This document shows, one piece after another, positions 1 to 64,000 of a DNA stretch of 64,000 nucleotides. The notes under the pieces were generated by a model. It searched no databases, was not told the origin of the DNA, and saw nothing but the letters and a program-made list of their open reading frames with translations. Position numbers and translations under genes: made by a program. Position 1 is the first letter of the stretch, and every line of letters begins with the position of its first letter. The stretch is from Streptantibioticus cattleyicolor NRRL 8057 = DSM 46488 (GTDB lineage: Bacteria; Actinomycetota; Actinomycetes; Streptomycetales; Streptomycetaceae): assembly GCF_000240165.1 (NCBI RefSeq), contig NC_017586.1:4030001-4094000 (forward strand), written 5' to 3'.

Positions 1-1
1 C

Positions 2-649
2 GTCGGCCTGTTCACCTACCCGGTCCTCCAGGTCGCCGACATCCTGCTCTACCAGGCCAACGCGGTGCCGGTCGGCGAGGACCAGCGCCAGCACGTCGAG
101 CTCACCCGCGACCTCGCGGTCCGGTTCAACACCCGGTTCGGCACCGCCGACGACCCGACCTTCATCGTCCCCGAGCCGTACATCGTCAAGGAGACGGCGA
201 AGATCTACGACCTCCAGGACCCGGCGGTCAAGATGAGCAAGTCGGCCTCCTCGCCCAAGGGCCTGGTCAACCTGCTGGACGAGCCGAAGGCCTCGGCCAA
301 GAAGTTCAAGAGCGCGGTCACCGACACCGACACCGTGATCCGCTTCGACCCCGAGGTCAAGCCGGGGGTCAGCAACCTGCTGACGATCTACGCCACGCTC
401 ACCCAGACCTCCGTCCCCGAGCTGGAGGAACGGTACGCGGGCAAGGGGTACGGCGCCCTCAAGACCGACCTCGCCGAGGTCTTCGTGGAGTGGGTCACCC
501 CGTTCCGCGACCGCACCCAGGAATACCTGGGCGACCCGGAGACGTTGGACTCGATCCTGGCGAAGGGCGCCGAGAAGGCCCGCGCGGTCGCGGCGGAGAC
601 CCTGGCCACGGTCTACGACCGGATCGGATTCGTCCCCGCCAAGCACTGA
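2..649 (+). CDS. trpS: Tryptophan--tRNA ligase, C-terminal part (5' truncated by window edge)
   Basis: This is the 3' part of a class I aminoacyl-tRNA synthetase that charges tRNA-Trp in the cytoplasm. The frame is open from the first bases and reads [16 protein letters not shown], followed by [17 protein letters not shown], which is typical of TrpS. The class I signature KMSKS is encoded at about 230-244 and binds ATP during activation. About 215 residues remain; the HIGH-type motif lies outside the window. The 2H phosphoesterase gene follows 133 bp downstream. No terminator is obvious, so the two could be co-transcribed. Confidence 0.96.
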
Positions 650-782
650 CGGCGGGCCCCGGCCGGCGGTACCGTCCCGGTCCACCGGCCGGACGCCCCG
701 CACCACCCACACCCTCACAGGCGGCGCGCGGCCGGCGCCGTCCGACCACGTCCGGGAGGCAGCCACGAAAGGGGAGAGCGCA

Positions 783-1364
783 GTGGAGACCTGCACGATC
801 GGCGTGTCGATCGCGGTGCCGGAGCCGCACGGCAGCCTGCTTCAGCGGTGCCGGGCCGGTTTCGGCGACCCGGCCGCCCACGCCATCCCCTCCCACATCA
901 CGCTGCTGCCGCCCACCGAGGTCACCCCGGCCGAGCTGCCCGCCTTCCGCGAGCACCTGGCCAAGGTTGCCGAGGCCGGCCGGCCCTTCCGGCTCCGGCT
1001 GGACGGCACCGGCACCTTCCGGCCGCTGTCCCCGGTGGTCTTCGTCCGGCTCACCCGGGGCACCGCCGAATGCACCCGGCTCCAGGAACTCGTCCGCTCC
1101 GGCCCCGTCGCCCGCGACCTCCAGTTCCCCTACCACCCGCACGTCACCATCGCCCACGGCACCCCCGAGGAGGCGATGGACCGGGCCGAGCGGGAGCTGG
1201 CCCGCTTCCGCGCCGAGTGGACGGTGGGTGGCTTCAGCCTGTACGAGCAGGGCGGGGACGGGGTGTGGCGGATGATGTGCGAATACCCGTTCGGCCCCTG
1301 GCCGAACGGCGGCGTCCCGCAACAACCGGGCCGGCCGACCGCGGTGGCGTTTCCGCATTCGTAG
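783..1364 (+). CDS. 2'-5' RNA ligase family protein (2H phosphoesterase)
   Basis: This 193-residue protein carries the two HxT motifs that define the 2H phosphoesterase fold: HIT at residues 38-40 and HVT at 120-122. The family includes 2'-5' RNA ligases and cyclic phosphodiesterases acting on 2',3'-cyclic phosphates of RNA. The real substrate cannot be read from sequence. The GTG start at 783 has a purine-rich GGGGAGAG stretch just upstream. It sits between trpS and a YihY-type membrane protein in the same direction, a context that adds little about function. Confidence 0.88.
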   Translation: METCTIGVSIAVPEPHGSLLQRCRAGFGDPAAHAIPSHITLLPPTEVTPAELPAFREHLAKVAEAGRPFRLRLDGTGTFRPLSPVVFVRLTRGTAECTRLQELVRSGPVARDLQFPYHPHVTIAHGTPEEAMDRAERELARFRAEWTVGGFSLYEQGGDGVWRMMCEYPFGPWPNGGVPQQPGRPTAVAFPHS

Positions 1365-1426
1365 CGGCCGGGCGCCGGCCGGGTGGGTGCAGGTGTGCGG
1401 GCGGTTACTCAGGGTAGGCGTCGATC

Positions 1427-2419
1427 ATGGATTGGTTGACGCGGCTGCCGGGGGTCGGGCCGTGGGTGGGGCGGGGGATGCGGACGCACGCGTGGCGGGC
1501 GTTCGAGCACGCGCAGCGGGCGCAGTGGGGGCGGTTGGCGGCGGCGATCACGTTCAGCAGTTTCATCGCGCTGTTCCCGCTGATCACGCTGGGGGCGGCG
1601 ATCGGCGCGGCGGTGCTGACCGACGGGCAGTTGCACACCCTTGAGCACAAGCTCAACCAGCAGATCCCCGGGCTCTCCCAGCAGGTCGACATCGCCGGGC
1701 TGGCCGCCAACGCCGGGACCGTGGGCCTGATCGCGGCCGCGGCGCTGCTGCTCACCGGTGTCGGGTGGATCGGTCAGCTCCGCGGCTGCCTGCGGGCGGT
1801 GTGGGAACGGGACGACGAGGGACAGAACCCGCTGGTGCGCAAGGGCCTCGACGCCCTGATCCTGGTCGGCCTCGGGCTGGTCGGCGCCGCCTCCCTGGGC
1901 GGCTCCGCCTACGCCACCAGCGCGGTGGGCCGCTCCGCCCAGTACGCCGGGGTCAGCGGGGCCGGCGTCGGCGGCGTCCTGCTGACCGCCGTCGGCTTCC
2001 TGCTCGGCGTGCTCGCCGACTTCCTGCTCCTGGCCTACCTGCTCACCTGGCTGCCCGGCGTCCACCCCGGCCGCCACCAGGTGGTGGTGGCCGGACTCCT
2101 CGGCGCGGTCGGCTTCGAACTGCTCAAACTGCTGCTCAGCGGCTATCTGCAAGGGGTGGCCGGACGCTCGCTCTACGGCGCCTTCGGCACCCCGGTCGCC
2201 CTGCTGCTGTGGATCAACTTCATGGCCAAGCTGCTGCTGTACTGCGCCGCCTGGACCGCCACCCCGCGCCGCCGCGCCCTCCTGCCGGATCCGCCGCCCG
2301 GCAGCGAACGGCTGCCTACGACTCCCGCTGATCCCGGCGACGCCCCGCTGCCTGGGCCGGCCACCGCTTCCGTACCACCGCTGCCAGCGCGCCCAGCACC
2401 ACCAGCGCCCCCGCGGTGA
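1427..2419 (+). CDS. YihY/virulence factor BrkB family membrane protein
   Basis: This 330-residue protein has about six hydrophobic segments and the family-typical opening AAAITFSSFIALFPLITLGAAIG. The YihY/BrkB family was once annotated as RNase BN; its members are inner-membrane proteins of uncertain role. The C-terminus is proline- and alanine-rich and runs 104 bp into the 3' end of the convergent D-Ala-D-Ala carboxypeptidase gene, so the last residues are likely not conserved. The ATG at 1427 is the natural start, in front of the first hydrophobic region. Confidence 0.85.
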   Translation: MDWLTRLPGVGPWVGRGMRTHAWRAFEHAQRAQWGRLAAAITFSSFIALFPLITLGAAIGAAVLTDGQLHTLEHKLNQQIPGLSQQVDIAGLAANAGTVGLIAAAALLLTGVGWIGQLRGCLRAVWERDDEGQNPLVRKGLDALILVGLGLVGAASLGGSAYATSAVGRSAQYAGVSGAGVGGVLLTAVGFLLGVLADFLLLAYLLTWLPGVHPGRHQVVVAGLLGAVGFELLKLLLSGYLQGVAGRSLYGAFGTPVALLLWINFMAKLLLYCAAWTATPRRRALLPDPPPGSERLPTTPADPGDAPLPGPATASVPPLPARPAPPAPPR

Positions 2420-3629
2420 TCCCGGCCGCCGTCCACATCCCGGAGGAGCCGGAGCGGGCGGACGCCGCCGCCGCCGCGTCGCCGTGCGCCGAGGCACCGG
2501 CCCCGCCGTGGGCGCCCTGCTGCTGGGCGCTGTGCGGTGCCACCAGGGTGCCCACCGGCTTGACCTTGCCGGCCGCCGCGAAACCCCAGTCGAGCAGTTC
2601 GGCCGCCTCGTGGTAGACCTCGTCCACCCCGGGCTCCGGATGCATCACGGTGACCAGCAGCTTCACCCCGTCGTGGTCGGCGACCCCGGTGAAGGTGTTG
2701 CCGGCGTTGGTGGTGTAGCCGTTCTTCACCCCGGCCAGCCCCGGGTAGGGCGGCAGGCCGCCGGCCGGGTCGCCGGTGAGCAGCCGGTTGGTGTTCTGGA
2801 TGACGGAGGTGTCGCGTTCCCGCTTCTCCCCGGCGGCGGGCGCCTTGGAGTCCTCGGCACCGGCGGCTTCCCGGCCGTCCTTCTTCTTCGGCTTCTTCCA
2901 GTCCCCGGGGAACTCGGCGCGCGCGGTCGAGCAGTAGTCGCGGAAGTCCGCGTTCTGCAACCCCGCGCGGGCGAAGAGCGACAGGTCGTACGCCGAGGAG
3001 ACCTGGCCCGGCATGTCGTAGCCGTCCGGGCTGACCACGTGGGTATCGTCGGCCTGGAGGTCTTCGGCCTTCGCCTGCATCTCGGAGACGGTCTTCGGCA
3101 CGCCGCCGTTCATCGCGGCCAGCACGTGCACGGCGTCGTTGCCCGAACGCAGGAAGACACCCCGCCACAGGTCGTGCACGGTGTACGGCAGGTTCTCCTT
3201 TATGCCCACCACGCTGCTGCCCTCGCCCACCCCGGCCAGCTCCTCGGCGCGCACGGTGTGGGTGACGTCCTTGCCGAACTTGGGGATCAGGGTGTCGGCG
3301 AAGAGCATCTTCAACGTGGACGCCGGGGCCAGCCGCCAGTGCGCGTTGTGCGCCGCCAGCACCTCGCCGGTCTCGGCGTCCGAGACGATCCAGGACCGCG
3401 CGGTCAGCTTCGCCGGCAGCCTCGGCACCCCGTCCGCGTACCGCACCTGGGTGCCCGGGCGGCCCAGCAGCTCGCCGCCGACCGTCGACATCCGGGCCGG
3501 CGGCTGAGCGGGCCGGCTCCCGTCCGCGGCGGCCTCGGCCGTGGCCGCGGGCAGCAGCACGGCGCCGCCCACGGCGGCGGCGCACAACGACAGTGCGGGA
3601 CGGCGCAAGGCCGGACGAAAACGGGGCAC
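2316..3629 (-). CDS. D-alanyl-D-alanine carboxypeptidase (PBP5/DacA-like serine peptidase)
   Basis: This exported penicillin-binding protein of about 437 residues trims the terminal D-Ala of peptidoglycan stem peptides. Counting from the GTG at 3629, the active-site triad is visible: STLK (Ser104, Lys107), SGN at 162-164 and a KTG-like KNG at 302-304. The start gives an Arg-rich N-terminus and a signal peptide ending near residue 35. A Lys/Ala-rich insert lies at about 245-272. A C-terminal membrane segment (TAAGITAGALVVLGALAAVV) followed by Arg/Lys anchors it. An ATG at 3770 in frame would add 47 residues ahead of the signal peptide, which looks less likely. Confidence 0.9.
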   Translation of the reverse strand: MPRFRPALRRPALSLCAAAVGGAVLLPAATAEAAADGSRPAQPPARMSTVGGELLGRPGTQVRYADGVPRLPAKLTARSWIVSDAETGEVLAAHNAHWRLAPASTLKMLFADTLIPKFGKDVTHTVRAEELAGVGEGSSVVGIKENLPYTVHDLWRGVFLRSGNDAVHVLAAMNGGVPKTVSEMQAKAEDLQADDTHVVSPDGYDMPGQVSSAYDLSLFARAGLQNADFRDYCSTARAEFPGDWKKPKKKDGREAAGAEDSKAPAAGEKRERDTSVIQNTNRLLTGDPAGGLPPYPGLAGVKNGYTTNAGNTFTGVADHDGVKLLVTVMHPEPGVDEVYHEAAELLDWGFAAAGKVKPVGTLVAPHSAQQQGAHGGAGASAHGDAAAAASARSGSSGMWTAAGITAGALVVLGALAAVVRKRWPAQAAGRRRDQRES

Positions 3630-3768
3630 CCGCCGAAAGTACAGGGCCCCGGCGGACGAGCGGGCAATTCCGGCCGCCGCCGAGGACGTGAGGATGGCAA
3701 CAGGCGAGGAACGCAACCGTCCGCCCCCTGCCACCCGTCTTGCCCGACCGGCGTCGGATACTTGAGCC

Positions 3769-4053
3769 ATGGCATCGCAATCCGGCCCCGTGAGGCTCAG
3801 CCGCCGCGTCTCCTGGTTCCTCGTCGCCTTCGGCGTGTGGAGCTGGTGCATCTGGATCACTTTCGTCAAGAACCTGTGGGCCGACGGCAGCGGCCTCGCC
3901 TTCGACCACGGCCACCCCACCGCGTACTTCTGGGTGCATCTGCTGCTCGCGGTGGTGTCCTTCCTGCTGGGTACGGCCATCGGCGTGCTGGGGCTGCGGG
4001 GACTGCGGGCGCTGCGGAACGGGACGTCGGACCGGCCCGCCGCCTCCGCCTGA
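3769..4053 (+). CDS. Small membrane protein, SCO4848 family
   Basis: This 94-residue protein has two hydrophobic segments (about residues 12-33 and 45-70) separated by FDHGHPTAYFWVHL. Streptomyces genomes carry a conserved small membrane protein in this place, next to the DacA-like carboxypeptidase and upstream of the sdh operon, annotated as the SCO4848 family (recalled, not searched). Function is unknown. The gene is divergent from the carboxypeptidase, and the ATG lies in a CCATGG palindrome. It ends shortly before an 18-bp perfect hairpin. Confidence 0.8.
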   Translation: MASQSGPVRLSRRVSWFLVAFGVWSWCIWITFVKNLWADGSGLAFDHGHPTAYFWVHLLLAVVSFLLGTAIGVLGLRGLRALRNGTSDRPAASA

Positions 4054-4087
4054 CCGACAGGCTCGCCCGGCCACCGCGCCACCGCAC

Positions 4088-4130
4088 GCCGAAGGGGCCC
4101 GCCGGAGCGAATCCGGCGGGCCCCTTCGGC
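4088..4130. terminator. Bidirectional terminator between SCO4848-like gene and sdhB
   Basis: Bases 4088-4105 are the perfect reverse complement of 4113-4130, giving an 18-bp GC-rich stem with a 7-nt loop. It lies between the ends of two convergent genes, the small membrane protein and sdhB. Confidence 0.88.
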
Positions 4131-4155
4131 GTTTCGCTGCGGGGTGGCGCGAGGC

Positions 4156-4932
4156 TCAGAAGCGGCGCGTGATCAGCGCCCGCTTCACCTCCTGGATCGC
4201 CTTGGTCACCTCGATGCCACGCGGGCAGGCGTCCGTGCAGTTGAACGTGGTCCGGCAGCGCCAGACGCCGTCCCGGTCGTTGAGGATCTCCAGCCGCTGC
4301 TCGGCGGCCTCGTCACGCGAGTCGAAGATGAAACGGTGCGCGTTGACGATGGCGGCCGGACCGAAGTACTGGCCGTCGTTCCAGAACACCGGGCACGACG
4401 TGGTGCACGCCGCGCACAGGATGCACTTGGTGGTGTCGTCGAAGCGCTCGCGCTCCTCGGCCGACTGCAGGCGCTCGCGGGTCGGCTCGTTCCCCTTGGT
4501 GATCAGGAACGGCATGACGTCACGGTACGCCTGGAAGAACGGCTCCATGTCGACCACGAGGTCCTTCAGGACCGTCAGCCCCTTGATCGGCTCGACCGTG
4601 ATCGGCTTCTCCGGGTTGATGTCCTTCAGCAGCGTCTTGCAGGCCAGCCGGTTGCGGCCGTTGATCCGCATGGCGTCCGAACCGCAGATGCCGTGCGCGC
4701 AGGAACGGCGGAACGTCAGCGTGCCGTCCAGCTCCCACTTGATCTTGTGGAGGGCGTCCAGGACACGCTCCTTGGGGTCCATCTCGAGCTGGTAGTCCAC
4801 CCAGGTCGCCTCCGCGGAGACCTCCGGGTTGAACCGCCGTACCCGCATGGTGACCGTGATCCGCGCGAAAGCGGAGCTCTCGGCGGCGTCCAGCGCAGCG
4901 GAGTGGTTGCTTTCCACCGTGGCGGTGCTCAT
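4156..4932 (-). CDS. sdhB: Succinate dehydrogenase iron-sulfur subunit
   Basis: SdhB carries electrons from FAD in SdhA to the membrane quinone site of complex II. The 258-residue protein shows the plant-type [2Fe-2S] cysteines in SCAHGICGSDAM and two cysteine clusters for the [4Fe-4S] and [3Fe-4S] centres, CILCAACTTSCPVF and CTDACPRGIEV. Its ATG overlaps the sdhA stop codon by one base (TGATG), which indicates translational coupling. It is the last gene of sdhC-sdhD-sdhA-sdhB. Confidence 0.97.
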   Translation of the reverse strand: MSTATVESNHSAALDAAESSAFARITVTMRVRRFNPEVSAEATWVDYQLEMDPKERVLDALHKIKWELDGTLTFRRSCAHGICGSDAMRINGRNRLACKTLLKDINPEKPITVEPIKGLTVLKDLVVDMEPFFQAYRDVMPFLITKGNEPTRERLQSAEERERFDDTTKCILCAACTTSCPVFWNDGQYFGPAAIVNAHRFIFDSRDEAAEQRLEILNDRDGVWRCRTTFNCTDACPRGIEVTKAIQEVKRALITRRF

Positions 4933-6686
4933 CAGTACTTACGCTCCATCGGCTGGTAGCGGGTCTGCACGACCGGCTTGTAGTCGAGGCGGATCGACTC
5001 GTTGCCGTCCTCGCCAACCTCGCGGTACGCCATGGTGTGCCGCATGAAGTTGACGTCGTCGCGGTTGGGGAAGTCCTCGCGGTAGTGACCGCCGCGGGAC
5101 TCCTTGCGGGCCAGCGCGGAGACGGCCAGCACCTCGGCCAGGTCGAGCAGGTTGCCCAGCTCGATGGCCTCCAGCAGGTCGGTGTTGAACCGCTTGCCCT
5201 TGTCCTGGACGCTGACGTTCTTGTACCGCTGCTTGAGCTCGGCGATGTCCTCCACCGCCTGCTTGAGCGTCTGCTCGGTGCGGAAGACCATCGCGTTGGC
5301 GTCCATGGTCTCCTGGAGCGCCTTGCGGATCTCGGTGACCCGCTCGTTGCCGGTGGCCGAGCGCAGCGACTCGACCTGCTCGGTGACGAGGGACGCCGGG
5401 TCCTCCGGGAGCGGCACGTAGTCGGCGGTCGAGGCGTAGTCGGCGGCGGCGATGCCGGCCCGCTTGCCGAAGACGTTGATGTCCAGCAGCGAGTTGGTGC
5501 CCAGCCGGTTGGCGCCGTGCACCGAGACGCAGGCGACCTCGCCGGCCGCGTACAGCCCCGGCACCACGTCGGTGTTGTTGGCCAGCACCTCACCGCGCAC
5601 GTTGGTGGGGATGCCACCCATCGCGTAGTGCGCGGTCGGCTGGATCGGCACCGGGTCGGTGTACGGCTCGATGCCCAGGTAGGTACGGGCGAACTCGGTG
5701 ATGTCCGGCAGCTTGGCGTCGAGCTGCTCCGGCGGCAGGTGGGTCAGGTCGAGGTAGACGTGGTCGCCCTCGGGACCGCAGCCGCGGCCCTCGCGGATCT
5801 CGGTGTAGATGGCGCGGGAGACCACGTCACGCGAGGCGAGGTCCTTCATGACCGGCGCGTACTTCTCCATGAAGCGCTCGCCGTCCTTGTTGCGCAGGAT
5901 GCCGCCCTCACCGCGGGCGCCCTCGGTGAGCAGGATGCCCATGCGCCAGATGCCGGTCGGGTGGAACTGGAAGAACTCCATGTCCTCCAGCGGCAGGCCG
6001 CGCCGCCACGCCACCGCCTGGCCGTCACCGGTCAGGGTGTGCGCGTTGGAGGTCACCTTGAAGAACTTGCCGCAGCCACCGGAGGCGAAGACGACCGCCT
6101 TGGCCTGGAAGACGTGGATCTCGCCGGTGGCCAGCTCGTAGGCGACCACACCGGCGGTGCGCTTGACGCCGTCCACCTCGTTGAGCAGCAGGTCGAGGAC
6201 GTAGAACTCGTTGAAGAACTCCACGCCCTCCTTGACGCAGTTCTGGTACAGCGTCTGGAGGATCATGTGGCCGGTGCGGTCCGCCGCGTAGCAGGAGCGG
6301 CGCACCGCGGCCTCACCGTGGTTGCGGGTGTGGCCGCCGAACCGGCGCTGGTCGATCAGGCCCTTGGGGGTCCGGTTGAACGGCAGGCCCATCTTCTCCA
6401 GGTCGAGGACGGAGTCGATGGCCTCCTTCGCCAGGATCTCGGCGGCGTCCTGGTCGACCAGGTAGTCACCGCCCTTGATCGTGTCGAAGGTGTGCCACTC
6501 CCAGTTGTCCTCCTCGACGTTGGCGAGGGCCGCGGCCATACCGCCCTGGGCGGCGCCGGTGTGGGAGCGGGTCGGGTAGAGCTTGGTCAGCACGGCGGTG
6601 CGGCTGCGCTTGGTCGACTCGATGGCCGCGCGCATGCCGGCGCCGCCGGCGCCGACGATGACGGTGTCGTACTTGTGGATCTGCAT
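4932..6686 (-). CDS. sdhA: Succinate dehydrogenase flavoprotein subunit
   Basis: SdhA oxidises succinate to fumarate in the TCA cycle. The 584-residue protein begins with the dinucleotide-binding motif [15 protein letters not shown]. Residues [13 protein letters not shown] near position 40 include the histidine that carries covalent FAD in this family. The substrate loop HPTGIW and the HYAMGGI segment are also present. The gene lies 19 bp downstream of sdhD and overlaps sdhB by one base. Length and motifs are standard. Confidence 0.98.
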
Positions 6687-6705
6687 GGTCGCGTCAGCCC
6701 CGGGT

Positions 6706-7188
6706 CTACTGGATGTTCGGGTCGAAGGTGAAGATCACCAGCGTGCCGAGGAAAACGGTGAAGACGGTTGCCGTGTACAGCAGCCCCTTCAGCCACATGC
6801 GGGTGGACTCCCGCTCGGCGTAGTCGTTGATGACCGTCCGCAGGCCGTTGGCGCCGTGCAGCATGGCCAGCCACAGCATGGCCAGGTCCCACAGCTGCCA
6901 GAACGGGTTGGCCCAGCGGCCGGCCACGAAGGCGAAGCCGATCTTGCTCACGCCGCCGTCCAGCACCAGCTGGATCAGCAGGTGCCCGAGGACCAGGACC
7001 ACCAGGACGATGCCGGACAGCCGCATGAACAGCCAGCCGTACATCTCGAAGTTGGTGCGGGTCGCCCGCGGGCTGCGCTTGCTACGGGCACGCGCCGGCT
7101 CGATGACGGGCGCGGGGTTCTCCGGGCTGTGGGCGCCCGTGCTGGTGGAGGTCAGCTCCACCGAGTCGACAGAGGTCTCGGCAGACAT
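6706..7188 (-). CDS. sdhD: Succinate dehydrogenase hydrophobic membrane anchor subunit
   Basis: This 160-residue protein has three predicted membrane helices after a hydrophilic N-terminus of about 45 residues, and sits between sdhC and sdhA. SdhC and SdhD together bind the b-type haem(s) and quinone. Histidines within the helices, such as in [11 protein letters not shown] and [11 protein letters not shown], are candidate haem ligands. The gene starts 3 nt after the sdhC stop. Confidence 0.93.
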
Positions 7189-7191
7189 GGC

Positions 7192-7572
7192 TCAGCTCCC
7201 GAACAGCAGACGGATGGAGTGCTGGAGCACCGGGTAGAAGGCGCCCGCCATCAGCACCACCCAGATGCCGACGACGGTCCACAGCATCTGGCGCTGGTAC
7301 TTGGGGCCCTTGGCCCAGAAGTCCACCGCCACGACGCGCAGACCGTTCAGGGCGTGGAAGAGGATGGCCGCGACGAGGCCGTACTCCAGCAGGTTGACGA
7401 CGGGGTTCTTGTACGTCGAGACGACGGTGTCGTACGCCTGCGGGGAGACACGGACGAGAGCGGTGTCGAGGACGTGCACGAACAGGAAGAAGAAGATGAG
7501 GACGCCGGTGACTCGGTGAGCCACCCAGGACCACATACCTTCCCGGCCGCGGTACAGCGTTCCAGCCGGCAC
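7192..7572 (-). CDS. sdhC: Succinate dehydrogenase cytochrome b556 subunit
   Basis: First gene of the leftward complex II operon. The 126-residue protein has three membrane helices and the family signature SWVAHRVTGVLIFFFLFVHVLDT, with FHALNGLRV near the third helix; the conserved histidines are haem ligands in the family. The promoter should lie in 7573-7750, but no convincing -35/-10 pair was identified. Confidence 0.94.
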   Translation of the reverse strand: MPAGTLYRGREGMWSWVAHRVTGVLIFFFLFVHVLDTALVRVSPQAYDTVVSTYKNPVVNLLEYGLVAAILFHALNGLRVVAVDFWAKGPKYQRQMLWTVVGIWVVLMAGAFYPVLQHSIRLLFGS

Positions 7573-7987
7573 GGAAATACCCTCCGGTTACGGGACTAGG
7601 GACCTGCCGGCTTCTCTGTCGGGCGGGCCCGGCCGGGTATGGTCCACCGGCCCTGGCCATCGTAGCGACGCCTTGTCGGTGGTTGTCGCCGGGGTCGCTC
7701 ATGTGTGATCGATCCCGCACGCCCGGGTTAACGGGCGGCCCCGCGAAAGGTGGTGGGGCGGGCATGAGAGGCGGCCGGAGTCGCCTCCCCCCACAGGAGC
7801 TTCCCCGGCCGCGCTCTCGCGACGCGGGCCGTTCTCCACGTCGCTCGTCGGTTACAGCGCCATCGGCCCCGAAAACGTCACACTCATCCCTTGGGGGCGG
7901 GTCTTCGCCGGGCCTTGGGGCGGTTGCCGGGGCGGGGGAGCCGGGCGGGCGCCGTCGGGCGACTCGGCTGATCCGTCTGGATCAGGC
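7573..7987. other. Divergent intergenic region, sdhC / ECF sigma gene
   Basis: This 415-bp stretch separates the divergent sdhC and sigma-factor genes and must hold both promoters. The only clear structure is a 6-bp GC hairpin (7720-7725 with 7732-7737, loop GGTTAA). No credible small gene was found. Confidence 0.5.
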
Positions 7988-8623
7988 ATGATGTGGGCCG
8001 TGGTGGGGGCGGAGAGCGATGTGGACGATGCCCGGCTGACGGCTGCGGTGGCCGACGCGCAACGCGGCGACGAGGCGGCCTTCCGTACCGTCTACCGCGC
8101 TGTCCAGCCCCGCCTGCTGGCCTATGCGCGCACCCTGGTCGGGGAGGCGGACGCCGAGGACGTCGCCTCCGAGACCTGGTTGCAGATCGCCCGGGACCTC
8201 GGCAGGTTCAGCGGGGACGCGGACCGGTTCCGCGGTTGGTCGGCCACCATCGCGCGCAACCGTGCCCTCGACCACGTCCGGCGGCTCGGCCGGCGACCGC
8301 TGATCGGCGGCGACGAGACCGTGCTGCTGGGCGTCGCGGGGCGCGCGGACACCGCCGGGGAGGCGCTGGAGGCGCTCGCCACCGACCGGGCCATGGCGCT
8401 CATCGCCCAGTTGCCGCAGGACCAGGCCGAGGCCGTGGTGCTGCGCGCGGTCGTCGGGCTGGACGCCAAGGGCGCGGCCGAGGTGCTGGGCAAGCGGCCG
8501 GGCGCGGTGCGTACCGCCGCCCACCGGGGGCTGCGGCGGCTGGCGGAACTGCTGCGTTCCCCGGCCGCGTCATCGGACGGTGTGACGTTTGCGTGCGCGC
8601 CGACGCAGAAGGACGTGAGATGA
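7988..8623 (+). CDS. ECF-type RNA polymerase sigma factor
   Basis: The 211-residue protein has sigma region 2 (residues 22-95, with YARTLVGEADAEDVASETWLQIARDL and RFRGWSATIARNRALDHVRR) and region 4 (about 138-190, with LPQDQAEAVVLRAVVGLDAKGAAEVLGKRPGAVRTAAHRGLRRL). ECF factors direct RNA polymerase to small regulons and are held by a membrane partner. Two ATGs are adjacent (7988 and 7991), and a GTG at 8000 is also possible. The stop overlaps the ATG of the next gene (ATGA), so the pair is translationally coupled. Confidence 0.92.
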   Translation: MMWAVVGAESDVDDARLTAAVADAQRGDEAAFRTVYRAVQPRLLAYARTLVGEADAEDVASETWLQIARDLGRFSGDADRFRGWSATIARNRALDHVRRLGRRPLIGGDETVLLGVAGRADTAGEALEALATDRAMALIAQLPQDQAEAVVLRAVVGLDAKGAAEVLGKRPGAVRTAAHRGLRRLAELLRSPAASSDGVTFACAPTQKDVR

Positions 8624-9921
8624 GCGGAAGCCGCCATGACTGGCTGGACGAGGACACCGCCGAGCGTCTGCTGCGCGGTGAGCCGGTCGACCCCGGCGAG
8701 CGGCGCGAGGGCGGCCCGGCGGGCGACGAGGCGGGCTCCGGCGCAGGCCGGGACGGTGCGGAGGACCCCGCCGCGGTATCCGCCGCCCACGACATAGGGC
8801 CGCCGCCCGACGGGCTGCCCGGTCTGGCCGGCCTGCTCGCCGCGGCGGCGTCCGCACCGATCTCGGCGGAACGCGAGGAGGCCGCGCTGGCCGCGTTCCG
8901 GGCGGCGTCGGCGACGTACGGCGCGGCGAAGGCCGGCGGCCTCGCGGCGGACGGTTCTTCGGCGGACGGTCTTTCGGCCGGTGGTGCGCGGGTGACGCGG
9001 CTCGGCGCCGCGCGCTGGGGACGGCTGCGTGCCCTGCCCGGTCCGGCCAAGGTCGCGGCGGCTGCGGCCTTCGCGGCGACGGCCCTGGTCGGCGGGGTCG
9101 CGGCGGCGGCCGGTGCCGGGGTGATCCCGTCGCCGTTCACCATGACGAGTGACAGCCCGTCGCCGCGGTCGTCCGACGGCACGGGAAGCCCGGTGCCGGG
9201 CGGGACGACGGGGCTGCCGGACGGCCCCGGCCCCTCCGGCGCGACCGCGGGCACGCCGATCTCGCCGGGGGCGACCCCGGGCGCGCCCGGTGCCACGCCG
9301 GGCGGCACCCCCGGTACGTCCGGTGGCGGCTCCTCGACGCAGCCGTCCGGCGGCACCGGCCAGGGCTCCGGGACGGACGACGGCGGCGCGGGCGCCCCCG
9401 GCGACGCCGCCGACGTGGACAAGCTCTGCCGGATCTACCTCGCCGCCGAGAACGGCACCGACGGCCAGACGCAGAGCAAGACATGGCAATGGCTCTCCCG
9501 CACGGCCGGCAACGGCAAGGCCGTCGACGCCTACTGCCGCCGCCGACTGGGCCAGGGCGGCTCGGGCAACTCCGGCCCCGGCAACGGCGGTTCCGGCTTC
9601 GGCCCGGGCAACGGCCAGGGCCAGGGCGGCAACGGCCGGGGGAACGGCGGCGGTAACGGCAACGGAAACGGCGGGGGCAACGGGAACGGCGGCGGTAACG
9701 GGAACGGCGGTGGCGGGAACGGCAACGGCAACGGCGGGGGCAACGGCCACGGCCACGGTTCCGGCGGCGAGGGCTCCGGAGGTGACGGTTCCGGCGGCGA
9801 CGGTTCCGACGGCCCAGGCCACGGCCACCACTTCTTCCCGCGGTTCCCCTCCAGCCGATTAGGAGAGGGCCGGTGGATGCCGGTTGTGCCGGGTGTGCGG
9901 GGGTTGCCGGGCTGGGTGTGA
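8620..9921 (+). CDS. Membrane protein coupled to ECF sigma factor, Gly/Asn-rich tail
   Basis: The 433-residue product has a cytoplasmic N-terminus of about 145 residues (DWLDEDTAERLLRGEP). One membrane helix (VAAAAAFAATALVGGVAAAAGAG) follows, then a Pro/Gly/Ser/Thr-rich linker. Next is a short conserved-looking domain with two cysteines (DKLCRIYLAAENG ... AVDAYCRRRLG), and finally about 90 residues of Gly-Asn repeats ending in a His-rich stretch. The coupling and topology fit an anti-sigma or sensor partner for the upstream sigma factor, but no zinc-binding anti-sigma motif is seen, so that role is inferred. The stop at 9921 could lie past the conserved end. Confidence 0.72.
   Translation: MSGSRHDWLDEDTAERLLRGEPVDPGERREGGPAGDEAGSGAGRDGAEDPAAVSAAHDIGPPPDGLPGLAGLLAAAASAPISAEREEAALAAFRAASATYGAAKAGGLAADGSSADGLSAGGARVTRLGAARWGRLRALPGPAKVAAAAAFAATALVGGVAAAAGAGVIPSPFTMTSDSPSPRSSDGTGSPVPGGTTGLPDGPGPSGATAGTPISPGATPGAPGATPGGTPGTSGGGSSTQPSGGTGQGSGTDDGGAGAPGDAADVDKLCRIYLAAENGTDGQTQSKTWQWLSRTAGNGKAVDAYCRRRLGQGGSGNSGPGNGGSGFGPGNGQGQGGNGRGNGGGNGNGNGGGNGNGGGNGNGGGGNGNGNGGGNGHGHGSGGEGSGGDGSGGDGSDGPGHGHHFFPRFPSSRLGEGRWMPVVPGVRGLPGWV
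9560..9790 (+). repeat. GGC-AAC rich low-complexity repeat within the membrane protein gene
   Basis: About 230 bp of imperfect short repeats encode alternating Gly and Asn (NGNGGG units), with Gly-His and Gly-Ser at the edges. Such tracts vary in length by slippage, so the copy number may differ between strains. Confidence 0.8.
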
Positions 9922-10040
9922 GGCCGACGGGGGCGTGGCCGCCGCGCGGGCGGGTCGAGGCGGCTTCCCGGCAGCGGTGACGACCGCATGGTCGAACTGT
10001 GGCCGCCGCGGCGGTGAGCCGTGGGTGGTGCCGGGTGAGG

Positions 10041-10060
10041 GGTGGGCCGGGCGGTCGAGG
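10041..10060 (+). repeat. 20-bp direct repeat, copy 1
   Basis: GGTGGGCCGGGCGGTCGAGG occurs here and again at 10286-10305, bracketing the cydD-like remnant. The copies are identical. Confidence 0.8.
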
Positions 10061-10095
10061 GGGCTGCTGTTTGGGCCTCGGGGGCGGGGTGCGGG

Positions 10096-10278
10096 GTCGG
10101 CGATGTCGTCGGCGAGCCGGTCGAGGCCGGCGTGGTGCTGGAAGGCGCCGACCACGATCCCGGCGATGAGCATGGCCTGCGCCACCACCAGACCGGCCCC
10201 GGCGAGCCCCGGGGCCACCGTCGCGGCGAGGAGGGCGCGGGTGGATCGGGCGTACCGGAGCAGTCGCGGGTGACGTTG
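10096..10278 (-). pseudogene. Fragment resembling the N-terminus of CydD (thiol exporter ABC subunit)
   Basis: Read leftward, this stretch encodes HPRLLRYARSTRALLAAT, then a hydrophobic helix with LVVAQAMLIAGIVVGAFQ. From memory this matches the opening of CydD, an ABC exporter subunit needed for cytochrome bd assembly. After about 60 residues the similarity stops and the frame runs into Pro/Arg-rich low complexity, with no start codon, second helix or ATPase domain. It is therefore read as a decayed or inserted fragment. The family match is recalled rather than searched. Confidence 0.45.
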
Positions 10279-10285
10279 GGCACGG

Positions 10286-10305
10286 GGTGGGCCGGGCGGT
10301 CGAGG
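10286..10305 (+). repeat. 20-bp direct repeat, copy 2
   Basis: Identical to 10041-10060, with 245 bp between corresponding positions. It lies just upstream (leftward sense) of the cydD-like fragment. Confidence 0.8.
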
Positions 10306-10618
10306 CGGGGGCTGAGGTTCGGTCCCGGGAGCGGGGTGGGGGGCCGGTGGTTGGTCCCCGGTCGGTGGGCGGGGCGGCGTCGGGGGCGCGGCGCCGGGGT
10401 CGAGGGTCCGGGGGCTGCTGTCCGTTCCTCTGGGTCGGGCGCGGGGCCGGTGGCCGGTCCCGGGCCGGCGACCGGGCAGTCGCCGAGTGGTCCCGTACCG
10501 AACAGTCCGGGGGCGGCTGTAACACTTTTCGCGCCCCCGGCGCAGAGACTTACGGGCCGACTGGTCATCGGCCCGCGGACGTGCCGGTTCCCCCGTTACC
10601 GGCCGAGAGTCCGCGCCT

Positions 10619-10658
10619 GACGCGGGCGGGGTGTTTTCCCCCCCACCCCGCCCGCGTC
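10619..10658. terminator. GC hairpin, possible terminator
   Basis: Bases 10619-10633 pair perfectly with 10644-10658 (15 bp) around a TTTTCCCCCC loop. It stands alone in the gap upstream of the acyl-CoA mutase. It could mark the end of the decayed leftward unit or insulate the mutase gene. Confidence 0.5.
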
Positions 10659-10925
10659 CACAAGGCTTACGTTCCCCGTTGTTCACCCCTGGTGCGTGAG
10701 TGACGCCACTTCCGGCGGGCATGCTGAGTCCAGGCCGACCCGCCCGCGTTGTGAGCAAGGTCCCAGCCCGCCGCCCTCCACGGCTCGCACGGCCGCCACT
10801 ACAGTCCGTGGCGGGAACAGTTGCTACCTCGCGGTAACCGGCGCGGTCGGCGAGCGGACAGGACGCGGGCGGCGACGCAAGCGGGTAACTCTCAGCCGTA
10901 AAACTCACAGCGGAAGGCGTGGAGC

Positions 10926-12524
<1,599 letters not shown>

Positions 12525-13172
12525 CCCGTAGCGCCGGGCCGCACCGTCCCGGTGGGAGACCACGGCACGGCGACCGCTGCCGTGGCGGACCTGCTCGGGG
12601 TGAGGGAGCCCGCTTCGGGCGAGGAAGGACCACTCCAGGTGCGGGAGGCGGCCTCCGCCCGCCCCGGAGACGGTTCCGGCCCCGAGGCCATCCCGGTGCC
12701 CACGTTCCCATCGTGACCTCGGTGCCCCGGTTCCGGGGCGGTCCGGGGGCAACGGGGGCGGCCTCGGGTGCGGGAGGTCGGGTCCGGAAGGTGACCTCGG
12801 GTCCGAGGGCCCGGTGCGGGGGTGGTCGCGGGGTCCGTAGGCGACCCCCGGTCCGGCGACTCCCCGGCCGCGCCCCCGTTCCCGTTGCGCCCCGGCGCCA
12901 GGACCGCTCCCGCGCCCGCTCCCGCGCCGCGACCGCTCCCGGTCGGAGCCTGCCAGCGCCGGGCCCGCTCCCTCGGGGCGGAAGCCTCGGCCTCGTGAAC
13001 CGCCCCGCACCGGCCTGCTCCCGGCGAGGGAGACCGCTCCCCGTACCGGAGTCCGCCCGCGCCCAGCCCGCTCCCGGAGCCGAAGCCCTCCGCCCCAACG
13101 AACCGTCCCGCACCGGCCCGCTCCCGGCGAGGGAACCCGCGGGCAACCGTGGCTGACCCGCGCCACCGGTCC
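12525..13172. other. 650-bp gene-free stretch with imperfect direct repeats
   Basis: No credible gene lies between the mutase and the convergent monooxygenase. A hairpin at 12560-12585 (8-bp stem CCACGGCA/TGCCGTGG) may terminate the mutase transcript. Two imperfect ~70-bp direct copies lie at about 12964-13032 and 13067-13136, both ending in GCTCCCGGCGAGGGA. The remainder is C-rich low-complexity DNA. Confidence 0.55.
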
Positions 13173-14684
13173 TTACCCGGACACCCTCACCGGCGCGCGC
13201 CCCAGCAACTCGGCGAAGGCGTCCGCCACCGGGGCCGGGGTGTCGGCGGCGGCGGAGACGTAGCCGTCGGGGCGGACGAGGAAGAAGCCGGTGCCGTAGG
13301 CGGTGCGTATCTCGTCGCCGTCGGCGTGGCAGAGGTGGGCCAGGGCGGGGTCGAGGGCGGGCGGCGGTTGCTCGGTGCCCACGGCGAGGAGGGTGAAGTG
13401 GGGGCCGCGGAAGGCGTCGAAGAGGCGCAGCGGGCGGCCGTCGGTGGTGTGGCCGTGGGCGTCGGGGGCGCGGTCGCCGGCGTGCAGGGCGTCGTCGGGG
13501 AGCCCGGTGCGGTGTTCACGGCTCAGTGGGCCGCCGCGGTAGCCGACGCCGAGTTGGCGGGTCTCCGCGTCGCGGCGCATCGACGCGGGGCCGACGGTGG
13601 TGCGTACCGCGGTGTGCAGCCGGGTGCTGATGCGCAGAACTCCGGCGGCGACCGGCAGCCGTTCGTCCTGGTAGCTGTCGAGCAGCGCGTCGGGGACGCC
13701 GTGGCGCAGCACCAGGCCGAGCTTCCAGCCGAGGTTGTAGGCGTCCTGGACACCGGTGTTGAGCCCTTGGCCGCCGGCCGGGGAGTGGACGTGGGCGGCG
13801 TCCCCGGCGAGCAGCACGCGGCCGGCCCGGAAGCGGTCGGCGAGCGCGGCGCGGGGGCGGAAGTCGGAGGCCCACAGAACGTCGGTGACCTGGTCCGCGG
13901 AGAAGTGGGTGCGGGCGGCGAGCGCCTCGCGGACCCCCTGCGGGGAGGTGTCGGGGTGTTCCCCGTCGCGTTCGTACCGCACCACCAGCTGGAAGGTGTC
14001 GGTCCCGGCCAGCGGGCAGAGCATCGCCAGGCCGCCGTCGGCCTCGGGCCACACGTGCCAGTTGTCGCGGGGGACGCCCTCGACGCGGACGTCGGCCACG
14101 AGCACGGGGCTGGGGTCGACGCTCTCGCCGGTCATGCCGATGCCCAGCGCGTGGCGCACGGTGCTGCGACCGCCGTCGGCGGCCACGAGATAGGCGGCGC
14201 GGACCGTGCCGGTGGCGCCGTCGGGGCCGGTGAGGGTGGCCACGACGCCGTCCGGCTCCTGACGCAGGGCGGTCAGGGCGGTGCCGAACTCCACGGATCC
14301 GCCCAGCTCGCGCAGGCGGTCGTGGAGGATCTCCTGGGTGCGCCACTGCGGCACCATCCAGGGCAGGCCGTGGGGGACGTGCGGGCTGGGCGGCACGGCC
14401 TCCATGAAGTCCCACTCGGTGACCCGGACGCCCCCTTCCCACTTGGCCATCCGCGGGTAGGGGCCGCCGGCCGCGTGGACGGCGTCGACGATCCCGAGGT
14501 CGTCGAAGACCTCCTGGGTACGCGGCTGCAACCCCTTGCCCCGGGAGCCGGGGAAGAGCCGGCCGGCCCGCTCGACCAGCCGGTGGGCGACCCCGCGGCG
14601 GGCGAGGTCGCAGGCGAGCGTGAGCCCGGTGGGCCCCGCTCCGACGATGAGGACCTCGGTGTCCGTGCTGTTCGTGACCGTCAT
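13173..14684 (-). CDS. FAD-dependent monooxygenase (aromatic/rifampicin-type hydroxylase family)
   Basis: This 503-residue group A flavin monooxygenase has an N-terminal FAD-binding motif (EVLIVGAGPTGLTLACDLARRG), the DG segment AADGGRSTVRHALGI near residue 155, and the second FAD motif GRVLLAGDAAHVHSPAGGQGLN near residue 280. The C-terminal thioredoxin-like region (DRAPDAHGHTTDGRPLRLFDAF) is common in antibiotic-modifying and polyketide hydroxylases. The ATG at 14684 is preceded by AAGGAGGGG; an earlier in-frame ATG would overlap the operator. A divergent TetR gene and two shared operators suggest induction by a small aromatic ligand. The substrate is unknown. Confidence 0.88.
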   Translation of the reverse strand: MTVTNSTDTEVLIVGAGPTGLTLACDLARRGVAHRLVERAGRLFPGSRGKGLQPRTQEVFDDLGIVDAVHAAGGPYPRMAKWEGGVRVTEWDFMEAVPPSPHVPHGLPWMVPQWRTQEILHDRLRELGGSVEFGTALTALRQEPDGVVATLTGPDGATGTVRAAYLVAADGGRSTVRHALGIGMTGESVDPSPVLVADVRVEGVPRDNWHVWPEADGGLAMLCPLAGTDTFQLVVRYERDGEHPDTSPQGVREALAARTHFSADQVTDVLWASDFRPRAALADRFRAGRVLLAGDAAHVHSPAGGQGLNTGVQDAYNLGWKLGLVLRHGVPDALLDSYQDERLPVAAGVLRISTRLHTAVRTTVGPASMRRDAETRQLGVGYRGGPLSREHRTGLPDDALHAGDRAPDAHGHTTDGRPLRLFDAFRGPHFTLLAVGTEQPPPALDPALAHLCHADGDEIRTAYGTGFFLVRPDGYVSAAADTPAPVADAFAELLGRAPVRVSG

Positions 14685-14695
14685 GACGCCCCTCC

Positions 14696-14708
14696 TTAAC
14701 GGCGTTAA
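14696..14708. promoter_or_regulatory. TetR operator, copy 1
   Basis: TTAACGGCGTTAA is a palindrome with 6-bp arms around a central G. It lies 12 bp upstream of the monooxygenase start. An identical copy is at 14730-14742. Confidence 0.8.
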
Positions 14709-14729
14709 ATTCACTCTGGACAAGGTTCC

Positions 14730-14742
14730 TTAACGGCGTTAA
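14730..14742. promoter_or_regulatory. TetR operator, copy 2
   Basis: Second TTAACGGCGTTAA palindrome, 34 bp from the first and 40 bp upstream of the TetR start. Flanking bases are shared too (CCTTAACGGCGTTAAATT in both). Placement between the divergent genes fits autoregulation together with repression of the monooxygenase. Confidence 0.8.
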
Positions 14743-14781
14743 ATTGTCAAGTGGGCGGCAGCGACCTGCGAAGATGGAAAG

Positions 14782-15462
14782 GTGGTGACGCGACTTGACC
14801 GACTGACCGTGGTGGAGACCGCGCTGCGGCTGCTCAACGAGACGGGCCTGGAGGGGCTGACGCTCCGTCGGATCGCGACCGAGCTGGACGTCAAGGCCCC
14901 CGCCCTCTACTGGCACTTCGCCGGCAAGCAGGCCCTGCTCGACGAGATGGCCACCCGGATCTTCCAGGGGATCATGGACGCCGTGCAGTCGGCGGACGAC
15001 TGGCCCGGATCGGCCCGGTGGCAGGACCTGCTGGCCGAGGCGATGCGGGCGCTGCGAGGCACGCTGCTCTCCTACCGGGACGGTGCCAAGGTGTTCAGCG
15101 GCACCCGGTACACCGGCACCGAGTACGCCGGCCCGCTGGACCGGATGCTCGGCGCCCTGGTGGAGCGGGGGTTCACGGTGCGCACGGCCGGGCGCGCCTG
15201 GTTCACCGCCTACGCCTACACCATCGGCTTCGTGATCGAGGAGCAGGCCGTGATGCCGCTGCCCGGAGAACGCGACCCGTTCTACGACATCGGCGAGCGC
15301 GCCGCACGGCTGGCGGACTACCCGTACGTCGCCGCCGTGGGCACGGAGCTCTTCGACGACTACGACAGCGGCTACGAGGCCGGACTGGCCGTCACCATAG
15401 CCGGGATCGAGGCCAGGCTGGCCCCGGGCGCCGTCACGGAACGGCCGACAGGGACCGTCTGA
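14782..15462 (+). CDS. TetR-family repressor (tetracycline-repressor-like)
   Basis: The 226-residue protein has an N-terminal helix-turn-helix (ALRLLNETGLEGLTLRRIATELDVKAPALYWHFAGKQALLDEM). Its C-terminal ligand domain resembles the TetR class C domain (GTRYTGTEYAGPLDRMLGALVERGFT). It probably binds the two palindromes in the intergenic region and releases on binding a substrate of the monooxygenase. Start is GTG at 14782. The 3' end overlaps the convergent acyltransferase gene by 29 bp. Confidence 0.9.
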   Translation: MVTRLDRLTVVETALRLLNETGLEGLTLRRIATELDVKAPALYWHFAGKQALLDEMATRIFQGIMDAVQSADDWPGSARWQDLLAEAMRALRGTLLSYRDGAKVFSGTRYTGTEYAGPLDRMLGALVERGFTVRTAGRAWFTAYAYTIGFVIEEQAVMPLPGERDPFYDIGERAARLADYPYVAAVGTELFDDYDSGYEAGLAVTIAGIEARLAPGAVTERPTGTV

Positions 15463-16558
15463 GCCGAGGGGCCGACGGGCGCTCCACCACCACGTGCAGC
15501 ACCCAGGCCAGCAGCAGCATCACGGCGACCGTCACCGCCAGCACCACCGGCGCCGGCAGCCGCAGCCCGTGGTGGAGCAGACGCACCACCACCCAGCCCA
15601 GATGCTCGTGCACCAGGTAGAACGGGTAGGTCAGCGCACCCGCGAAGGTCAGCCCGCGCACCTGGACCCGGGCCAGCGGGGTCAGGGTGACCGCGGCCAC
15701 CGCGGCGAAGGCCAGGGTCACCAGGGCGATCACGGCGAGCTGGGAGCGGTGGTGGAAGGCGGCGGCGTGGGCCGGCTGCACCAGCTCACGCACCGCGTAG
15801 TGCTGGCCCAGCAGCCAGCCGGCGGCGACCACGGCCCACCCGGCCGCGTGGTGGCCGAAGCGGTACACCAGATACAGGCCCATCCCGCCGACGAAGAAGG
15901 GAGCGTACTCAGGCATCAGCACCTGGCGCAGCAACGCGTCGTGGGAGGCGTCCGCCAGCACCGCGCCCGCCGTCCACAGCACGCAGAACACCATCACTCG
16001 GCCCCGCGTCGCCCCGCCGCCGCGCCACAGCACACACAACGCGAACAGCAGGTAGAAGCGTGCCTCCGCCCACAGCGTCCAGCACACCCCGAGCACCCGG
16101 TGGGCGCCCACCGGCATCTGGAGCATCGTCAGATTAGTGAGGAGGTCACTGGGCGACACCGGATGGTAGGCCACCCACGGCAACGCGAAGACCGCGGTGA
16201 CCAGGAGCACCGCGGCCCAGTAGGCGGGCAGCAACCGGGCCGCCCGGGACGCGGCGAACGCCCGCGGCCCACGGCCCCAGCCGCTCATGCAGATCACGAA
16301 CCCGCTGATGACGAAGAAGAGTTGGACCCCGAGACACCCGTAGGAGGCCGGACCCGCAAGTCCCGGGAACAGCCGGGAGGGGGAGGCGCCCCAGGCCCGG
16401 GCGATGTCCCCGCCGCGCCCGGCGTAGTGGTAGCCGCAGACCGCCAGCGCGGCCACCAGCCGCAGCCCGTCCAGCGCCCGCAGCCGGGCGGGGCGGCCCG
16501 GCGCCGTCCGTCGTGGTGCCGTGCCGTCGGCGAGGGCGGCCACCGGTGCCGCGGTCAC
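15434..16558 (-). CDS. Acyltransferase 3 family membrane protein
   Basis: The 374-residue protein has about ten membrane helices and the family opening LRALDGLRLVAALAVCGYHY, with the catalytic-type histidine, then GVQLFFVISGFVI. Acyltransferase-3 proteins O-acylate surface sugars or lipids using acyl-CoA. It is the last gene of a leftward trio and overlaps the polysialyltransferase-family gene by GTGA. The likely role is O-acylation of the wall polymer made by the locus, inferred from position. Confidence 0.85.
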   Translation of the reverse strand: MTAAPVAALADGTAPRRTAPGRPARLRALDGLRLVAALAVCGYHYAGRGGDIARAWGASPSRLFPGLAGPASYGCLGVQLFFVISGFVICMSGWGRGPRAFAASRAARLLPAYWAAVLLVTAVFALPWVAYHPVSPSDLLTNLTMLQMPVGAHRVLGVCWTLWAEARFYLLFALCVLWRGGGATRGRVMVFCVLWTAGAVLADASHDALLRQVLMPEYAPFFVGGMGLYLVYRFGHHAAGWAVVAAGWLLGQHYAVRELVQPAHAAAFHHRSQLAVIALVTLAFAAVAAVTLTPLARVQVRGLTFAGALTYPFYLVHEHLGWVVVRLLHHGLRLPAPVVLAVTVAVMLLLAWVLHVVVERPSAPRLRRSLSAVP

Positions 16559-17889
16559 GCCGGCCTCACCCGGCGCCGGATCGCCCGCGCCCGGCGCACC
16601 AGCCGGCGCGCGAGGGCGTTGCGTGGCAGGAACGCCAGCCGCGCCGGGACGCCACCGGGCAACGCCAGCGATGCCAGCCGGCGGCGCTTGAAGTACCGGG
16701 CCCGCAACGGCGGCGGACACGCGGCCAGGCAGCTCACCGCGTCGTCCCGCAGCCCCGGGAGGGCCGACGGCTGCATGCAGTAGCCGACCGCCCGCACCAG
16801 CGAGACCAGTCCGGCGGTGCCCGGCGGCGGGTACGCGGCGCCGTCCGCGTCGTCCAGCGGCGGCAGCAGCGCGTCCACCAGGGTCACCGGGACGCGGTTG
16901 CTGTTCTGGTACGGCGTCAGCCGTTCCAGCAGCGCGGCGGTGCCGGTGCGGGCGACCGGCAGGCCGAAGAGGGAGGAGGCGGTCATCAGCGCGGTGGAGA
17001 AGCAGCCGGCCACCAGTTCCGGGCGGGTGGCGGTGAAGAGCACCTCGGCGAGCACCGGGGTGTCCACCACCCGTAGCTCGACGCCGAGTTCGGCGGCCTC
17101 CTTCTCCAGCGGGCGCGTCCAGTGCGCCGGGGCCGACGGGTGCGGCTTGAAGACCACGGTGCGGTGGCCGCGTGCCGCCACGCCGCGCAGCATCCGCAGG
17201 TGGAGGTGTTCCTCCTCCCGCGCGGTGAGGATGCCCAGCGCGGACAGGTACTGGCCCAGCAGCAGCGCGGCGCCCGTCGGAACGCCGGAGGGCGGCGCCG
17301 CGGCGGCCAGTTGGGAGAGCACCGCCGAGAACGCCTCGGACGGCACCACCACCGGCGGCACCCCGTACTCGGTCAGCAGCAACGGGGTCAGCCCCGGCAC
17401 CAGGTCGAGGTGGAGCAGGGCACGGATCCGGGTGGCCACCAGCGGATCGAGCTTGTTGCGGGTCGGGCCGTAACTCATCAGCCCGTCCGCGTAGACCTCC
17501 ACCGGCGCGTCGGGGAAGAGCCGCACCAGCGCCAGCGCCGGCTCCACCTGGATCGACTCCACCACCAGCGACACCTCGTCGGCGCCGAGGTCCCACAGCG
17601 AGCGCAGATGGCGTTCCCACAACGGCACGTCCTCCGGGCGCGGCGACCAGCCGCCCGGATGGAACGGGAAGACCGCCCCGTTCCACGAGACCACCTGGTC
17701 GAAGCGGTCCCGCAGCGCGCCGAAACCCGGGGCGGCGTCCGGGCCCGGCGTGGTCTCCGGCACCGCCGCGTTGTTGCTGACCACCAGCAGCCGGCGGTCG
17801 GCGGCCGGCAGGCACCCCGCGTCCAGCGCGGCGGCGAGCGTCGCCACCCCGTAGAGCGTCGAGGCGAGCAGGATCTGGGTGCGGGCCAT
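16555..17889 (-). CDS. Polysialyltransferase family glycosyltransferase
   Basis: The 444-residue cytoplasmic protein begins TQILLASTLYGVATLAAALDAGC and contains VVFKPHPSAPAHWTRPLEKEA and VAGCFSTALMTASSLFGLPVARTG. The HP and S-T/A motifs are those of the bacterial alpha-2,8/2,9-polysialyltransferase family. It would extend a nonulosonic-acid polymer from the CMP-activated sugar made by NeuA. It is coupled to both neighbours (TGATG upstream, GTGA downstream). The family call is from motif recognition. Confidence 0.78.
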   Translation of the reverse strand: MARTQILLASTLYGVATLAAALDAGCLPAADRRLLVVSNNAAVPETTPGPDAAPGFGALRDRFDQVVSWNGAVFPFHPGGWSPRPEDVPLWERHLRSLWDLGADEVSLVVESIQVEPALALVRLFPDAPVEVYADGLMSYGPTRNKLDPLVATRIRALLHLDLVPGLTPLLLTEYGVPPVVVPSEAFSAVLSQLAAAAPPSGVPTGAALLLGQYLSALGILTAREEEHLHLRMLRGVAARGHRTVVFKPHPSAPAHWTRPLEKEAAELGVELRVVDTPVLAEVLFTATRPELVAGCFSTALMTASSLFGLPVARTGTAALLERLTPYQNSNRVPVTLVDALLPPLDDADGAAYPPPGTAGLVSLVRAVGYCMQPSALPGLRDDAVSCLAACPPPLRARYFKRRRLASLALPGGVPARLAFLPRNALARRLVRRARAIRRRVRPA

Positions 17890-18926
17890 CAGACGGCCGC
17901 CCCCGCGGTGCGGGCCGCGGCGCCGGGACGGGGCACCCGCCCGAAGACCGCCGGCCCGCGCAGCGGCGCCGGACGGCGCAACCGGCGCAGCACCGCCGCC
18001 CGTTCCAGGTCCATCGCGTCCAGCGCCGAGTCCACCAGGTCCTGCGGCATCCGGCGCAGCGCCCGCGCGCTCGACGACCGCAGCCGGCGCGCCACATGGG
18101 GCTGGAAGCGGTCCTGGCCGGCCAGATGGTGGGAGATGATCGCGCAGTAGGTGCGCACCGCCTTCGGCAGCAGCTCGTCGGCGCGCGGATCGGCGGCGGT
18201 GTCGGCGAGCACCTGGTCGAAGGCGCGGATGAAGTCGAGCTGGCGCACGTCGCCGATCTGGGTCAGCGAGGTCGCCACCCCGCGCCGGTAGAAGACGCCC
18301 AGCAGCCCCAGCACGGCGAAGGAGTCCGCCTCCCGGTGCAGCCGCCAGATCCACGGCCGGTCCTCCGCGGTCCGCAGCCCGTCGGTGAAGTGCAGCAGCC
18401 CGGCCTCCTTGAGCCTGCGGTGGTACATCCCCGCCCAGGCGTACGGATAGTCCACGCAGGTGGCCCGGTCGGCCGGGAGGATCGCCGCACGCGGCGGGAG
18501 CACCACGTTCCGCAGCCCGTGCGGCACCCGGTGCACCACCCGTTCCCGGCCGGTAGCCTGGACGTGGTCGGTGCGCACGAAGTCGCACCCCAGCCGCTCG
18601 ATCGCCGCCAGCAGCCGGGGCAGATATCCCGGGGCCAGCCAGTCGTCCCCGTCCAGGAACGCCAGGTACTCGCCCTCGGCGGCGTCCAGACCGCTGTTGC
18701 GCGCGGTCGCCAGCCCCGCGTTGGCCCGGTGCCGGATCAGCCGCGCCCCGGGCAGCCCGCCGCCGAGCGCCGCGTGCTCCAGGATCTCCGGCGTCCGGTC
18801 GGTGGAACAGTCGTCCACCAGCACGAATTCAAAATCCGAACGCGCATTCAGGGCCAGACTTCGCAGCATGTCCTGAGCGAATTCCTGCACGTTGTAGAAC
18901 GGCACGATGACGGAGAGCTTGACCAC
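17889..18926 (-). CDS. Glycosyltransferase family 2 protein
   Basis: The 345-residue protein has a GT-A fold: KLSVIVPFYNVQEF, VLVDDCSTDRTPEI, ANAGLATARNSGLDAAEGEYLAFLDGDDWLAP (the DGD metal-binding motif near residue 93), and EDRPWIWRLH near residue 215. GT2 enzymes transfer sugars from nucleotide donors to membrane-bound acceptors. It heads the leftward glycopolymer operon. The start is taken as GTG 18926, just before the first beta strand; an ATG upstream at 19061 would add 45 unlikely residues and run far into the divergent promoter region. Confidence 0.85.
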   Translation of the reverse strand: MVKLSVIVPFYNVQEFAQDMLRSLALNARSDFEFVLVDDCSTDRTPEILEHAALGGGLPGARLIRHRANAGLATARNSGLDAAEGEYLAFLDGDDWLAPGYLPRLLAAIERLGCDFVRTDHVQATGRERVVHRVPHGLRNVVLPPRAAILPADRATCVDYPYAWAGMYHRRLKEAGLLHFTDGLRTAEDRPWIWRLHREADSFAVLGLLGVFYRRGVATSLTQIGDVRQLDFIRAFDQVLADTAADPRADELLPKAVRTYCAIISHHLAGQDRFQPHVARRLRSSSARALRRMPQDLVDSALDAMDLERAAVLRRLRRPAPLRGPAVFGRVPRPGAAARTAGAAV

Positions 18927-19114
18927 CCGCCGAACGTTAGGACGCCCGCCGCCATCCGGGATTGCCGGGCGTGTACCGAGAAGTGAACGAAGCGCGGCAA
19001 AGCCGTGAACCACCAAGCGGCACAAGGGTCGTGCGCCGTCCGTCGGCACGCTGTTAACCATTTGTTGCCACCTCGTACGCCCGACGCTCCGATTCGATTC
19101 CTACGGTCTGCGTC
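18927..19114. promoter_or_regulatory. Divergent promoter region of the glycopolymer locus
   Basis: These 188 bp are noticeably richer in A/T than their surroundings and separate the GT2 gene from the rightward operon, so both promoters should lie here. No operator-like palindrome was recognised. Confidence 0.5.
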
Positions 19115-20455
19115 GTGCCGACAAGTGCCCCTCCGGAAAAGCCACGCGACGCCGAGGAAAACCGGCCCGGCCCGCACCGGATCACCGTGCTCGCGGATTC
19201 CGACACCCGCTGGAAATGGGGTGCCGCCACCGCCCGCCGGATCGCCCCGGACACCCTGCCCGAAGGGCTGCTGCTGCGCGGCCGGGCCACCCCGACCGCC
19301 CGCCAGCTCGACGAAGTCGGCCTCGCCGCCGAGGGGTTGCGCGAGGTCACCGCCGCCGGTTTCCTCACCGCCGTGGCCACCACCGACGCCGAGGTGATCG
19401 TCCTCGCCTGCGTCGGCGGCACCGTCCAGGCCATGCTCCACGGCCTCGCCCACGCCTGGCGCGGACGGGCCCGGCGCCCCGTGGTGGTCACCGGCTACGT
19501 CGGCGTGGTCTACGAGAAGCTCACCGACGGACTCCTCCTGCGGCACGGCGCCGACCTGGTGCTCGCCAACAGCCCGTACGACGCGGCCCGGTTCCGTGCC
19601 GTCTACGAAGGCGTCGGCGCCGACCCCGGCAGCGTGGTCACCGGCGCCCTGCCGTTCCTCGGCGGCGCCCCGCACACCCCGCGCCCGGACGGCCCGCGCA
19701 CCGTCGTCCTCGCCGTCCAGCCCTCCGTACCCGAAAGCCGCGAGGACCGCCGCTACCTGCTGCGCCGCGCCGCCGACCACGCCCGACGGCACACCGGACG
19801 CCAGGTGATCGTCAAACTCCGCAGCAAACCCGGCGAACACACCACCCACATCGAGGAACACCCCTACCCCAAGCTCGCCGCCGGCCTCGCCACGCCGCCC
19901 AACCTGCGCTTCGCCTACGGGCCCATGGCCGACGTCCTCGACGAGGCCGACCTGCTGGTGACCGTCAGCTCCACCGCCGCCCTGGAGGCGATCCACCGCG
20001 GCATCCCCACCGCGGTCCTCACCGACCTCGGCGTCCGCGAAGCCCTCGGCAACCATCACTTCCTCGGCTCCGGCTGCCTGGCCTCCTGGGACCAACTCGA
20101 CGCCGGGGCGCTGCCGTCGGCCGACGCCGCCTGGGCCGCCCGGCACGGCGCCCTCCCCGGCCCCGACCCGTACGCGACCGTGCGCCGCCGCGTCACCGAA
20201 CTGGCCGGCGGCGAACTCCCGCCGCTGCGGCCCTACTACACGGCCGCCACCGCGCCCGGCTACCTGCCCGCGCTCCTCGCCCGCCACCACCTCGACGCCA
20301 AGGGCGAACCACTGCCCGGCAGCGCACCCGGCCAGGCACCCGTCGGCCGGCTGCGCGGCACCGTCCACCGCCTGGTACGCGACGCCGCCCGCGGCGCCTA
20401 CCGGCACGGGGTCCAGCACGTGGCCCCGCTCATCCGCCGCTGGGGGCAACTGTGA
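19115..20455 (+). CDS. DUF6716-type putative glycosyltransferase
   Basis: The 446-residue protein opens with RITVLADSDTRWKWGAATARR, which I recall from the Streptomyces DUF6716 group. Later segments (QVIVKLRSKPGEH, YGPMADVLDEADLLVTVSSTAALEAIHRGIPTAVLTDLG) resemble the C-terminal donor-binding half of GT-B enzymes such as CDP-glycerol or capsule transferases. It starts the rightward operon and overlaps neuA by GTGA. A role in adding a sugar or phosphate-linked unit to the polymer is inferred. Confidence 0.65.
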   Translation: MPTSAPPEKPRDAEENRPGPHRITVLADSDTRWKWGAATARRIAPDTLPEGLLLRGRATPTARQLDEVGLAAEGLREVTAAGFLTAVATTDAEVIVLACVGGTVQAMLHGLAHAWRGRARRPVVVTGYVGVVYEKLTDGLLLRHGADLVLANSPYDAARFRAVYEGVGADPGSVVTGALPFLGGAPHTPRPDGPRTVVLAVQPSVPESREDRRYLLRRAADHARRHTGRQVIVKLRSKPGEHTTHIEEHPYPKLAAGLATPPNLRFAYGPMADVLDEADLLVTVSSTAALEAIHRGIPTAVLTDLGVREALGNHHFLGSGCLASWDQLDAGALPSADAAWAARHGALPGPDPYATVRRRVTELAGGELPPLRPYYTAATAPGYLPALLARHHLDAKGEPLPGSAPGQAPVGRLRGTVHRLVRDAARGAYRHGVQHVAPLIRRWGQL

Positions 20456-21156
20456 CCGAACGACCCGTACTCGCCGTCATCCCCGCCCGCGGCGGATCCA
20501 AGGGCGTCCCCGGCAAGAACCTCGCCCCGGTCGGCGGCGTACCGCTGATCACCCGGGCGATCCGCGCCTGCCACGGCGCCCGCCGGGTCACCGCCGTCGT
20601 GGTCAGCACCGACGACGCCGCCATCGCCGCCGCCGCCCGCGCGGCCGGCGCCGAGACCGTGGCCCGCCCCGCCCACCTGGCCGGCGACACCGCGCGCAGC
20701 GAGGACGCCGTGCTGCACGCCCTGGCCGCCTACGAGGACGGCCACCACGTCACCGTCCCCGTCGTCCTGCTCGTCCAGTGCACCAGCCCGTTCGTCACGG
20801 CCGCCGAGATCGACGCGGTGACCGCCGCCGTCACCGAGGACGGCGCCGACACCGCGCTGACCGTCGCCCCCTTCCACGGCTTCCTGTGGCGGGCCGGCCC
20901 GGACGGCGGCCACGGCGTCAACCACGACCGCGCCACCCGGCCGCGCCGCCAGGACCGCCCCGAGGACCTGCTGGAGACCGGCGCCGCCTACGCCATGCGC
21001 AGCGACGGACTGCGCGCCGCCGGCCACCGCTTCTTCGGCCGCACCGCCCTGGTGCGCACCGACCCCGCCCGGGTCCTGGAGATCGACGACCCCGCCGACC
21101 TCGGCCGCGCCCGGGCGCTGGCCGACCTCCTCGACCCCACGCCCCAGCACATCTGA
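20452..21156 (+). CDS. neuA: CMP-sialic acid synthetase-like cytidylyltransferase
   Basis: The 234-residue protein has the NeuA/KdsB nucleotide-binding motif VIPARGGSKGVPGKNL at residues 9-24 and VLLVQCTSPFVTAAEID near 103-119. It couples a nonulosonic acid such as Neu5Ac or Kdn to CMP, providing the donor for the polysialyltransferase-family enzyme. Start is GTG 20452, overlapping the previous stop; neuB follows after 26 bp. The exact sugar cannot be read from sequence. Confidence 0.86.
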   Translation: MTERPVLAVIPARGGSKGVPGKNLAPVGGVPLITRAIRACHGARRVTAVVVSTDDAAIAAAARAAGAETVARPAHLAGDTARSEDAVLHALAAYEDGHHVTVPVVLLVQCTSPFVTAAEIDAVTAAVTEDGADTALTVAPFHGFLWRAGPDGGHGVNHDRATRPRRQDRPEDLLETGAAYAMRSDGLRAAGHRFFGRTALVRTDPARVLEIDDPADLGRARALADLLDPTPQHI

Positions 21157-21182
21157 CCCGCCCCGCGAAAGGAACCGTCCCC

Positions 21183-22130
21183 GTGACCTCGACCGCCCCC
21201 CGCCCGCGCGCCATCGGCGACCGGCAGGTCGGCCCCGGCCGGCCCGTCTACATCACCGGCGAGATCGGCATCAACCACAACGGCGACCTGGAGAACGCCT
21301 ACCGGCTGATCGACGCCGCCGCCGAAGCGGGCTGCGACGCGGTGAAGTTCCAGAAGCGCACCCCCGAGATCTGCACCCCCCGCGACCAGTGGGACCTCGA
21401 ACGCGACACCCCCTGGGGACGCATGACCTACCTGGACTACCGGCACCGGGTGGAGTTCGGCGAGCCGGAGTACCGCGCCATCGACGCCTACTGCCGCAAG
21501 ACGGGCATCGACTGGTTCGCCTCGCCCTGGGACGTCCCCAGCGTCGAGTTCCTGGAGGCCTTCGCGCCGCCCGCGCACAAGGTGGCCTCCGCCTGCCTGA
21601 CCGACGACGAACTGCTGCGCGCCCTGCGGGCCACCGGACGCACCGTGATCCTCTCCACCGGCATGTCCACCCCCCAGCAGATCCGGCACGCCGTCGAGGT
21701 CCTCGGCAGCGAGAACATCGTGCTGTGCCACGCCACCTCCACGTACCCGGCCAAGCACGAGGAGCTCAACCTGCGGATGATCCACACCCTCCAGGCCGAG
21801 TACCCCAACGTGCCGATCGGCTACTCCGGCCACGAGGTCGGCCTGCAGACCACGCTGGCCGCGGTCGCCCTCGGCGCCTGCTTCGTGGAACGCCACATCA
21901 CCCTGGACCGCGCCATGTGGGGCTCCGACCAGGCCGCCTCCGTCGAGGTCCCCGGACTCCAGCGGCTCGTCCGCGACATCCGCATCGTGGAACGCGCCCT
22001 CGGCGACGGCGTCAAGCGGGTCTACGAGGGCGAACTGGCCCCCATGCGCAAGCTGCGCCGGGTCCCCGGGGCGGTCGCCGAGGCGGAGGCCCGGGCCGCC
22101 GACGCGGACCGAGAGCCGGTCACGGCGTGA
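21183..22130 (+). CDS. neuB: N-acetylneuraminate synthase family protein (NeuB-like)
   Basis: The 315-residue enzyme condenses phosphoenolpyruvate with a hexose (ManNAc or mannose type) to make a nine-carbon ulosonic acid. Typical segments are ITGEIGINHNGDLENAYRLIDAAAEAGCDAVKFQKRTPE, FASPWDVPSVEFLE, STGMSTPQQI, IGYSGHEVGLQTTLAAVALGA and ERHITLDRAMWGSDQAAS. It ends near residue 315 with an Ala/Glu-rich tail and appears to lack the C-terminal SAF (antifreeze-like) domain of full-length NeuB. The GTG at 21183 follows GAAAGGAAC. The stop overlaps the next gene (GTGA). Confidence 0.9.
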   Translation: MTSTAPRPRAIGDRQVGPGRPVYITGEIGINHNGDLENAYRLIDAAAEAGCDAVKFQKRTPEICTPRDQWDLERDTPWGRMTYLDYRHRVEFGEPEYRAIDAYCRKTGIDWFASPWDVPSVEFLEAFAPPAHKVASACLTDDELLRALRATGRTVILSTGMSTPQQIRHAVEVLGSENIVLCHATSTYPAKHEELNLRMIHTLQAEYPNVPIGYSGHEVGLQTTLAAVALGACFVERHITLDRAMWGSDQAASVEVPGLQRLVRDIRIVERALGDGVKRVYEGELAPMRKLRRVPGAVAEAEARAADADREPVTA

Positions 22131-23269
22131 ACGGTGCGGACGCGACCGCGCCCGCCGGCCCGCCGCGGGACCCGGCGGACGGCCCGGCCGCGGACACCCT
22201 CGCCCTGGTCGAATCCCCGGTCCAGATCCTCAACCTCCTCGAATGGGTCCACGAACGGCGCACGGCCGGCGAGGACGACCGGGTCACCGCCGTCGTCCTG
22301 CCGCCCCGCGACCCGATGAGCCGGGGCCAGATCCGCCGGATGGCCGAACTCGCCAGGGACGAGGGGCTCGCGCTGCGCTGGTGCGAACCGCGTACCGCCA
22401 CCGCCGGGCCGCTGCGCACCCTGACCGCGCTCGCCCCGGCCCTGGTGCGGGCCGGCCGGCTCGTCCTCGGCGACCCGTTCTCCCGGCTCGTCCAGGCGCT
22501 GCTGCCGCTGAGCCGGGCCCGGGAGATCACGGTGATCGACGACGGCACGGCCACCTTGGAGTTCGTCGCGCTGCTCGGCAGCGGCCGGCGGCTGGTGCGC
22601 TGGCACCGGGGCGGCGGCGGAGCCCTCGGCGCCGCCTTCGGGCCGGTGGCCGCGCTCGCCGGACGGCGGCTGACGGCGGGCCGGGGACGCCGCGTCGAAC
22701 TGTTCACCACCATGCCGGTGACCGCCCCCGAAGGCACCACCCTGCGCGCCAACACCCTGCGCTGGACCCGCGAACGCCACGGCCCCCCGGCGATCCGCCC
22801 CGGCGCCGACCTGATCGGCACCTCCCTGGTGGAGACCGGCGTGGTCGACCCCGACCGCTACCTCGCCGCCGTCGCCGCGCTCACCGCCGCGCACGGCGCC
22901 ACCCGCTACTTCGCGCACCGCAGGGAACGCGAGGACAAACTGCGCCGCCTGTCCGCCGTCACCGGACTGGAGATCGTCCGCCCCGACCTGCCGCTGGAAC
23001 TGGTCGCCCGGCGCGGCCCGATCGGCGCCCGGCTGCTCAGCTTCCCCTCCACCGTGGTCCACACCCTCCCGCTGGCGCTGGCCGGCACCGGGGTCACCGT
23101 CGCCGTCTGCGACATCGACCCCGCCTGGCTGGCCGACGGCGCCGCCGAACGCGCCCACACCTTCCTGACCGGCATCACCCGGGCCGCCCGCACCCGGCAC
23201 GGCCTGCCCGCCGTCACCCCGGCCGGCCCGCCCCCGGCCCTGCCGTTCCCCCGGGCGGTGACCTGGTGA
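22127..23269 (+). CDS. Putative sialyltransferase-like glycosyltransferase (GT52-like)
   Basis: The 380-residue protein starts its fold with DTLALVESPVQILNLLEWV and has EITVIDDGTATLEFVALL in the middle. It ends with VRPDLPLELVARRGPIGARLLSFPSTVVHTL. This pattern, an E-S/T-P-x-Q-x-L-N opening, a DDGTAT strand and a late P-x-E-L / S-T pair, is reminiscent of GT52 and related bacterial sialyltransferases. Position directly after neuA and neuB, with GTGA overlaps on both sides, supports a transferase using CMP-nonulosonate, perhaps priming the polymer. The family assignment is tentative. Confidence 0.55.
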   Translation: MNGADATAPAGPPRDPADGPAADTLALVESPVQILNLLEWVHERRTAGEDDRVTAVVLPPRDPMSRGQIRRMAELARDEGLALRWCEPRTATAGPLRTLTALAPALVRAGRLVLGDPFSRLVQALLPLSRAREITVIDDGTATLEFVALLGSGRRLVRWHRGGGGALGAAFGPVAALAGRRLTAGRGRRVELFTTMPVTAPEGTTLRANTLRWTRERHGPPAIRPGADLIGTSLVETGVVDPDRYLAAVAALTAAHGATRYFAHRREREDKLRRLSAVTGLEIVRPDLPLELVARRGPIGARLLSFPSTVVHTLPLALAGTGVTVAVCDIDPAWLADGAAERAHTFLTGITRAARTRHGLPAVTPAGPPPALPFPRAVTW

Positions 23270-24183
23270 CCCCGGCCGGCGGCACCCCGACGCTCACCAC
23301 GCCGCCCCGTCCCGCGCCTCCCGCCGGAACCCTGGCCGAACTGGCCCGGCGGCACGGGCTCACCCCGGCCGTGCGGCGCCCCACCCCGGCCGAGTACGCC
23401 CGGCAGCTGTGGCAGCGGCGCCACTTCACCGTCGCCTACGCCCGCGCCCGGCTCACCGCGCTGTACGCCACCGCCCGGCTCGGCCAGGTCTGGCACCTGC
23501 TCACCCCGCTGTTCAACGTGGGCGTCTACTGGCTCGTCTTCGGCGTCCTGCTGGACAAGAAGGCGGGCACCGGCGGCAACTACATCGCCTTCCTCTCCGT
23601 CGGCGTGTTCGTCTTCACCTACTCCCGCGAATCGATCGCCACCGGAACCTGGTCGATCTCCAACCGCCTCGAACTGATCAGAGCCGTACGGTTCCCCCGG
23701 GCCTGCCTGCCCATCGCCGCCACCTTGGTGCAACTCCAGCAACTGGTGCTCTCCATGGGCATCGTCGTCGCCATCGTGCTGGCCACCGGCGAACCGTTCA
23801 CCTGGCGCTGGCTGCTGCTGATCCCCGCGCTCACCGCGCAGACCCTCTTCAACCTCGGCTGCGCCATGCTCATGGCCCGCGTCGGCGCCCGCAACCACGA
23901 CATCGGCGAACTCGTCCCGTTCCTGCTGCGCACCTGGATGTACACCTGCGGCGTCTTCTACAGCATCGCCAAGGTCACCGCCCACGCCCCGCACCTGGTC
24001 CGCCTCTGCCTGGAGGCCAATCCCGGCGCCGTCTACATCGAACTCGCCCGGCACGCCCTGCTCGGCTCCTACGGCCGGCTCACCCCGCACGCCTGGCCGC
24101 TGGCCGCCGGCTGGGCGCTGCTCGCCCTCGTCGCCGGCGCCGCCGCCTGCTGGCAGGCCGAGGACCGGTACGGACGCGGCTGA
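23266..24183 (+). CDS. ABC-2 type transporter permease (polysaccharide export)
   Basis: The 305-residue permease has six membrane helices and the TagG/KpsM-like opening YARARLTALYATARLGQVWHLLTPLFNVGVYWLVFGVLL. ISNRLELIRAVRFPRACLPIAA follows, the coupling-helix region of polysaccharide exporters. It probably moves the lipid-linked polymer across the membrane. The matching ATPase subunit is not adjacent and none is found in the window. It starts at GTG 23266, overlapping the previous stop. Confidence 0.87.
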   Translation: MTPAGGTPTLTTPPRPAPPAGTLAELARRHGLTPAVRRPTPAEYARQLWQRRHFTVAYARARLTALYATARLGQVWHLLTPLFNVGVYWLVFGVLLDKKAGTGGNYIAFLSVGVFVFTYSRESIATGTWSISNRLELIRAVRFPRACLPIAATLVQLQQLVLSMGIVVAIVLATGEPFTWRWLLLIPALTAQTLFNLGCAMLMARVGARNHDIGELVPFLLRTWMYTCGVFYSIAKVTAHAPHLVRLCLEANPGAVYIELARHALLGSYGRLTPHAWPLAAGWALLALVAGAAACWQAEDRYGRG

Positions 24184-24277
24184 CCACCGCGCACTGTGAC
24201 CGGCCCACGACACCCCGTTCAACCCCACGCCACCCGTGATCCACCTTCCGCTCACCGCCGTCGGCTTGCCTTGGCCC

Positions 24278-25810
24278 ATGGGGAGCGCACCGCGGAAAAC
24301 CGCACGGATCGCGGTACTCGCGGACACCGGACTCGGCAGCGACGCACGGGCCTACCGGGTCGCGCGATCGGCCGCCGAGGACGGCTACGAGGTCTCACTC
24401 ATCGGCCGCGCCGACGGCCACTGGCCGCCCGCACCGCCCGGCGTCACCGTGCACGCCGTCGAGGTCGCCGAGACCCTCCACCGCCACCGGCTGCGCCGGC
24501 CACGCCCCGGACTGCGCTGGCCCCTGGCCTACCGCTGCGCCGAGGCGTACCGCTACCGCCTGGCCCAACTCGCCTTACGCGACCACGCGTTGCGCACCCG
24601 CTCCGCCGAACTCGGCGTCCTGTACCGCCCGCTGGCCCGGCAGGCCGCCGCCCGCACCGCCCACGCGCTGCTGCGGCTGTGGCACGCCGCCCGCCGCGGC
24701 TGGACGCTGGCCCGCGCCGCCCAGTACCGGGCCGCGGTACGCCGCCGCGCCACCCCCGACCGCTTCCTCGACAACGCCGCCACCGCACTGGCCCGGCTCC
24801 TCCTCGGCCGGCGCGCCTGGCGGCGGCTGGACCCGCTGCTGCTCGACCTGGAGACCGCCTACGGTCCGCTGCTCGACGCGCTGCGCCCGCACCTGGTGCA
24901 CGCCCGGGGCCGCCGCGTCCTCGGCGTCGCGCTGCGCGCCCAGGTCCGCGCGGCGGCGGCCGGACACAGCCTGAAGGTGGTCTGGGACGCCGACGAATGC
25001 GCGGCGCTCACCCCCGCCCCCTCCCGCCGGGCCGCCGCCGCCCGGGACGCCGACGAACGCGCCCACGCGCCCGGCGCCGACGCCGTCGTCACCGTCGGCG
25101 ACGCCTACGCCGACCACCTGCGCCTGCGCCACCGCCTCCCCGAGGCCCCCGCCGTCGTCCTCGACTCGCCCCCGTACACCGCGGGCACCCCCGCCCCGGG
25201 ACCGGACGGCGGGGTACGCGCCCGCTGCCACCTCGGCCCCGACGTCCCCCTGCTGGTGCACAGCGGCGGCACCGCCCCCGAACGCGGCCTGCTCACCGCC
25301 GTCGAAGCGCTCCCCAAGCTCTACGACCTGCACGCCGCCTTCGTCGTCCCCGACCCCGGCGCCCCGCACGTCCGCGAGCTGACCGAACGCGCCGCCCGGC
25401 TCGGCGTGGCGAGCCGGCTGCACGTGCTGGAATACGTCCCCGCGCCCGACGTCCCCGCCTTCCTCGCCTCCGCCGACATCGGGGTGGCCCCCGTCCACCA
25501 CCTGCCGCACCACGAAGTCACGCTCCCCGCCCGCTACTTGGAGTACGCCCACGCCAGGCTCCCGGTGGTGGTCAGCGACGTACGGGCGATGGCCGCGGCC
25601 ACCTTGGAACTGGGCAACGGAGAGGTGTTCCGGGCCGGTGACACCGCCGACTTCGTCCGCGCGGTGGGCGCCGTCCTCACCAACCGGCCGCGCTACCGCA
25701 AGGCGTACGAACGCTCCCCGGAACTGCTGCGCCAGTGGTCCTGGCAGACCCAGTCCGCCGAGCTGATGGCGCTCTACCGGCGGCTGCTGGCCGGCGACCG
25801 CGGGCTGTGA
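24278..25810 (+). CDS. Glycosyltransferase (GT4-like, GT-B fold)
   Basis: The 510-residue protein has an N-terminal acceptor domain (ARIAVLADTGLGSDARAYRVARSAAEDGYEVSLIGR) and a C-terminal donor domain (VPLLVHSGGTAPERGLLTAVEALPKL, LHVLEYVPAPDVPAFLASADIGVAP, EYAHARLPVVVSD). Between them is an Arg-rich helical insert of about 150 residues. This is a GT4-like retaining transferase layout. The start could be ATG 24278 or GTG 24236; neither has a clear ribosome site, and the ATG fits the fold better. It closes the rightward glycopolymer group, 94 bp after the permease. Confidence 0.8.
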   Translation: MGSAPRKTARIAVLADTGLGSDARAYRVARSAAEDGYEVSLIGRADGHWPPAPPGVTVHAVEVAETLHRHRLRRPRPGLRWPLAYRCAEAYRYRLAQLALRDHALRTRSAELGVLYRPLARQAAARTAHALLRLWHAARRGWTLARAAQYRAAVRRRATPDRFLDNAATALARLLLGRRAWRRLDPLLLDLETAYGPLLDALRPHLVHARGRRVLGVALRAQVRAAAAGHSLKVVWDADECAALTPAPSRRAAAARDADERAHAPGADAVVTVGDAYADHLRLRHRLPEAPAVVLDSPPYTAGTPAPGPDGGVRARCHLGPDVPLLVHSGGTAPERGLLTAVEALPKLYDLHAAFVVPDPGAPHVRELTERAARLGVASRLHVLEYVPAPDVPAFLASADIGVAPVHHLPHHEVTLPARYLEYAHARLPVVVSDVRAMAAATLELGNGEVFRAGDTADFVRAVGAVLTNRPRYRKAYERSPELLRQWSWQTQSAELMALYRRLLAGDRGL

Positions 25811-25953
25811 GCGCCGGGTGGTGCGCGCCCCGCGGCACGGCGCCGGCGCGCGTGGAGATGACGAAGTCGCCTCGGATGCGGCCCCGCTCAGGCCGTTGCC
25901 GAGCGTGGGCTCGCTCGTTGGTCCACCATAGAGCGTGAGGGCAAAAAGAGCGT

Positions 25954-25978
25954 CATACCCTGCGGCATGCGGGGTATG
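25954..25978. promoter_or_regulatory. Inverted repeat upstream of amidohydrolase
   Basis: CATACCC (25954-25960) and GGGTATG (25972-25978) are perfect reverse complements with an 11-bp spacer, about 70 bp upstream of the amidohydrolase start. It is a candidate operator or leader hairpin. Confidence 0.35.
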
Positions 25979-26046
25979 CGTCGCAGGGGTGATTTTCTTC
26001 CCCGAAGCGGGCTCGATTTTCCACGACGACACAGCGGGGAGTGGCC

Positions 26047-27246
26047 ATGAGTTCTAGTCTGTCGGGGGTGGACCACTCACTATCCGGGTCCGGCACCCTG
26101 TCCGACGAGCGTTACGACGAACTTGTCGCCTTCCGCCGTGACTTGCACATGCACCCAGAGATCTCCCGTGAGGAATTCCGTACCACCGCGGCCATCTGGT
26201 CCCGGCTGGAGAAGGCCGGGCTGCGCCCCCGTGAGGTGCCCTGCGGCACCGGCCTGATCTGCGACATCGGGGACGCGGACGGCCCCCGGCTGGCGCTGCG
26301 GGCCGACATCGACGCGCTGCCACTGCCCGACACCAAGAACGTCCCCTACCGCTCCACCGAACCCGGCCGCGCGCACGCCTGCGGCCACGACGTGCACACC
26401 ACCTGCGTCCTCGGCGCCGGCCTCGTCCTCGCCGACCTGGCCAGGGAAGGGCGGCTGGCCACCCCGGTACGGCTGATCTTCCAGCCGGCCGAGGAGATCA
26501 TGCCCGGCGGCGCGCTCGACATGGTCAAGGCCGACGTCCTCGACGGCGTCGGGCGCATCCTCGCCGTGCACTGCGACCCCAAGGTCGAGGTCGGCCGGAT
26601 CGGACTGCGCACCGGCTCGATCACCTCCGCCTGCGACCGGCTGGAGCTCTCCATGGACGGCCCGGGCGGCCACACCGCCCGCCCGCACCTGACCACCGAC
26701 CTGGTGATGGCCACCGCCAAGATGGCCACCGAACTCCCCGCGGTCCTCGCCCGCCGCATCGACCCGCGCGGCGGGCTGTCGCTGGTGTGGGGACGCATCG
26801 AATCCGGTCACGCACCCAACGTCATCCCCCAGCACGCCGAGCTGGAGGGCACCGTGCGCTGCCTCGACCTGGCCGCCTGGCACGAGGCTCCCGACCTCAT
26901 CCACGAGATCGTCGACCAGATCTCCTCGATGTACCGGGCCAAGTGGGAGGTCACCTACCAGCGCGGCGTCCCCCCGGTGGTGAACGACGCCGACTCGGCG
27001 GAACTGCTGCGCGACGCGATGACCGCCCGCTTCGGCGCCCACTGCGTCGAGGACACCGAGCAGAGCCTCGGCGGCGAGGACTTCTCCTGGTACCTCGAAC
27101 ACGTCCCCGGCGCCCTCGCCCGCCTCGGGGTCCGCCCCGTCGGGGACCCGGTGGTCCGCGACCTCCACCGCGGCGACTTCGACGCGGACGAGCAAGCCAT
27201 CCGCGTCGGCGCCGAACTCTTCGTCCAAGCGGTCCAACTCTCCTGA
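26047..27246 (+). CDS. M20 family amidohydrolase / metallopeptidase
   Basis: The 399-residue enzyme belongs to the M20D group, which hydrolyses N-acyl amino acids or peptides with two metal ions. Visible metal-site motifs are RRDLHMHPEISREE at the N-terminus, HACGHDVHTTCVLGAG near residue 110, FQPAEE near 147 and LGGEDFSWYL near 340. The ATG at 26047 is preceded by GCGGGGAG, a good ribosome site; a GTG at 26041 is the alternative. The stop is followed within 1-2 nt by the terminus of repeat element copy A. Confidence 0.9.
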   Translation: MSSSLSGVDHSLSGSGTLSDERYDELVAFRRDLHMHPEISREEFRTTAAIWSRLEKAGLRPREVPCGTGLICDIGDADGPRLALRADIDALPLPDTKNVPYRSTEPGRAHACGHDVHTTCVLGAGLVLADLAREGRLATPVRLIFQPAEEIMPGGALDMVKADVLDGVGRILAVHCDPKVEVGRIGLRTGSITSACDRLELSMDGPGGHTARPHLTTDLVMATAKMATELPAVLARRIDPRGGLSLVWGRIESGHAPNVIPQHAELEGTVRCLDLAAWHEAPDLIHEIVDQISSMYRAKWEVTYQRGVPPVVNDADSAELLRDAMTARFGAHCVEDTEQSLGGEDFSWYLEHVPGALARLGVRPVGDPVVRDLHRGDFDADEQAIRVGAELFVQAVQLS

Positions 27247-27247
27247 C

Positions 27248-27852
27248 GGTTCGCTCGCGCTGGCGCTCAGCCATCACTCCGTGGCCCGGTTCGCCCGTTT
27301 CAGGTTTCCGGGGTGGCCCCCGTTCGCCCCTGCCCGGTGGGTGGTTGGGGTGGGTTTTTGGTTTGGTTCGGCACCGGGTGGGTTCGCCTACTGCCGGTAC
27401 GGGATCGGGGGCGCGCCGGGGGTGACTCCTCGCTCCAGGTATCCCCCAAGGTCGCGCTCCGGCTATTGGGTCGCTGCGGGGACACCCCCGGCACACCCCC
27501 TTCTGTCCGGTTGGCGGGTGCCTCTCTTCGCGGAGGGAGGGGTAAGGAGGAGGTTGGGGTGACCCCGGTCTTTTTCTCACCCCCTCCGTGCCGCAGCGCG
27601 GAACGATGCGGAACGGGGGCGTGCAGGGGTGTCCCCGCAGCGACCCAGCAGCCGGAGCGCAACCGTGGCGGATACGCGGAGCGAGGAGTCACCCCGGAGG
27701 GCCCCCGGACCCAAGGCAGACAGTGCGCGCCCCGCGCTATGCGAACACAGCCACGGGTGGGCGGGGGGAAACATCCGTGACGTCAGCCACGACGAGAGCG
27801 GGACCGGGGGCCCCCCGGGGAGGTAATGGCTGACCGCCAGCGCGAGCGAACC
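27248..27852 (+). repeat. TIR-flanked palindromic repeat element, copy A
   Basis: Non-coding element of about 605 bp. The left end (27248-27276, starting GGTTCGCTCGCGCTGGC) is an inverted copy of the right end (27824-27852) with 27 of 29 positions matching. Inside is a long imperfect palindrome: 27422-27436 pairs with 27678-27692 (15 bp, perfect), and 27468-27487 pairs with 27627-27646 (20 bp, perfect). It begins right after the amidohydrolase stop. A near-identical copy lies inverted at 56.5-57.1 kb and a diverged one at 51.4-52.0 kb. Open frames inside are shared by DNA identity in every frame and are not taken as genes. Confidence 0.85.
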
Positions 27853-28017
27853 CTCACCCCGGAGGGCCCCCGGAAACCCAGGCAGACAGTGCGCACCCGC
27901 ACTGTACGAACACAGCCACGGGTGGCGGGGGGGGGAAACGACTGGACGTCAGCCACGACGAAGCGGAAACGGGCGCACCCCGAGGAGGTAATGGCTGACG
28001 GCCAGCGCCAGCGAACC
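27853..28017 (+). repeat. Tandem partial duplication of the right end of element A
   Basis: The last ~165 bp of element A recur directly behind it. CACCCCGGAGGGCCCCCGGA is at 27690-27709 and again at 27855-27874 (offset 165), and the TIR recurs at 27989-28017 with small changes. The second unit has diverged more than the first. Confidence 0.75.
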
Positions 28018-28087
28018 CGCTGACGGCCAGCGCCAGCGGACCCGCTTTCGAATCGGTAACAGGTTCACAACCCCCCTTTACCTGACA

Positions 28088-28101
28088 TCTACGCGCGTTA
28101 A
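28088..28101. promoter_or_regulatory. Nucleoside-regulon operator upstream of bmpA-like gene
   Basis: TCTACGCGCGTTAA is one of five copies of the palindrome CTACGCGCGTAG placed before nucleoside genes in this window; this copy is imperfect in its right half. It overlaps a possible -10 hexamer (TAAGCT, 28099-28104), so binding would block transcription of the transporter gene. Confidence 0.65.
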
Positions 28102-28157
28102 GCTGCCGCAGAACCAGCGCCGGACGGGGCGCTAGATGGATTGAAGGGGTACCCCTC

Positions 28158-29210
28158 GTGCGCCGGGTAACCACGCTCACCGCCGCCGGCATCGCCACCG
28201 CGGCACTCGCCCTCACCGCCACCGCGTGTGGCGCCAGCTCCACCGACTCGACCGGCTCGTCGTCCTCCTCGGGCGGCGCCGGGATGAAGGTCGGCGTCGC
28301 CTACGACGTCGGCGGTCGCGGCGACCACTCGTTCAACGACTCCGCCGCCCGCGGCCTGGACAAGGCCACCAAGGAGTTCGGCGGCACGCCGAAGGAGCTG
28401 ACCGCCAAGACCACGGACACCGAGTCCGACCGCGAGCAGCACCTGTCGGACCTCGCGTCGGCCGGTTACAACCCGGTGGTCGCGGTGGGCTTCGCCTACG
28501 CCGACGCCATCAAGGCGGTCGCGCCGAAGTTCCCGAAGACCAACTTCGGCATCGTCGACTCGGTCGTCCCCGGCTCCAACGTGGACAGCATGACCTTCGC
28601 CAGCCCGGAGAGCTCCTACCTGGCGGGCGTGGCCGCGGCGCTGAAGTCCAAGACCGGCCACGTCGGCTTCATCGGCGGTGTGGACAACGCCCTGATCAAG
28701 GGCTTCCAGGCGGGCTTCGAGCAGGGCGTGAAGGACACCAAGCCGGCCGACAAGGTCACCGTGCAGTACCTGAGCACCGGCTCCGACATCTCCGGCTTCA
28801 GCAGCCCCGACAAGGGCAAGAGCGCGGCCAACGGCATGCTCTCCCAGGGCATCGACGTGATCTACACCGCGGCCGGCAGCTCCGGCTCCGGCGCCATCGA
28901 GGCCGTCCACGGCAAGGCCGGCGCCTGGGCCATCGGCGTCGACTCCGACCAGTACCAGGATCCGGGCCTGGCCGCCTACAAGTCCTCGATCCTGACCTCC
29001 GCGGTCAAGAACGTCGACCTCGCGGTGTACGAGCTGATCAAGAGCGTGCACGACAAGAAGCCGATCAGCGGCAACCGTACCTACGGCCTCGCCGAGGGCG
29101 GCGTCTCGCTGGCCACCAGCGGCGGCTACATCACCGACATCCAGGCGCAGCTCGACGCGGCCCGGAAGAAGATCGTCAACGGCCAGGTCAAGGTCAAGTC
29201 GACCCCGTGA
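28158..29210 (+). CDS. BMP family nucleoside-binding lipoprotein
   Basis: The 350-residue solute-binding protein has a signal peptide ending in the lipobox LTATAC and a Ser/Gly linker. The Bmp/PnrA fold follows: KVGVAYDVGGRGDHSFNDSAARGL, VAVGFAYADAIKAVAPKFPKTNFGIVDS, SYLAGVAAALKSKTGHVGFIGG, GVDSDQYQ. The family binds purine or other nucleosides for ABC import. The GTG at 28158 is preceded by GAAGGGG. It is followed by a hairpin and then the ATPase and two permeases, completing an importer. Confidence 0.92.
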   Translation: MRRVTTLTAAGIATAALALTATACGASSTDSTGSSSSSGGAGMKVGVAYDVGGRGDHSFNDSAARGLDKATKEFGGTPKELTAKTTDTESDREQHLSDLASAGYNPVVAVGFAYADAIKAVAPKFPKTNFGIVDSVVPGSNVDSMTFASPESSYLAGVAAALKSKTGHVGFIGGVDNALIKGFQAGFEQGVKDTKPADKVTVQYLSTGSDISGFSSPDKGKSAANGMLSQGIDVIYTAAGSSGSGAIEAVHGKAGAWAIGVDSDQYQDPGLAAYKSSILTSAVKNVDLAVYELIKSVHDKKPISGNRTYGLAEGGVSLATSGGYITDIQAQLDAARKKIVNGQVKVKSTP

Positions 29211-29236
29211 CCCGGCGGTAGCCGACACCACCATCC

Positions 29237-29286
29237 GTAGCGGGCCCGACGGGGAGGGCGACACCCCCTCCGGCGGGCCCTGCTAC
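29237..29286 (+). terminator. Hairpin after the nucleoside-binding lipoprotein gene
   Basis: GTAGCGGGCCCG (29237-29248) pairs with the CGGGCCCTGCTAC segment ending at 29286, with one bulge, and an inner GGGGAGGG/CCCCCTCC stem. Such a structure may lower read-through so that the binding protein is made in excess over the membrane parts. Confidence 0.6.
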
Positions 29287-29315
29287 GCGTCAGGTATCCA
29301 TGCCCAGCAGGGCCG

Positions 29316-29327
29316 CTACGCGCGTAG
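29316..29327. promoter_or_regulatory. Nucleoside-regulon operator upstream of ABC ATPase gene
   Basis: A perfect CTACGCGCGTAG palindrome lies 87 bp before the inferred ATPase start. It implies that the ATPase-permease-cdd-deoA unit has its own regulated promoter. Its last three bases (TAG, 29325-29327) form the in-frame stop bounding the ATPase frame upstream. Confidence 0.75.
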
Positions 29328-29414
29328 AGGTCCGAATTTCCGGACCACGCGGTACCTTCCACCCACGCCCGGCTCCTTCACCGCCCGGCTCCTTCGGCCC
29401 GAGGAGAGTGCGCC

Positions 29415-30986
29415 ATCAGCCCCGCAAGCCCGCCGCCCGCCGTACAACTCACCGGGATCACCAAGCGGTTCCCCGGAGTTGTCGCCAATCACGACATCAA
29501 CCTCACGGTCCACCGCGGCACCGTCCACGCCCTGTGCGGCGAGAACGGCGCCGGCAAGTCGACCCTGATGAAGATCCTCTACGGCATGCAGAAGCCGGAC
29601 GAGGGCACCATCGCCGTCGACGGCCAACAGGTCTCCTTCCACCATCCCGGCGACGCCATCGACCGCGGCATCGGCATGGTCCACCAGCACTTCATGCTGG
29701 CCGACAACCTCACCGTGCTGGAGAACGTCGTCCTCGGCAGCGAGAAGCTGCACGGCATCGGCGCCAAGGCGCGCGCGAAGATCCTGGAGATATCCGACGC
29801 CTACGGCCTCGGGGTGCGCCCGGACGTCCTGGTGGAGGACCTCGGGGTGGCCGACCGGCAGCGGGTGGAGATCCTCAAGGTCCTCTACCGCGGCGCCCGC
29901 ACCCTGATCCTCGACGAGCCCACCGCCGTCCTCGTCCCGCAGGAGGTCGACGCGCTCTTCGACAACCTGCGCGGGCTGAAGGCCGAGGGGCTCACCGTCA
30001 TCTTCATCTCGCACAAGCTCGGCGAGGTCCTCTCGGTCGCCGACGAGATCACCGTGATCCGCCGCGGCACCACCGTCGGCTCGGCCGACCCCAAGACGAT
30101 CACCCCCAAGCAGCTCGCCGAGCTGATGGTGGGCAGCGAGCTGCCGTCCCCGGAGACCCGCGAGTCCACCGTCACCGACGTGCCGGTGCTCACCGTCGAA
30201 GGGCTCCACCTGACCGCGCCCGACGCGGACGGCGTCGACCGCACCGTGCTCGACCAGGTCTCCTTCACCATCCACAAGGGCGAGGTCCTCGGCCTCGCCG
30301 GGGTGGAGGGCAACGGCCAGGCCGAACTGGTCGAGGCGATCATGGGCATGCGCAGCCCCGACTCCGGCACCGTCACCCTGGACGGCACCGACATCTCCCG
30401 CGCCGCCACCCGCAAGCGCCGGGAGAACGGCATCGGCTACATCCCCGAGGACCGCCACCGGCACGGCCTGCTGCTGGAGGCCCCGCTGTGGGAGAACCGC
30501 ATCCTCGGCCACGTCACCGAACGCCCCAACAGCAAGGGCGCCCTGCTCGACCCGGCCGCCGCCCGCCGCGACACCGAGCGGATCGTCGCCGAGTACGACG
30601 TGCGCACCCCCGGCATCGACGTCACCGCCGCCTCGCTGTCCGGCGGCAACCAGCAAAAGCTCATCGTCGGCCGGGAGATGAGCCACCAGCCGAAGATCCT
30701 CATCGCCGCCCACCCGACCCGCGGCGTGGACGTCGGCGCGCAGGCGCAGATCTGGGACCAGATCCGGGCCGCCCGCCGGGAGGGCCTGGCGGTGCTGCTG
30801 ATCTCCGCGGACCTGGACGAGCTGATCGGGCTCTCCGACACCCTGCGGGTGATGTTCCGCGGCCGGCTGGTCGCCGACGCCGACCCGGCCACCATCACCC
30901 CCGAAGAACTCGGCTCGGCCATGACCGGCGCCGCGGCCGGCCATCTGGAACACGACGAGGAACCGCAGGGCGGGGAAGACCGATGA
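29415..30986 (+). CDS. ABC transporter ATP-binding protein, nucleoside import (tandem NBDs), apparent ATC start
   Basis: The 523-residue protein has two nucleotide-binding domains, like RbsA-type importers. NBD1 has Walker A GENGAGKST at residues 42-50 and LILDEPTAVL. NBD2 has a degenerate Walker A (GVEGNGQAEL) and a canonical signature LSGGNQQKLIVGREM. It energises the permease pair that follows (ATGA overlap). Between the in-frame stop at 29325 and the Walker A region there is no ATG, GTG or TTG. ATC at 29415, 8 nt after GAGGAG, is the best start and gives ISPASPPPAVQLTGITKRFPG. The first ATG (29568) lies behind Walker A and cannot be right. Confidence 0.88.
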   Translation: MSPASPPPAVQLTGITKRFPGVVANHDINLTVHRGTVHALCGENGAGKSTLMKILYGMQKPDEGTIAVDGQQVSFHHPGDAIDRGIGMVHQHFMLADNLTVLENVVLGSEKLHGIGAKARAKILEISDAYGLGVRPDVLVEDLGVADRQRVEILKVLYRGARTLILDEPTAVLVPQEVDALFDNLRGLKAEGLTVIFISHKLGEVLSVADEITVIRRGTTVGSADPKTITPKQLAELMVGSELPSPETRESTVTDVPVLTVEGLHLTAPDADGVDRTVLDQVSFTIHKGEVLGLAGVEGNGQAELVEAIMGMRSPDSGTVTLDGTDISRAATRKRRENGIGYIPEDRHRHGLLLEAPLWENRILGHVTERPNSKGALLDPAAARRDTERIVAEYDVRTPGIDVTAASLSGGNQQKLIVGREMSHQPKILIAAHPTRGVDVGAQAQIWDQIRAARREGLAVLLISADLDELIGLSDTLRVMFRGRLVADADPATITPEELGSAMTGAAAGHLEHDEEPQGGEDR

Positions 30987-32104
30987 AAAAGATCGACAAA
31001 GAGCGGGTGGCGCTCGGCATCGCCGCCCCCGTACTGGCGGTCGTGGCCGCCTTCGTGGTCACCTCGCTGGTGCTGCTGGCCACCGGCAAGGAACCGTTCC
31101 GCGCCTTCCAGATCATGTTCGACTACGGCTTCAAGAGCGACAGCCAGGTCTACATCCTCAACAAGGCGACCACGTACTACCTGGCCGGGCTCGCGGTGGC
31201 CATCGGCTTCCGGATGAACCTGTTCAACATCGGCGTGGACGGCCAGTACCGGCTCGCCGCGTTCATGGCGGCCGTGGTCGGCGGCTCGGTCAGCCTGCCC
31301 GGCATCCTCCAGGTGCCGCTGATCATCGTGGTGGCCATGCTGGTCGGCGCGATGTGGGCGGGGATCGCAGGGCTGCTCAAGGTCTCCCGCGGGGTCAGCG
31401 AGGTGATCGCCACGATCATGCTCAACTCGATCGCCACCGCGGTCATCAGCTACCTGCTCCAGCCCGGCCGCCTGGCCCACCTGGACTCCAACACCAACAG
31501 CGTGCACACCACCGTGCTCCCCAAGTCCGGCTGGTTCTTCAGCATCACGCCCAACCCGCAGGCCGGCTCCATCGAGGGCTTCATCGTCATCGCCGCGCTG
31601 GCCGGGCTGGTCTACTGGTTCGTCCTCTCCCGCACCCGGTTCGGCTTCGACCTGCGCACCGTCGGCCAGTCCGAGTCGGCCGCCCACGCCGGGGGCGTCA
31701 ACGTCAAGCGCATGGTGGTGACCAGCATGGTCATCTCCGGCGCGGTGGCCGGCCTGGTCGGCATGCCCGCACTGCTCAACGAGGCCCACCAGTACAGCAC
31801 CGAGTTCCCCACCGGCATCGGCTTCACCGGCATCGCCATCGCGCTGCTCGGCCGCAACCAGCCGGTCGGCATCGCCATCGGCGCCCTGCTGTGGGGCTTC
31901 CTCGACCGCACCTCCAACTGGCTGGAGTTCAACGGCTACGACAAGGAGATCGTCGGCGTGATGCAGGGCGTCATCGTCCTGTCCGTGGTCATCGCCTACG
32001 AACTCGTCCGCCGCTACGGCATCCGCCGCCAGCAGCGCAAGGTCGGCGAGGAACTCGCCGCCGCGGCCCGTACCAACCCGCGTCAGGAAGAGGTGGCGGC
32101 ATGA
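30983..32104 (+). CDS. ABC transporter permease, nucleoside uptake (first)
   Basis: The 373-residue membrane protein has about nine helices and the branched-chain/ribose permease family core. Examples are GFRMNLFNIGVDGQYRLAAFMAAV, GVSEVIATIMLNSIA, GGVNVKRMVVTSMVISGAVAGLVGMPALLNEAHQYSTEFPTGIGFTGIAIALLGRNQPVGI. In Bmp-type nucleoside importers this pairs with a second, shorter-loop permease. The start overlaps the ATPase stop and the stop overlaps the next start (both ATGA). Confidence 0.93.
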   Translation: MKKIDKERVALGIAAPVLAVVAAFVVTSLVLLATGKEPFRAFQIMFDYGFKSDSQVYILNKATTYYLAGLAVAIGFRMNLFNIGVDGQYRLAAFMAAVVGGSVSLPGILQVPLIIVVAMLVGAMWAGIAGLLKVSRGVSEVIATIMLNSIATAVISYLLQPGRLAHLDSNTNSVHTTVLPKSGWFFSITPNPQAGSIEGFIVIAALAGLVYWFVLSRTRFGFDLRTVGQSESAAHAGGVNVKRMVVTSMVISGAVAGLVGMPALLNEAHQYSTEFPTGIGFTGIAIALLGRNQPVGIAIGALLWGFLDRTSNWLEFNGYDKEIVGVMQGVIVLSVVIAYELVRRYGIRRQQRKVGEELAAAARTNPRQEEVAA

Positions 32105-33381
32105 GCGCCACGGCAACCACCACCACCGCGCCCAAGAGCGCCCAGGGCCGGGCCAAGCGGACCCGGCTGACCACCCCCGTCATCCTGCTGATCGTGGCCG
32201 GCGCGCTGCTCGCCCTGTCGGCGGTACGGGCGCTCACCGGCGCCCAGGACGTCACCTCCTCCGGCCAGGTGGCCGGCGCCCTCCAGATGGCCGTGCCGAT
32301 CGGCATGGCGGGCCTGGCCGGCCTGTGGTCGGAACGGGCCGGCGTGGTCAACATCGGCCTGGAAGGCATGATGATCCTCGGCACCTTCTTCGGTGCCTGG
32401 ATCGGCTGGCAGTACGGCCCATGGGCCGGGCTGGTCGCCGGTGTGATCGGCGGCGCGGCCGGCGGCCTGCTGCACGCGGTGGCCACCGTCACCTTCGGGG
32501 TGGACCACATCGTCTCCGGTGTCGCCATCACCCTGCTCGCCCAGGGCGCCACCCAGTACCTGGCCAAGCTGTGGTTCAACACCGGCGCCGCCGCTGCCAA
32601 GGGCGGCAACCCCAAGCAGTCGCCGCCGGTGCACGCGGTCCCCTCGATCACCGTCCCCGGCCTGTCGAGCGGGCTGGAGGCGATCGAGAAGCACCACTGG
32701 TTCCTCGTCTCCGACCTGGCCGGCCTGATCGGCGGCCTGGTCACCGGGTTGTCCTGGTGGACGGTGATCGCCGCGCTGCTCTTCGTCGCCACCTTCTTCG
32801 TGCTGTGGCGCACCCCGTTCGGGCTGCGGCTGCGCTCCTGCGGTGAGGCGCCGGTGGCCGCCGAGTCGCTCGGCGTGGACGTGTACCGCTACAAGTACGC
32901 CGCGGTCGTCCTCTCCGGCGCCCTGGCCGGCTTCGGCGGCGCGTTCCTCGCCATGGTGCCGTCGCACATCTACAACGAGGGGCAGACCGGCGGACGCGGT
33001 TACATCGGTCTCGCCGCCATGATCTTCGGCAACTGGCGGCCCGGCGGGCTCGCCATGGGCGCCGGACTCTTCGGCTACACCGACAGCCTCCAACTGCGCA
33101 ACGGCGGCCCGGCCGCCCACGCGCTGCTGCTCCTGCTGGTGATCCTGCTCGCCCTCCTGGCGGGCTGGAAGGTGTACCGGAAGAGCTACCCGCAGGGCGT
33201 GCTCAGCGCCGTCGCCGCCGCGCTGCTGCTGTTCTGGTTCCTGATGACCGACACCATCCCGGACGAGTTCGTCAGCGCCACCCCGTACGTGACCACGCTG
33301 CTGGTGCTCGCGCTGTCCGCGCAACGGCTGCGGATGCCGAAGATGGGCGGCAAGCCGTACCGGAAGGGGCAGGGCAAGTGA
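32101..33381 (+). CDS. ABC transporter permease, nucleoside uptake (second)
   Basis: The 426-residue permease contains the family motif LWSERAGVVNIGLEGMMILGTFFGAW and the late segment AGFGGAFLAMVPSHIYNEGQTGGRGYIGLAAMIFGNWRPGG. It has about ten helices. It completes the importer with the upstream permease, ATPase and lipoprotein. GTGA overlap links it to cytidine deaminase, so imported pyrimidine nucleosides meet their first catabolic enzyme from the same mRNA. Confidence 0.93.
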   Translation: MSATATTTTAPKSAQGRAKRTRLTTPVILLIVAGALLALSAVRALTGAQDVTSSGQVAGALQMAVPIGMAGLAGLWSERAGVVNIGLEGMMILGTFFGAWIGWQYGPWAGLVAGVIGGAAGGLLHAVATVTFGVDHIVSGVAITLLAQGATQYLAKLWFNTGAAAAKGGNPKQSPPVHAVPSITVPGLSSGLEAIEKHHWFLVSDLAGLIGGLVTGLSWWTVIAALLFVATFFVLWRTPFGLRLRSCGEAPVAAESLGVDVYRYKYAAVVLSGALAGFGGAFLAMVPSHIYNEGQTGGRGYIGLAAMIFGNWRPGGLAMGAGLFGYTDSLQLRNGGPAAHALLLLLVILLALLAGWKVYRKSYPQGVLSAVAAALLLFWFLMTDTIPDEFVSATPYVTTLLVLALSAQRLRMPKMGGKPYRKGQGK

Positions 33382-33770
33382 CCGACGTCGACTGGCCGGC
33401 GCTGCGCCGGGCGGCCCGGGACGCCATGACCCGGGCCTACGCCCCCTACTCCGGCTTCCCCGTCGGCGCCGCCGCGCTGGCCGACGACGGCCGCACCGTG
33501 GTCGGCTGCAACGTGGAGAACGCCGCCTACGGGGTGGCCCTGTGCGCCGAATGCGGCCTGGTCTCCGCGCTGCACGCCTCCGGCGGCGGCCGGCTGACCG
33601 CGTTCACCTGCTGCGACCGGACCGGCGCGGTGCTGATGCCGTGCGGCCGGTGCCGGCAGCTGCTGTGGGAGCACGGCGGCCCGGAACTGCTGGTGGACAC
33701 CGCCTCCGGGATCCGCCCGATGCGCGAGCTGCTCCCCGACGCCTTCGGCGCCGAAGACCTCAACCGCTGA
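33378..33770 (+). CDS. cdd: Cytidine deaminase
   Basis: The 130-residue enzyme deaminates cytidine and deoxycytidine to uridine forms. The zinc site is clear: NVENAAYGVALCAECGLVSAL (the Cys and Glu of the CAE motif) and PCGRCRQLLWE (the paired cysteines). APYSGFPVGAAAL near residue 21 lines the substrate pocket. It is short and homotetrameric in type. Start GTG 33378 overlaps the permease stop; deoA follows 26 bp later. Confidence 0.95.
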   Translation: MTDVDWPALRRAARDAMTRAYAPYSGFPVGAAALADDGRTVVGCNVENAAYGVALCAECGLVSALHASGGGRLTAFTCCDRTGAVLMPCGRCRQLLWEHGGPELLVDTASGIRPMRELLPDAFGAEDLNR

Positions 33771-33796
33771 ACCACGTTAGGAAGGCGATCCGAACG

Positions 33797-35074
33797 ATGG
33801 ACGTCATCTCCGTCATCCGCACCAAGCGCGACCGCGGCCGGCTGACCGACGAGCAGATCGACTGGGTGATCGACGCCTACACCCGCGGCGAGGTCGCCGA
33901 CGAGCAGATGTCGGCGCTGGCCATGGCCATCCTGCTCAACGGCATGGACCGGGCCGAGATCGCGCGCTGGACGGCGGCGATGATCGCCTCCGGCGAGCGG
34001 ATGGAGTTCTCCTCGCTGCCCCGGCCCACCGCCGACAAGCACTCCACCGGCGGCGTCGGCGACAAGATCACGCTGCCGCTGGCCCCGCTGGTGGCCGCGT
34101 GCGGCGCCGCCGTACCGCAGCTGTCCGGCCGCGGCCTCGGCCACACCGGCGGCACCCTGGACAAGCTGGAGTCGATCCCCGGCTGGCGGGCGCTGCTGTC
34201 CAACGACGAGATGATGGGCGTCCTGCGTGACGTGGGCGCCGTCATCTGCGCGGCCGGCGACGGACTGGCCCCGGCCGACAAGAAGCTCTACGCGCTGCGC
34301 GACGTCACCGGCACCGTCGAGGCGATCCCGCTGATCGCCAGCTCCATCATGAGCAAGAAGATCGCCGAGGGCACCGGCTCGCTGGTGCTCGACGTCAAGG
34401 TGGGCAGCGGCGCCTTCATGAAGACCGTGGCCGACGCGCGCGAGCTGGCCACCACCATGGTGGGCCTCGGCACCGACCACGGGGTGCGCACCGTCGCGCT
34501 GCTGACCGACATGTCGACCCCGCTCGGCCTGACCGCGGGCAACGCGCTGGAGGTCCGCGAGTCGGTCGAGGTGCTGGCCGGCGGCGGCCCCGCCGACGTC
34601 GTCGAACTCACCCTGGCGCTCGCCCGCGAGATGCTGGACGCGGCCGGGCTGCCCGACGCCGACCCGGCCAAGGCGCTGCGCGACGGCACCGCGATGGACC
34701 ACTGGCGCCGCATGATCAGCGCGCAGGGCGGCGACCCCGACGCGCCGCTGCCGGTGGCCCGCGAACGCCACGTGGTCACCGCCCCCGCCACCGGCGTCCT
34801 CACCGGGCTGGACGCCTACGCCGTCGGCGTCGCCGCCTGGCGGCTGGGCGCCGGCCGCTCCCGCAAGGAGGACCCGGTCCAGGCCGGCGCCGGCGTCGAA
34901 CTCCACGCCAAGCCCGGCGACCAGGTCACCGCCGGCCGGCCGCTGCTCACCCTGCACACCGACACCCCCGAGCGCTTCGACTACGCCCTCCAGGCGCTCG
35001 ACGGCGCCGTCACCGTCGCCCCGGCCGGCACCCCCTTCACCCCGCGCCCGATCGTGCTGGAGCGGATCGGCTGA
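33797..35074 (+). CDS. deoA: Thymidine phosphorylase
   Basis: The 425-residue enzyme cleaves thymidine and deoxyuridine with phosphate to a base and deoxyribose-1-phosphate. Family motifs include DKHSTGGVGDKITLPLAPLVAACG near residue 80, the signature SGRGLGHTGGTLDKLESIPG near 113, and SIMSKKIAEGTGSLVLDVKVGSGAFMK near 185. The C-terminal alpha/beta domain is intact. It ends the nucleoside operon and is followed by a strong hairpin. The last 60 bp of the gene are duplicated downstream at 35800-35859. Confidence 0.96.
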   Translation: MDVISVIRTKRDRGRLTDEQIDWVIDAYTRGEVADEQMSALAMAILLNGMDRAEIARWTAAMIASGERMEFSSLPRPTADKHSTGGVGDKITLPLAPLVAACGAAVPQLSGRGLGHTGGTLDKLESIPGWRALLSNDEMMGVLRDVGAVICAAGDGLAPADKKLYALRDVTGTVEAIPLIASSIMSKKIAEGTGSLVLDVKVGSGAFMKTVADARELATTMVGLGTDHGVRTVALLTDMSTPLGLTAGNALEVRESVEVLAGGGPADVVELTLALAREMLDAAGLPDADPAKALRDGTAMDHWRRMISAQGGDPDAPLPVARERHVVTAPATGVLTGLDAYAVGVAAWRLGAGRSRKEDPVQAGAGVELHAKPGDQVTAGRPLLTLHTDTPERFDYALQALDGAVTVAPAGTPFTPRPIVLERIG

Positions 35075-35098
35075 TCATCGCCTCACTCGGAGACGAAT

Positions 35099-35132
35099 GA
35101 ACGGGACCGGTAGCTGAGTGCCGGTCCCGTTC
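35099..35132 (+). terminator. Terminator of the nucleoside operon
   Basis: GAACGGGACCGG (35099-35110) and CCGGTCCCGTTC (35121-35132) form a perfect 12-bp stem with a 10-nt loop. An identical hairpin lies at 35882-35915 in the downstream duplication. Confidence 0.85.
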
Positions 35133-35173
35133 GGCATGCTGGGATCGGTGACGTAACCGAAGAGGAGCACACC

Positions 35174-35770
35174 ATGAGCGCACTCGCCGTCGAGCACGGG
35201 CCCGGTAGCGGCAACGGCTGGGACGAGGTCGTCCGGATCTGGGAGGAGACGGACGCGCCCGAGGGCTGCAAGGTGGAGATCATCGAGGGGATCGTCACCG
35301 TGGCACCATCGCCGTCGAACGAACACAACGACATCGCCGAGCGCCTGCACGGGCTGCTCTACAGGAGCATTCCGGCAGACCGCGACTGGGGCATCTATCA
35401 GACGCAGAGCATCAGCGTCCCGGAGCGCGTCGGGCTCTTCATCCCCGATCTGCTGGTTCTTCCGCGAGCGGTGCTACGGCAACCCGGCAACGTCGTGCCC
35501 GCCGGTGCCGCCGAGCTCGTCGTCGAGATCACCTCACGGCGCAACGCCAACCACGACCGCGTCGACAAGCTGCACGGATACGCATCGGCGGAGGTACCGT
35601 TCTACCTCTTGCTGGATCCCTGGCACTCCGGGCGACCGACGGCCACGCTGCACGGCGAGCCGAGGAAGGGCAAGTACACCGTCCTCGACGTCGTGAAGTT
35701 CGGCGACCCCCTCCACCTCCCCGCCCCCTTCGACCTCACCATCGACACCTCCGTCTTCCCCCTCACCTGA
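35174..35770 (+). CDS. Uma2 family endonuclease-like protein (copy 1)
   Basis: The 198-residue protein belongs to the Uma2/DUF820 family, which has a restriction-endonuclease-like fold and is expanded in Streptomyces. Visible features are EGCKVEIIEGIVTVAPSP, VGLFIPDLLVLP (the acidic PD part), and AELVVEITSRRNANHDRVDKLHGYA (the E...K part). Its cellular role is unknown. A second, diverged copy follows. The last 25 residues are identical in both, while the middle differs at roughly half of positions by eye. GAGGAG precedes the ATG. Confidence 0.87.
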   Translation: MSALAVEHGPGSGNGWDEVVRIWEETDAPEGCKVEIIEGIVTVAPSPSNEHNDIAERLHGLLYRSIPADRDWGIYQTQSISVPERVGLFIPDLLVLPRAVLRQPGNVVPAGAAELVVEITSRRNANHDRVDKLHGYASAEVPFYLLLDPWHSGRPTATLHGEPRKGKYTVLDVVKFGDPLHLPAPFDLTIDTSVFPLT

Positions 35771-35915
35771 CCGGCACCGCGGCCCGCCGCTCCCGCAAGG
35801 TCGCCCCGGCCGGCACCCCCTTCACCCCGCGCCCGATCGTGCTGGAGCGGATCGGCTGATCATCGCCTCACTCGGACGAATGAACGGGACCGGTAGCTGA
35901 GTGCCGGTCCCGTTC
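35771..35915 (+). repeat. Duplication scar: MFS-gene end joined to deoA end plus terminator
   Basis: Bases 35771-35797 copy the 27 bp found after the second Uma2 stop (36547-36573, the 3' end of the MFS gene). They join directly to a copy of the deoA 3' end (35800-35859 matching 35015-35074, offset 785), then to a copy of the deoA terminator (35882-35915). This is the join of a tandem duplication of about 785 bp running from the end of deoA to the end of the MFS gene. Confidence 0.88.
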
Positions 35916-35955
35916 GGCATGCTGGAATTCCGGCGTACGCACTGAGGAGACCACC

Positions 35956-36546
35956 ATGAGCGCACTCCCCGTCGATCCCCTGCCGGGCGACGGCTACAGC
36001 TGGGACGAGCTGGTCCGCCTCTGGGAGACGATGGACCATCCCGAGGGCTGCAAGGTGGAGATCATCGCAGGGAGTATCACGGTGACGCCATCGCCGGCCA
36101 ACCAGCACCACAGCATCACCTTCAAGCTGCTGCGGGCACTGCTCGCGGGCATCCCACCCGACCGGGGTGTCTACACCACGCTCGCCGTCGCCATCCCGGG
36201 TTACGGCGTCTACATCCCGGACCTGGTCGTCGTGCCGGAGGCCGTGGTGGACGAGACACCGGGGAACTACCTTCCGGCGGGGCAGGCCGAGTTGGTCGTC
36301 GAGGTCACGCCGCCGTCGAACGCCGGACGCGACCGGATGACGAAGCTCGCCGGTTACGCGCTCGGCGGCATCCCCCTCTATCTGCTGATCGACCGCTGGG
36401 CGTCCGGGGGGCCCACCATCACGCTGTTCGGGGAACCCGGCGACCGTGTCTACAAGACCCTGCAGACGGTCAAGTTCGGCGACCCCCTCCACCTCCCCGC
36501 CCCCTTCGACCTCACCATCGACACCTCCGTCTTCCCCCTCACCTGA
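35956..36546 (+). CDS. Uma2 family endonuclease-like protein (copy 2)
   Basis: The 196-residue paralogue of the preceding gene keeps the same architecture: EGCKVEIIAGSITVTPSP, YGVYIPDLVVVPEAVV, AELVVEVTPPSNAGRDRMTKLAGYA. Start and end are nearly identical to copy 1 at the DNA level (about 78 bp at the 3' end with one difference), while the core is diverged. The stop overlaps the convergent MFS gene by 8 bp. GAGGAG lies just before the ATG. Confidence 0.87.
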   Translation: MSALPVDPLPGDGYSWDELVRLWETMDHPEGCKVEIIAGSITVTPSPANQHHSITFKLLRALLAGIPPDRGVYTTLAVAIPGYGVYIPDLVVVPEAVVDETPGNYLPAGQAELVVEVTPPSNAGRDRMTKLAGYALGGIPLYLLIDRWASGGPTITLFGEPGDRVYKTLQTVKFGDPLHLPAPFDLTIDTSVFPLT

Positions 36547-37786
36547 CCGGCACCGCGGCCCGCCGCTCCCGCAGCGCCCCGTAGAGCGTCACGCCGGCCG
36601 CGCAGGCCATCGCGGCCAGGCCCACCAGCACGGTGGCCGGCCATCCCGCGCCGTGGTAGGCGGCGGCGCCCACCGTTCCGCCGACGCTGTTGCCGATGTA
36701 GTAGGCCGTCAGGTACAGCGCGGACGCCTGGGCCCGGGCGGCCGTGGCGGTGTGGCCGACGGCGCCGGAGGCGACCGCGTGGCCGACGAAGAAGCCCGCG
36801 GTGATCAGCACCAGGCCGCCGAGAACGGCCGCCAGCGCGTCGCAGAAGGTCAGCAGCAGCCCCGCGGCGACGGCGGCGGTGCCCACGTGGAGCGCGCCAC
36901 GCCGGCCGAGCCGGGAGACCAGGCGCCCGGCCGCGGCGGAGCTGGCCGTACCCACCAGGTAGACCAGGAAGATCGAGCCGACCAGCCCCTCCGGCAGCCG
37001 GAACGGGGCGGCGGTGAGCCGGTAGCCGAGCACGGTGTACACCGAGCCGAAGACCGCCATGAATAGCATCCCCAGCAGATACAGCCGCACCAGCAGCGGA
37101 TTGCCCAGGTGGCCGCCGACCGTACGGGCCAGTGCGCGCGGGCTGATCCGGGCCGGGGTGAAGCACCGCGCGGGCGGCACCAGCAGCCGGAACGCCACCG
37201 CGCACGCCAGCGACAGCACCCCCAGCACCAGCAGCGCCACCCGCCACCCGGCGAACTGGGCGACGAACCCGGCGATCACTCGCGACGCCATCCCGCCGAT
37301 GCTGTTGCCCGCCACGTAGAGACCGATCGCCGAGGCGATCGCCTTCGTGGAGACCTCCTCGGCCAGGTACGCCATCGCGGTGGCCGGCAGCCCGGCCAGC
37401 GCCACGCCCTGGAGCGTACGCAAGGCCACCAGCACCGCCAGGTTGGGCGACCACGGCACCGCCAGCCCGATCAGCGCCGCGCAGAACACCGACGCCGCCA
37501 TCACCGGGGTGCGCCCGAACCGTTCGGACAGGGCGCTCAGCGGGATCAGCGCCACCGCCAGCCCCGCCGTGGTCATCGACACCGTCAGACTCGCCTGCGC
37601 CGGGGTCACCCGCAGCTCGTCGGAGATCACCGGCAGCAGCCCCTGGGTGGAGTACAGCAGCAGGAACGTCGCCGTACCGGCGGCGAAGAGCGCCACGATG
37701 GCGCGTCGGTAGGCGGGGGTGCCGGGCAGCAGCTTGGCGTCGGCGTCCACGGCGGGGACGGACGCCCGGGTATCGGCGGGTGACAT
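36539..37786 (-). CDS. MFS transporter
   Basis: The 415-residue protein has twelve membrane helices and the major-facilitator loop signatures SERFGRTPVMAASVF between helices 2 and 3 and GRLVSRLGRRGALHVG in the second half. It is a drug:proton antiporter-like member of the YnfM/CynX type. ATG 37786 is used; an upstream ATG at 37858 would overlap the divergent LysR gene. A divergent LysR gene suggests specific regulation. The substrate is unknown. Confidence 0.9.
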   Translation of the reverse strand: MSPADTRASVPAVDADAKLLPGTPAYRRAIVALFAAGTATFLLLYSTQGLLPVISDELRVTPAQASLTVSMTTAGLAVALIPLSALSERFGRTPVMAASVFCAALIGLAVPWSPNLAVLVALRTLQGVALAGLPATAMAYLAEEVSTKAIASAIGLYVAGNSIGGMASRVIAGFVAQFAGWRVALLVLGVLSLACAVAFRLLVPPARCFTPARISPRALARTVGGHLGNPLLVRLYLLGMLFMAVFGSVYTVLGYRLTAAPFRLPEGLVGSIFLVYLVGTASSAAAGRLVSRLGRRGALHVGTAAVAAGLLLTFCDALAAVLGGLVLITAGFFVGHAVASGAVGHTATAARAQASALYLTAYYIGNSVGGTVGAAAYHGAGWPATVLVGLAAMACAAGVTLYGALRERRAAVPVR

Positions 37787-37810
37787 GTGCTCGACGCTAC
37801 GGCGGTGATA

Positions 37811-37832
37811 TTGATGCGTCCAATGCATCGAA
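37811..37832. promoter_or_regulatory. Probable LysR-type binding site between MFS and LysR genes
   Basis: TTGATGC (37811-37817) and GCATCGAA (37825-37832) form an imperfect dyad of the LysR T-N11-A type in the 63-bp divergent promoter region. A second small dyad, CGATAATCG, follows at 37836-37844. Confidence 0.5.
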
Positions 37833-37849
37833 CGCCGATAATCGATGCT

Positions 37850-38842
37850 GTGGAGCATCAGCGGAGGTCAGCGGCGGGTGGTTCGTCCCACCGTAGGAAA
37901 GAAGACCACTTCCGGCGGTCGGACGGCCCGGGAGCCGGCCCCGGCTGGGCGGAGCTGCTGGCGCCGCGGCTCGCCCAGTTCGCCGCCGTCGCCCGCCACG
38001 AACACGTCACCCGCGCCGCCGCCGAACTCGGTGTCCCGCAGTCCACCCTCAGCCGGGCCGTCGCCCGCCTGGAGGCCGACCTCGGGGTCACCCTGCTCGC
38101 CCGGCACGGCCGCACCGTCTCCCTGACCACCGCCGGCCGCACCTTCCTGCGCTCGGTGGAAGGCGCCCTGGACGGCGTGGAACGCGCCGCCGAGGCGGTA
38201 CGGGCCGACGCCGACCCGGCCACCGGGCTGGTCGCCTTCGGCTTCCTGCACACCCTGGGCCCGGAGACGGTGCCCAGCCTGCTGCGCGAGTTCCGCGCCG
38301 ACCACCCCGGGGTGCGCTTCCAACTCGTGCAGAACTACGGCGAGGCGATGCTGGAACGGCTGCGGGCCGGCGAACTCGACCTGTGCCTGACCGCGCCGCT
38401 GCCGGACGCCCCCGACCTCGTCGTCCGCCCGCTGGACGAGCAGCGGCTGCGGCTGGTCGTCCCCGAGCACCACCGGCTGGCCGGCCGGCGCCGGGTCCGC
38501 CTCGCCGAGGCCGCCGACGAGCTCTTCGTCACCCTCGAACCCGGCTACGGGCTGCGCCGGATCACCGACGACCTGTGCCGGAAGGCCGGGTTCACCCCGC
38601 GGGTGGCGTTCGAGGGCGAGGAGGCGGAGACGCTGCGCGGTCTGGTGGCCGCCGGGCTCGGCGTGGCGCTGCTCCCGCCGCCGCTGCTGCCCCGCCCCGG
38701 GGTGGCGGAACTGGCGGTCACCGCGCCCCGCGCCGCCCGCCAGATCGGCGTCGCCTGGCTCGCCGGCCACCACGACACCCGTCCCGTCGCCGCGTTCAAA
38801 CGCTTCCTGCTCGCCCGGAGGGGAAGACTCCTGCCGAGGTGA
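37850..38842 (+). CDS. LysR-family transcriptional regulator
   Basis: The 330-residue protein has the LysR winged helix (LAQFAAVARHEHVTRAAAELGVPQSTLSRAVARLEADLGVTLLARHGRTVSLTTAG) starting near residue 40, and a periplasmic-binding-like effector domain. It probably controls the divergent MFS exporter. GTG 37850 is chosen because earlier in-frame ATGs (37787, 37823) fall within the likely operator; a yet later start is possible, since about 38 residues precede the helix-turn-helix. Confidence 0.88.
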   Translation: MEHQRRSAAGGSSHRRKEDHFRRSDGPGAGPGWAELLAPRLAQFAAVARHEHVTRAAAELGVPQSTLSRAVARLEADLGVTLLARHGRTVSLTTAGRTFLRSVEGALDGVERAAEAVRADADPATGLVAFGFLHTLGPETVPSLLREFRADHPGVRFQLVQNYGEAMLERLRAGELDLCLTAPLPDAPDLVVRPLDEQRLRLVVPEHHRLAGRRRVRLAEAADELFVTLEPGYGLRRITDDLCRKAGFTPRVAFEGEEAETLRGLVAAGLGVALLPPPLLPRPGVAELAVTAPRAARQIGVAWLAGHHDTRPVAAFKRFLLARRGRLLPR

Positions 38843-38865
38843 CCGGCCACGTGGGGAGGCAGCCG

Positions 38866-39105
38866 ATGGAAGCCGGATGGACCAGGTCCAGCCACAGCCT
38901 CAACGAGGACTCCTACTGCGTGGAGGTGGCCATCGGCGAGCGGACCGTGCGGGTGCGCGACTCCAAGGACCCGACGGGGCCGCGGCTGACGTTCGGGCAC
39001 GCCGCGTGGGCGGCGTTCCTGGACTTCCTCGTCACCCGCCCCCGAAGCCGGACGCCAGGGGCATGCGCAGGCCCAGTGGGGGAGGGGCGGCCAGGGCGTC
39101 GGTGA
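38866..39105 (+). CDS. DUF397 domain-containing protein
   Basis: This 79-residue protein has the DUF397 hallmark WTRSSHSLNEDSYCVEVA followed by VRVRDSKDPTGPRLTFGHAAWAAFLDFL. DUF397 proteins are small actinobacterial partners often found with XRE-type regulators of the BldB/WhiJ type; no such partner is adjacent here. GGGAGG precedes the ATG. The last ~24 residues overlap the convergent hydrolase gene (74 bp) and look unconserved. Confidence 0.85.
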   Translation: MEAGWTRSSHSLNEDSYCVEVAIGERTVRVRDSKDPTGPRLTFGHAAWAAFLDFLVTRPRSRTPGACAGPVGEGRPGRR

Positions 39106-39775
39106 CGGGGCGGGACAGGGCGTGGCCGCAGACCGTGCCCAGGGCGAAGTCGGCGGCGAGGGCGAAGACCTCGGGGCGGTGGTGGTGGAGTCCGTGGCCG
39201 TCGGTGTGCACCTCGAAGCGGCACACGTCCGGGTTGATCTTCTTGGCGCGCTCGGCGAACCGGAAGGAGGTGTCCGGGTCGCACGCGGCGTCGTCGGTGC
39301 CGTGCACCAACAGCACGTGGCGTCCGGCCAGTTGGCGCACCGGATCCGGCTCCTCGCCCGGCGGCAGCCAGGGGGCGACGGCGACCACCGAGGCCACCGC
39401 GGGGTGACCGGCGGCCTGGAGCGCGGCCCGGGCGCCCATGTCCACCCCGACCAGGCACACCGGTACGTCCCCGTAGCGGCGCACTACCTCGTCGGCGGCC
39501 CAGACCGCGTCGGCGACCGGGTGGGCGTGGCCGCCGTTCCAGCCGCGGAAGCGGTAGCGCACCAGGTGCGCGGCGAGCCCTTCGCCCCGGCCGGCCCGGG
39601 CCAGCCGCCGGGCCAGCGGATAGGCCGCCGCGGCCGACCACGACGAACCGCGCCGGGTGCCCACCGCACGCCCGGCGGGCAGCACCAGCACCGCGGCCCG
39701 GACCGTCTCCGCGTCCGCGGCTCCCACCGCCCGTCCCAGCCGCGCCCCACGCACCGGTAAAGCTTGCGAAGCCAT
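39032..39775 (-). CDS. Alpha/beta hydrolase (dienelactone-hydrolase-like) with Asp at the nucleophile position
   Basis: The 247-residue protein has an alpha/beta-hydrolase layout: AVLVLPAGRAV, the nucleophile elbow LVGVDMGARAAL, the acid region VLLVHGTDDAACDP and the histidine region VHTDGHGLHHH. The elbow reads G-V-D-M-G, so Asp replaces the usual Ser or Cys. Asp nucleophiles occur in dehalogenases and epoxide hydrolases, so the reaction may differ from ester hydrolysis. ATG 39775 is the sensible start; an ATG at 39898 would cover the add promoter. Confidence 0.78.
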   Translation of the reverse strand: MASQALPVRGARLGRAVGAADAETVRAAVLVLPAGRAVGTRRGSSWSAAAAYPLARRLARAGRGEGLAAHLVRYRFRGWNGGHAHPVADAVWAADEVVRRYGDVPVCLVGVDMGARAALQAAGHPAVASVVAVAPWLPPGEEPDPVRQLAGRHVLLVHGTDDAACDPDTSFRFAERAKKINPDVCRFEVHTDGHGLHHHRPEVFALAADFALGTVCGHALSRPVTDALAAPPPLGLRMPLASGFGGG

Positions 39776-39869
39776 GGCAGAACCTTGGCAGAAGCCGCGG
39801 TGTGCCCGGCCTGTCGAACAGGTCAATCTTCGGTATCGGATCGGACCGTTCCGCCGTGACCCATGCGAT

Positions 39870-39881
39870 CTACGCGCGTAG
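39870..39881. promoter_or_regulatory. Nucleoside-regulon operator upstream of add
   Basis: A perfect CTACGCGCGTAG palindrome. A -10-like TAGCAT (39886-39891) follows, and the ATG of add lies 7 nt after it. The operator thus covers about -28 to -17 of a probable leaderless transcript. Confidence 0.75.
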
Positions 39882-39897
39882 GCGCTAGCATCGCGCA

Positions 39898-41163
39898 ATG
39901 CAGAGCCAGAATCAGCCCACCCCCGTCCCCGGCGCGGCCAGTTCCGGCGCGCCCGTACCGTCCTCGGTCGGCGCGGTGCCGCCGGGTGCCGTCACCGCCG
40001 GAGTCGCCGACGGCACCTTCGCCACCCCGGACCGCATCCGGCGGGCCCCCAAGGTCCTCCTCCACGACCACCTCGACGGCGGGCTGCGCCCCGCCACCAT
40101 CGTCGAGCTCGCCCGCGACGCCGGCTACACCGAGCTGCCCGAGACCGACCCGGAGCGCCTCGGCGTCTGGTTCCGGGAGGCCGCCGACTCCGGTTCGCTC
40201 CCGCGCTACCTGGAGACCTTCGCCCACACCTGCGCGGTGATGCAGACCCGCGAGGCGCTGTTCCGGGTGGCCGCCGAGTGCGCCGAGGACCTCGCCGCCG
40301 ACGGCGTGGTCTACGCCGAGATCCGGTACGCCCCAGAACAGCACCTGGACGGCGGGCTCACCCTGGAACAGGTCGTCGAGGCCGTCAACGACGGCTTCCG
40401 GGAGGGCGAACGCCGCGCGCTGGCGGCCGGCCACCGCATCCGGGTGGGCGCGCTGCTGACCGCCATGCGGCACGCCGCCCGCTCCCTGGAGATCGCCGAA
40501 CTCGCCAACCGCTACCGTGACCTGGGCGTCGTCGGCTTCGACATCGCCGGCGCCGAGGCCGGCTTCCCCCCCACCCGCCACCTGGACGCCTTCGAGTACC
40601 TCAAGCGGGAGAACAACCACTTCACCATCCACGCCGGCGAGGCGTTCGGCCTGCCGTCGATCTGGCAGGCCCTCCAGTGGTGCGGCGCCGACCGGCTCGG
40701 CCACGGGGTCCGCCTCATCGACGACATCCAGGTCGCCGAGGACGGCACCGTCAAGCTCGGCCGGCTCGCCGCCTACGTCCGCGACAAGCGCGTCCCGCTG
40801 GAGCTGTGCCCGACCTCCAACCTCCAGACCGGCGCCGCTCCCAGCTACGCCGAGCACCCGATCGGACTGCTGCGCCGGCTCCATTTCCGGGTGACCGTGA
40901 ACACCGACAACCGGCTCATGAGCGGCACCAGCATGAGCCGCGAATTCGGCCACCTGGTCGACACGTTCGGGTACACCCTGGACGACATGCAGTGGTTCAC
41001 CGTCAATGCGATGAAGTCCGCGTTCATTCCTTTCGATGAACGTCTGGCGATGATCAACGACGTCATCAAGCCGGGTTACGCCGAGCTGAAGGCGGAGTGG
41101 CTCTTCCGGCAGGCCGCCGCGGGCACCGGTGTGGCCAGCGGATCCGAGGCCCCGCGGGGCTGA
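39898..41163 (+). CDS. add: Adenosine deaminase
   Basis: The 421-residue enzyme converts adenosine and deoxyadenosine to inosine forms. Metal and catalytic motifs are [10 protein letters not shown] (His56, His58), the HAGEAFG segment with the catalytic Glu, DRLGHGVRL, and [17 protein letters not shown] carrying the metal Asp. The N-terminal 45 residues are Pro/Ala-rich. Upstream sit a nucleoside operator and a -10-like hexamer ending 7 nt before the ATG, so the mRNA may be leaderless. Products feed purine nucleoside phosphorylase at 52 kb. Confidence 0.96.
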
Positions 41164-41283
41164 ACGGGGCCCGCCGGACAGGGGTGCGGGCGCGGTCGGA
41201 ACCCGGCGGCGACGCGGGGTGGCCGACCGCGCCCACCTGTTTGCCTCGCCGCTCCGGCCTGGCTAGCGTCTGCGGACGGTGAC

Positions 41284-41345
41284 CTCACGACAGCCTTTCG
41301 TGAGCACGTGTGCCGCTCCCGTGGAAAACCCTGGGGATTCCACGG
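41284..41345. promoter_or_regulatory. Two inverted repeats upstream of small secreted protein gene
   Basis: CTCACGA (41284-41290) and TCGTGAG (41298-41304) form one perfect dyad; CCGTGGAA (41319-41326) and TTCCACGG (41338-41345) form another. Both lie in the 274-bp gap between add and the small secreted protein gene, and may be operator sites or leader hairpins. Confidence 0.4.
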
Positions 41346-41437
41346 CTCGGGCGGGCTGACAGGTTCCGGAATTCCGCGGTAACGGCCGTGCGCCATCGCG
41401 GGGCCGACACAAGCCACCCCTTTGAGGATGTAATTCG

Positions 41438-41767
41438 ATGAAGACGGGAACCATCAAGACCCTCGGTGCCGCCGCGCTCGGCGTGGCCTTCGCGGCGACC
41501 GCCGCGGGCTCGGCGAACGCCGCCCCGCTGCCGCTGCCGGCCGCCGACCCGAGCTCGGTGCTGAACACCGCCACGAAGGTCCTCCCGGTGGAGAAGCTCA
41601 CCGGGGCCGTCCCCGGCGCGGCCGAGGGCACCCAGGCGGTCAGGAACGTCATCGGCGGCACCCACACCGGTCCGCTCGGCCCCAGCACCCTGCTCGGCGG
41701 CCTGCCCACCGGCGCGCTCGGCCCGCTCAGCGCCCTCGGCGGCCTCCCCGGCGGCCTGGGCCACTGA
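41438..41767 (+). CDS. Small secreted Pro/Gly-rich protein
   Basis: The 109-residue protein has a clear signal peptide (MKTGTIKTLGAAALGVAFAATAAGSANA, cleavage near A28). The mature part is short and hydrophobic: PLPLPAADPSSVLNTATKVLPVEKLTG, then GGLPTGALGPLSALGGLPGGLGH. No family is recognised. A similar small secreted protein is encoded at 47592-47954, and both have VLP/LP-rich mature parts and nearby terminators. It ends just before a terminator. Confidence 0.78.
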   Translation: MKTGTIKTLGAAALGVAFAATAAGSANAAPLPLPAADPSSVLNTATKVLPVEKLTGAVPGAAEGTQAVRNVIGGTHTGPLGPSTLLGGLPTGALGPLSALGGLPGGLGH

Positions 41768-41785
41768 TCCGCCGCCACGAACGAC

Positions 41786-41821
41786 AACGGGCCGGACCCC
41801 CGCGGGGGTGACCGGCCCGTT
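41786..41821. terminator. Terminator between small secreted gene and PspC gene
   Basis: AACGGGCCGG (41786-41795) pairs with CCGGCCCGTT (41812-41821); the loop holds a further CCCCCGCGGGGG palindrome. It serves the two convergent genes. Confidence 0.8.
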
Positions 41822-41839
41822 CGCCGTCCTGCCGCCGGG

Positions 41840-42040
41840 TCAGTACGCCGGGTACCGCTCCTCCTCCGGGAGCAGCACCCACAGCGCCAGGTAGACCAGG
41901 AACTGCGGGCCGGGCAGCAGGCAGGAGAGCACGAAGATCACCCGCATGGTGCGCGGCGAGACGCCGAAACGCCGGGCGAGACCCGCGCACACCCCGGCGA
42001 TCATCCGGCCGTGACGGGGACGTACGAGTGCGGCGGCCAT
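41840..42040 (-). CDS. PspC domain-containing small membrane protein
   Basis: This 66-residue protein is almost entirely a PspC domain: LVRPRHGRMIAGVCAGLARRFGVSPRTMRVIFVLSCLLPGPQFLVYLALWVLLPEEE. PspC domains sit in the membrane and occur in phage-shock and envelope-stress sensors; stand-alone versions are common in Streptomyces. ATG 42040 gives the standard length; the open frame further upstream is low complexity. Confidence 0.88.
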   Translation of the reverse strand: MAAALVRPRHGRMIAGVCAGLARRFGVSPRTMRVIFVLSCLLPGPQFLVYLALWVLLPEEERYPAY

Positions 42041-42152
42041 GGACAAGCAACTCCTTCGGCGACCTCGGGTACACGGTGCGGTCGCACCACCCGGCCGGAC
42101 CACCCGGCCGATGACTCCACCGTAGAAGCGCCCGCCCGCCCCGGCCGTCGCC

Positions 42153-42752
42153 CTACGGTGCCACCCCGACCCTGGAAATCGTCGGGGTCGCACCCTGACC
42201 GACGCCACCCGGCGCGCCCGGGGCCCGCTCCGCGCCGCCGTCCGGCCGCCGCCGGCCACGCCGCCGCAGCCGGGCCCGCACCGCCGGCACCACCAGCAGA
42301 TGCGCCACCGCCACGCCCACCGTGTTGAGCAGCACCGTGTCCACGTCGAAGACCTGCCCGGCCGGTCCGGTCCGCACTATGGCCAGCGCCAGCGAGAGCA
42401 TCATCGCGGCGAAGACGGTACGGGCGAAGGAGACCGCCGCCGGGACGTCCACCCGCCCGCCGGACAGCGGCAGCAGCACCCCCAGCGGCGCCAGCATCGC
42501 CAGGCCCCCGCCGAGGTGGAACAGCGCCGACGTGCCCCCCAGGGCGAGATCGGCGCGGATGGTCTGGAAGGGGACGAAGTTGCCGGCCGCCACCCATCCG
42601 GCGGACGCGGGCTGGGTGGTCAGCCAGCACACGACCGTCAGATGCAGTGCGGTGAGCGCCAGGCCCAACGGGCGCGCCCAGGGGTTCGTCGGTCGCGGCT
42701 GCACAACGGGAAGGACGCCCGGTACCGGACCACGGTTCCCGGCCGTCCTCAC
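42153..42752 (-). CDS. VanZ family membrane protein
   Basis: The 199-residue protein has four or five membrane helices with the VanZ-like segments NFVPFQTIRADLALGG and LGGGLAMLAPLGVLLPLSGGR. VanZ-like proteins are linked to teicoplanin resistance, but in Streptomyces most have no known role. It overlaps the afsQ-linked lipoprotein gene by GTGA and so may be the last gene of the afsQ1-afsQ2 operon. The C-terminal 40 residues are Arg/Pro-rich. Confidence 0.83.
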   Translation of the reverse strand: MRTAGNRGPVPGVLPVVQPRPTNPWARPLGLALTALHLTVVCWLTTQPASAGWVAAGNFVPFQTIRADLALGGTSALFHLGGGLAMLAPLGVLLPLSGGRVDVPAAVSFARTVFAAMMLSLALAIVRTGPAGQVFDVDTVLLNTVGVAVAHLLVVPAVRARLRRRGRRRPDGGAERAPGAPGGVGQGATPTISRVGVAP

Positions 42753-43411
42753 GGCTGCCCCGACTCTGACTCCGACGGCGACGCGGACGGGGTCGAGGCG
42801 GACGGCGGCAGCGGCTGGGTGCGCAGCGCGTCGTCACAGCGGTAGCGCTCCACCCGGTGGTGCGGATCCGGCCCGCCGAGCACCACCGAACGGTCACCGG
42901 CCCCGGCGGCCGTCCCGGCGAACGTGCACACCAACTGGCCCACCGCGTACGACGGCAGGTCGTCCGGATCCTGGCTGAGCCGCAGCGCCTCCGGCGGATC
43001 GCCGTCGGCCGGGCCGCGCACCGCCAGCCCACCGGGCACCTCCGAGGTGAAGCCGCCGTGCTCCTCGGCCGGGTCCGGCTTGCGCTCCAGCTCGGCCAGG
43101 AGCAGCCGCGCGGTGGCCAGCCGGTCACCGCCCGGCCGGGCCACCACCCGCTGCACCGGGGAGACCCGCTGGCTGCACACCAGGTAGACGGCGGCCGTCG
43201 TGGTGCCCGGCCGCGCCGTCGCGGTGGCCGCCGCCTCCGGCACCGCGCACGACACCCGGGAGGGCGCCGCGCCCGCGTCCACCGGCACCGAGGTCGCGCG
43301 GATGCCGCAGCCGGCCGCCACGGTGCCCAGCAGCAGCGCGGCCCCGGCCGCCCGCCAGCCACGGCGCGTGAGGCCCGCCGTCCCCGCCGTGTGGTCCACT
43401 GCCGGTCTCAC
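42749..43411 (-). CDS. Lipoprotein co-transcribed with afsQ1-afsQ2
   Basis: The 220-residue protein has a signal peptide with the lipobox TVAAGC, so it is anchored outside the membrane. The body resembles the GerMN-type lipoproteins found beside actinobacterial two-component systems (SQRVSPVQRVVARPGGDRLATARLLLAELERKPDPAEEHGGFTSEVP). It overlaps afsQ2 by GTGA and probably modulates the sensor kinase, as lipoproteins do in comparable systems such as CseA. That role is inferred from position. Confidence 0.82.
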   Translation of the reverse strand: MRPAVDHTAGTAGLTRRGWRAAGAALLLGTVAAGCGIRATSVPVDAGAAPSRVSCAVPEAAATATARPGTTTAAVYLVCSQRVSPVQRVVARPGGDRLATARLLLAELERKPDPAEEHGGFTSEVPGGLAVRGPADGDPPEALRLSQDPDDLPSYAVGQLVCTFAGTAAGAGDRSVVLGGPDPHHRVERYRCDDALRTQPLPPSASTPSASPSESESGQP

Positions 43412-44949
43412 CGGTCACCTTCCTCGGATTCCGACTCGGGGTCGGCGGACTCGTCCGGCGGCATGGGCAGCCGCAGGGTGAAGACCGCGCCGCCCTCCGG
43501 CCGGTTGGCGGCGGTGATGGTGCCGCCGTGGATCAGCGCGTTCTCCCGCGCGATGGAGAGCCCCAGCCCGCTGCCCTCGGAGCGGGCCCGCGACGCGTCG
43601 GCCTTGTAGAACCGGTCGAAGACGTGCGGCAGCACGTCCTCCGGGATGCCCGGCCCGTTGTCGGCCACCTCGACCACCAGCTCACCCGGGCCGTCCGCCG
43701 GACGCTCGGTACGCACCGTCACCCGCACCGGGGAGCCGCCGTGCTTGAGGGCGTTGCCGATCAGGTTGGCCAGGATCACGTCGAGCCGGCGCGGATCGAG
43801 GCGCACCAGGATGCCGCGCGGCGCGTCCAGCTCCACCGCGTCCAGCCAGGCGCGCGCGTCGATGCACGCGGTCACCATGTCGGCCACGTCCACCTCGTCG
43901 AGCCGGAGCTTGGCGGTGCCCGCGTCGAACCGGGTCACCTCCATCAGGTTCTCCACCAGATCGCCCAGCCGCCGCGTCTCGGTCACCACCAGCCGCACCG
44001 CCGGGGCGATCATCGGATCGAGGGCGTCCGCCTCGTCCTCCAGCACCTCGGTCACCGCGGTGATCGCGGTCAGCGGGGTCCGCAGCTCGTGCGACATGTC
44101 GGCGACGAACCGCCGCGAGGCCGCCTCCCGGGTGCTCAACTCCTCCACCCGGCGCTGCAACGCCTCCGCCGTGCTGTTGAACGTCCGCGACAGCTCGGCC
44201 AGTTCGTCGGTGCCCGACACCCGCAGCCGGGTGTCGAGCCGCCCCTCGCCGAGTCTGCGCGCCGCGTCCCCCAGCCGCTGCACCGGCCGCAGCACCGTGC
44301 CGGCCGCCGCCTGCGCCAGCAGCGCGGCGCCGATCAGCGCCAGCGCCGTGGCGATCCCCAACGACCAGGCCAGCGACGACAGGTCGGACCGCTCGGCGTC
44401 GAGCGACTTGTACATGTAGCCGGTCGGCCCGTTGCCGATCATCTTGGCGCCGCCCACCAGGAACGGCCGGCCGCCGACCGTGGTGCGCTGCCAGTACAGG
44501 TGGTACCCGGCCCGGTTCTCAGCCGTGAGCGGACGCACCTTGGCGACCGCCTTCTGCAACGCCTCGGGCACCTCGTCCAGCGTGAACAGGTCACGGTCGG
44601 AGGTGGCCGCGCACTGGTTGCCGTCCGCGTCGGTGGAGATCAGCAGCACCTCGTAGCCCTGGGTGCCGGCCGCCATCCGGTTGGCCGCCTGCTGCAACTC
44701 GTCGCAGGGCGGATCGACCGGCAGCGAACCCACGTTGCGGCTCATCGACGCCCGGAAGTCGTCCAGCGCCGCGTTCTGCGCCCGGGTCAGCACCGCGTCG
44801 CGGTTGAGCCAGTAGGCGATCCCGGAGGCCGACACCGCCGCGGTCAGCGCCACCGCGGCGAAGACCGCCACCAGCCGCAGCCGCAGACTGCCGAACCGCA
44901 GGCCCACCAGCGCGGCCCGCAGCCGCCCCGCCCGCGCCGCATCGCTCAC
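43408..44949 (-). CDS. afsQ2: Sensor histidine kinase AfsQ2
   Basis: The 513-residue sensor has two membrane helices (about 28-48 and 193-215) around an extracytoplasmic domain, a HAMP region, the phosphoacceptor motif VADMSHELRTPLTA (His287), and an ATPase domain with NLIGNALKHGG, VADNGPGIPEDVLPHVFDRFYK and GSGLGLSIA. Order and identity match AfsQ2, which with AfsQ1 activates antibiotic genes and sigQ in S. coelicolor under certain nitrogen conditions. Its GTG overlaps the afsQ1 stop (GTGA). Confidence 0.92.
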   Translation of the reverse strand: MSDAARAGRLRAALVGLRFGSLRLRLVAVFAAVALTAAVSASGIAYWLNRDAVLTRAQNAALDDFRASMSRNVGSLPVDPPCDELQQAANRMAAGTQGYEVLLISTDADGNQCAATSDRDLFTLDEVPEALQKAVAKVRPLTAENRAGYHLYWQRTTVGGRPFLVGGAKMIGNGPTGYMYKSLDAERSDLSSLAWSLGIATALALIGAALLAQAAAGTVLRPVQRLGDAARRLGEGRLDTRLRVSGTDELAELSRTFNSTAEALQRRVEELSTREAASRRFVADMSHELRTPLTAITAVTEVLEDEADALDPMIAPAVRLVVTETRRLGDLVENLMEVTRFDAGTAKLRLDEVDVADMVTACIDARAWLDAVELDAPRGILVRLDPRRLDVILANLIGNALKHGGSPVRVTVRTERPADGPGELVVEVADNGPGIPEDVLPHVFDRFYKADASRARSEGSGLGLSIARENALIHGGTITAANRPEGGAVFTLRLPMPPDESADPESESEEGDR

Positions 44950-45632
44950 TGCGGAGCGTCCAGCCGGTAACCCACGCCGCGCACGGTACGGATCAGCTTC
45001 GGCGAGGACGGCACGTCCTCCACCTTGGCCCGCAGCCGCTGCACACACGCGTCGACCAGCCGCGAATCGCCCAGGTAATCGTGCTCCCACACCAGGCGCA
45101 GCAACTGCTGGCGGGAGAGCGCCTGCCCCGGGCGGCGGCTCAGCTCCAGCAGCAGCCGCAGCTCGGTCGGGGTCAGCTGGAGATCCTCGCCGTCCTTGGT
45201 CACCGTCATCGCCGAGCGGTCGATCACGATCGAGCCGAACGCCACCGAGTCGGTGCTGTCCCGCTCGCCGCGGCGCAGCACGGCCCGGATGCGCGCGTCC
45301 AGCACCCGTGGCTGGATCGGCTTGACCACGTAGTCGTCGGCGCCCGACTCCAGCCCGACGACGACATCGATGTCGTCGCTGCGGGCGGTGAGCAGGATGA
45401 TCGGCAACTGGTCGGTACGGCGGATGCGGCGGCACACCTCGAACCCGTCGATCCCCGGCAGCATCACGTCCAGCACGATCAGGTCCGGACGCTGTTCGCG
45501 CAGGCGGTCCAGACCCTCCTCGCCGGACGCGGCGGCCACCACGCGGTGGCCCTGCCGGGTCAGGGCCAGTTCGAGGCCCGTGCGGATGGCGTCGTCGTCC
45601 TCGATAAGCAACAGGAAGGGCACGAAGGTCAT
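44946..45632 (-). CDS. afsQ1: Response regulator AfsQ1 (OmpR/PhoB family)
   Basis: The 228-residue regulator has a receiver domain with acidic pocket EDDD (residues 11-14), phosphoacceptor Asp55 in LIVLDVMLPG, TAR and VVKPI. Its C-terminal winged helix contains LTPTELRLLLELSRRPGQALSRQQLLRLVWEHDYLGDSRLVDACVQRLRAKVED. It heads the operon afsQ1-afsQ2-lipoprotein-vanZ and is divergent from sigQ, the arrangement known in Streptomyces. A matching AfsQ1 box lies in the intergenic region. Confidence 0.94.
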   Translation of the reverse strand: MTFVPFLLLIEDDDAIRTGLELALTRQGHRVVAAASGEEGLDRLREQRPDLIVLDVMLPGIDGFEVCRRIRRTDQLPIILLTARSDDIDVVVGLESGADDYVVKPIQPRVLDARIRAVLRRGERDSTDSVAFGSIVIDRSAMTVTKDGEDLQLTPTELRLLLELSRRPGQALSRQQLLRLVWEHDYLGDSRLVDACVQRLRAKVEDVPSSPKLIRTVRGVGYRLDAPQ

Positions 45633-45745
45633 TGTGGCCTACGCCGTACGGGGGTGAGCGGGCGCCCATGGCCGCCGGACCCCCGTCCACCCTGCACCGA
45701 CGCCCGTCCGCCCGGTCACCGGCGCGCCACGGACCCCGGGACGCT

Positions 45746-45761
45746 GTGACGCGGCTGTGAC
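45746..45761. promoter_or_regulatory. AfsQ1 binding box between afsQ1 and sigQ
   Basis: GTGAC-N6-GTGAC fits the recalled AfsQ1 consensus GTnAC-N6-GTnAC exactly. It lies 114 bp from the afsQ1 start and 124 bp from the sigQ start, so it could serve sigQ activation and autoregulation. Confidence 0.75.
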
Positions 45762-45884
45762 ACTCGCCGGACAGCGCGATGAAACTGGTCCGCCAGTCTG
45801 GTGACACAACGGCGGGGCCACCCCGCCGGAACGACCGACCAGCCGAAAACCGTCACCAGCCGGTTCCGTCCCCGGGGGCACGAG

Positions 45885-46655
45885 ATGAGCGCCATGCACA
45901 CCACCACCTCCGCCACCGACATCGTGCGGCGGCGTCCGCACAGCGACGGGCGGACCGGGGCGGCCCCGGCCCTCTCCGCCGCCCAGGCCCCGGCCCGCGG
46001 ACGTGTCCGCGGCACCGCGCGGCCGGTACCGGGGACGGCGCTGCGCAACCGGGCCGGCCTGATGACCGCGATCGACGGCGGCGCCGCACCCCGGCCCGCG
46101 ATCCCGCGCCCCGCGCCGGCCCCGGACAACGCCGCCGAGGCCGACTTCACCGCCTACGTCACCGAGCGCCGCGCCGCCCTGTACGCCACCGCCTACCACC
46201 TCACCGGCGACCGCCACGAGGCCGAGGACCTGCTGCAGAACGCGCTCTTCTCCACCTACCGGGCCTGGGACCGGATCAGCGACAAGGCGGCCGTCGGCGG
46301 CTACCTGCGCCGCACCATGACCAACCTGCACATCAGCGCCTGGCGCCGCCGCAAGCTCAACGAGTACCCCACCGAGGAGCTGCCGGAGACCGCCGGCGAC
46401 GCCGACGCGATGCGCGGCACCGAACTGCGCGCCGTGCTGTGGCAGGCGCTCGCCAAGCTGCCGGAGCCGCAGCGCACCATGCTCGTCCTGCGCTACTACG
46501 AGGGCCGCACCGACCCGGAGATCGCCGACATCCTCGGCATCAGCATCGGCACCGTCAAGAGCAGCATCTGGCGCTCGCTGCGCCGGCTCCGCGACGACGA
46601 GGTGCTCAGCCAGGGCCGCGACTTCAGCGAGGCCTTCGGCGAGCTGGTCGCCTGA
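45885..46655 (+). CDS. sigQ: ECF/SigE-family RNA polymerase sigma factor SigQ
   Basis: The 256-residue protein ends with a normal ECF sigma: region 2 FTAYVTERRAALYATAYHLTGDRHEAEDLLQNALFSTYRAWDRI and region 4 LWQALAKLPEPQRTMLVLRYYEGRTDPEIADILGISIGTVKSSIWRSLRRLRDD. About 85 low-complexity residues precede it, so the true start could be later (for example the ATG of MTAIDGG). ATG 45885 has GGGGG eight bases before it. Divergence from afsQ1 identifies it as SigQ. Confidence 0.88.
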   Translation: MSAMHTTTSATDIVRRRPHSDGRTGAAPALSAAQAPARGRVRGTARPVPGTALRNRAGLMTAIDGGAAPRPAIPRPAPAPDNAAEADFTAYVTERRAALYATAYHLTGDRHEAEDLLQNALFSTYRAWDRISDKAAVGGYLRRTMTNLHISAWRRRKLNEYPTEELPETAGDADAMRGTELRAVLWQALAKLPEPQRTMLVLRYYEGRTDPEIADILGISIGTVKSSIWRSLRRLRDDEVLSQGRDFSEAFGELVA

Positions 46656-46693
46656 CGGCCACGACGAACGGGCCCGGGGGGACGGGGTGGACG

Positions 46694-46740
46694 AGGGGCG
46701 GGACCAGGCGGCCGGGGGGGGGGCTCGCGGTCCCGCCCCT
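46694..46740 (+). terminator. Terminator between sigQ and the kinase gene
   Basis: AGGGGCGGGACC (46694-46705) and GGTCCCGCCCCT (46729-46740) form a perfect 12-bp stem; the loop contains a run of ten or more G residues. It is suited to both convergent genes. Confidence 0.8.
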
Positions 46741-46767
46741 TCCCTTATGCCTTCGTGAACCCGGGGG

Positions 46768-47412
46768 TCAGGCCGGGGCCGCGGCGCGCTCCTCGGCGGC
46801 CCCGGCGTCCGCCACCGCGGCTATCCGGGCCAGCGCCTGAGCACCGTCGCAGGCCCGCGCGCCCAGCGCCGTCTGACGGGCCACGATCGGCCCCTCGGCG
46901 CGCATCAGCCGCCAGCCGCGCCGCACCAGGTACGGCACCGACTTGCGCCCCTCGCGCAGATCACGCCGGAACCGCCGCCACGCCGTCACCGCCGGCCGCC
47001 CCCGCAGGCACAACGCCTCGCCCAGCAGCCCCAGCTCCCGGCACCGCCCGACCAGCTCGGCGGCGAAGATCCCCTCCGCCACGAAGGCCGGCGCCGCCAC
47101 CGGGCCGAACGCGCGGTGACCGGTGACCGCGCTGGCCGCGATGTCGTACACCGGCACCCGTACCGCGGCGCCCCGGGCCAGCGCCTCGATGGCGTCCAGC
47201 GCGGCCCGCGCGTCCCAGGAGGCGGGCGAGTCCCAGTCGGGGCCGCCCCCGGGCAGTTGGGGGAGCGTCGGGTCGCCGGCCGGCTTGTAGAAGTCGTCGA
47301 GCGCCAGCACCGGCAGCCCGGTGCGCGCCGCGAGCGAGGACTTGCCCGAGCCCGACGGCCCGGTGAGCAGGATGACGAGCGCGGCAGGGCGCGCGGGATC
47401 AGCGGAGGTCAC
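46768..47412 (-). CDS. Uridine kinase-like P-loop protein
   Basis: The 214-residue protein has an N-terminal Walker A motif LLTGPSGSGKSSLA and VLALDDFYKP, the catalytic DDFY motif of the uridine kinase/phosphoribulokinase group. The later segments VRVPVYDIAAS and FVAEGIFAAEL match too. It would phosphorylate uridine or a related small molecule, and so may belong functionally with the nucleoside genes, though no nucleoside operator is seen upstream. GTG 47412 is the start closest to the P-loop. Confidence 0.82.
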   Translation of the reverse strand: MTSADPARPAALVILLTGPSGSGKSSLAARTGLPVLALDDFYKPAGDPTLPQLPGGGPDWDSPASWDARAALDAIEALARGAAVRVPVYDIAASAVTGHRAFGPVAAPAFVAEGIFAAELVGRCRELGLLGEALCLRGRPAVTAWRRFRRDLREGRKSVPYLVRRGWRLMRAEGPIVARQTALGARACDGAQALARIAAVADAGAAEERAAAPA

Positions 47413-47591
47413 GGAAGACCAGTGTGAACGACGTCCGGCCGCGGTGTGAACGGGCGGGGCGCGCCGGGTCCGCCGACAACGCGCCGAACCGGACGGAAGT
47501 GGACGCACCGGAATCATTCAACTACGCTGCGTGGCTCCGTGCTTGTGTCCGCAGTCCTGCGCTCGCAGTCCGCACCACCGGGTAGGTCGCC

Positions 47592-47954
47592 ATGTCACTT
47601 CGCTCACGTCGCGCCATGCTGCGCACCGCGCTCGCCCTGTCGGCCCTGGGCACCGCGCTCACCGCCGGAACGGCGACGGCTACGGCGGCCCCGGCCGAAG
47701 TCCCCGGCGCCGGCGACGTGGTCGGCGGCACCCTGCACGGCCTGGAGAGCGGCGTGGCCCCCGTCACCCACCTCCAGCTCGACCCGCTGGCCCGCACCAC
47801 CGTGGACCCGCTCACCAACGGCGTCGCCACCAAGGCGGCCGGATTCCGGCCGCTCGGCACCACCACGGTCACCAAGCCGCTCACCGACGGCGCCTCCCTC
47901 TCCGAGCTGCCGCTGCTCGGCCAGGTGGCCAAGGCGCTCCCCGGCGGCCGGTGA
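47592..47954 (+). CDS. Small secreted protein
   Basis: The 120-residue protein has an Arg-rich signal peptide (SLRSRRAMLRTALALSALGTALTAGTATATAAPA). The mature part is about 85 residues: VVGGTLHGLESGVAPVTHLQLDPLARTTVDPLTNGVATKAAGFRPLGTTTVTKPLTDG. No domain is recognised; similar short secreted proteins are common in Streptomyces. It ends in ALPGGR just before a terminator. It resembles the 109-residue secreted protein at 41.4 kb only in size and composition. Confidence 0.78.
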   Translation: MSLRSRRAMLRTALALSALGTALTAGTATATAAPAEVPGAGDVVGGTLHGLESGVAPVTHLQLDPLARTTVDPLTNGVATKAAGFRPLGTTTVTKPLTDGASLSELPLLGQVAKALPGGR

Positions 47955-47961
47955 AACCGGT

Positions 47962-47995
47962 GTGCGGCGCGCCCTGGACGGAGGACGCGCCGCAC
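47962..47995. terminator. Terminator after small secreted gene / truncated ALDH gene
   Basis: GTGCGGCGCG (47962-47971) and CGCGCCGCAC (47986-47995) form a perfect 10-bp stem between two convergent genes. Confidence 0.75.
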
Positions 47996-48002
47996 CCGGA
48001 GG

Positions 48003-48878
48003 TCACACCCCGGTCGGGTGCCAGACCGTCTTGGTCTCGGTGAACGCCAGCATCCGGCCGGTGCCCGGGTCGGCGGCCCAGTCGGTCCCGCCGGCCGCCG
48101 GGCGCAGCACCCGCTTGAGGTTGTCGGCCGCCGCGACCTCCAGTTCCCTGGCCAGCTCGGCGTCGGCGCCGGTCAGGTCGATGGCGTTGACGTCGGCGTG
48201 CGAGGCCAGGTGCGGCGCGATCTCGGCCGCCTTGCCGGAGAGCAGGTTGACCACGCCGCCGGGCAGGTCCGAGGTGGCCAGCACCTCACCCAGCGACAGC
48301 GCGGGCAGCGGGGACCGCTCGCTGGTGACCACCACCGCGGTGTTGCCGGTGGCGATCACCGGGGCGATCACCGAGACCAGCCCCAGGAACGAGGAGCGCC
48401 GCGGCGCCAGCACCGCCACCACCCCGGTCGGCTCCACCGTGGAGAGGTTGAAGAACGGCCCGGCCACCGGGTTGGCGCCACCGGCCAGTTGACCGATCTT
48501 GTCGGTCCACCCCGCGTACCACACCCAGCGGTCGACGGCGGCGTCCACCAGCGCCGCGGCCTCGTCCCGCGAGACCCCCTCGGCGGCGGCCACCTCGGCG
48601 GCGAACTGCTCACGGCGCCCTTCGAGCATCTCGGCGACCCGGTACAGGATCTGACCGCGGTTGTACGCGGTCGCCCCCGACCAGCCCGGGAACGCCTTAC
48701 GGGCGGCCACCACGGCGTCCCGTCCGTCCTTGCGGGACGCCAGCGGCGCGTTGGCCAGCCACGTGCCCTCAGCGTCGGTCACCTCGTACACCCGCCCGCT
48801 CTCGGAACGGGGGAACTTGCCCCCGACGAACAGCTTGTAGGTCTTGAAGACGCTCAACCGCGTACCAGCAGCACTCAT
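48003..48878 (-). CDS. Short aldehyde dehydrogenase family protein lacking the catalytic domain
   Basis: The 291-residue protein has the N-terminal NAD-binding part of an aldehyde dehydrogenase (YKLFVGGKFPRSESGR, ARKAFPGWSGATAYNRGQILYRVAEML, VEPTGVVAVLAPRRSSFLGLVSVIAPVIATGNTAVVV, LPGGVVNLLSG). It stops before the region that would carry the catalytic Cys and Glu. Full-length family members are near 480 residues. The ATG overlaps the stop of the full-length dehydrogenase (ATGA), so it is translated with it and may be a structural partner. It is intact and in frame, so not a simple pseudogene. Confidence 0.82.
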   Translation of the reverse strand: MSAAGTRLSVFKTYKLFVGGKFPRSESGRVYEVTDAEGTWLANAPLASRKDGRDAVVAARKAFPGWSGATAYNRGQILYRVAEMLEGRREQFAAEVAAAEGVSRDEAAALVDAAVDRWVWYAGWTDKIGQLAGGANPVAGPFFNLSTVEPTGVVAVLAPRRSSFLGLVSVIAPVIATGNTAVVVTSERSPLPALSLGEVLATSDLPGGVVNLLSGKAAEIAPHLASHADVNAIDLTGADAELARELEVAAADNLKRVLRPAAGGTDWAADPGTGRMLAFTETKTVWHPTGV

Positions 48879-50329
48879 TCTTCACTCGCCTTCGGCTTCG
48901 ACGGGGCGAGGTACGCCTCCAGACCGTGCCGGCCGCCCTCGCGGCCGTAGCCCGACTCCTTGTAGCCGCCGAACGGCGACGTCGGGTCGAACTTGTTGAA
49001 CGTGTTGGCCCACACCACCCCGGCCCGGAGCTTGTCGGCCATCCACAGGATGCGCGACCCCTTCTCCGTCCAGATGCCCGCCGACAGCCCGTACGGGGTG
49101 TTGTTGGCCTTCTCCACGGCCTCGGCGGGGGTACGGAAGGTCAGCACCGACAGCACCGGGCCGAAGATCTCCTCGCGGGCGATCCGGTGCGCCTGGGTGA
49201 CCCCGGTGAACAGGGTCGGCGCGAACCAGTAGCCGCTGTCCGGGAGTTCGCACGCCGGCGACCAGCGCTCGGCGCCCTCCTCCTCGCCGGACCGCGCCAG
49301 CTCGGTGATCCGGGCCAGCTGCTCGGCGGAGTTGACGGCGCCGATGTCGGTGTTCTTGTCCAGCGGGTCGCCCACCCGCAAGGTGGCCATCCGCCGCTTG
49401 AGCGCGTCCAGCAGCTCGTCGGCGACCGACTCCTGGACCAGCAGCCGGGAACCGGCGCAGCACACATGGCCCTGGTTGAAGAAGATCCCGTTGACGATCC
49501 CCTCGACCGCCTGGTCGATCGGCGCGTCGTCGAAGACGATGTTGGCCGCCTTGCCGCCCAGCTCCAGGGTGACCTTCTTGCCGGTCCCGGCGACGGTACG
49601 GGCGATCGCCTTGCCGACCTCGGTGGAACCGGTGAAGGCCACCTTGTCCACGCCCGGGTGGGCCACCAGCGCGGCACCGGTGGCGCCGTCCCCGGTGACG
49701 ATGTTGACCACGCCCTTGGGCAGCCCGGCCTGACGGCAGATGTCCGCGAAGAACAGCGCCGACAGCGGGGTCGTCTCGGCCGGCTTGAGCACCACGGTGT
49801 TGCCGCAGGCCAGCGCCGGGGCGATCTTCCACGCCAGCATCAGCAGCGGGAAGTTCCACGGGATGACCTGGCCGGCCACGCCCAGCGGACGCGGGTTCTC
49901 CCCGAAGCCGGCGTAGGAGAGCTTGTCGGCCCACCCCGCGTAGTAGAAGAAGTGCGCGGCGACCAGCGGCAGGTCGGTGTCGCGGGACTCGCGGATCGGC
50001 TTGCCGTTGTCCAGCGTCTCCAGCACCGCCAGCTCACGCGAGCGCTCCTGGACGATCCGGGCGATCCGGAACAGGTACTTGGCGCGCTCCCGGCCCGGCA
50101 GCGCCGACCAGCTCTCGAACGCCTTGCGGGCGGCGCGCACCGCCCGGTCCACGTCCTCGGCGCCGCCCCGGGTGTACTCGGCGAGCACCTCCTCGGTGGC
50201 GGGGGAGACCGTCTTGTCGAGGATCCCCTGGGCGCCCTCGGTGAACTCGCCGTCGATGAAGAGCCCGTAGGACGGCGCGATGTCGACCACCGCGCGCGAT
50301 TCCGGGGCGGGCGCGTACTCGAATGCCAT
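48875..50329 (-). CDS. Aldehyde dehydrogenase, probably acetaldehyde oxidation after DeoC
   Basis: The 484-residue NAD(P)-dependent enzyme has [41 protein letters not shown], the Glu motif [17 protein letters not shown] and the catalytic Cys in [17 protein letters not shown]. The gene starts 3 nt after deoC ends. DeoC splits deoxyribose-5-phosphate into glyceraldehyde-3-phosphate and acetaldehyde, so oxidation of acetaldehyde to acetate is the natural role. That substrate is inferred from context. Confidence 0.92.
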
Positions 50330-50332
50330 GGG

Positions 50333-51343
50333 TCAGTCCACCGTTACGTAGTCGGGACCGGAGTACCGGCCACTGCTCAGCTTCTGACGCTGCATCAGCA
50401 GATCGTTCAGCAGGCTGGAGGCGCCGAACCGGAACCACTCGGGGGTCAGCCAGTCCTCGCCCAGCGTCTCGTTGACCGCCACCAGGTACTTGACGGCGTC
50501 CTTGGTGGTACGGATGCCACCGGCCGGCTTCACCCCGACCTGGGTGCCGGTGGCGGCCCGGAAGTCGCGGACCGCCTCCAGCATCAGCAGCGTGTTGGGC
50601 AGCGTGGCGTTCACCGCCACCTTGCCGGTGGAGGTCTTGATGAAGTCGGCGCCCGCCAGCATCGCCAGCCACGAGCAGCGGCGGATGTTGTCGTAGGTGG
50701 CCAGCTCGCCGTTCTCGAAGATCACCTTCAGGTGGGCGGCGGTGCCGTCCGGGCGGACGCACGCCTCGCGCACCGCGGTGATCTCCTCGAAGACCTGGAG
50801 GTAACGGCCGGAGAGGAAGGCGCCCCGGTCGATGACCATGTCGATCTCGTCGGCGCCCGCGGCCACCGCGTCGGCGGTGTCGGCGAGCTTGACCGGGAGT
50901 GCGGCGCGGCCGGCCGGGAAGGCGGTGGCGACCGACGCCACGTTGACCGCCGTGCCGGCCAGCGCCTCCTTGGCGACGTGCACCATGTCCGGGTACACGC
51001 AGACCGCGGCGACCCGGGGGACGGTACGGTCGGTGGGGTCCGGATGGACGGCCTTGGCCGCCAGCGCCCGCACCTTGCCGGGCGTGTCGGCGCCTTCCAG
51101 GGTGGTCAGGTCGATCATGGAGATCGCCAAGTCGATGGCGTACGCCTTCGAGGTGGTCTTGATCGATCGGCTGCCGAGCATCGCGGCGCGGGCTTCCAGC
51201 CCGACCGCGTCGACGCCCGGCAGGCCGTGCAGGAAGCGCCGCAACGCCGCGTCGGAGCGGGTCACCTCGGCCATGGCGGCCGGCCGGCCCGCGGCGTCGT
51301 TGCCGTGCGCGCGTGGGGTGGGCCCAGGATTCAGCATGGTCAC
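50333..51343 (-). CDS. deoC: Deoxyribose-phosphate aldolase
   Basis: The 336-residue class I aldolase shows the Schiff-base lysine region CSWLAMLAGADFIKTSTGKVAVNATL and the second conserved Lys in VGVKPAGGIRTTKDAVKYL, plus VCVYPDMVHVA. It is longer than E. coli DeoC (about 260), like actinobacterial homologues. GTG 51343 lies 7 nt after a -10-like TATGCT (51355-51350), consistent with a leaderless mRNA; ATG 51337 is the alternative. An operator palindrome sits at 51357-51368. It heads deoC-aldh-short aldh. Confidence 0.94.
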   Translation of the reverse strand: MTMLNPGPTPRAHGNDAAGRPAAMAEVTRSDAALRRFLHGLPGVDAVGLEARAAMLGSRSIKTTSKAYAIDLAISMIDLTTLEGADTPGKVRALAAKAVHPDPTDRTVPRVAAVCVYPDMVHVAKEALAGTAVNVASVATAFPAGRAALPVKLADTADAVAAGADEIDMVIDRGAFLSGRYLQVFEEITAVREACVRPDGTAAHLKVIFENGELATYDNIRRCSWLAMLAGADFIKTSTGKVAVNATLPNTLLMLEAVRDFRAATGTQVGVKPAGGIRTTKDAVKYLVAVNETLGEDWLTPEWFRFGASSLLNDLLMQRQKLSSGRYSGPDYVTVD

Positions 51344-51356
51344 CAGCCGAGCATAT

Positions 51357-51368
51357 CTACGCGCGTAG
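51357..51368. promoter_or_regulatory. Nucleoside-regulon operator upstream of deoC
   Basis: A perfect CTACGCGCGTAG palindrome that abuts the -10-like hexamer TATGCT of deoC. It covers about -25 to -14 relative to the presumed start at 51343. Confidence 0.78.
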
Positions 51369-51405
51369 CGGCGCGCCACCCCCACGCTCGCGCTGGCGGT
51401 CAGCG

Positions 51406-52006
51406 GGTTCGCTCGCGCTGGCGGTCAGCCATTACTCCGCGGCCCGGTTCGCCCGTTTCAGGATGCCGGGGTGGCCCCCGTTCGCCCCTGTCCGGTGGGG
51501 GGTGGGGGTGGGTTTTGGTTTGGTTCGGCACGGGGTGCGTACGCCTACGGTGCGTTGGGGGTCGGGGGCGCGCCGGGGGTGACTCCTCGCTCCAGGTATC
51601 CGCCACAGCTTGGCTCCGGCTACTGGGTCGCTGCGGGGACACCCCCGGCACACCCCCTCCTGTCCGTTCGCGGGTGCCTCTCTTCGCGGGGGAGGGTGAG
51701 ATAGGAGGTTGGGGTCACCCCGATCTCCTTTCTCACCCCCTCCGTGCCGCAGCGCGGAACGAGACCGGACGGGGGCGTGCAGGGGTGTCCCCGCAGCGAC
51801 CCAGCAGCCGGAGCGCAACCGTGGCGGATACGGGGAGCGAGGAGTCACCCCGGAGGGCCCCGGAAACCAAGGAAGACAGTGCGCATCCCGCACTGTACGA
51901 ACACAGCCACGGGTGGGCGGGGGGAAACATCCGTGACCTCAGCGACGACGAAAGGGAAACGGGCGCACCCCGGGGAGGTGATGGCTGGCGACGGCGCGAG
52001 CGAACC
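51406..52006 (+). repeat. TIR-flanked palindromic repeat element, copy B
   Basis: About 601 bp. The left end (51406-51434) matches the TIR consensus perfectly, and a partial extra copy precedes it at 51384-51404. The right end (51979-52006) is a degenerate inverted copy. The internal palindrome is kept, including GGGTCGCTGCGGGGACACCC and its inverse. Sequence is clearly diverged from copies A and C. It fills the divergent deoC/purine nucleoside phosphorylase region, between their two operators. Confidence 0.82.
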
Positions 52007-52028
52007 CGCTGGCCGCCAGCGGGAGCGT

Positions 52029-52040
52029 CTACGCGCGTAG
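52029..52040. promoter_or_regulatory. Nucleoside-regulon operator upstream of purine nucleoside phosphorylase
   Basis: A perfect CTACGCGCGTAG palindrome. A -10-like TACCCT (52053-52058) ends 7-8 nt before the GTG start, again suggesting a leaderless mRNA. Confidence 0.75.
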
Positions 52041-52065
52041 GCGATTACCCGTTACCCTCGTCCGC

Positions 52066-52875
52066 GTGAACACGCATATCTCCGGAGACCCCTACGCCGC
52101 CGCCGACGCCGCCGCCGCCCGCCTGCGCGAGCTGACCGGCGTCGAGGCCCACGACGTCGCCCTCGTCATGGGTTCCGGCTGGGTCCCCGCCGCCGACGCG
52201 CTCGGTACGCCCGAGCACGAATTCCCCGTCACCGAGCTCCCCGGCTTCCCGCCGCCCGCCGTCGCCGGTCACGCCGGCACCATCCGTTCCGTGCGGATCG
52301 GCGAGAAGCGTGCCCTGATCTTCCTCGGGCGCACCCACCTGTACGAGGGCCGCGGCGTGGCCAGCGTCGTGCACGGCGTGCGCACCGCGGTCGCCGGCGG
52401 CTGCAAGACCGTCGTCCTGACCAACGGCTGCGGCGGCCTGCGCCCCGACTACCGTCCCGGCCAGCCCGTCCTGATCAGCGACCACATCAACATGACGGCC
52501 ACCTCGCCGATCGTGGGCGCCAACTTCGTCGACCTCACCGACCTGTACTCGCCGCGGCTGCGGGCGCTGTGCAAGGAGGTCGACGAGACCCTCGCCGAGG
52601 GCGTCTACGTCCAGCTCCCCGGCCCGCACTACGAGACCCCGGCCGAGATCGGCATGGTCCGGGCGATCGGCGGGGACCTGGTGGGCATGTCCACCACGCT
52701 GGAGGCGATCGCCGCCCGTGAGGCCGGTGCCGAGGTCCTGGGGATCTCGCTGGTCACCAACCTCGCCGCGGGCATGACCGGCGAGCCGCTCAACCACCAG
52801 GAAGTGCTGGAGGCCGGCCGCGACTCCGCCACCCGGATGGGCAGCCTGCTCGCCCAGGTGCTCGGCCGTATCTGA
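52066..52875 (+). CDS. Purine-nucleoside phosphorylase
   Basis: The 269-residue enzyme is of the trimeric (mammalian-like, inosine/guanosine) class. Motifs: [16 protein letters not shown] with the phosphate loop, [92 protein letters not shown]. It converts inosine and guanosine forms to base plus (deoxy)ribose-1-phosphate. It acts after adenosine deaminase and before the mutase gene that follows 33 bp later. GTG start. Confidence 0.95.
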
Positions 52876-52908
52876 CCGATCCGCTAGGAGAGTCCAGGAG
52901 AGTCGCTG

Positions 52909-54600
52909 ATGGGAAACGACACGCTCGCACAGGCCCGCGCCTGGCTGACCGAGGACCCGGACCCGCAGACCCGGGCGGAGCTGGCCGCGTTGGTCGACGG
53001 CGCGGCGGCCGGTTCGCCGGAGGACCGGGCGGAGATCGCCCAGCGGTTCTCCGGCACCCTCCAGTTCGGCACCGCGGGGCTCCGCGGTGAGCTGGGCGCC
53101 GGGCCCATGCGGATGAACCGGGCCGTGGTGATCCGCGCCGCGGCCGGGCTCGCCGCCTACCTCGAGGACGTGTACCTCAAGGACGCGTCCCGGTCCGACG
53201 GCCTGGTGGTGATCGGCTACGACGCCCGCCACAAGTCGTACGACTTCGCCCGCGACACCGCCGCCGTGATGGTCGGCGCCGGGCTGCGCGCCGCGCTGCT
53301 GCCGCGTCCGCTGCCCACCCCCGTCCTCGCCTTCGCCATCCGGCACCTGGGCGCGGCGGCCGGCGTGATGGTGACCGCCAGCCACAACCCGCCCCGGGAC
53401 AACGGCTACAAGGTCTACCTGGGCGACGGCTCGCAGATCGTGCCGCCCGCCGACTCCGGCATCGCCGAGCGCATCGCGGCGGTCGGCGCGCTGGCCGGCG
53501 TACCGCTGGCCGAGGACGGCTGGCAGGTGCTGGACGACTCCGTGCTCGACGCCTACCTGGACCGCGCCGCCCGCGTGGTCACCCCGGACGGCGCCCGGGA
53601 CGTCTCCGTGGTCTACACCCCGCTGCACGGCGTGGGCCGCGAGGCGCTGACCGCCGCGTTCGCCCGGGCCGGCTTCCCGGCCCCCGAGGTCGTCCCCGAA
53701 CAGGCCGACCCCGACCCGGACTTCCCGACCGTGGCCTTCCCCAACCCGGAGGAGCCCGGGGCGATGGACCTGGCGTTCGCCCACGCCCGGCGCACCGGTC
53801 CGGACATCGTGATCGCCAACGACCCGGACGCCGACCGCTGTGCGGTGGCCGTCCCCGACCCGTCGGCGCGGTCCGGCTGGCGGATGCTGCGCGGCGACGA
53901 GGTCGGCGCGCTGCTGGCCACCTTCGTGGTCAGCCACCACAAGGCGGGCGTGCTCGCCGCCTCCATCGTCTCCTCCTCGCTGCTGTCGAAGATCGCCGAG
54001 GCGGCCGGGCTGCCCTACGAGGACACCCTGACCGGCTTCAAGTGGATCGCCCGCGTACCGGGCCTGCGCTACGGCTACGAGGAGGCCCTGGGCTACTGCG
54101 TGGACCCGGAGGGCGTACGGGACAAGGACGGCGTCACGGCGGCGCTGGCGGTGGCCGAACTGGCGGCCACCCTCAAGCACAAGGGCCGGACCCTCACCGA
54201 CCTGCTGGACGACATCGCCGTGGAGCACGGGCTGCACGCGACCGACCAGCTCTCGGTCCGGGTCGCCGACCTCACCCTGATCGCGGACGCCATGGCCCGG
54301 CTGCGGCAGCGGCCCCCGGCCACGCTGGCGGGGCTCACCGTCACCTCGGCGGAGGACCTGAGCGAGGGCAGCGACCGGCTGCCGCCCACCGACGGCCTGC
54401 GCTACCACCTCGCGGGCGACGACCGGGTCTCCGGCGCCCGGGTCATCGTCCGGCCCAGCGGCACCGAGCCCAAGCTCAAGTGCTACCTGGAGGTCGTGGT
54501 GCCGGTCACCGGCCAGGACGGGCTGCCGGCCGCCCGGACGCTGGCCGCCGGGGTGCTCGCCGAGGTCAAGAAGGACCTGGCCGCCGCCGCGGGCATCTGA
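52909..54600 (+). CDS. Phospho-sugar mutase, probably phosphopentomutase
   Basis: The 563-residue enzyme is an alpha-D-phosphohexomutase superfamily member. It has the phosphoserine loop VMVTASHNPPRDNGYKVY, the metal loop NDPDADRCAVAV, the sugar loop YEEALGYCVD and the phosphate loop RPSGTEPKLKCYLEVV. Its place directly after purine nucleoside phosphorylase, opposite deoC, indicates conversion of (deoxy)ribose-1-phosphate to the 5-phosphate, linking phosphorylase to DeoC. No DeoB-type phosphopentomutase is present in the window. A role as phosphoglucomutase/phosphomannomutase cannot be excluded. Confidence 0.85.
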   Translation: MGNDTLAQARAWLTEDPDPQTRAELAALVDGAAAGSPEDRAEIAQRFSGTLQFGTAGLRGELGAGPMRMNRAVVIRAAAGLAAYLEDVYLKDASRSDGLVVIGYDARHKSYDFARDTAAVMVGAGLRAALLPRPLPTPVLAFAIRHLGAAAGVMVTASHNPPRDNGYKVYLGDGSQIVPPADSGIAERIAAVGALAGVPLAEDGWQVLDDSVLDAYLDRAARVVTPDGARDVSVVYTPLHGVGREALTAAFARAGFPAPEVVPEQADPDPDFPTVAFPNPEEPGAMDLAFAHARRTGPDIVIANDPDADRCAVAVPDPSARSGWRMLRGDEVGALLATFVVSHHKAGVLAASIVSSSLLSKIAEAAGLPYEDTLTGFKWIARVPGLRYGYEEALGYCVDPEGVRDKDGVTAALAVAELAATLKHKGRTLTDLLDDIAVEHGLHATDQLSVRVADLTLIADAMARLRQRPPATLAGLTVTSAEDLSEGSDRLPPTDGLRYHLAGDDRVSGARVIVRPSGTEPKLKCYLEVVVPVTGQDGLPAARTLAAGVLAEVKKDLAAAAGI

Positions 54601-54610
54601 CCGTGACGCG

Positions 54611-54654
54611 GAACGGCGGTGGGCCGGGGGTTCGCCCCCGGCCCACCGCCGTTC
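54611..54654. terminator. Strong bidirectional terminator with TTCG loop
   Basis: A perfect 20-bp stem (54611-54630 with 54635-54654) closed by a TTCG tetraloop, between the convergent mutase and PH-domain genes. Confidence 0.92.
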
Positions 54655-54675
54655 TCCGTGGTCGCGGCGGTACGC

Positions 54676-55299
54676 TCAGCCGGTCGCCAGCAGCACGGCC
54701 AGCGCGATCGCGCCGGCCACCGCCGGGGCGATGATCTCGTACGCCCACCGCACCCGCACCGGCCCCTGGGCCGCCTCCTCCGGGCCGTGGCGCTCGGCCA
54801 GCTCCCGCAAGGTGACGATCGCCTGGTCGGACGGGGCCCGTACGACGCCGTCGGCCAGGCCGCCGTGGACGTGACCGGGCACCCCCGCCGTACCCCGGCC
54901 GGTGCGGCGCAACGCGCGCTTGCGGGCCCGCAACGAGACCGGGACCGACCACAACTGGTACGTACGGCCGCCCGCGACCACCTCGCTGGAGTACCGCGCC
55001 CGGACCGACTCGACCGCCGACCACGGGATCGTGATCGTCCGGAACGGGTTGCGCACCAGCATCCGGGTGGCCCCGGCCAGCACCACCGGGCGGACGGTGA
55101 AGGCGATCACCAGCGGCGCCCCCAGCAGCAGCCCGGCCAGGGCGAGCCACGGGGTGCGCCCGGTGCCGCGGATCAGCGCGTCGACCACCATCCACACCCC
55201 GATGGCCAGCAGCAGCACCCCGCCGGTCACCCCGAGCGGTGACCGGTACCGGCGGTCCGCGTAGGCGGGCCGGGGGGCCGAGGGCGCAGGGTTCGTCAT
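54676..55299 (-). CDS. PH domain-containing membrane protein
   Basis: The 207-residue protein has two N-terminal membrane helices (about 22-66). A bacterial PH-like domain follows (LVRNPFRTITIPWSAVESVRARYSSEVVAGGRTYQLWSVPVSLRARKRA), and a final membrane helix near the C-terminus (AYEIIAPAVAGAIALAVLLA). Such proteins are widespread in actinobacteria with no settled function. It stands alone between two terminator-bounded units. Confidence 0.85.
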   Translation of the reverse strand: MTNPAPSAPRPAYADRRYRSPLGVTGGVLLLAIGVWMVVDALIRGTGRTPWLALAGLLLGAPLVIAFTVRPVVLAGATRMLVRNPFRTITIPWSAVESVRARYSSEVVAGGRTYQLWSVPVSLRARKRALRRTGRGTAGVPGHVHGGLADGVVRAPSDQAIVTLRELAERHGPEEAAQGPVRVRWAYEIIAPAVAGAIALAVLLATG

Positions 55300-55332
55300 G
55301 CGGACGATTGTGCCCGACGGTCCCCGGGGGAC

Positions 55333-56397
55333 CTACTCGGGTCCGCCGTCGGCCGGCGCCGGGGCGTTGGCGGAGGCCGGCGCCAGGTCGGTGGCGTCGA
55401 GCGCGGGACGCAGCGCCCGGGCCAGCTCGTTGCCGTCCCCGACGGCCCAGAAGTGCAGGAAGAACATCCTGGGCTGCTCGTCCAGCATGTGGTTGTGGAG
55501 TTCGACCAGCCGGATGCCGTGCTTGCGCAGCGCGCGGACGACCGGCTGCACCTCGTCGGCGCGGAGGACGAAGTCGCCGTTGATGGCGGCCTGCTTCTTG
55601 CCGATCGCCTGGAACTTGATGGCGGTGTTGACCCCGATCGGCCCGGGCAGGACGTGGCCGTGGCTGAGGATCCGGTCGCGCCGGGAGAGGAAGAACTTGT
55701 AGATCCGCCCCTCGGCGACCCCCTTGCGCCCCAGCTCCCTGTCGATCGTCGTGGTGTCGAGGTCGATGGGCCTGGTCTCCGCGGGGGGCGGTACGGCGAT
55801 GGGGTTGCCGCTGACCTCCAGCACCGTCTTGAGCTTGCGGGCCAGGGTGACCGGGTCGCCCATCGCGTGGAAGTGCGTCCACCAGATGGCGGGCTGCTCG
55901 TCCGGCAGGTGCTTGTGGAGCGCGGTCTGGTCGATCCCGGCGGCCTGGAGGGCGTCGCTGGCCTTGTCGACCTCGTCCCCGGTGAGGACCAGGTCGCCCA
56001 TGAGCATGGTGCCGTCGCAGTACCGGACGAACGCGGCGCTGCCGGCCAGCGCCAGCGAGGACAGGACGGTGACCCCGTGGCTGGTCACCTTCAGATCGCG
56101 GCGCGGCAGCGAGACGCCGAAGGCGACGTCCTCCCGGGTGGTGCCGGTACGGCCGAGCGCCTCGGCGACGCCCTTCCAGTCGGCGTCCTTGGTGCGTTCG
56201 GGGTACTGGACGTGGGGGCAGTGCGCCCGATGACGGTGCGCTCCGCGCGGGGCGGGCGGGCCGGGGTGTCCGTCACCGGCGCTGGTACCGGTGCCCGCGC
56301 CTTGGGCGGCGCAGGCGGTCAGGGTCACGGCGCAGGTGGTGAGTGCGACGGAGGCACGCAGCCGGTGGCCGTTGCGTCCGGAGCGGATGGCAGGCAT
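55333..56397 (-). CDS. LppY/LpqO family lipoprotein (DUF1259)
   Basis: The 354-residue lipoprotein has a signal peptide with the lipobox VTLTAC and two DUF1259 repeats. Repeat 1 contains DVAFGVSLPRRDLKVTSHG, GDLVLTGDEVDKASDALQAAGIDQTALHKHLPDEQPAIWWTHFHAMGDP; repeat 2 contains IYKFFLSRRDRILSHG, INGDFVLRADEVQPVVRALRKHGIRLVELHNHMLDEQPRMFFLHFWAVGD. This is the Mycobacterium LppY/LpqO family of unknown function. ATG 56397 places the signal peptide at the N-terminus. Upstream lies repeat element copy C. Confidence 0.87.
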   Translation of the reverse strand: MPAIRSGRNGHRLRASVALTTCAVTLTACAAQGAGTGTSAGDGHPGPPAPRGAHRHRAHCPHVQYPERTKDADWKGVAEALGRTGTTREDVAFGVSLPRRDLKVTSHGVTVLSSLALAGSAAFVRYCDGTMLMGDLVLTGDEVDKASDALQAAGIDQTALHKHLPDEQPAIWWTHFHAMGDPVTLARKLKTVLEVSGNPIAVPPPAETRPIDLDTTTIDRELGRKGVAEGRIYKFFLSRRDRILSHGHVLPGPIGVNTAIKFQAIGKKQAAINGDFVLRADEVQPVVRALRKHGIRLVELHNHMLDEQPRMFFLHFWAVGDGNELARALRPALDATDLAPASANAPAPADGGPE

Positions 56398-56509
56398 GTC
56401 AACCCTCGGTGTCCAGGTAAGCGCCGGTGTCGTTTGCGCCCACGTCACGTCGTACGGGTTTCGCCATTCCCGTTCCGCCGACGAGTTCCCGGCCCGGACC
56501 CCCCTTCCA

Positions 56510-57105
56510 CCCCGTTGGCCTCAGCCATTACGTCCTCGGGGTTCGCCCGTTCCCCTTTCGTCGTGGCTGGCGTCACGGATGTTTCCCCCCGCCCACCCGT
56601 GGCTGTGTTCGCATAGCGCGGGGCGCGCACTGTCTGCCTTGGGTCCGGGGGCCCTCCGGGGTGACTCCTCGCTCCGCGTATCCGCCACGGTTGCGCTCCG
56701 GCTGCTGGGTCGCTGCGGGGACACCCCTGCACGCCCCCGTTCCGCATCGTTCCGCGCTGCGGCACGGAGGGGGTGAGAAAAAGACCGGGGTCACCCCAAC
56801 CTCCTCCTTACCCCTCCCTCCGCGAAGAGAGGCACCCGCCAACCGGACAGAAGGGGGTGTGCCGGGGGTGTCCCCGCAGCGACCCAATAGCCGGAGCGCG
56901 ACCTTGGGGGATACCTGGAGCGAGGAGTCACCCCCGGCGCGCCCCCGATCCCGTACCGGCAGTAGGCGAACCCACCCGGTGCCGAACCAAACCAAAAACC
57001 CACCCCAACCACCCACCGGGCAGGGGCGAACGGGGGCCACCCCGGAAACCTGAAACGGGCGAACCGGGCCACGGAGTAATGGCTGACCGCCAGCGCGAGC
57101 GAACC
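56510..57105 (-). repeat. TIR-flanked palindromic repeat element, copy C (inverted relative to A)
   Basis: About 590 bp filling the gap between the LppY-like and cyclotransferase genes. Positions x here correspond to 84353 minus x in copy A. From 56573 to 57072 all reading frames match copy A, so the DNA is essentially identical over at least 500 bp without indels. The terminus at 57077-57105 carries a perfect TIR; the other end near 56510-56530 is degenerate (CTCAGCCATTA kept). Confidence 0.85.
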
Positions 57106-57114
57106 CGTGGCGGC

Positions 57115-57552
57115 CTAACAGGGGCGCTTCCGCAGCGCCATCACATAGTCGTGCGGCGCCCCCGCCGACTCCGCCGCGTCGGCGATCTCACCGAGGTAGC
57201 GCGCCGACGGCAGTCCGCCTTCGTAGTCGTTGAGCACGAAGGCCCACGCCGTCACCTCCCCGTCCAGCGTGTGCACCCGCACCATCGTGCGGCGGTAGAC
57301 ACCCAGCGGGACGCCTTCCCAGCGGTCGAGGGAGGCCTCGTCGCGCGGGGCGATGTCGTAGAGGCCCACGAAGACCTGGTGCAGCGGGTCCTCGACGAGC
57401 GTCGCCAGCGCGCCTTCCCAGCCCATCTGCTCCCCGCCGAAGGTCAGCCGCCAGCCGTCCAGCCAGCCGGTGCCGCGCAGCGGGGAGTGCGGGGCGCGGC
57501 GGCTCATCAGCCGGGCGTCGAGGTTTCCTGCGTACGCGGCGTAGAGCGACAT
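57115..57552 (-). CDS. Gamma-glutamylcyclotransferase-like protein
   Basis: The 145-residue protein has the GGCT-like fold: MSLYAAYAGNLDARLMSRRAPHSPLRGTGWLDGWRLTFGG (a YxGNL-type substrate loop) and LDRWEGVPLGVYRRTMVRV with the catalytic-type acidic residue region. Family members cleave gamma-glutamyl amino acids to 5-oxoproline. ATG 57552 begins the first strand directly. The stop lies 10 bp from the terminus of repeat copy C. Confidence 0.87.
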   Translation of the reverse strand: MSLYAAYAGNLDARLMSRRAPHSPLRGTGWLDGWRLTFGGEQMGWEGALATLVEDPLHQVFVGLYDIAPRDEASLDRWEGVPLGVYRRTMVRVHTLDGEVTAWAFVLNDYEGGLPSARYLGEIADAAESAGAPHDYVMALRKRPC

Positions 57553-57644
57553 GCCCGACAGCGTACGGGAGCCGGGTGTGCGGCCCGGGGCGGGGCGGCG
57601 GCCCCGGTCGCCCGCTGTACGGGTCGTACGGGACAATGGAGCAC

Positions 57645-59084
57645 GTGACTCGGATCGTGATCATCGGTGGCGGACCCGGCGGATACGAGGCGGCGCTGGT
57701 CGCGGCCCAGCTCGGCGGGGAGGTGACCGTCGTGGATTGCGACGGTCTGGGCGGAGCGTCCGTGCTGACGGACTGCGTGCCGTCGAAGACGTTGATCGCC
57801 ACGGCCGAGGTGATGACGACGTTCGACTCCTCCTACGAGGAGCTGGGCATCACCGTGGCCCACGAGAACCCCTCGGCGGACGAGCGCCACCGGGTGCACG
57901 GCGTGGACCTGGGCAAGGTCAACCGCCGGGTGAAGCGGCTGGCGCTGGCCCAGTCGCACGACATCACCGCGTCGGTCACCCGGGCCGGGGCGCGGGTGCT
58001 GCGCGGGCGCGGCCGGGTCGAGCCGACGCAGGCGCCGGACGGTTCCCGGGCGGTGACCGTCACCATGGCCGACGGCACCACCGACACCCTCACCGCCGAC
58101 GCCGTGCTGATAGCCACCGGCGCCCACCCCCGGGAGATCCCGGACGCGCTGCCGGACGGCGAGCGGATCCTCAACTGGACGCAGGTGTACGACCTGGAGG
58201 AGCTGCCCGAGGAGCTGATCGTGGTGGGCTCCGGCGTCACCGGCGCGGAGTTCGCCGGGGCGTACCAGGCGCTGGGTTCCAAGGTCACGCTGGTCTCCTC
58301 GCGCGACCGGGTGCTGCCGGGGGAGGACCCGGACGCCGCCGCGGTGCTGGAGGACGTCTTCCGGCGCCGGGGCATGAACGTGATGGCGCGGTCCCGGGCC
58401 GCCGCGGCCAAGCGGATCGGCGACCGGGTGGAGGTCACGCTGGCCGACGGCCGGGTGATCAGCGGTACCCACTGCCTGATGGCGGTCGGCTCGATCCCCA
58501 ACACCGCCGGGATCGGCCTGGAGGAGGCCGGGGTGCGGCTGAAGGAGTCCGGGCACATCTGGACCGACCGGGTTTCGCGGACCACGGCGCCGGGCATCTA
58601 CGCGGCCGGGGACTGCACCGGGGTGCTGGCGCTGGCCTCGGTGGCGGCGATGCAGGGCCGGATCGCGATGTACCACTTCCTGGGCGACGCGGTGGCGCCG
58701 CTGGACCTGAAGACCGTCTCGGCCAACGTGTTCACCGACCCGGAGATCGCCACCGTCGGCTACTCGCAGGCCGACGTGGACAACGGCACCATCGACGCGC
58801 GGATGGTGAAGCTGCCGCTGCTGCGCAACCCGCGGGCGAAGATGCAGGGCATCCGGGACGGCTTCGTGAAGCTCTTCTGCCGCCCGGGCACCGGGATCGT
58901 GGTGGGCGGCGTGGTGGTGGCGCCGCGGGCCAGCGAGCTGATCCACCCGATCTCGATCGCGGTGGACAACAACCTGACCGTGGAACAGATCGCCAACGCG
59001 TTCACCGTCTATCCGTCCCTGTCGGGTTCGGTCGCCGAGGTGGCCCGGCAGCTGCACAACCGGAAGACGGCGCAGGGGCGCTGA
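57645..59084 (+). CDS. NAD(P)H-quinone dehydrogenase (LpdA-like flavoprotein disulfide reductase family)
   Basis: The 479-residue flavoprotein has the FAD motif RIVIIGGGPGGYEAALVAAQLG, the NAD motif LIVVGSGVTGAEFAGAYQALGSKVTLVSSRDRVLPG, IYAAGDCTG and a C-terminal dimer domain. In place of the redox disulfide CxxxxC it reads GGASVLTDCVPSK, so the first Cys is missing. This matches the Mycobacterium LpdA (Rv3303c) type, which reduces quinones rather than lipoamide. GTG 57645 follows GGAG; ATG 57636 is an alternative. Confidence 0.88.
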   Translation: MTRIVIIGGGPGGYEAALVAAQLGGEVTVVDCDGLGGASVLTDCVPSKTLIATAEVMTTFDSSYEELGITVAHENPSADERHRVHGVDLGKVNRRVKRLALAQSHDITASVTRAGARVLRGRGRVEPTQAPDGSRAVTVTMADGTTDTLTADAVLIATGAHPREIPDALPDGERILNWTQVYDLEELPEELIVVGSGVTGAEFAGAYQALGSKVTLVSSRDRVLPGEDPDAAAVLEDVFRRRGMNVMARSRAAAAKRIGDRVEVTLADGRVISGTHCLMAVGSIPNTAGIGLEEAGVRLKESGHIWTDRVSRTTAPGIYAAGDCTGVLALASVAAMQGRIAMYHFLGDAVAPLDLKTVSANVFTDPEIATVGYSQADVDNGTIDARMVKLPLLRNPRAKMQGIRDGFVKLFCRPGTGIVVGGVVVAPRASELIHPISIAVDNNLTVEQIANAFTVYPSLSGSVAEVARQLHNRKTAQGR

Positions 59085-59208
59085 GGGATGCGCCCGGGCG
59101 CGGTGCGGCGCGCCCCTCATAGCACTCTTTGCCACTGTGCGTGAACAACTTCCGTTTATTGGTGCAAACTGCTGAAACAAGACGGTCGTTGGCGTTACTG
59201 TCAGTTTC

Positions 59209-60150
59209 GTGTTCGCAGCAGAACGTCGTCAGTTGATCCTCGAAATGGTGCGGGCGAACGGGGCGGTCTCGCTCCGGGAGCTCGCCCGTGTCGTCCAGAC
59301 CTCCGAAGTGACCGTGCGGCGGGACGTGCGGGCGCTGGAGGCCGAGGGGCTGCTCGACCGCCGGCACGGCGGTGCGGTGCTGCCCGGCGGCTTCACCCGC
59401 GAGTCCGGCTTCCCGCAGAAGGCCCACCTCGCCACCGCGGAGAAGACGGCCATCGCCGATCTGGCCGCCGGGCTCGTCGAGGAGGGGCAGGCCATCGTGG
59501 TCGGCGCCGGGACGACCACGCAGGAGCTGGCCCGCCGGCTCGCCCGGGTGCCGGGGCTCACCGTGGTCACCAACTCGCTGCTGGTGGCGCAGGCGCTGGC
59601 GCACGCCAACCGGGTCGAAGTGGTGATGACCGGGGGCACGCTGCGCGGTTCCAACTACGCGCTGGTGGGCAGCGGGGCCGAGCAGTCGTTGCAGGGTCTG
59701 CGGGTCTCGCGGGCGTTCCTGTCCGGCAGCGGGCTCACCGCCGAGCGCGGGCTGTCCACCTCCAACATGCTCTCCGCCAGCGTGGACCGGGCGCTGGTGC
59801 AGGCCGCCGCCGAGGTGGTGGTCCTCGCCGACCACACCAAGCTGGGCATCGACACCATGTTCCAGACGGTCCCGGCGGACGTGATCACCCATCTGGTCAC
59901 CGACGAGCCGCCGTTGGGCGACGACCGGGCCGCCGCCGAACTCCAGGCGCTGGCCGACTGCGGGGTACGGGTGACCACGGCGCCGGTGCCGGGTTCCGAC
60001 GGCGCCGAGAGCGGCGGCGGACGCCCGCGCCGGGACGTCCCCGTACCCGGGCCGCGGCGCCACCACCCGCCGGCGCCCGCGCTGCGCGGTACCGTCCCCG
60101 GCGACCACCAGCCGGGCCGGGTCACCGACCTGGCGCCGCGCCGTCGTTAG
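59209..60150 (+). CDS. DeoR/GlpR-family transcriptional regulator
   Basis: The 313-residue protein has the DeoR winged helix (AAERRQLILEMVRANGAVSLRELARVVQTSEVTVRRDVRALEAEGLLDRRHGGAVL) and the sugar-phosphate-sensing domain (IVVGAGTTTQELARRL, VTNSLLVAQALA, MTGGTLRGSNYALVGSGAEQSL, ADHTKLGIDTMFQ). A Pro/Arg-rich tail follows from about residue 262. DeoR-family proteins respond to phosphorylated sugars, so it is a local candidate for sensing (deoxy)ribose phosphate, though no link to the nucleoside operators is shown. GTG start; the stop overlaps the convergent TetR gene by 4 bp. Confidence 0.9.
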   Translation: MFAAERRQLILEMVRANGAVSLRELARVVQTSEVTVRRDVRALEAEGLLDRRHGGAVLPGGFTRESGFPQKAHLATAEKTAIADLAAGLVEEGQAIVVGAGTTTQELARRLARVPGLTVVTNSLLVAQALAHANRVEVVMTGGTLRGSNYALVGSGAEQSLQGLRVSRAFLSGSGLTAERGLSTSNMLSASVDRALVQAAAEVVVLADHTKLGIDTMFQTVPADVITHLVTDEPPLGDDRAAAELQALADCGVRVTTAPVPGSDGAESGGGRPRRDVPVPGPRRHHPPAPALRGTVPGDHQPGRVTDLAPRRR

Positions 60151-60728
60151 GACGTCTCCCGGGCCCGCAGGCCGTCGACGGCCAGGGCCAGCAGCCGGTC
60201 GGCGAGTCCGGGGTCGTCCGGGTCGGCCTCGGCGGCCAGGCCGATGGCGTGGCAGAGCCGGAGCAGGTCGGGGATGTCCGCGTCCGGGCGGACCCCGCCG
60301 ACGTCCCGGGCGCGTTCCAGTAGGGTGCCGCCGGCCTGCCGCAGCGGGGCCTGGCAGGAGTCCAGGCCGGCCGCGCCGGTGGCCATCAGGGCCTTGCCGA
60401 GCCCGCGGTAGGCCGTCGAGTGGGTGATGACGGCGCGCAGCCAGACGGCGAGGGCGTCGACGGGGTCGGGGCGGCCGGCGAGTTCACCGGCGAGGGAGAC
60501 CAGGGCGTCCACCTCGCCGGTGAAGACCGCCGCCATCAGCGCGGTGCGGTCGGGGAAGTGGCGGTAGAGGGTGCCGATGCCGACCCCGGCGCGGCGGGCG
60601 ATCTCCTCCAGGGGCGCGTCGCTGCCCTGGGCCAGGAAGGCGGCCTTGGCCTCGGTGAGGAGTCGCTGGTAGTTGCGTCGCGCGTCCGCGCGCATGGTGC
60701 GCGGTGCGGTTCCGCTCCTGGTCGCCAT
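60147..60728 (-). CDS. TetR-family transcriptional regulator
   Basis: The 193-residue protein has the TetR helix-turn-helix ARRNYQRLLTEAKAAFLAQGSDAPLEEIARRAGVGIGTLYRHFPDRTALMAAVF. The ligand domain (AVWLRAVITHSTAYRGLGKALMATG) resembles the common actinobacterial SCO1712-like group. The target is unknown; no divergent partner lies beside it. ATG 60728 is used; ATG 60695 is an in-frame alternative just before the helix-turn-helix. Confidence 0.9.
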   Translation of the reverse strand: MATRSGTAPRTMRADARRNYQRLLTEAKAAFLAQGSDAPLEEIARRAGVGIGTLYRHFPDRTALMAAVFTGEVDALVSLAGELAGRPDPVDALAVWLRAVITHSTAYRGLGKALMATGAAGLDSCQAPLRQAGGTLLERARDVGGVRPDADIPDLLRLCHAIGLAAEADPDDPGLADRLLALAVDGLRARETS

Positions 60729-60822
60729 CGTGGGCCCTTCCTCGTGCGGCGATGCGTTCCGGCCTCCCCCCGGTTCCCCGTCAAGAATCGCACCGCCCGC
60801 GGCCGGTCGTCCCGCGACGCGA

Positions 60823-60850
60823 ACGGGCCCGGCCGAACGGCCGGGCCCGT
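60823..60850 (-). terminator. Terminator of the acyl-CoA carboxylase alpha gene
   Basis: ACGGGCCCGGCC (60823-60834) and GGCCGGGCCCGT (60839-60850) form a perfect 12-bp stem with a GAAC loop, 20 bp beyond the carboxylase stop. Confidence 0.88.
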
Positions 60851-60869
60851 CGTGGCGGATGAGGCCGCG

Positions 60870-62645
60870 TCAGTCCTTGATCTCGCAGATGGCGGCGCCG
60901 GAGGAGACCGAGGAGCCGACCTCGGCGGTGAGCCCCTTGACGGTGCCGCTGCGGTGCGCGTTGAGCGGCTGCTCCATCTTCATGGCCTCCAGGACGACGA
61001 TCAGGTCGCCCTCGTCGACCTGCTGGCCCTCCTCGACGGCCACCTTGACGATGGTGCCCTGCATCGGCGAGGCGAGGGTGTCGCCGGAGGCGGCGGGGCC
61101 GGACTTCTTGGCGGTCTTGCGACGCGGCGCCTTCTTGGAGCCGCCCGGCGCCGCGACCGTGCCCATGCCCAGCGACGCCGGCAGCGTCACCTCCAGCCGC
61201 TTGCCGCCGACCTCGACGACCACGGTCTCCCGGGCGCCCTCGCCCTCGTCCTCGTCGGCCACCGCGCCGCCGGTGAACGGCGGGATGGTGTTGTCGAACT
61301 CGGTCTCGATCCACCGGGTGTGGACGGTGAACGGCCCCTCGGAGCCGTGCACCTCGGGGGCGAACGCCGGGTCGGTGACGACCGCGCGGTGGAACGGGAC
61401 GGCGGTGGCCATGCCCTCGACCTGGAACTCGGCCAGCGCCCGGCGGGCCCGCTCCAGCGCCTGCTTGCGGGTGGCGCCGGTGACGATCAGTTTGGCCAGC
61501 AGCGAGTCCCACGCGGGGCCGATGACGCTGCCGGCCTCCACGCCCGCGTCCAGCCGCACGCCGGGGCCGGAGGGGGCGTCGAAGCGGGTCACGGTGCCGG
61601 GGGCGGGCAGGAAGTTGCGGCCCGGGTCCTCGCCGTTGATGCGGAACTCGAAGGAGTGGCCGCGCAACGCCGGGTCGTCGTAGCCCAGTTCCTCACCGTC
61701 GGCGATCCGGAACATCTCGCGGACCAGGTCGATGCCGGAGACCTCCTCGGTGACCGGGTGCTCGACCTGGAGCCGGGTGTTGACCTCCAGGAAGGAGATG
61801 GTGCCGTCCTGGCCGACGAGGAACTCGCAGGTACCGGCGCCGACATAGCCGGCCTCGCGCAGGATCGCCTTGGACGCCCGGTACAACTCGGCGACCTGGC
61901 CGTCGGTCAGGAACGGCGCCGGGGCCTCCTCGACGAGCTTCTGGTGGCGGCGCTGGAGGGAGCAGTCACGGGTGGAGACGACGACCACGTTGCCGTGCTG
62001 GTCGGCCAGGCACTGGGTCTCCACGTGGCGCGGCCGGTCCAGGTAGCGCTCGACGAAGCACTCGCCGCGGCCGAAGGCGGCCACCGCCTCGCGTACCGCG
62101 GAGTCGTAGAGCTCGGGCACCTCTTCGAGGGTGCGGGCGACCTTCAGGCCGCGTCCGCCACCGCCGAAGGCGGCCTTGATGGCGATGGGCAGGCCGTGCT
62201 CCTCGGCGAAGGCCACGACCTCCTCGGCGCCGGAGACGGGGTCGGGCGTACCGGCCACCAGCGGGGCGCCGGCGCGCTGGGCGATGTGCCGGGCCGCGAC
62301 CTTGTCGCCGAGGTCGCGGATGGCCTGCGGCGGCGGGCCGATCCAGATCAGCCCGGCGTCGAGCACGGCCTGGGCGAACTCGGCGTTCTCCGACAGGAAG
62401 CCGTAGCCCGGGTGGACGGCGTCCGCGCCGGAATCCTCGGCGGCCTTCAGCACCTTGGCGATGTCCAGGTAACTGGTGGCAGGGGTATCGCCGCCGAGCG
62501 CGAACGCCTCGTCGGCCGCGCGGACGTGCAGCGCGTCCCGGTCCGGATCGGCGTAGACCGCCACGCTGGCGATCCCGGCGTCCTGGCAGGCACGAGCGAC
62601 GCGGACGGCGATTTCGCCGCGGTTGGCGATGAGCACCTTGCGCAC
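60870..62645 (-). CDS. accA2: Acetyl/propionyl-CoA carboxylase alpha subunit (biotin carboxylase + BCCP)
   Basis: The 591-residue protein joins a biotin carboxylase ([78 protein letters not shown]) to a C-terminal biotin carrier domain ([26 protein letters not shown]) through an Ala/Lys linker. It carboxylates biotin for a separate beta subunit, giving malonyl- or methylmalonyl-CoA for fatty acid and polyketide synthesis. GTG 62645 is preceded by AAGGAGGG. Length, position and type match Streptomyces AccA2. Confidence 0.95.
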
Positions 62646-63015
62646 GATGGCTCCCTCCTTGAAACAAGGCGAGTTTAGGGACTGCCGACACGTCATGCCG
62701 AGCCACCCCTATGGGTGAGCTTCCCCACACGCAGTGTGGCGCGACGCTCTCGGAAAACGCCGGATGCCTTGTCGCTCCACGGTACGCCGCTCGTCGCGGC
62801 GTTACCGGCAGCTTGCCCCGGCTGGCCGCCCGGTCCACCCGCCACGGGGTGGCATGGGGGAATCTTTGTGGGGTTCCCACTAGATGAGGGCGAAAAGTTT
62901 GCCGGGTGGCGGTCCTCGTACGAGTGAAGCGCGCAGGGGTCTTGTCGGCTCCCTTACCCATGAGTAGCGTCCTGGATGTCGATACCTGCGGTAACCAGGA
63001 GGGGGCGGCGGGCCG
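62646..63015. other. Divergent intergenic region, acyl-CoA carboxylase / small membrane protein
   Basis: These 370 bp must hold the carboxylase promoter (leftward) and that of the small membrane protein. A short CACACGCAGTGTG dyad at about 62727-62739 is the only symmetric feature noted. No small gene is supported. Confidence 0.45.
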
Positions 63016-63453
63016 ATGCGCAGAGGGGTGGCGGCGCTCGCCGCGGTGCTGCTGGTCGTCGAGGCGTGCGGGGTCGGGTTCGTCAACCTGGCGCTCGGTT
63101 ACGCGGTGCGCCACCAGTCGATGTCGCTGGCCGGGCTGAAGCCCTCGGCCATGTCGGCCGGGGCGTGGGCGGCCGGGGCGCTGCTCGTCGTCCTCCTGCT
63201 CGGCTGCGCCGTGGTGGCGGTGGTCACCGCGGTGCGCGACCGGGCCCCGGGGCGCTTCGGACGGCTCGCGCTGATCCTCGCCGCGGTGCTCAACGGGGCG
63301 CTGGGCGCCGCCGCCGCGGGCATCGTCGGCTGGCTCTCCTTCGCCGTGGTGATGGTGATCCTCGGCGCCGTGGTGCTCACCCTGATCAACTACGGGCCGG
63401 GCGGCGCCGCCCCGGCCGTCGCACCGGAACCGGCGCCGCCCGCCACGCCCTGA
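63016..63453 (+). CDS. Small integral membrane protein
   Basis: The 145-residue protein has four hydrophobic segments (about 5-30, 48-72, 84-105, 108-128) and a Pro/Ala-rich tail. No family motif is recognised. The ATG is preceded by GGAGGGGG, a strong ribosome site. Streptomyces genomes commonly have a hypothetical membrane protein between accA2 and maf. The stop abuts the convergent maf gene. Confidence 0.83.
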   Translation: MRRGVAALAAVLLVVEACGVGFVNLALGYAVRHQSMSLAGLKPSAMSAGAWAAGALLVVLLLGCAVVAVVTAVRDRAPGRFGRLALILAAVLNGALGAAAAGIVGWLSFAVVMVILGAVVLTLINYGPGGAAPAVAPEPAPPATP

Positions 63454-64000
63454 TCAGGCCCACAACTCCGTGATCCGCACGTCCAGTTCGGCCAGGAGCG
63501 TGCGCAGCAACGGCAGCGACAGCCCGATCACGTTCCCCGGGTCGCCGTCGATCCCCTCGACGAACGGCGCCGACCGGCCGTCCAGGGTGAACGCCCCGGC
63601 CACGTGGAGCGGTTCACCGCTGGCCACGTAGGCGTCGATCTCGGCGTCGTCCGGGGTGCCGAAGCGGACCGTGGTGGACGCGGTGCGCGAGACCTGCTTG
63701 CCGGTGACGGTGTCGATCACGCAGTGGCCGGTACGCAGCACCCCGCTGCGGCCCCGCATGGCGTGCCAGCGGGCGGTGGCGTCGGCGGCGTCCCGCGGCT
63801 TGCCCAGCGCCCGGCCGTCCAGCTCCAGCACCGAGTCGCACCCGATCACCAGCGCGTCCTCGGTGAGGCCGGCGGCGACCGCGGCGGCCTTGGCCTCGGC
63901 GAGGACACGGGCGAGTTCGGCCGGGGTGTCGGCGGTGATCGCGTCCTCGTCCACCCCGCTGACCACGACGCGCGGGGCGAGTCCGGCCTGCCGCAGCAGT
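63454..64000 (-). CDS. maf: Maf family nucleoside triphosphate pyrophosphatase (N-terminus outside window)
   Basis: The visible 182 residues continue to the window edge ([19 protein letters not shown]). They contain [47 protein letters not shown], the Maf core with the catalytic Asp in GCDSV, and [24 protein letters not shown] near the end. Maf proteins hydrolyse non-canonical or pyrimidine nucleoside triphosphates and influence septation. The SxxRR motif at the N-terminus lies beyond 64000. Confidence 0.93.

Follow-up and report, generated by a model that had tools for sequence, protein, structure and literature searches.

The 64,000-nucleotide stretch of DNA analysed here (the window) contains nine reading frames, all found in an ORF check and arranged as two divergent groups; using provisional starts, Pfam backs eight of the nine products. 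On the minus strand lie three accessory genes, predicted to encode an Acyl_transf_3 acyltransferase (15434–16558; PF01757, 4e-21), a polysialyltransferase-family protein (polyST, 16555–17889) and a GT2 glycosyltransferase (17889–18926; PF00535, 4.1e-32). The plus strand carries four core genes, for a GT-B protein of the DUF6716 family (19115–20455; PF20471, 379.9 bits, 1.3e-113), the putative CMP-nonulosonate synthetase NeuA (20452–21156; cytidylyltransferase PF02348, 4.3e-22), the putative nonulosonate synthase NeuB (21183–22130, with its start corrected to GTG 21183; PF03102, 266.9 bits, 2e-79) and a 'GT52-like' protein (22127–23269) recognised by fold and invariant residues. These are followed on the same strand by two variable genes, for an ABC-2 exporter permease (ABC2_membrane, 23266–24183; PF01061, 1.7e-8) and a GT4-type glycosyltransferase (24236–25810; PF13692, 2.6e-14). 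Four-base GTGA overlaps link polyST to the acyltransferase, DUF6716 to NeuA, NeuB to GT52-like and GT52-like to the permease, and together with the reading frames and the Pfam matches they bear out the preliminary description of two tightly coupled divergent operons. For the GT2 gene, GTG 18926 or 18923 is the most likely start in place of ATG 19061: further upstream, relatives show stops in frame, and a conserved promoter element occupies that stretch.

This element (19042–19074, plus strand) is PHO-box-like, with an 11-base period, and reads GTCGGCACGCT GTTAACCATTT GTTGCCACCTC. Of the 94 divergent promoter regions compared, 88 contain it, always on the same strand. A scan with the PHO consensus was not decisive (median 10.3 in divergent regions vs 9.0 in single-base shuffles, with 48% reaching at least the 95th percentile of the shuffles), and a conserved-motif count was used instead: the pattern occurred 101 times across 3.63 Mb of strands and fell within divergent regions in 89 cases, as against a single site for the reversed pattern. 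The window copy scores 10.5 of 14 against the PHO consensus, a score that 44 of 345 equally long pieces of the window equal or surpass. Genome-wide, GTTNACC-N4-GTTNRCC gave two matches, one an exact 14/14, a count without meaning since the reversed control also gave two. The element was missed in six regions (L034, L050, L057, L060, L071 and L090). Of note, L090 is the window itself, where the over-long GT2 frame hid the site, and in L057 the element was cut by the extracted stretch.

Core and accessory genes

Named loci (at least 80) were collected with NeuB as query. Among the matches listed, DUF6716 was present in 73 of 73 eligible named loci, NeuA in 76 of 76 and GT52-like in 72 of 72, next to the 80 of 80 that NeuB has as the query, which defines an invariant core of four genes. 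The order and strand of GT2 (minus) and DUF6716-NeuA-NeuB-GT52-like (plus) were kept in all 63 named five-gene loci among the matches listed, with which the window agrees, so the arrangement is not due to chance. The coupling of DUF6716 and GT52-like extends to whole genomes: GT52-like was found in all 20 genomes that carry DUF6716 and in none of 20 that lack it, both sets being hand-chosen from a DUF6716 search and leaving out one weak match (G033), and NeuB in 19 of the former vs two strong and two weak matches among the latter. Across the phylum, at least 7 of 198 genomes carry GT52-like, six in the window's family plus a partial match in G326 (5.9e-16); this is a loose lower bound, because only 10 candidates were scored per genome.

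The remaining genes are less constant. Among the matches listed, 60 of 67 eligible named loci have polyST and seven lack it; GT2 occurs in 65 of 72, the acyltransferase in 25 of 64, the permease in 1 of 72 and GT4 in 2 of 72. Judged by gene content, polyST and GT2 are dispensable, and the permease and GT4 are not part of the core. The latter two are also present in several other genera, and tblastn, used for gene presence at further loci, placed GT4 at L124–L128, L145 and L152–L154. At two further loci, L129 and L130, which gave no polyST match by tblastn, the core and the permease adjoin genes for an LCP ligase and a YkcB-type membrane transferase. Because the permease and GT4 vary, the polymer made here may differ from that of Streptomyces coelicolor.

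The nonulosonic acid

From a lack of any epimerase for ManNAc, the preliminary description had argued for Kdn made from mannose. The sugar stands as the favoured reading; the argument is a weak one, as outside the locus the genome encodes a single PF02350 epimerase along with one weak match to PF07221. Better grounds for Kdn may be seen in a NeuB lacking the antifreeze-like (SAF) domain and in a KdsC-like phosphatase domain on the NeuA of relatives. NeuB gave no Pfam match to the SAF domain and ends about 40 residues past its barrel match; in 95 of 97 NeuB matches (duplicates included), the tail from GSDQ to the stop measures 50–78 aa. As described for NmeNANAS, Arg314 of the antifreeze-like domain holds the N-acetyl group (PMC6795526), and a NeuB without this domain would therefore fit a mannose-type substrate.

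The alternative that survives best, which we nevertheless regard as unlikely, is an N-acylated nonulosonate, Neu5Ac-like or another, with ManNAc supplied by an epimerase elsewhere and the wall-polymer pathway otherwise the same. The PF02350 and PF07221 matches would suit it, as would 6ncs, the PDB entry that NeuB matches best, which at 290 residues (matched to 271) is likewise short and is labelled a sialic acid synthetase. So would the best NCBIfam scores, NeuB_NnaB for NeuB (238.7 bits, cut-off 399.65) and PseF for NeuA (100.8, cut-off 205.7), except that both proteins fall far below every NCBIfam equivalog cut-off, so that sequence does not name the exact sugar. Against it stand the missing domain that bears the N-acetyl contact in NmeNANAS, the absence of a NanE match from the genome, and the PF02350 protein itself, which is encoded far from the locus and reads like the non-hydrolysing type. 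Epimerases of that type yield UDP-ManNAc. Moreover, the sugar described for S. coelicolor is Kdn (PMC7831098, PMC11481543).

The KdsC-like domain accompanies NeuA in 82 of 93 compared loci, a set in which some lacking loci were deliberately sought, and lies in the same reading frame as NeuA in all of 80 domain-bearing loci. In relatives it carries DFDGTQTDD and GND(V/A)ND motifs. It resembles KDN-9-phosphate phosphatase (NF058599) and KdsC, from which it differs in being fused to a cytidylyltransferase and in scoring below both equivalog cut-offs (KdsC 1.4e-28, KDN-9-phosphatase 6.4e-21). The NF058599 family is of Bacteroides origin. The domain is missing in this genome and ten others, with at least three changes on the tree. 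In the window, no HAD phosphatase domain follows the NeuA cytidylyltransferase, a 30-base gap separating it from the NeuB match, and elsewhere in the genome the best match to the domain had an E of 0.0064 over 66 aa. Co-evolution of NeuB with the phosphatase was considered and rejected: 13 NeuB positions differed between five HAD-minus and 80 HAD-plus loci, but at 11 vs 89 loci most of these residues also occurred in HAD-plus relatives (L002 and L152 among them), so the differences are read as ancestry.

Candidate transferases

GT52-like matched no Pfam or NCBIfam family at E up to 0.1, and a search of solved structures with its profile returned just three ribosomal matches (E 0.16–0.79). Its predicted structure (pLDDT 88) finds its closest counterpart in 5wcn, a bacterial polysialyltransferase (Z 19.4, 326 residues, rmsd 6.9), followed by 2z4t (Z 14.7) and the epimerase 6vlb (14.6). 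The fold comparison proposed for this product thus has a polysialyltransferase as its best match, and its 'GT52-like' label holds at the level of fold and active site, not of family sequence match. Across 45 sequences, D138-D139-G140, H264, E291 and S308-T309 are invariant, the first conforming to the D/E-D/E-G motif described in PMC2169525; the HP motif is absent, H264 being followed by an equally invariant R265. Compared to the GT38 enzymes MhPST and NmB-polyST, whose active-site residues are described in PMC5517516 and PMC2169525, and to GT52 and GT80, GT52-like thus has a similar fold and an acid pair with glycine, histidine, glutamate and Ser-Thr in matching order, whereas it differs in its H-R, in having no Pfam match and in its Gram-positive wall context, where the donor is probably CMP-Kdn. 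Because the acid pair, histidine, Glu and Ser-Thr of the polysialyltransferase site are kept, GT52-like is probably a CMP-nonulosonate (CMP-Kdn) transferase.

For polyST, membership in the polysialyltransferase family, as first described, is secure (PF07388, 99.6 bits against a gathering score of 23.3), a feature in common with GT38. A132-D133-G134, H248-P249, E280 and S296-T297 are invariant in eight aligned sequences (numbering of row 1). It was rejected as the main Kdn transferase because it is missing from loci that keep the core, namely the seven of 67 eligible named loci among the matches listed, and because L129 and L130 gave no match to it. By gene content, the constant nonulosonate-transferase candidate would be GT52-like rather than polyST, which is possibly a second, accessory CMP-ulosonate transferase.

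Fold prediction had likewise been proposed for the DUF6716 product, and its model (pLDDT 82) adopts a GT-B fold. The nearest structures are UDP-GlcNAc 2-epimerases, led by 6vlb_B (Z 19.8, 305 residues, rmsd 3.9); 'epimerase' stands in 25 titles of the best 28 rows, the rest being 8ahe, MnaA (5enz) and CapG (7ya2), and Foldseek also ranks an epimerase first. Scores in these rows run only from 19.8 to 17.7, and glycosyltransferases first appear at 17.7 as well, with BshA and MGD1. At the sequence level, the DUF6716 profile matched no solved structure. The fold likeness, the position as first gene of the NeuA-NeuB operon and a constancy equal to that of NeuA and NeuB could together make DUF6716 a NeuC/WecB-kind sugar 2-epimerase feeding NeuB instead of a glycosyltransferase, a reading we hold to be quite improbable. 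GD and HVEAG are catalytic motifs of UDP-GlcNAc 2-epimerases. The genome's own PF02350 epimerase has GDT, HVEAG, PEEGNR and HRRE, whereas none of these was seen in DUF6716, which reads GGT and TGYVG at like places, as judged from strand order and a pairwise alignment that is weak, not from superposed coordinates. In addition, profile comparison of the two proteins aligned only the C-terminal nucleotide site, at a probability of 5.9%. A sialyltransferase role was also rejected: the alignment has no D/E-D/E-G plus HP arrangement, and the S-x4-E nucleotide site of DUF6716 aligns with that of a UDP-sugar enzyme. We favour DUF6716 as a probable GT-B, NDP-sugar glycosyltransferase of the main chain, as its model and motifs suggest. 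Of the two proteins initially left without an assigned step, DUF6716 thereby gains a class, its exact reaction staying undefined, and GT52-like a probable activity as CMP-Kdn transferase.

Discussion

Taken together, we consider it likely, with a probability of roughly three in four, that the locus directs synthesis and export of a phosphate-free wall glycopolymer of the teichulosonic-acid type containing a nonulosonic acid, most likely Kdn. In the pathway we propose on the basis of protein families, folds, motifs and gene order, NeuB would condense PEP with mannose or mannose-6-phosphate. A 9-phosphate product, if formed, would be dephosphorylated by the NeuA-fused domain in most compared relatives and by another enzyme here, before NeuA forms the CMP-sugar. 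GT52-like would then transfer the nonulosonate from CMP through its polysialyltransferase-like active site, and DUF6716 would add an alternating neutral sugar from an NDP-sugar (galactose, by analogy to S. coelicolor); with each adding one sugar, the pair could build a disaccharide repeat. PolyST, GT2, GT4 and the acyltransferase may serve linkage or side-chain decoration, with O-acylation of the polymer the probable role of the last. When the window was searched with an exporter ATPase as query, nothing related came up at E up to 1e-15; the permease shares 52–53% identity with another, at C2:5329250, whose gene precedes one for an ABC ATPase, and chain export would probably use the ATPase of a paralogous exporter elsewhere in the genome. 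An LCP ligase would attach the chain to peptidoglycan, and PhoP would induce the divergent operons at phosphate shortage. That the locus instead yields a glycoconjugate in soluble or lipid-linked form, or alters a different surface molecule, would suit the lack of a recognised ligase, flippase or ATPase among the nine genes but is very improbable given the exporter permease inside the operon, the LCP ligase gene adjoining the core in L129 and L130, and the S. coelicolor and S. lividans (SLI_5146–SLI_5156) regions linked in print to wall polymer, the former to one of galactose and Kdn.

We regard the locus as a putative variant of the Streptomyces teichulosonic-acid cluster. Orthology rests on gene order, annotation and the locus of S. 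tendae (L064), which we take to be a near relative of S. coelicolor, because the S. coelicolor genes are not among the matches listed. The suspected kinship with the S. coelicolor region is borne out in that order and annotations fit SCO4877–SCO4882 (PMC2267785, PMC8269224), part of the teichulosonic-acid cluster SCO4873–SCO4882 (PMC13011467): SCO4877 (hypothetical), SCO4878 (glycosyltransferase) and SCO4879 (hypothetical) would correspond to polyST, GT2 and DUF6716, and SCO4880 (transferase), SCO4881 (polysaccharide biosynthesis) and SCO4882 (hypothetical) to NeuA, NeuB and GT52-like. Which of SCO4880 and SCO4881 is NeuA or NeuB is our order-based assignment; PMC8269224 lists SCO4880 as a sialic acid synthase. 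A link to phosphate may be common to both systems: the window has its PHO-like element, and SCO4877–SCO4882 are listed with phosphate-response genes of S. coelicolor and Planobispora (PMC13011467, PMC2267785, PMC8269224). In contrast to the named Streptomyces loci, the window has a NeuA without phosphatase domain and possesses the permease and GT4. The umbrella-toxin receptor polymer of S. griseus, teichuronic-acid-like, is likewise a variable anionic Streptomyces wall glycopolymer but is composed of GalNAc and ManNAc3NAcA, with no nonulosonate mentioned in the portion of PMC13274773 consulted.

New here are the four-gene core, the Kdn-transferase candidate, the class of DUF6716, the NeuB without SAF domain, the phosphatase-domain variation and the PHO-like element. 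More tentatively, DUF6716 and GT52-like might represent two undescribed glycosyltransferase families that form a minimal hexose-Kdn polymerase, served by a pathway with a fused CMP-Kdn synthetase/Kdn-9-phosphatase, from which the window's clade and two others would have switched to a phosphatase-free form using free mannose or a recruited phosphatase; as a whole, this proposal is somewhat less probable than its negation.

Kdn-containing teichulosonic acid has been described as the chief wall glycopolymer of S. coelicolor (PMC7831098; similarly PMC11481543), and the parts of the teichulosonic-acid literature consulted leave the individual genes of its cluster without an assigned enzymatic step. 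The present comparison provides a four-gene core and a candidate Kdn-adding enzyme, and the at least three changes in the phosphatase domain offer a natural experiment on whether bacterial Kdn is made via a 9-phosphate or not. As a surface polymer of similar general kind is described as the receptor for an antagonistic toxin (PMC13274773), variation in such polymers may carry ecological meaning.

The locus is a variant of the teichulosonic-acid cluster

Reading frames were present for all nine genes that the preliminary description had placed at 15434-25810, with a Pfam match for eight of them, and the product of 22127-23269 (GT52-like) hit no Pfam or NCBIfam family at E values up to 0.1. The window lies at C2:4030001-4094000 of its 8.1 Mb genome. 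Four gene junctions of the locus carry a GTGA overlap, and the starts of GT2 and NeuB were corrected to about 18926 and to 21183, respectively. Scanning contigs with NeuB as query, we based the following counts on the best 80 named loci (more exist), titled 77 Streptomyces, 2 Actinacidiphila and 1 Streptantibioticus; among these matches, the relatives are Streptomyces and near genera. Again among the matches listed, and counting loci with enough flanking DNA for the gene in question, NeuB, as the query, was present in 80/80, NeuA in 76/76, DUF6716 in 73/73, GT52-like in 72/72, GT2 in 65/72, the polysialyltransferase-family gene (polyST) in 60/67 and the acyltransferase in 25/64, with the permease found in 1/72 and GT4 in 2/72. 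All 63 listed named loci having the five genes from GT2 to GT52-like kept the same order and strand.

Beyond the locus lie 26041-27246 and 28158-29210, which we take to encode an M20 peptidase and a lipoprotein (65/69 and 61/69 eligible named loci among the matches listed); we know of no link between them and the polymer. Across 66 loci of L002-L081, GT52-like and M20 lie between -88 and 8005 bases apart; several of these loci hold other open frames there, and this gap is an insertion spot. On the other side, a presumed FAD monooxygenase-like and TetR-like pair (13173-14723 and 14782-15462; 14/63 and 16/63 eligible named loci among the matches listed) adjoins the acyltransferase gene, the end of which is overrun by the TetR-like frame.

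The kinship to the S. coelicolor teichulosonic-acid region proposed from the sequence was upheld, as the gene order fits the annotations in the available excerpts: hypothetical, glycosyltransferase, conserved hypothetical, transferase and polysaccharide biosynthesis for SCO4877-SCO4881 (PMC2267785), and hypothetical for SCO4882 (PMC8269224). We infer that SCO4880 and SCO4881 are the counterparts of NeuA and NeuB; this pairing is our own, and the PMC8269224 excerpt puts a sialic acid synthase at SCO4880. Excerpts of further papers name SCO4873-SCO4882 as the teichulosonic-acid cluster, under PhoP (PMC13011467), and give the polymer's composition as galactose and Kdn (PMC7831098, PMC11481543). 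We class the locus as a variant of a kind that is already known.

Of 297 genomes from the family, 204 had a DUF6716 match, which exceeded the cut-off in 200. In 40 genomes hand-picked from this listing (20 with and 20 without DUF6716; the weakly matching G033 was excluded), GT52-like was found in 20/20 and 0/20, respectively. NeuB was present in 19/20 of the DUF6716 genomes, and the other 20 gave two strong (G009, G013) and two weak (G004, G030) NeuB matches. Because both kinds of genome occur within genera g3, g7 and g9, DUF6716 and GT52-like appear to be gained or lost together. Among 14 control genomes, a genome named Escherichia coli was the sole one with a DUF6716 match above cut-off.

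Two predicted transferases at the core

An AlphaFold2 model of GT52-like (45 alignment rows, pLDDT 88.3) had as its top fold match the bacterial polysialyltransferase 5wcn (Z 19.4, 326 residues, rmsd 6.9), followed by 5wc6 (Z 19.0), and then by the 2,6-sialyltransferase 2z4t (Z 14.7) and an epimerase (14.6). Foldseek likewise placed the 5wcn and 5wc6 chains on top, in this fold prediction suggested earlier for 22127-23269. For MhPST, the available text of PMC5517516 proposes E153 of E152-E153-G as the base, with H291 stabilising CMP, E323 binding the ribose and S339-T340 helping to hold the phosphate; in NmB-polyST, the D/E-D/E-G and HP motifs are required (excerpt of PMC2169525). D138-D139-G140, H264, E291, S308 and T309 of GT52-like are invariant in 45/45 sequences, and the spacing H-27-E-17-S is near the 32 and 16 of MhPST, the mapping being by order and spacing rather than superposed coordinates. 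H264 is followed by R, whereas NmB-polyST has P. The polyST of the locus (16555-17889) has A132-D133-G134, H248-P249, E280 and S296-T297 in eight sequences, spaced 32 and 16 exactly as in MhPST. GT52-like would be the one clear candidate for the Kdn transferase.

The DUF6716 product (19115-20455), not named in any paper found by literature search, was modelled with 37 alignment rows (pLDDT 82.2) and, in this second of the suggested fold predictions, yielded a GT-B fold. Titles of 25 of the first 28 fold-comparison rows contain 'epimerase' (Z 19.8 to 17.7), and we retain an epimerase as an alternative reading; the glycosyltransferases BshA and MGD1 scored Z 17.7. However, DUF6716 carries GGT and TGYVG, in contrast to GDTATT, HVEAG, PEEGNR and HRRE in the genome's own PF02350 epimerase. 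A profile comparison of the two aligned the nucleotide site alone (probability 5.9%), with E291 of DUF6716 falling onto the epimerase's glutamate pair. We take DUF6716 to be a putative NDP-sugar-type glycosyltransferase.

The predicted nonulosonic acid and the missing phosphatase

NeuB ends about where an antifreeze-like domain would start, its alignment with NmeNANAS stopping at residue 283 of the latter. The tail from GSDQ to the stop spans 50-78 residues in 95/97 matches (duplicates counted); the remaining two are artefacts, in which the search pattern hit the wrong frame. In NmeNANAS, according to the available part of PMC6795526, this domain supplies one active-site residue, Arg314, which positions the N-acetyl group; the R314A mutant has no activity, and mannose is no substrate of the enzyme. 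A natural NeuB without the domain would fit a substrate without N-acetyl, yet the best match, PDB chain 6ncs (290 residues), is also short and is labelled sialic acid synthetase.

In relatives, the NeuA gene extends into a KdsC-like HAD domain with motifs DFDGTQTDD and GND(V/A)ND, which NCBIfam scored below cut-off as KdsC (1.4e-28) and KDN-9-phosphatase (6.4e-21). A first comparison of 93 loci having both NeuA and NeuB (duplicate copies of four genomes counted) gave 80 with the domain, in a single open frame with NeuA in 80/80, and 13 without, none of them a named locus. After duplicates were removed and further genera added, some chosen for having no domain, the domain was present in 82/93 loci. 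On a midpoint-rooted FastTree of the four core proteins, the 11 domain-less loci form three groups, equal to 3 changes, compared to a mean of 10.5 and a minimum of 8 in 300 label shuffles on the same tree. We tentatively read these changes as losses; the window belongs to the largest group. Searching 13 chosen genomes with the domain gave a strong match in 4, and in the window's genome the best match was weak (E 0.0064 over 66 residues). A literature search found no relevant report of the NeuA-phosphatase fusion. Given the fused domain, the route in relatives most likely runs via Kdn-9-phosphate. In the window's genome, either an unrelated phosphatase would be used or the phosphate step bypassed, and this missing phosphatase is the one real puzzle of the locus.

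Predicted export, attachment and phosphate control

The genome holds one related permease, 52-53% identical and followed by an ABC ATPase. Because that ATPase as query matched no second place in the window and compared loci at E up to 1e-15, the simplest reading is that the locus permease would share it. Two g3 genomes (L129, L130) have the core order DUF6716-NeuA(+phosphatase)-NeuB-GT52-like-permease, with no polyST, GT2 or GT4 match at the locus, and genes for an LCP ligase and a YkcB-type membrane transferase adjoin the core (L129 14850-16514, L130 2800-4569). To make a disaccharide repeat, one transferase using a CMP-sugar and one using an NDP-sugar would be required, and this minimal locus would supply both.

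In 88/94 divergent regions, the same strand carries an element built around GCT GTT(A/C/T)AC(C/T)NNNN GTTG with a period of 11 bases. In 3.63 Mb of strands from the compared loci, GTT[ACT]AC[CT]N4GTTG occurred 101 times, 89 of them within the 94 regions, and the reversed pattern once. In L064 (S. tendae), the divergent region has the exact heptamer GTTCACC, the S. coelicolor consensus in the available text of PMC6283541. The window's own copy is weak (10.5 of 14; 44/345 window pieces score as high). This type of PHO box appears to be in use in the genome, because GTTCACT-N4-GTTCACC stands upstream of its pstS. A pattern search found a sole exact GTTCACC-N4-GTTCACC in the genome (C2:5323684-5323701; L122 3685-3702). 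It lies upstream of a DUF5941/CDP-alcohol transferase frame, at a distance of about 130 bases, and the paralogous exporter permease and ATPase follow about 5.5 kb beyond it. Judging from sequence, both wall-polymer regions may be under PhoP control. For a locus of this known kind, the proposed division of labour among the genes is now sharper than we found in print.
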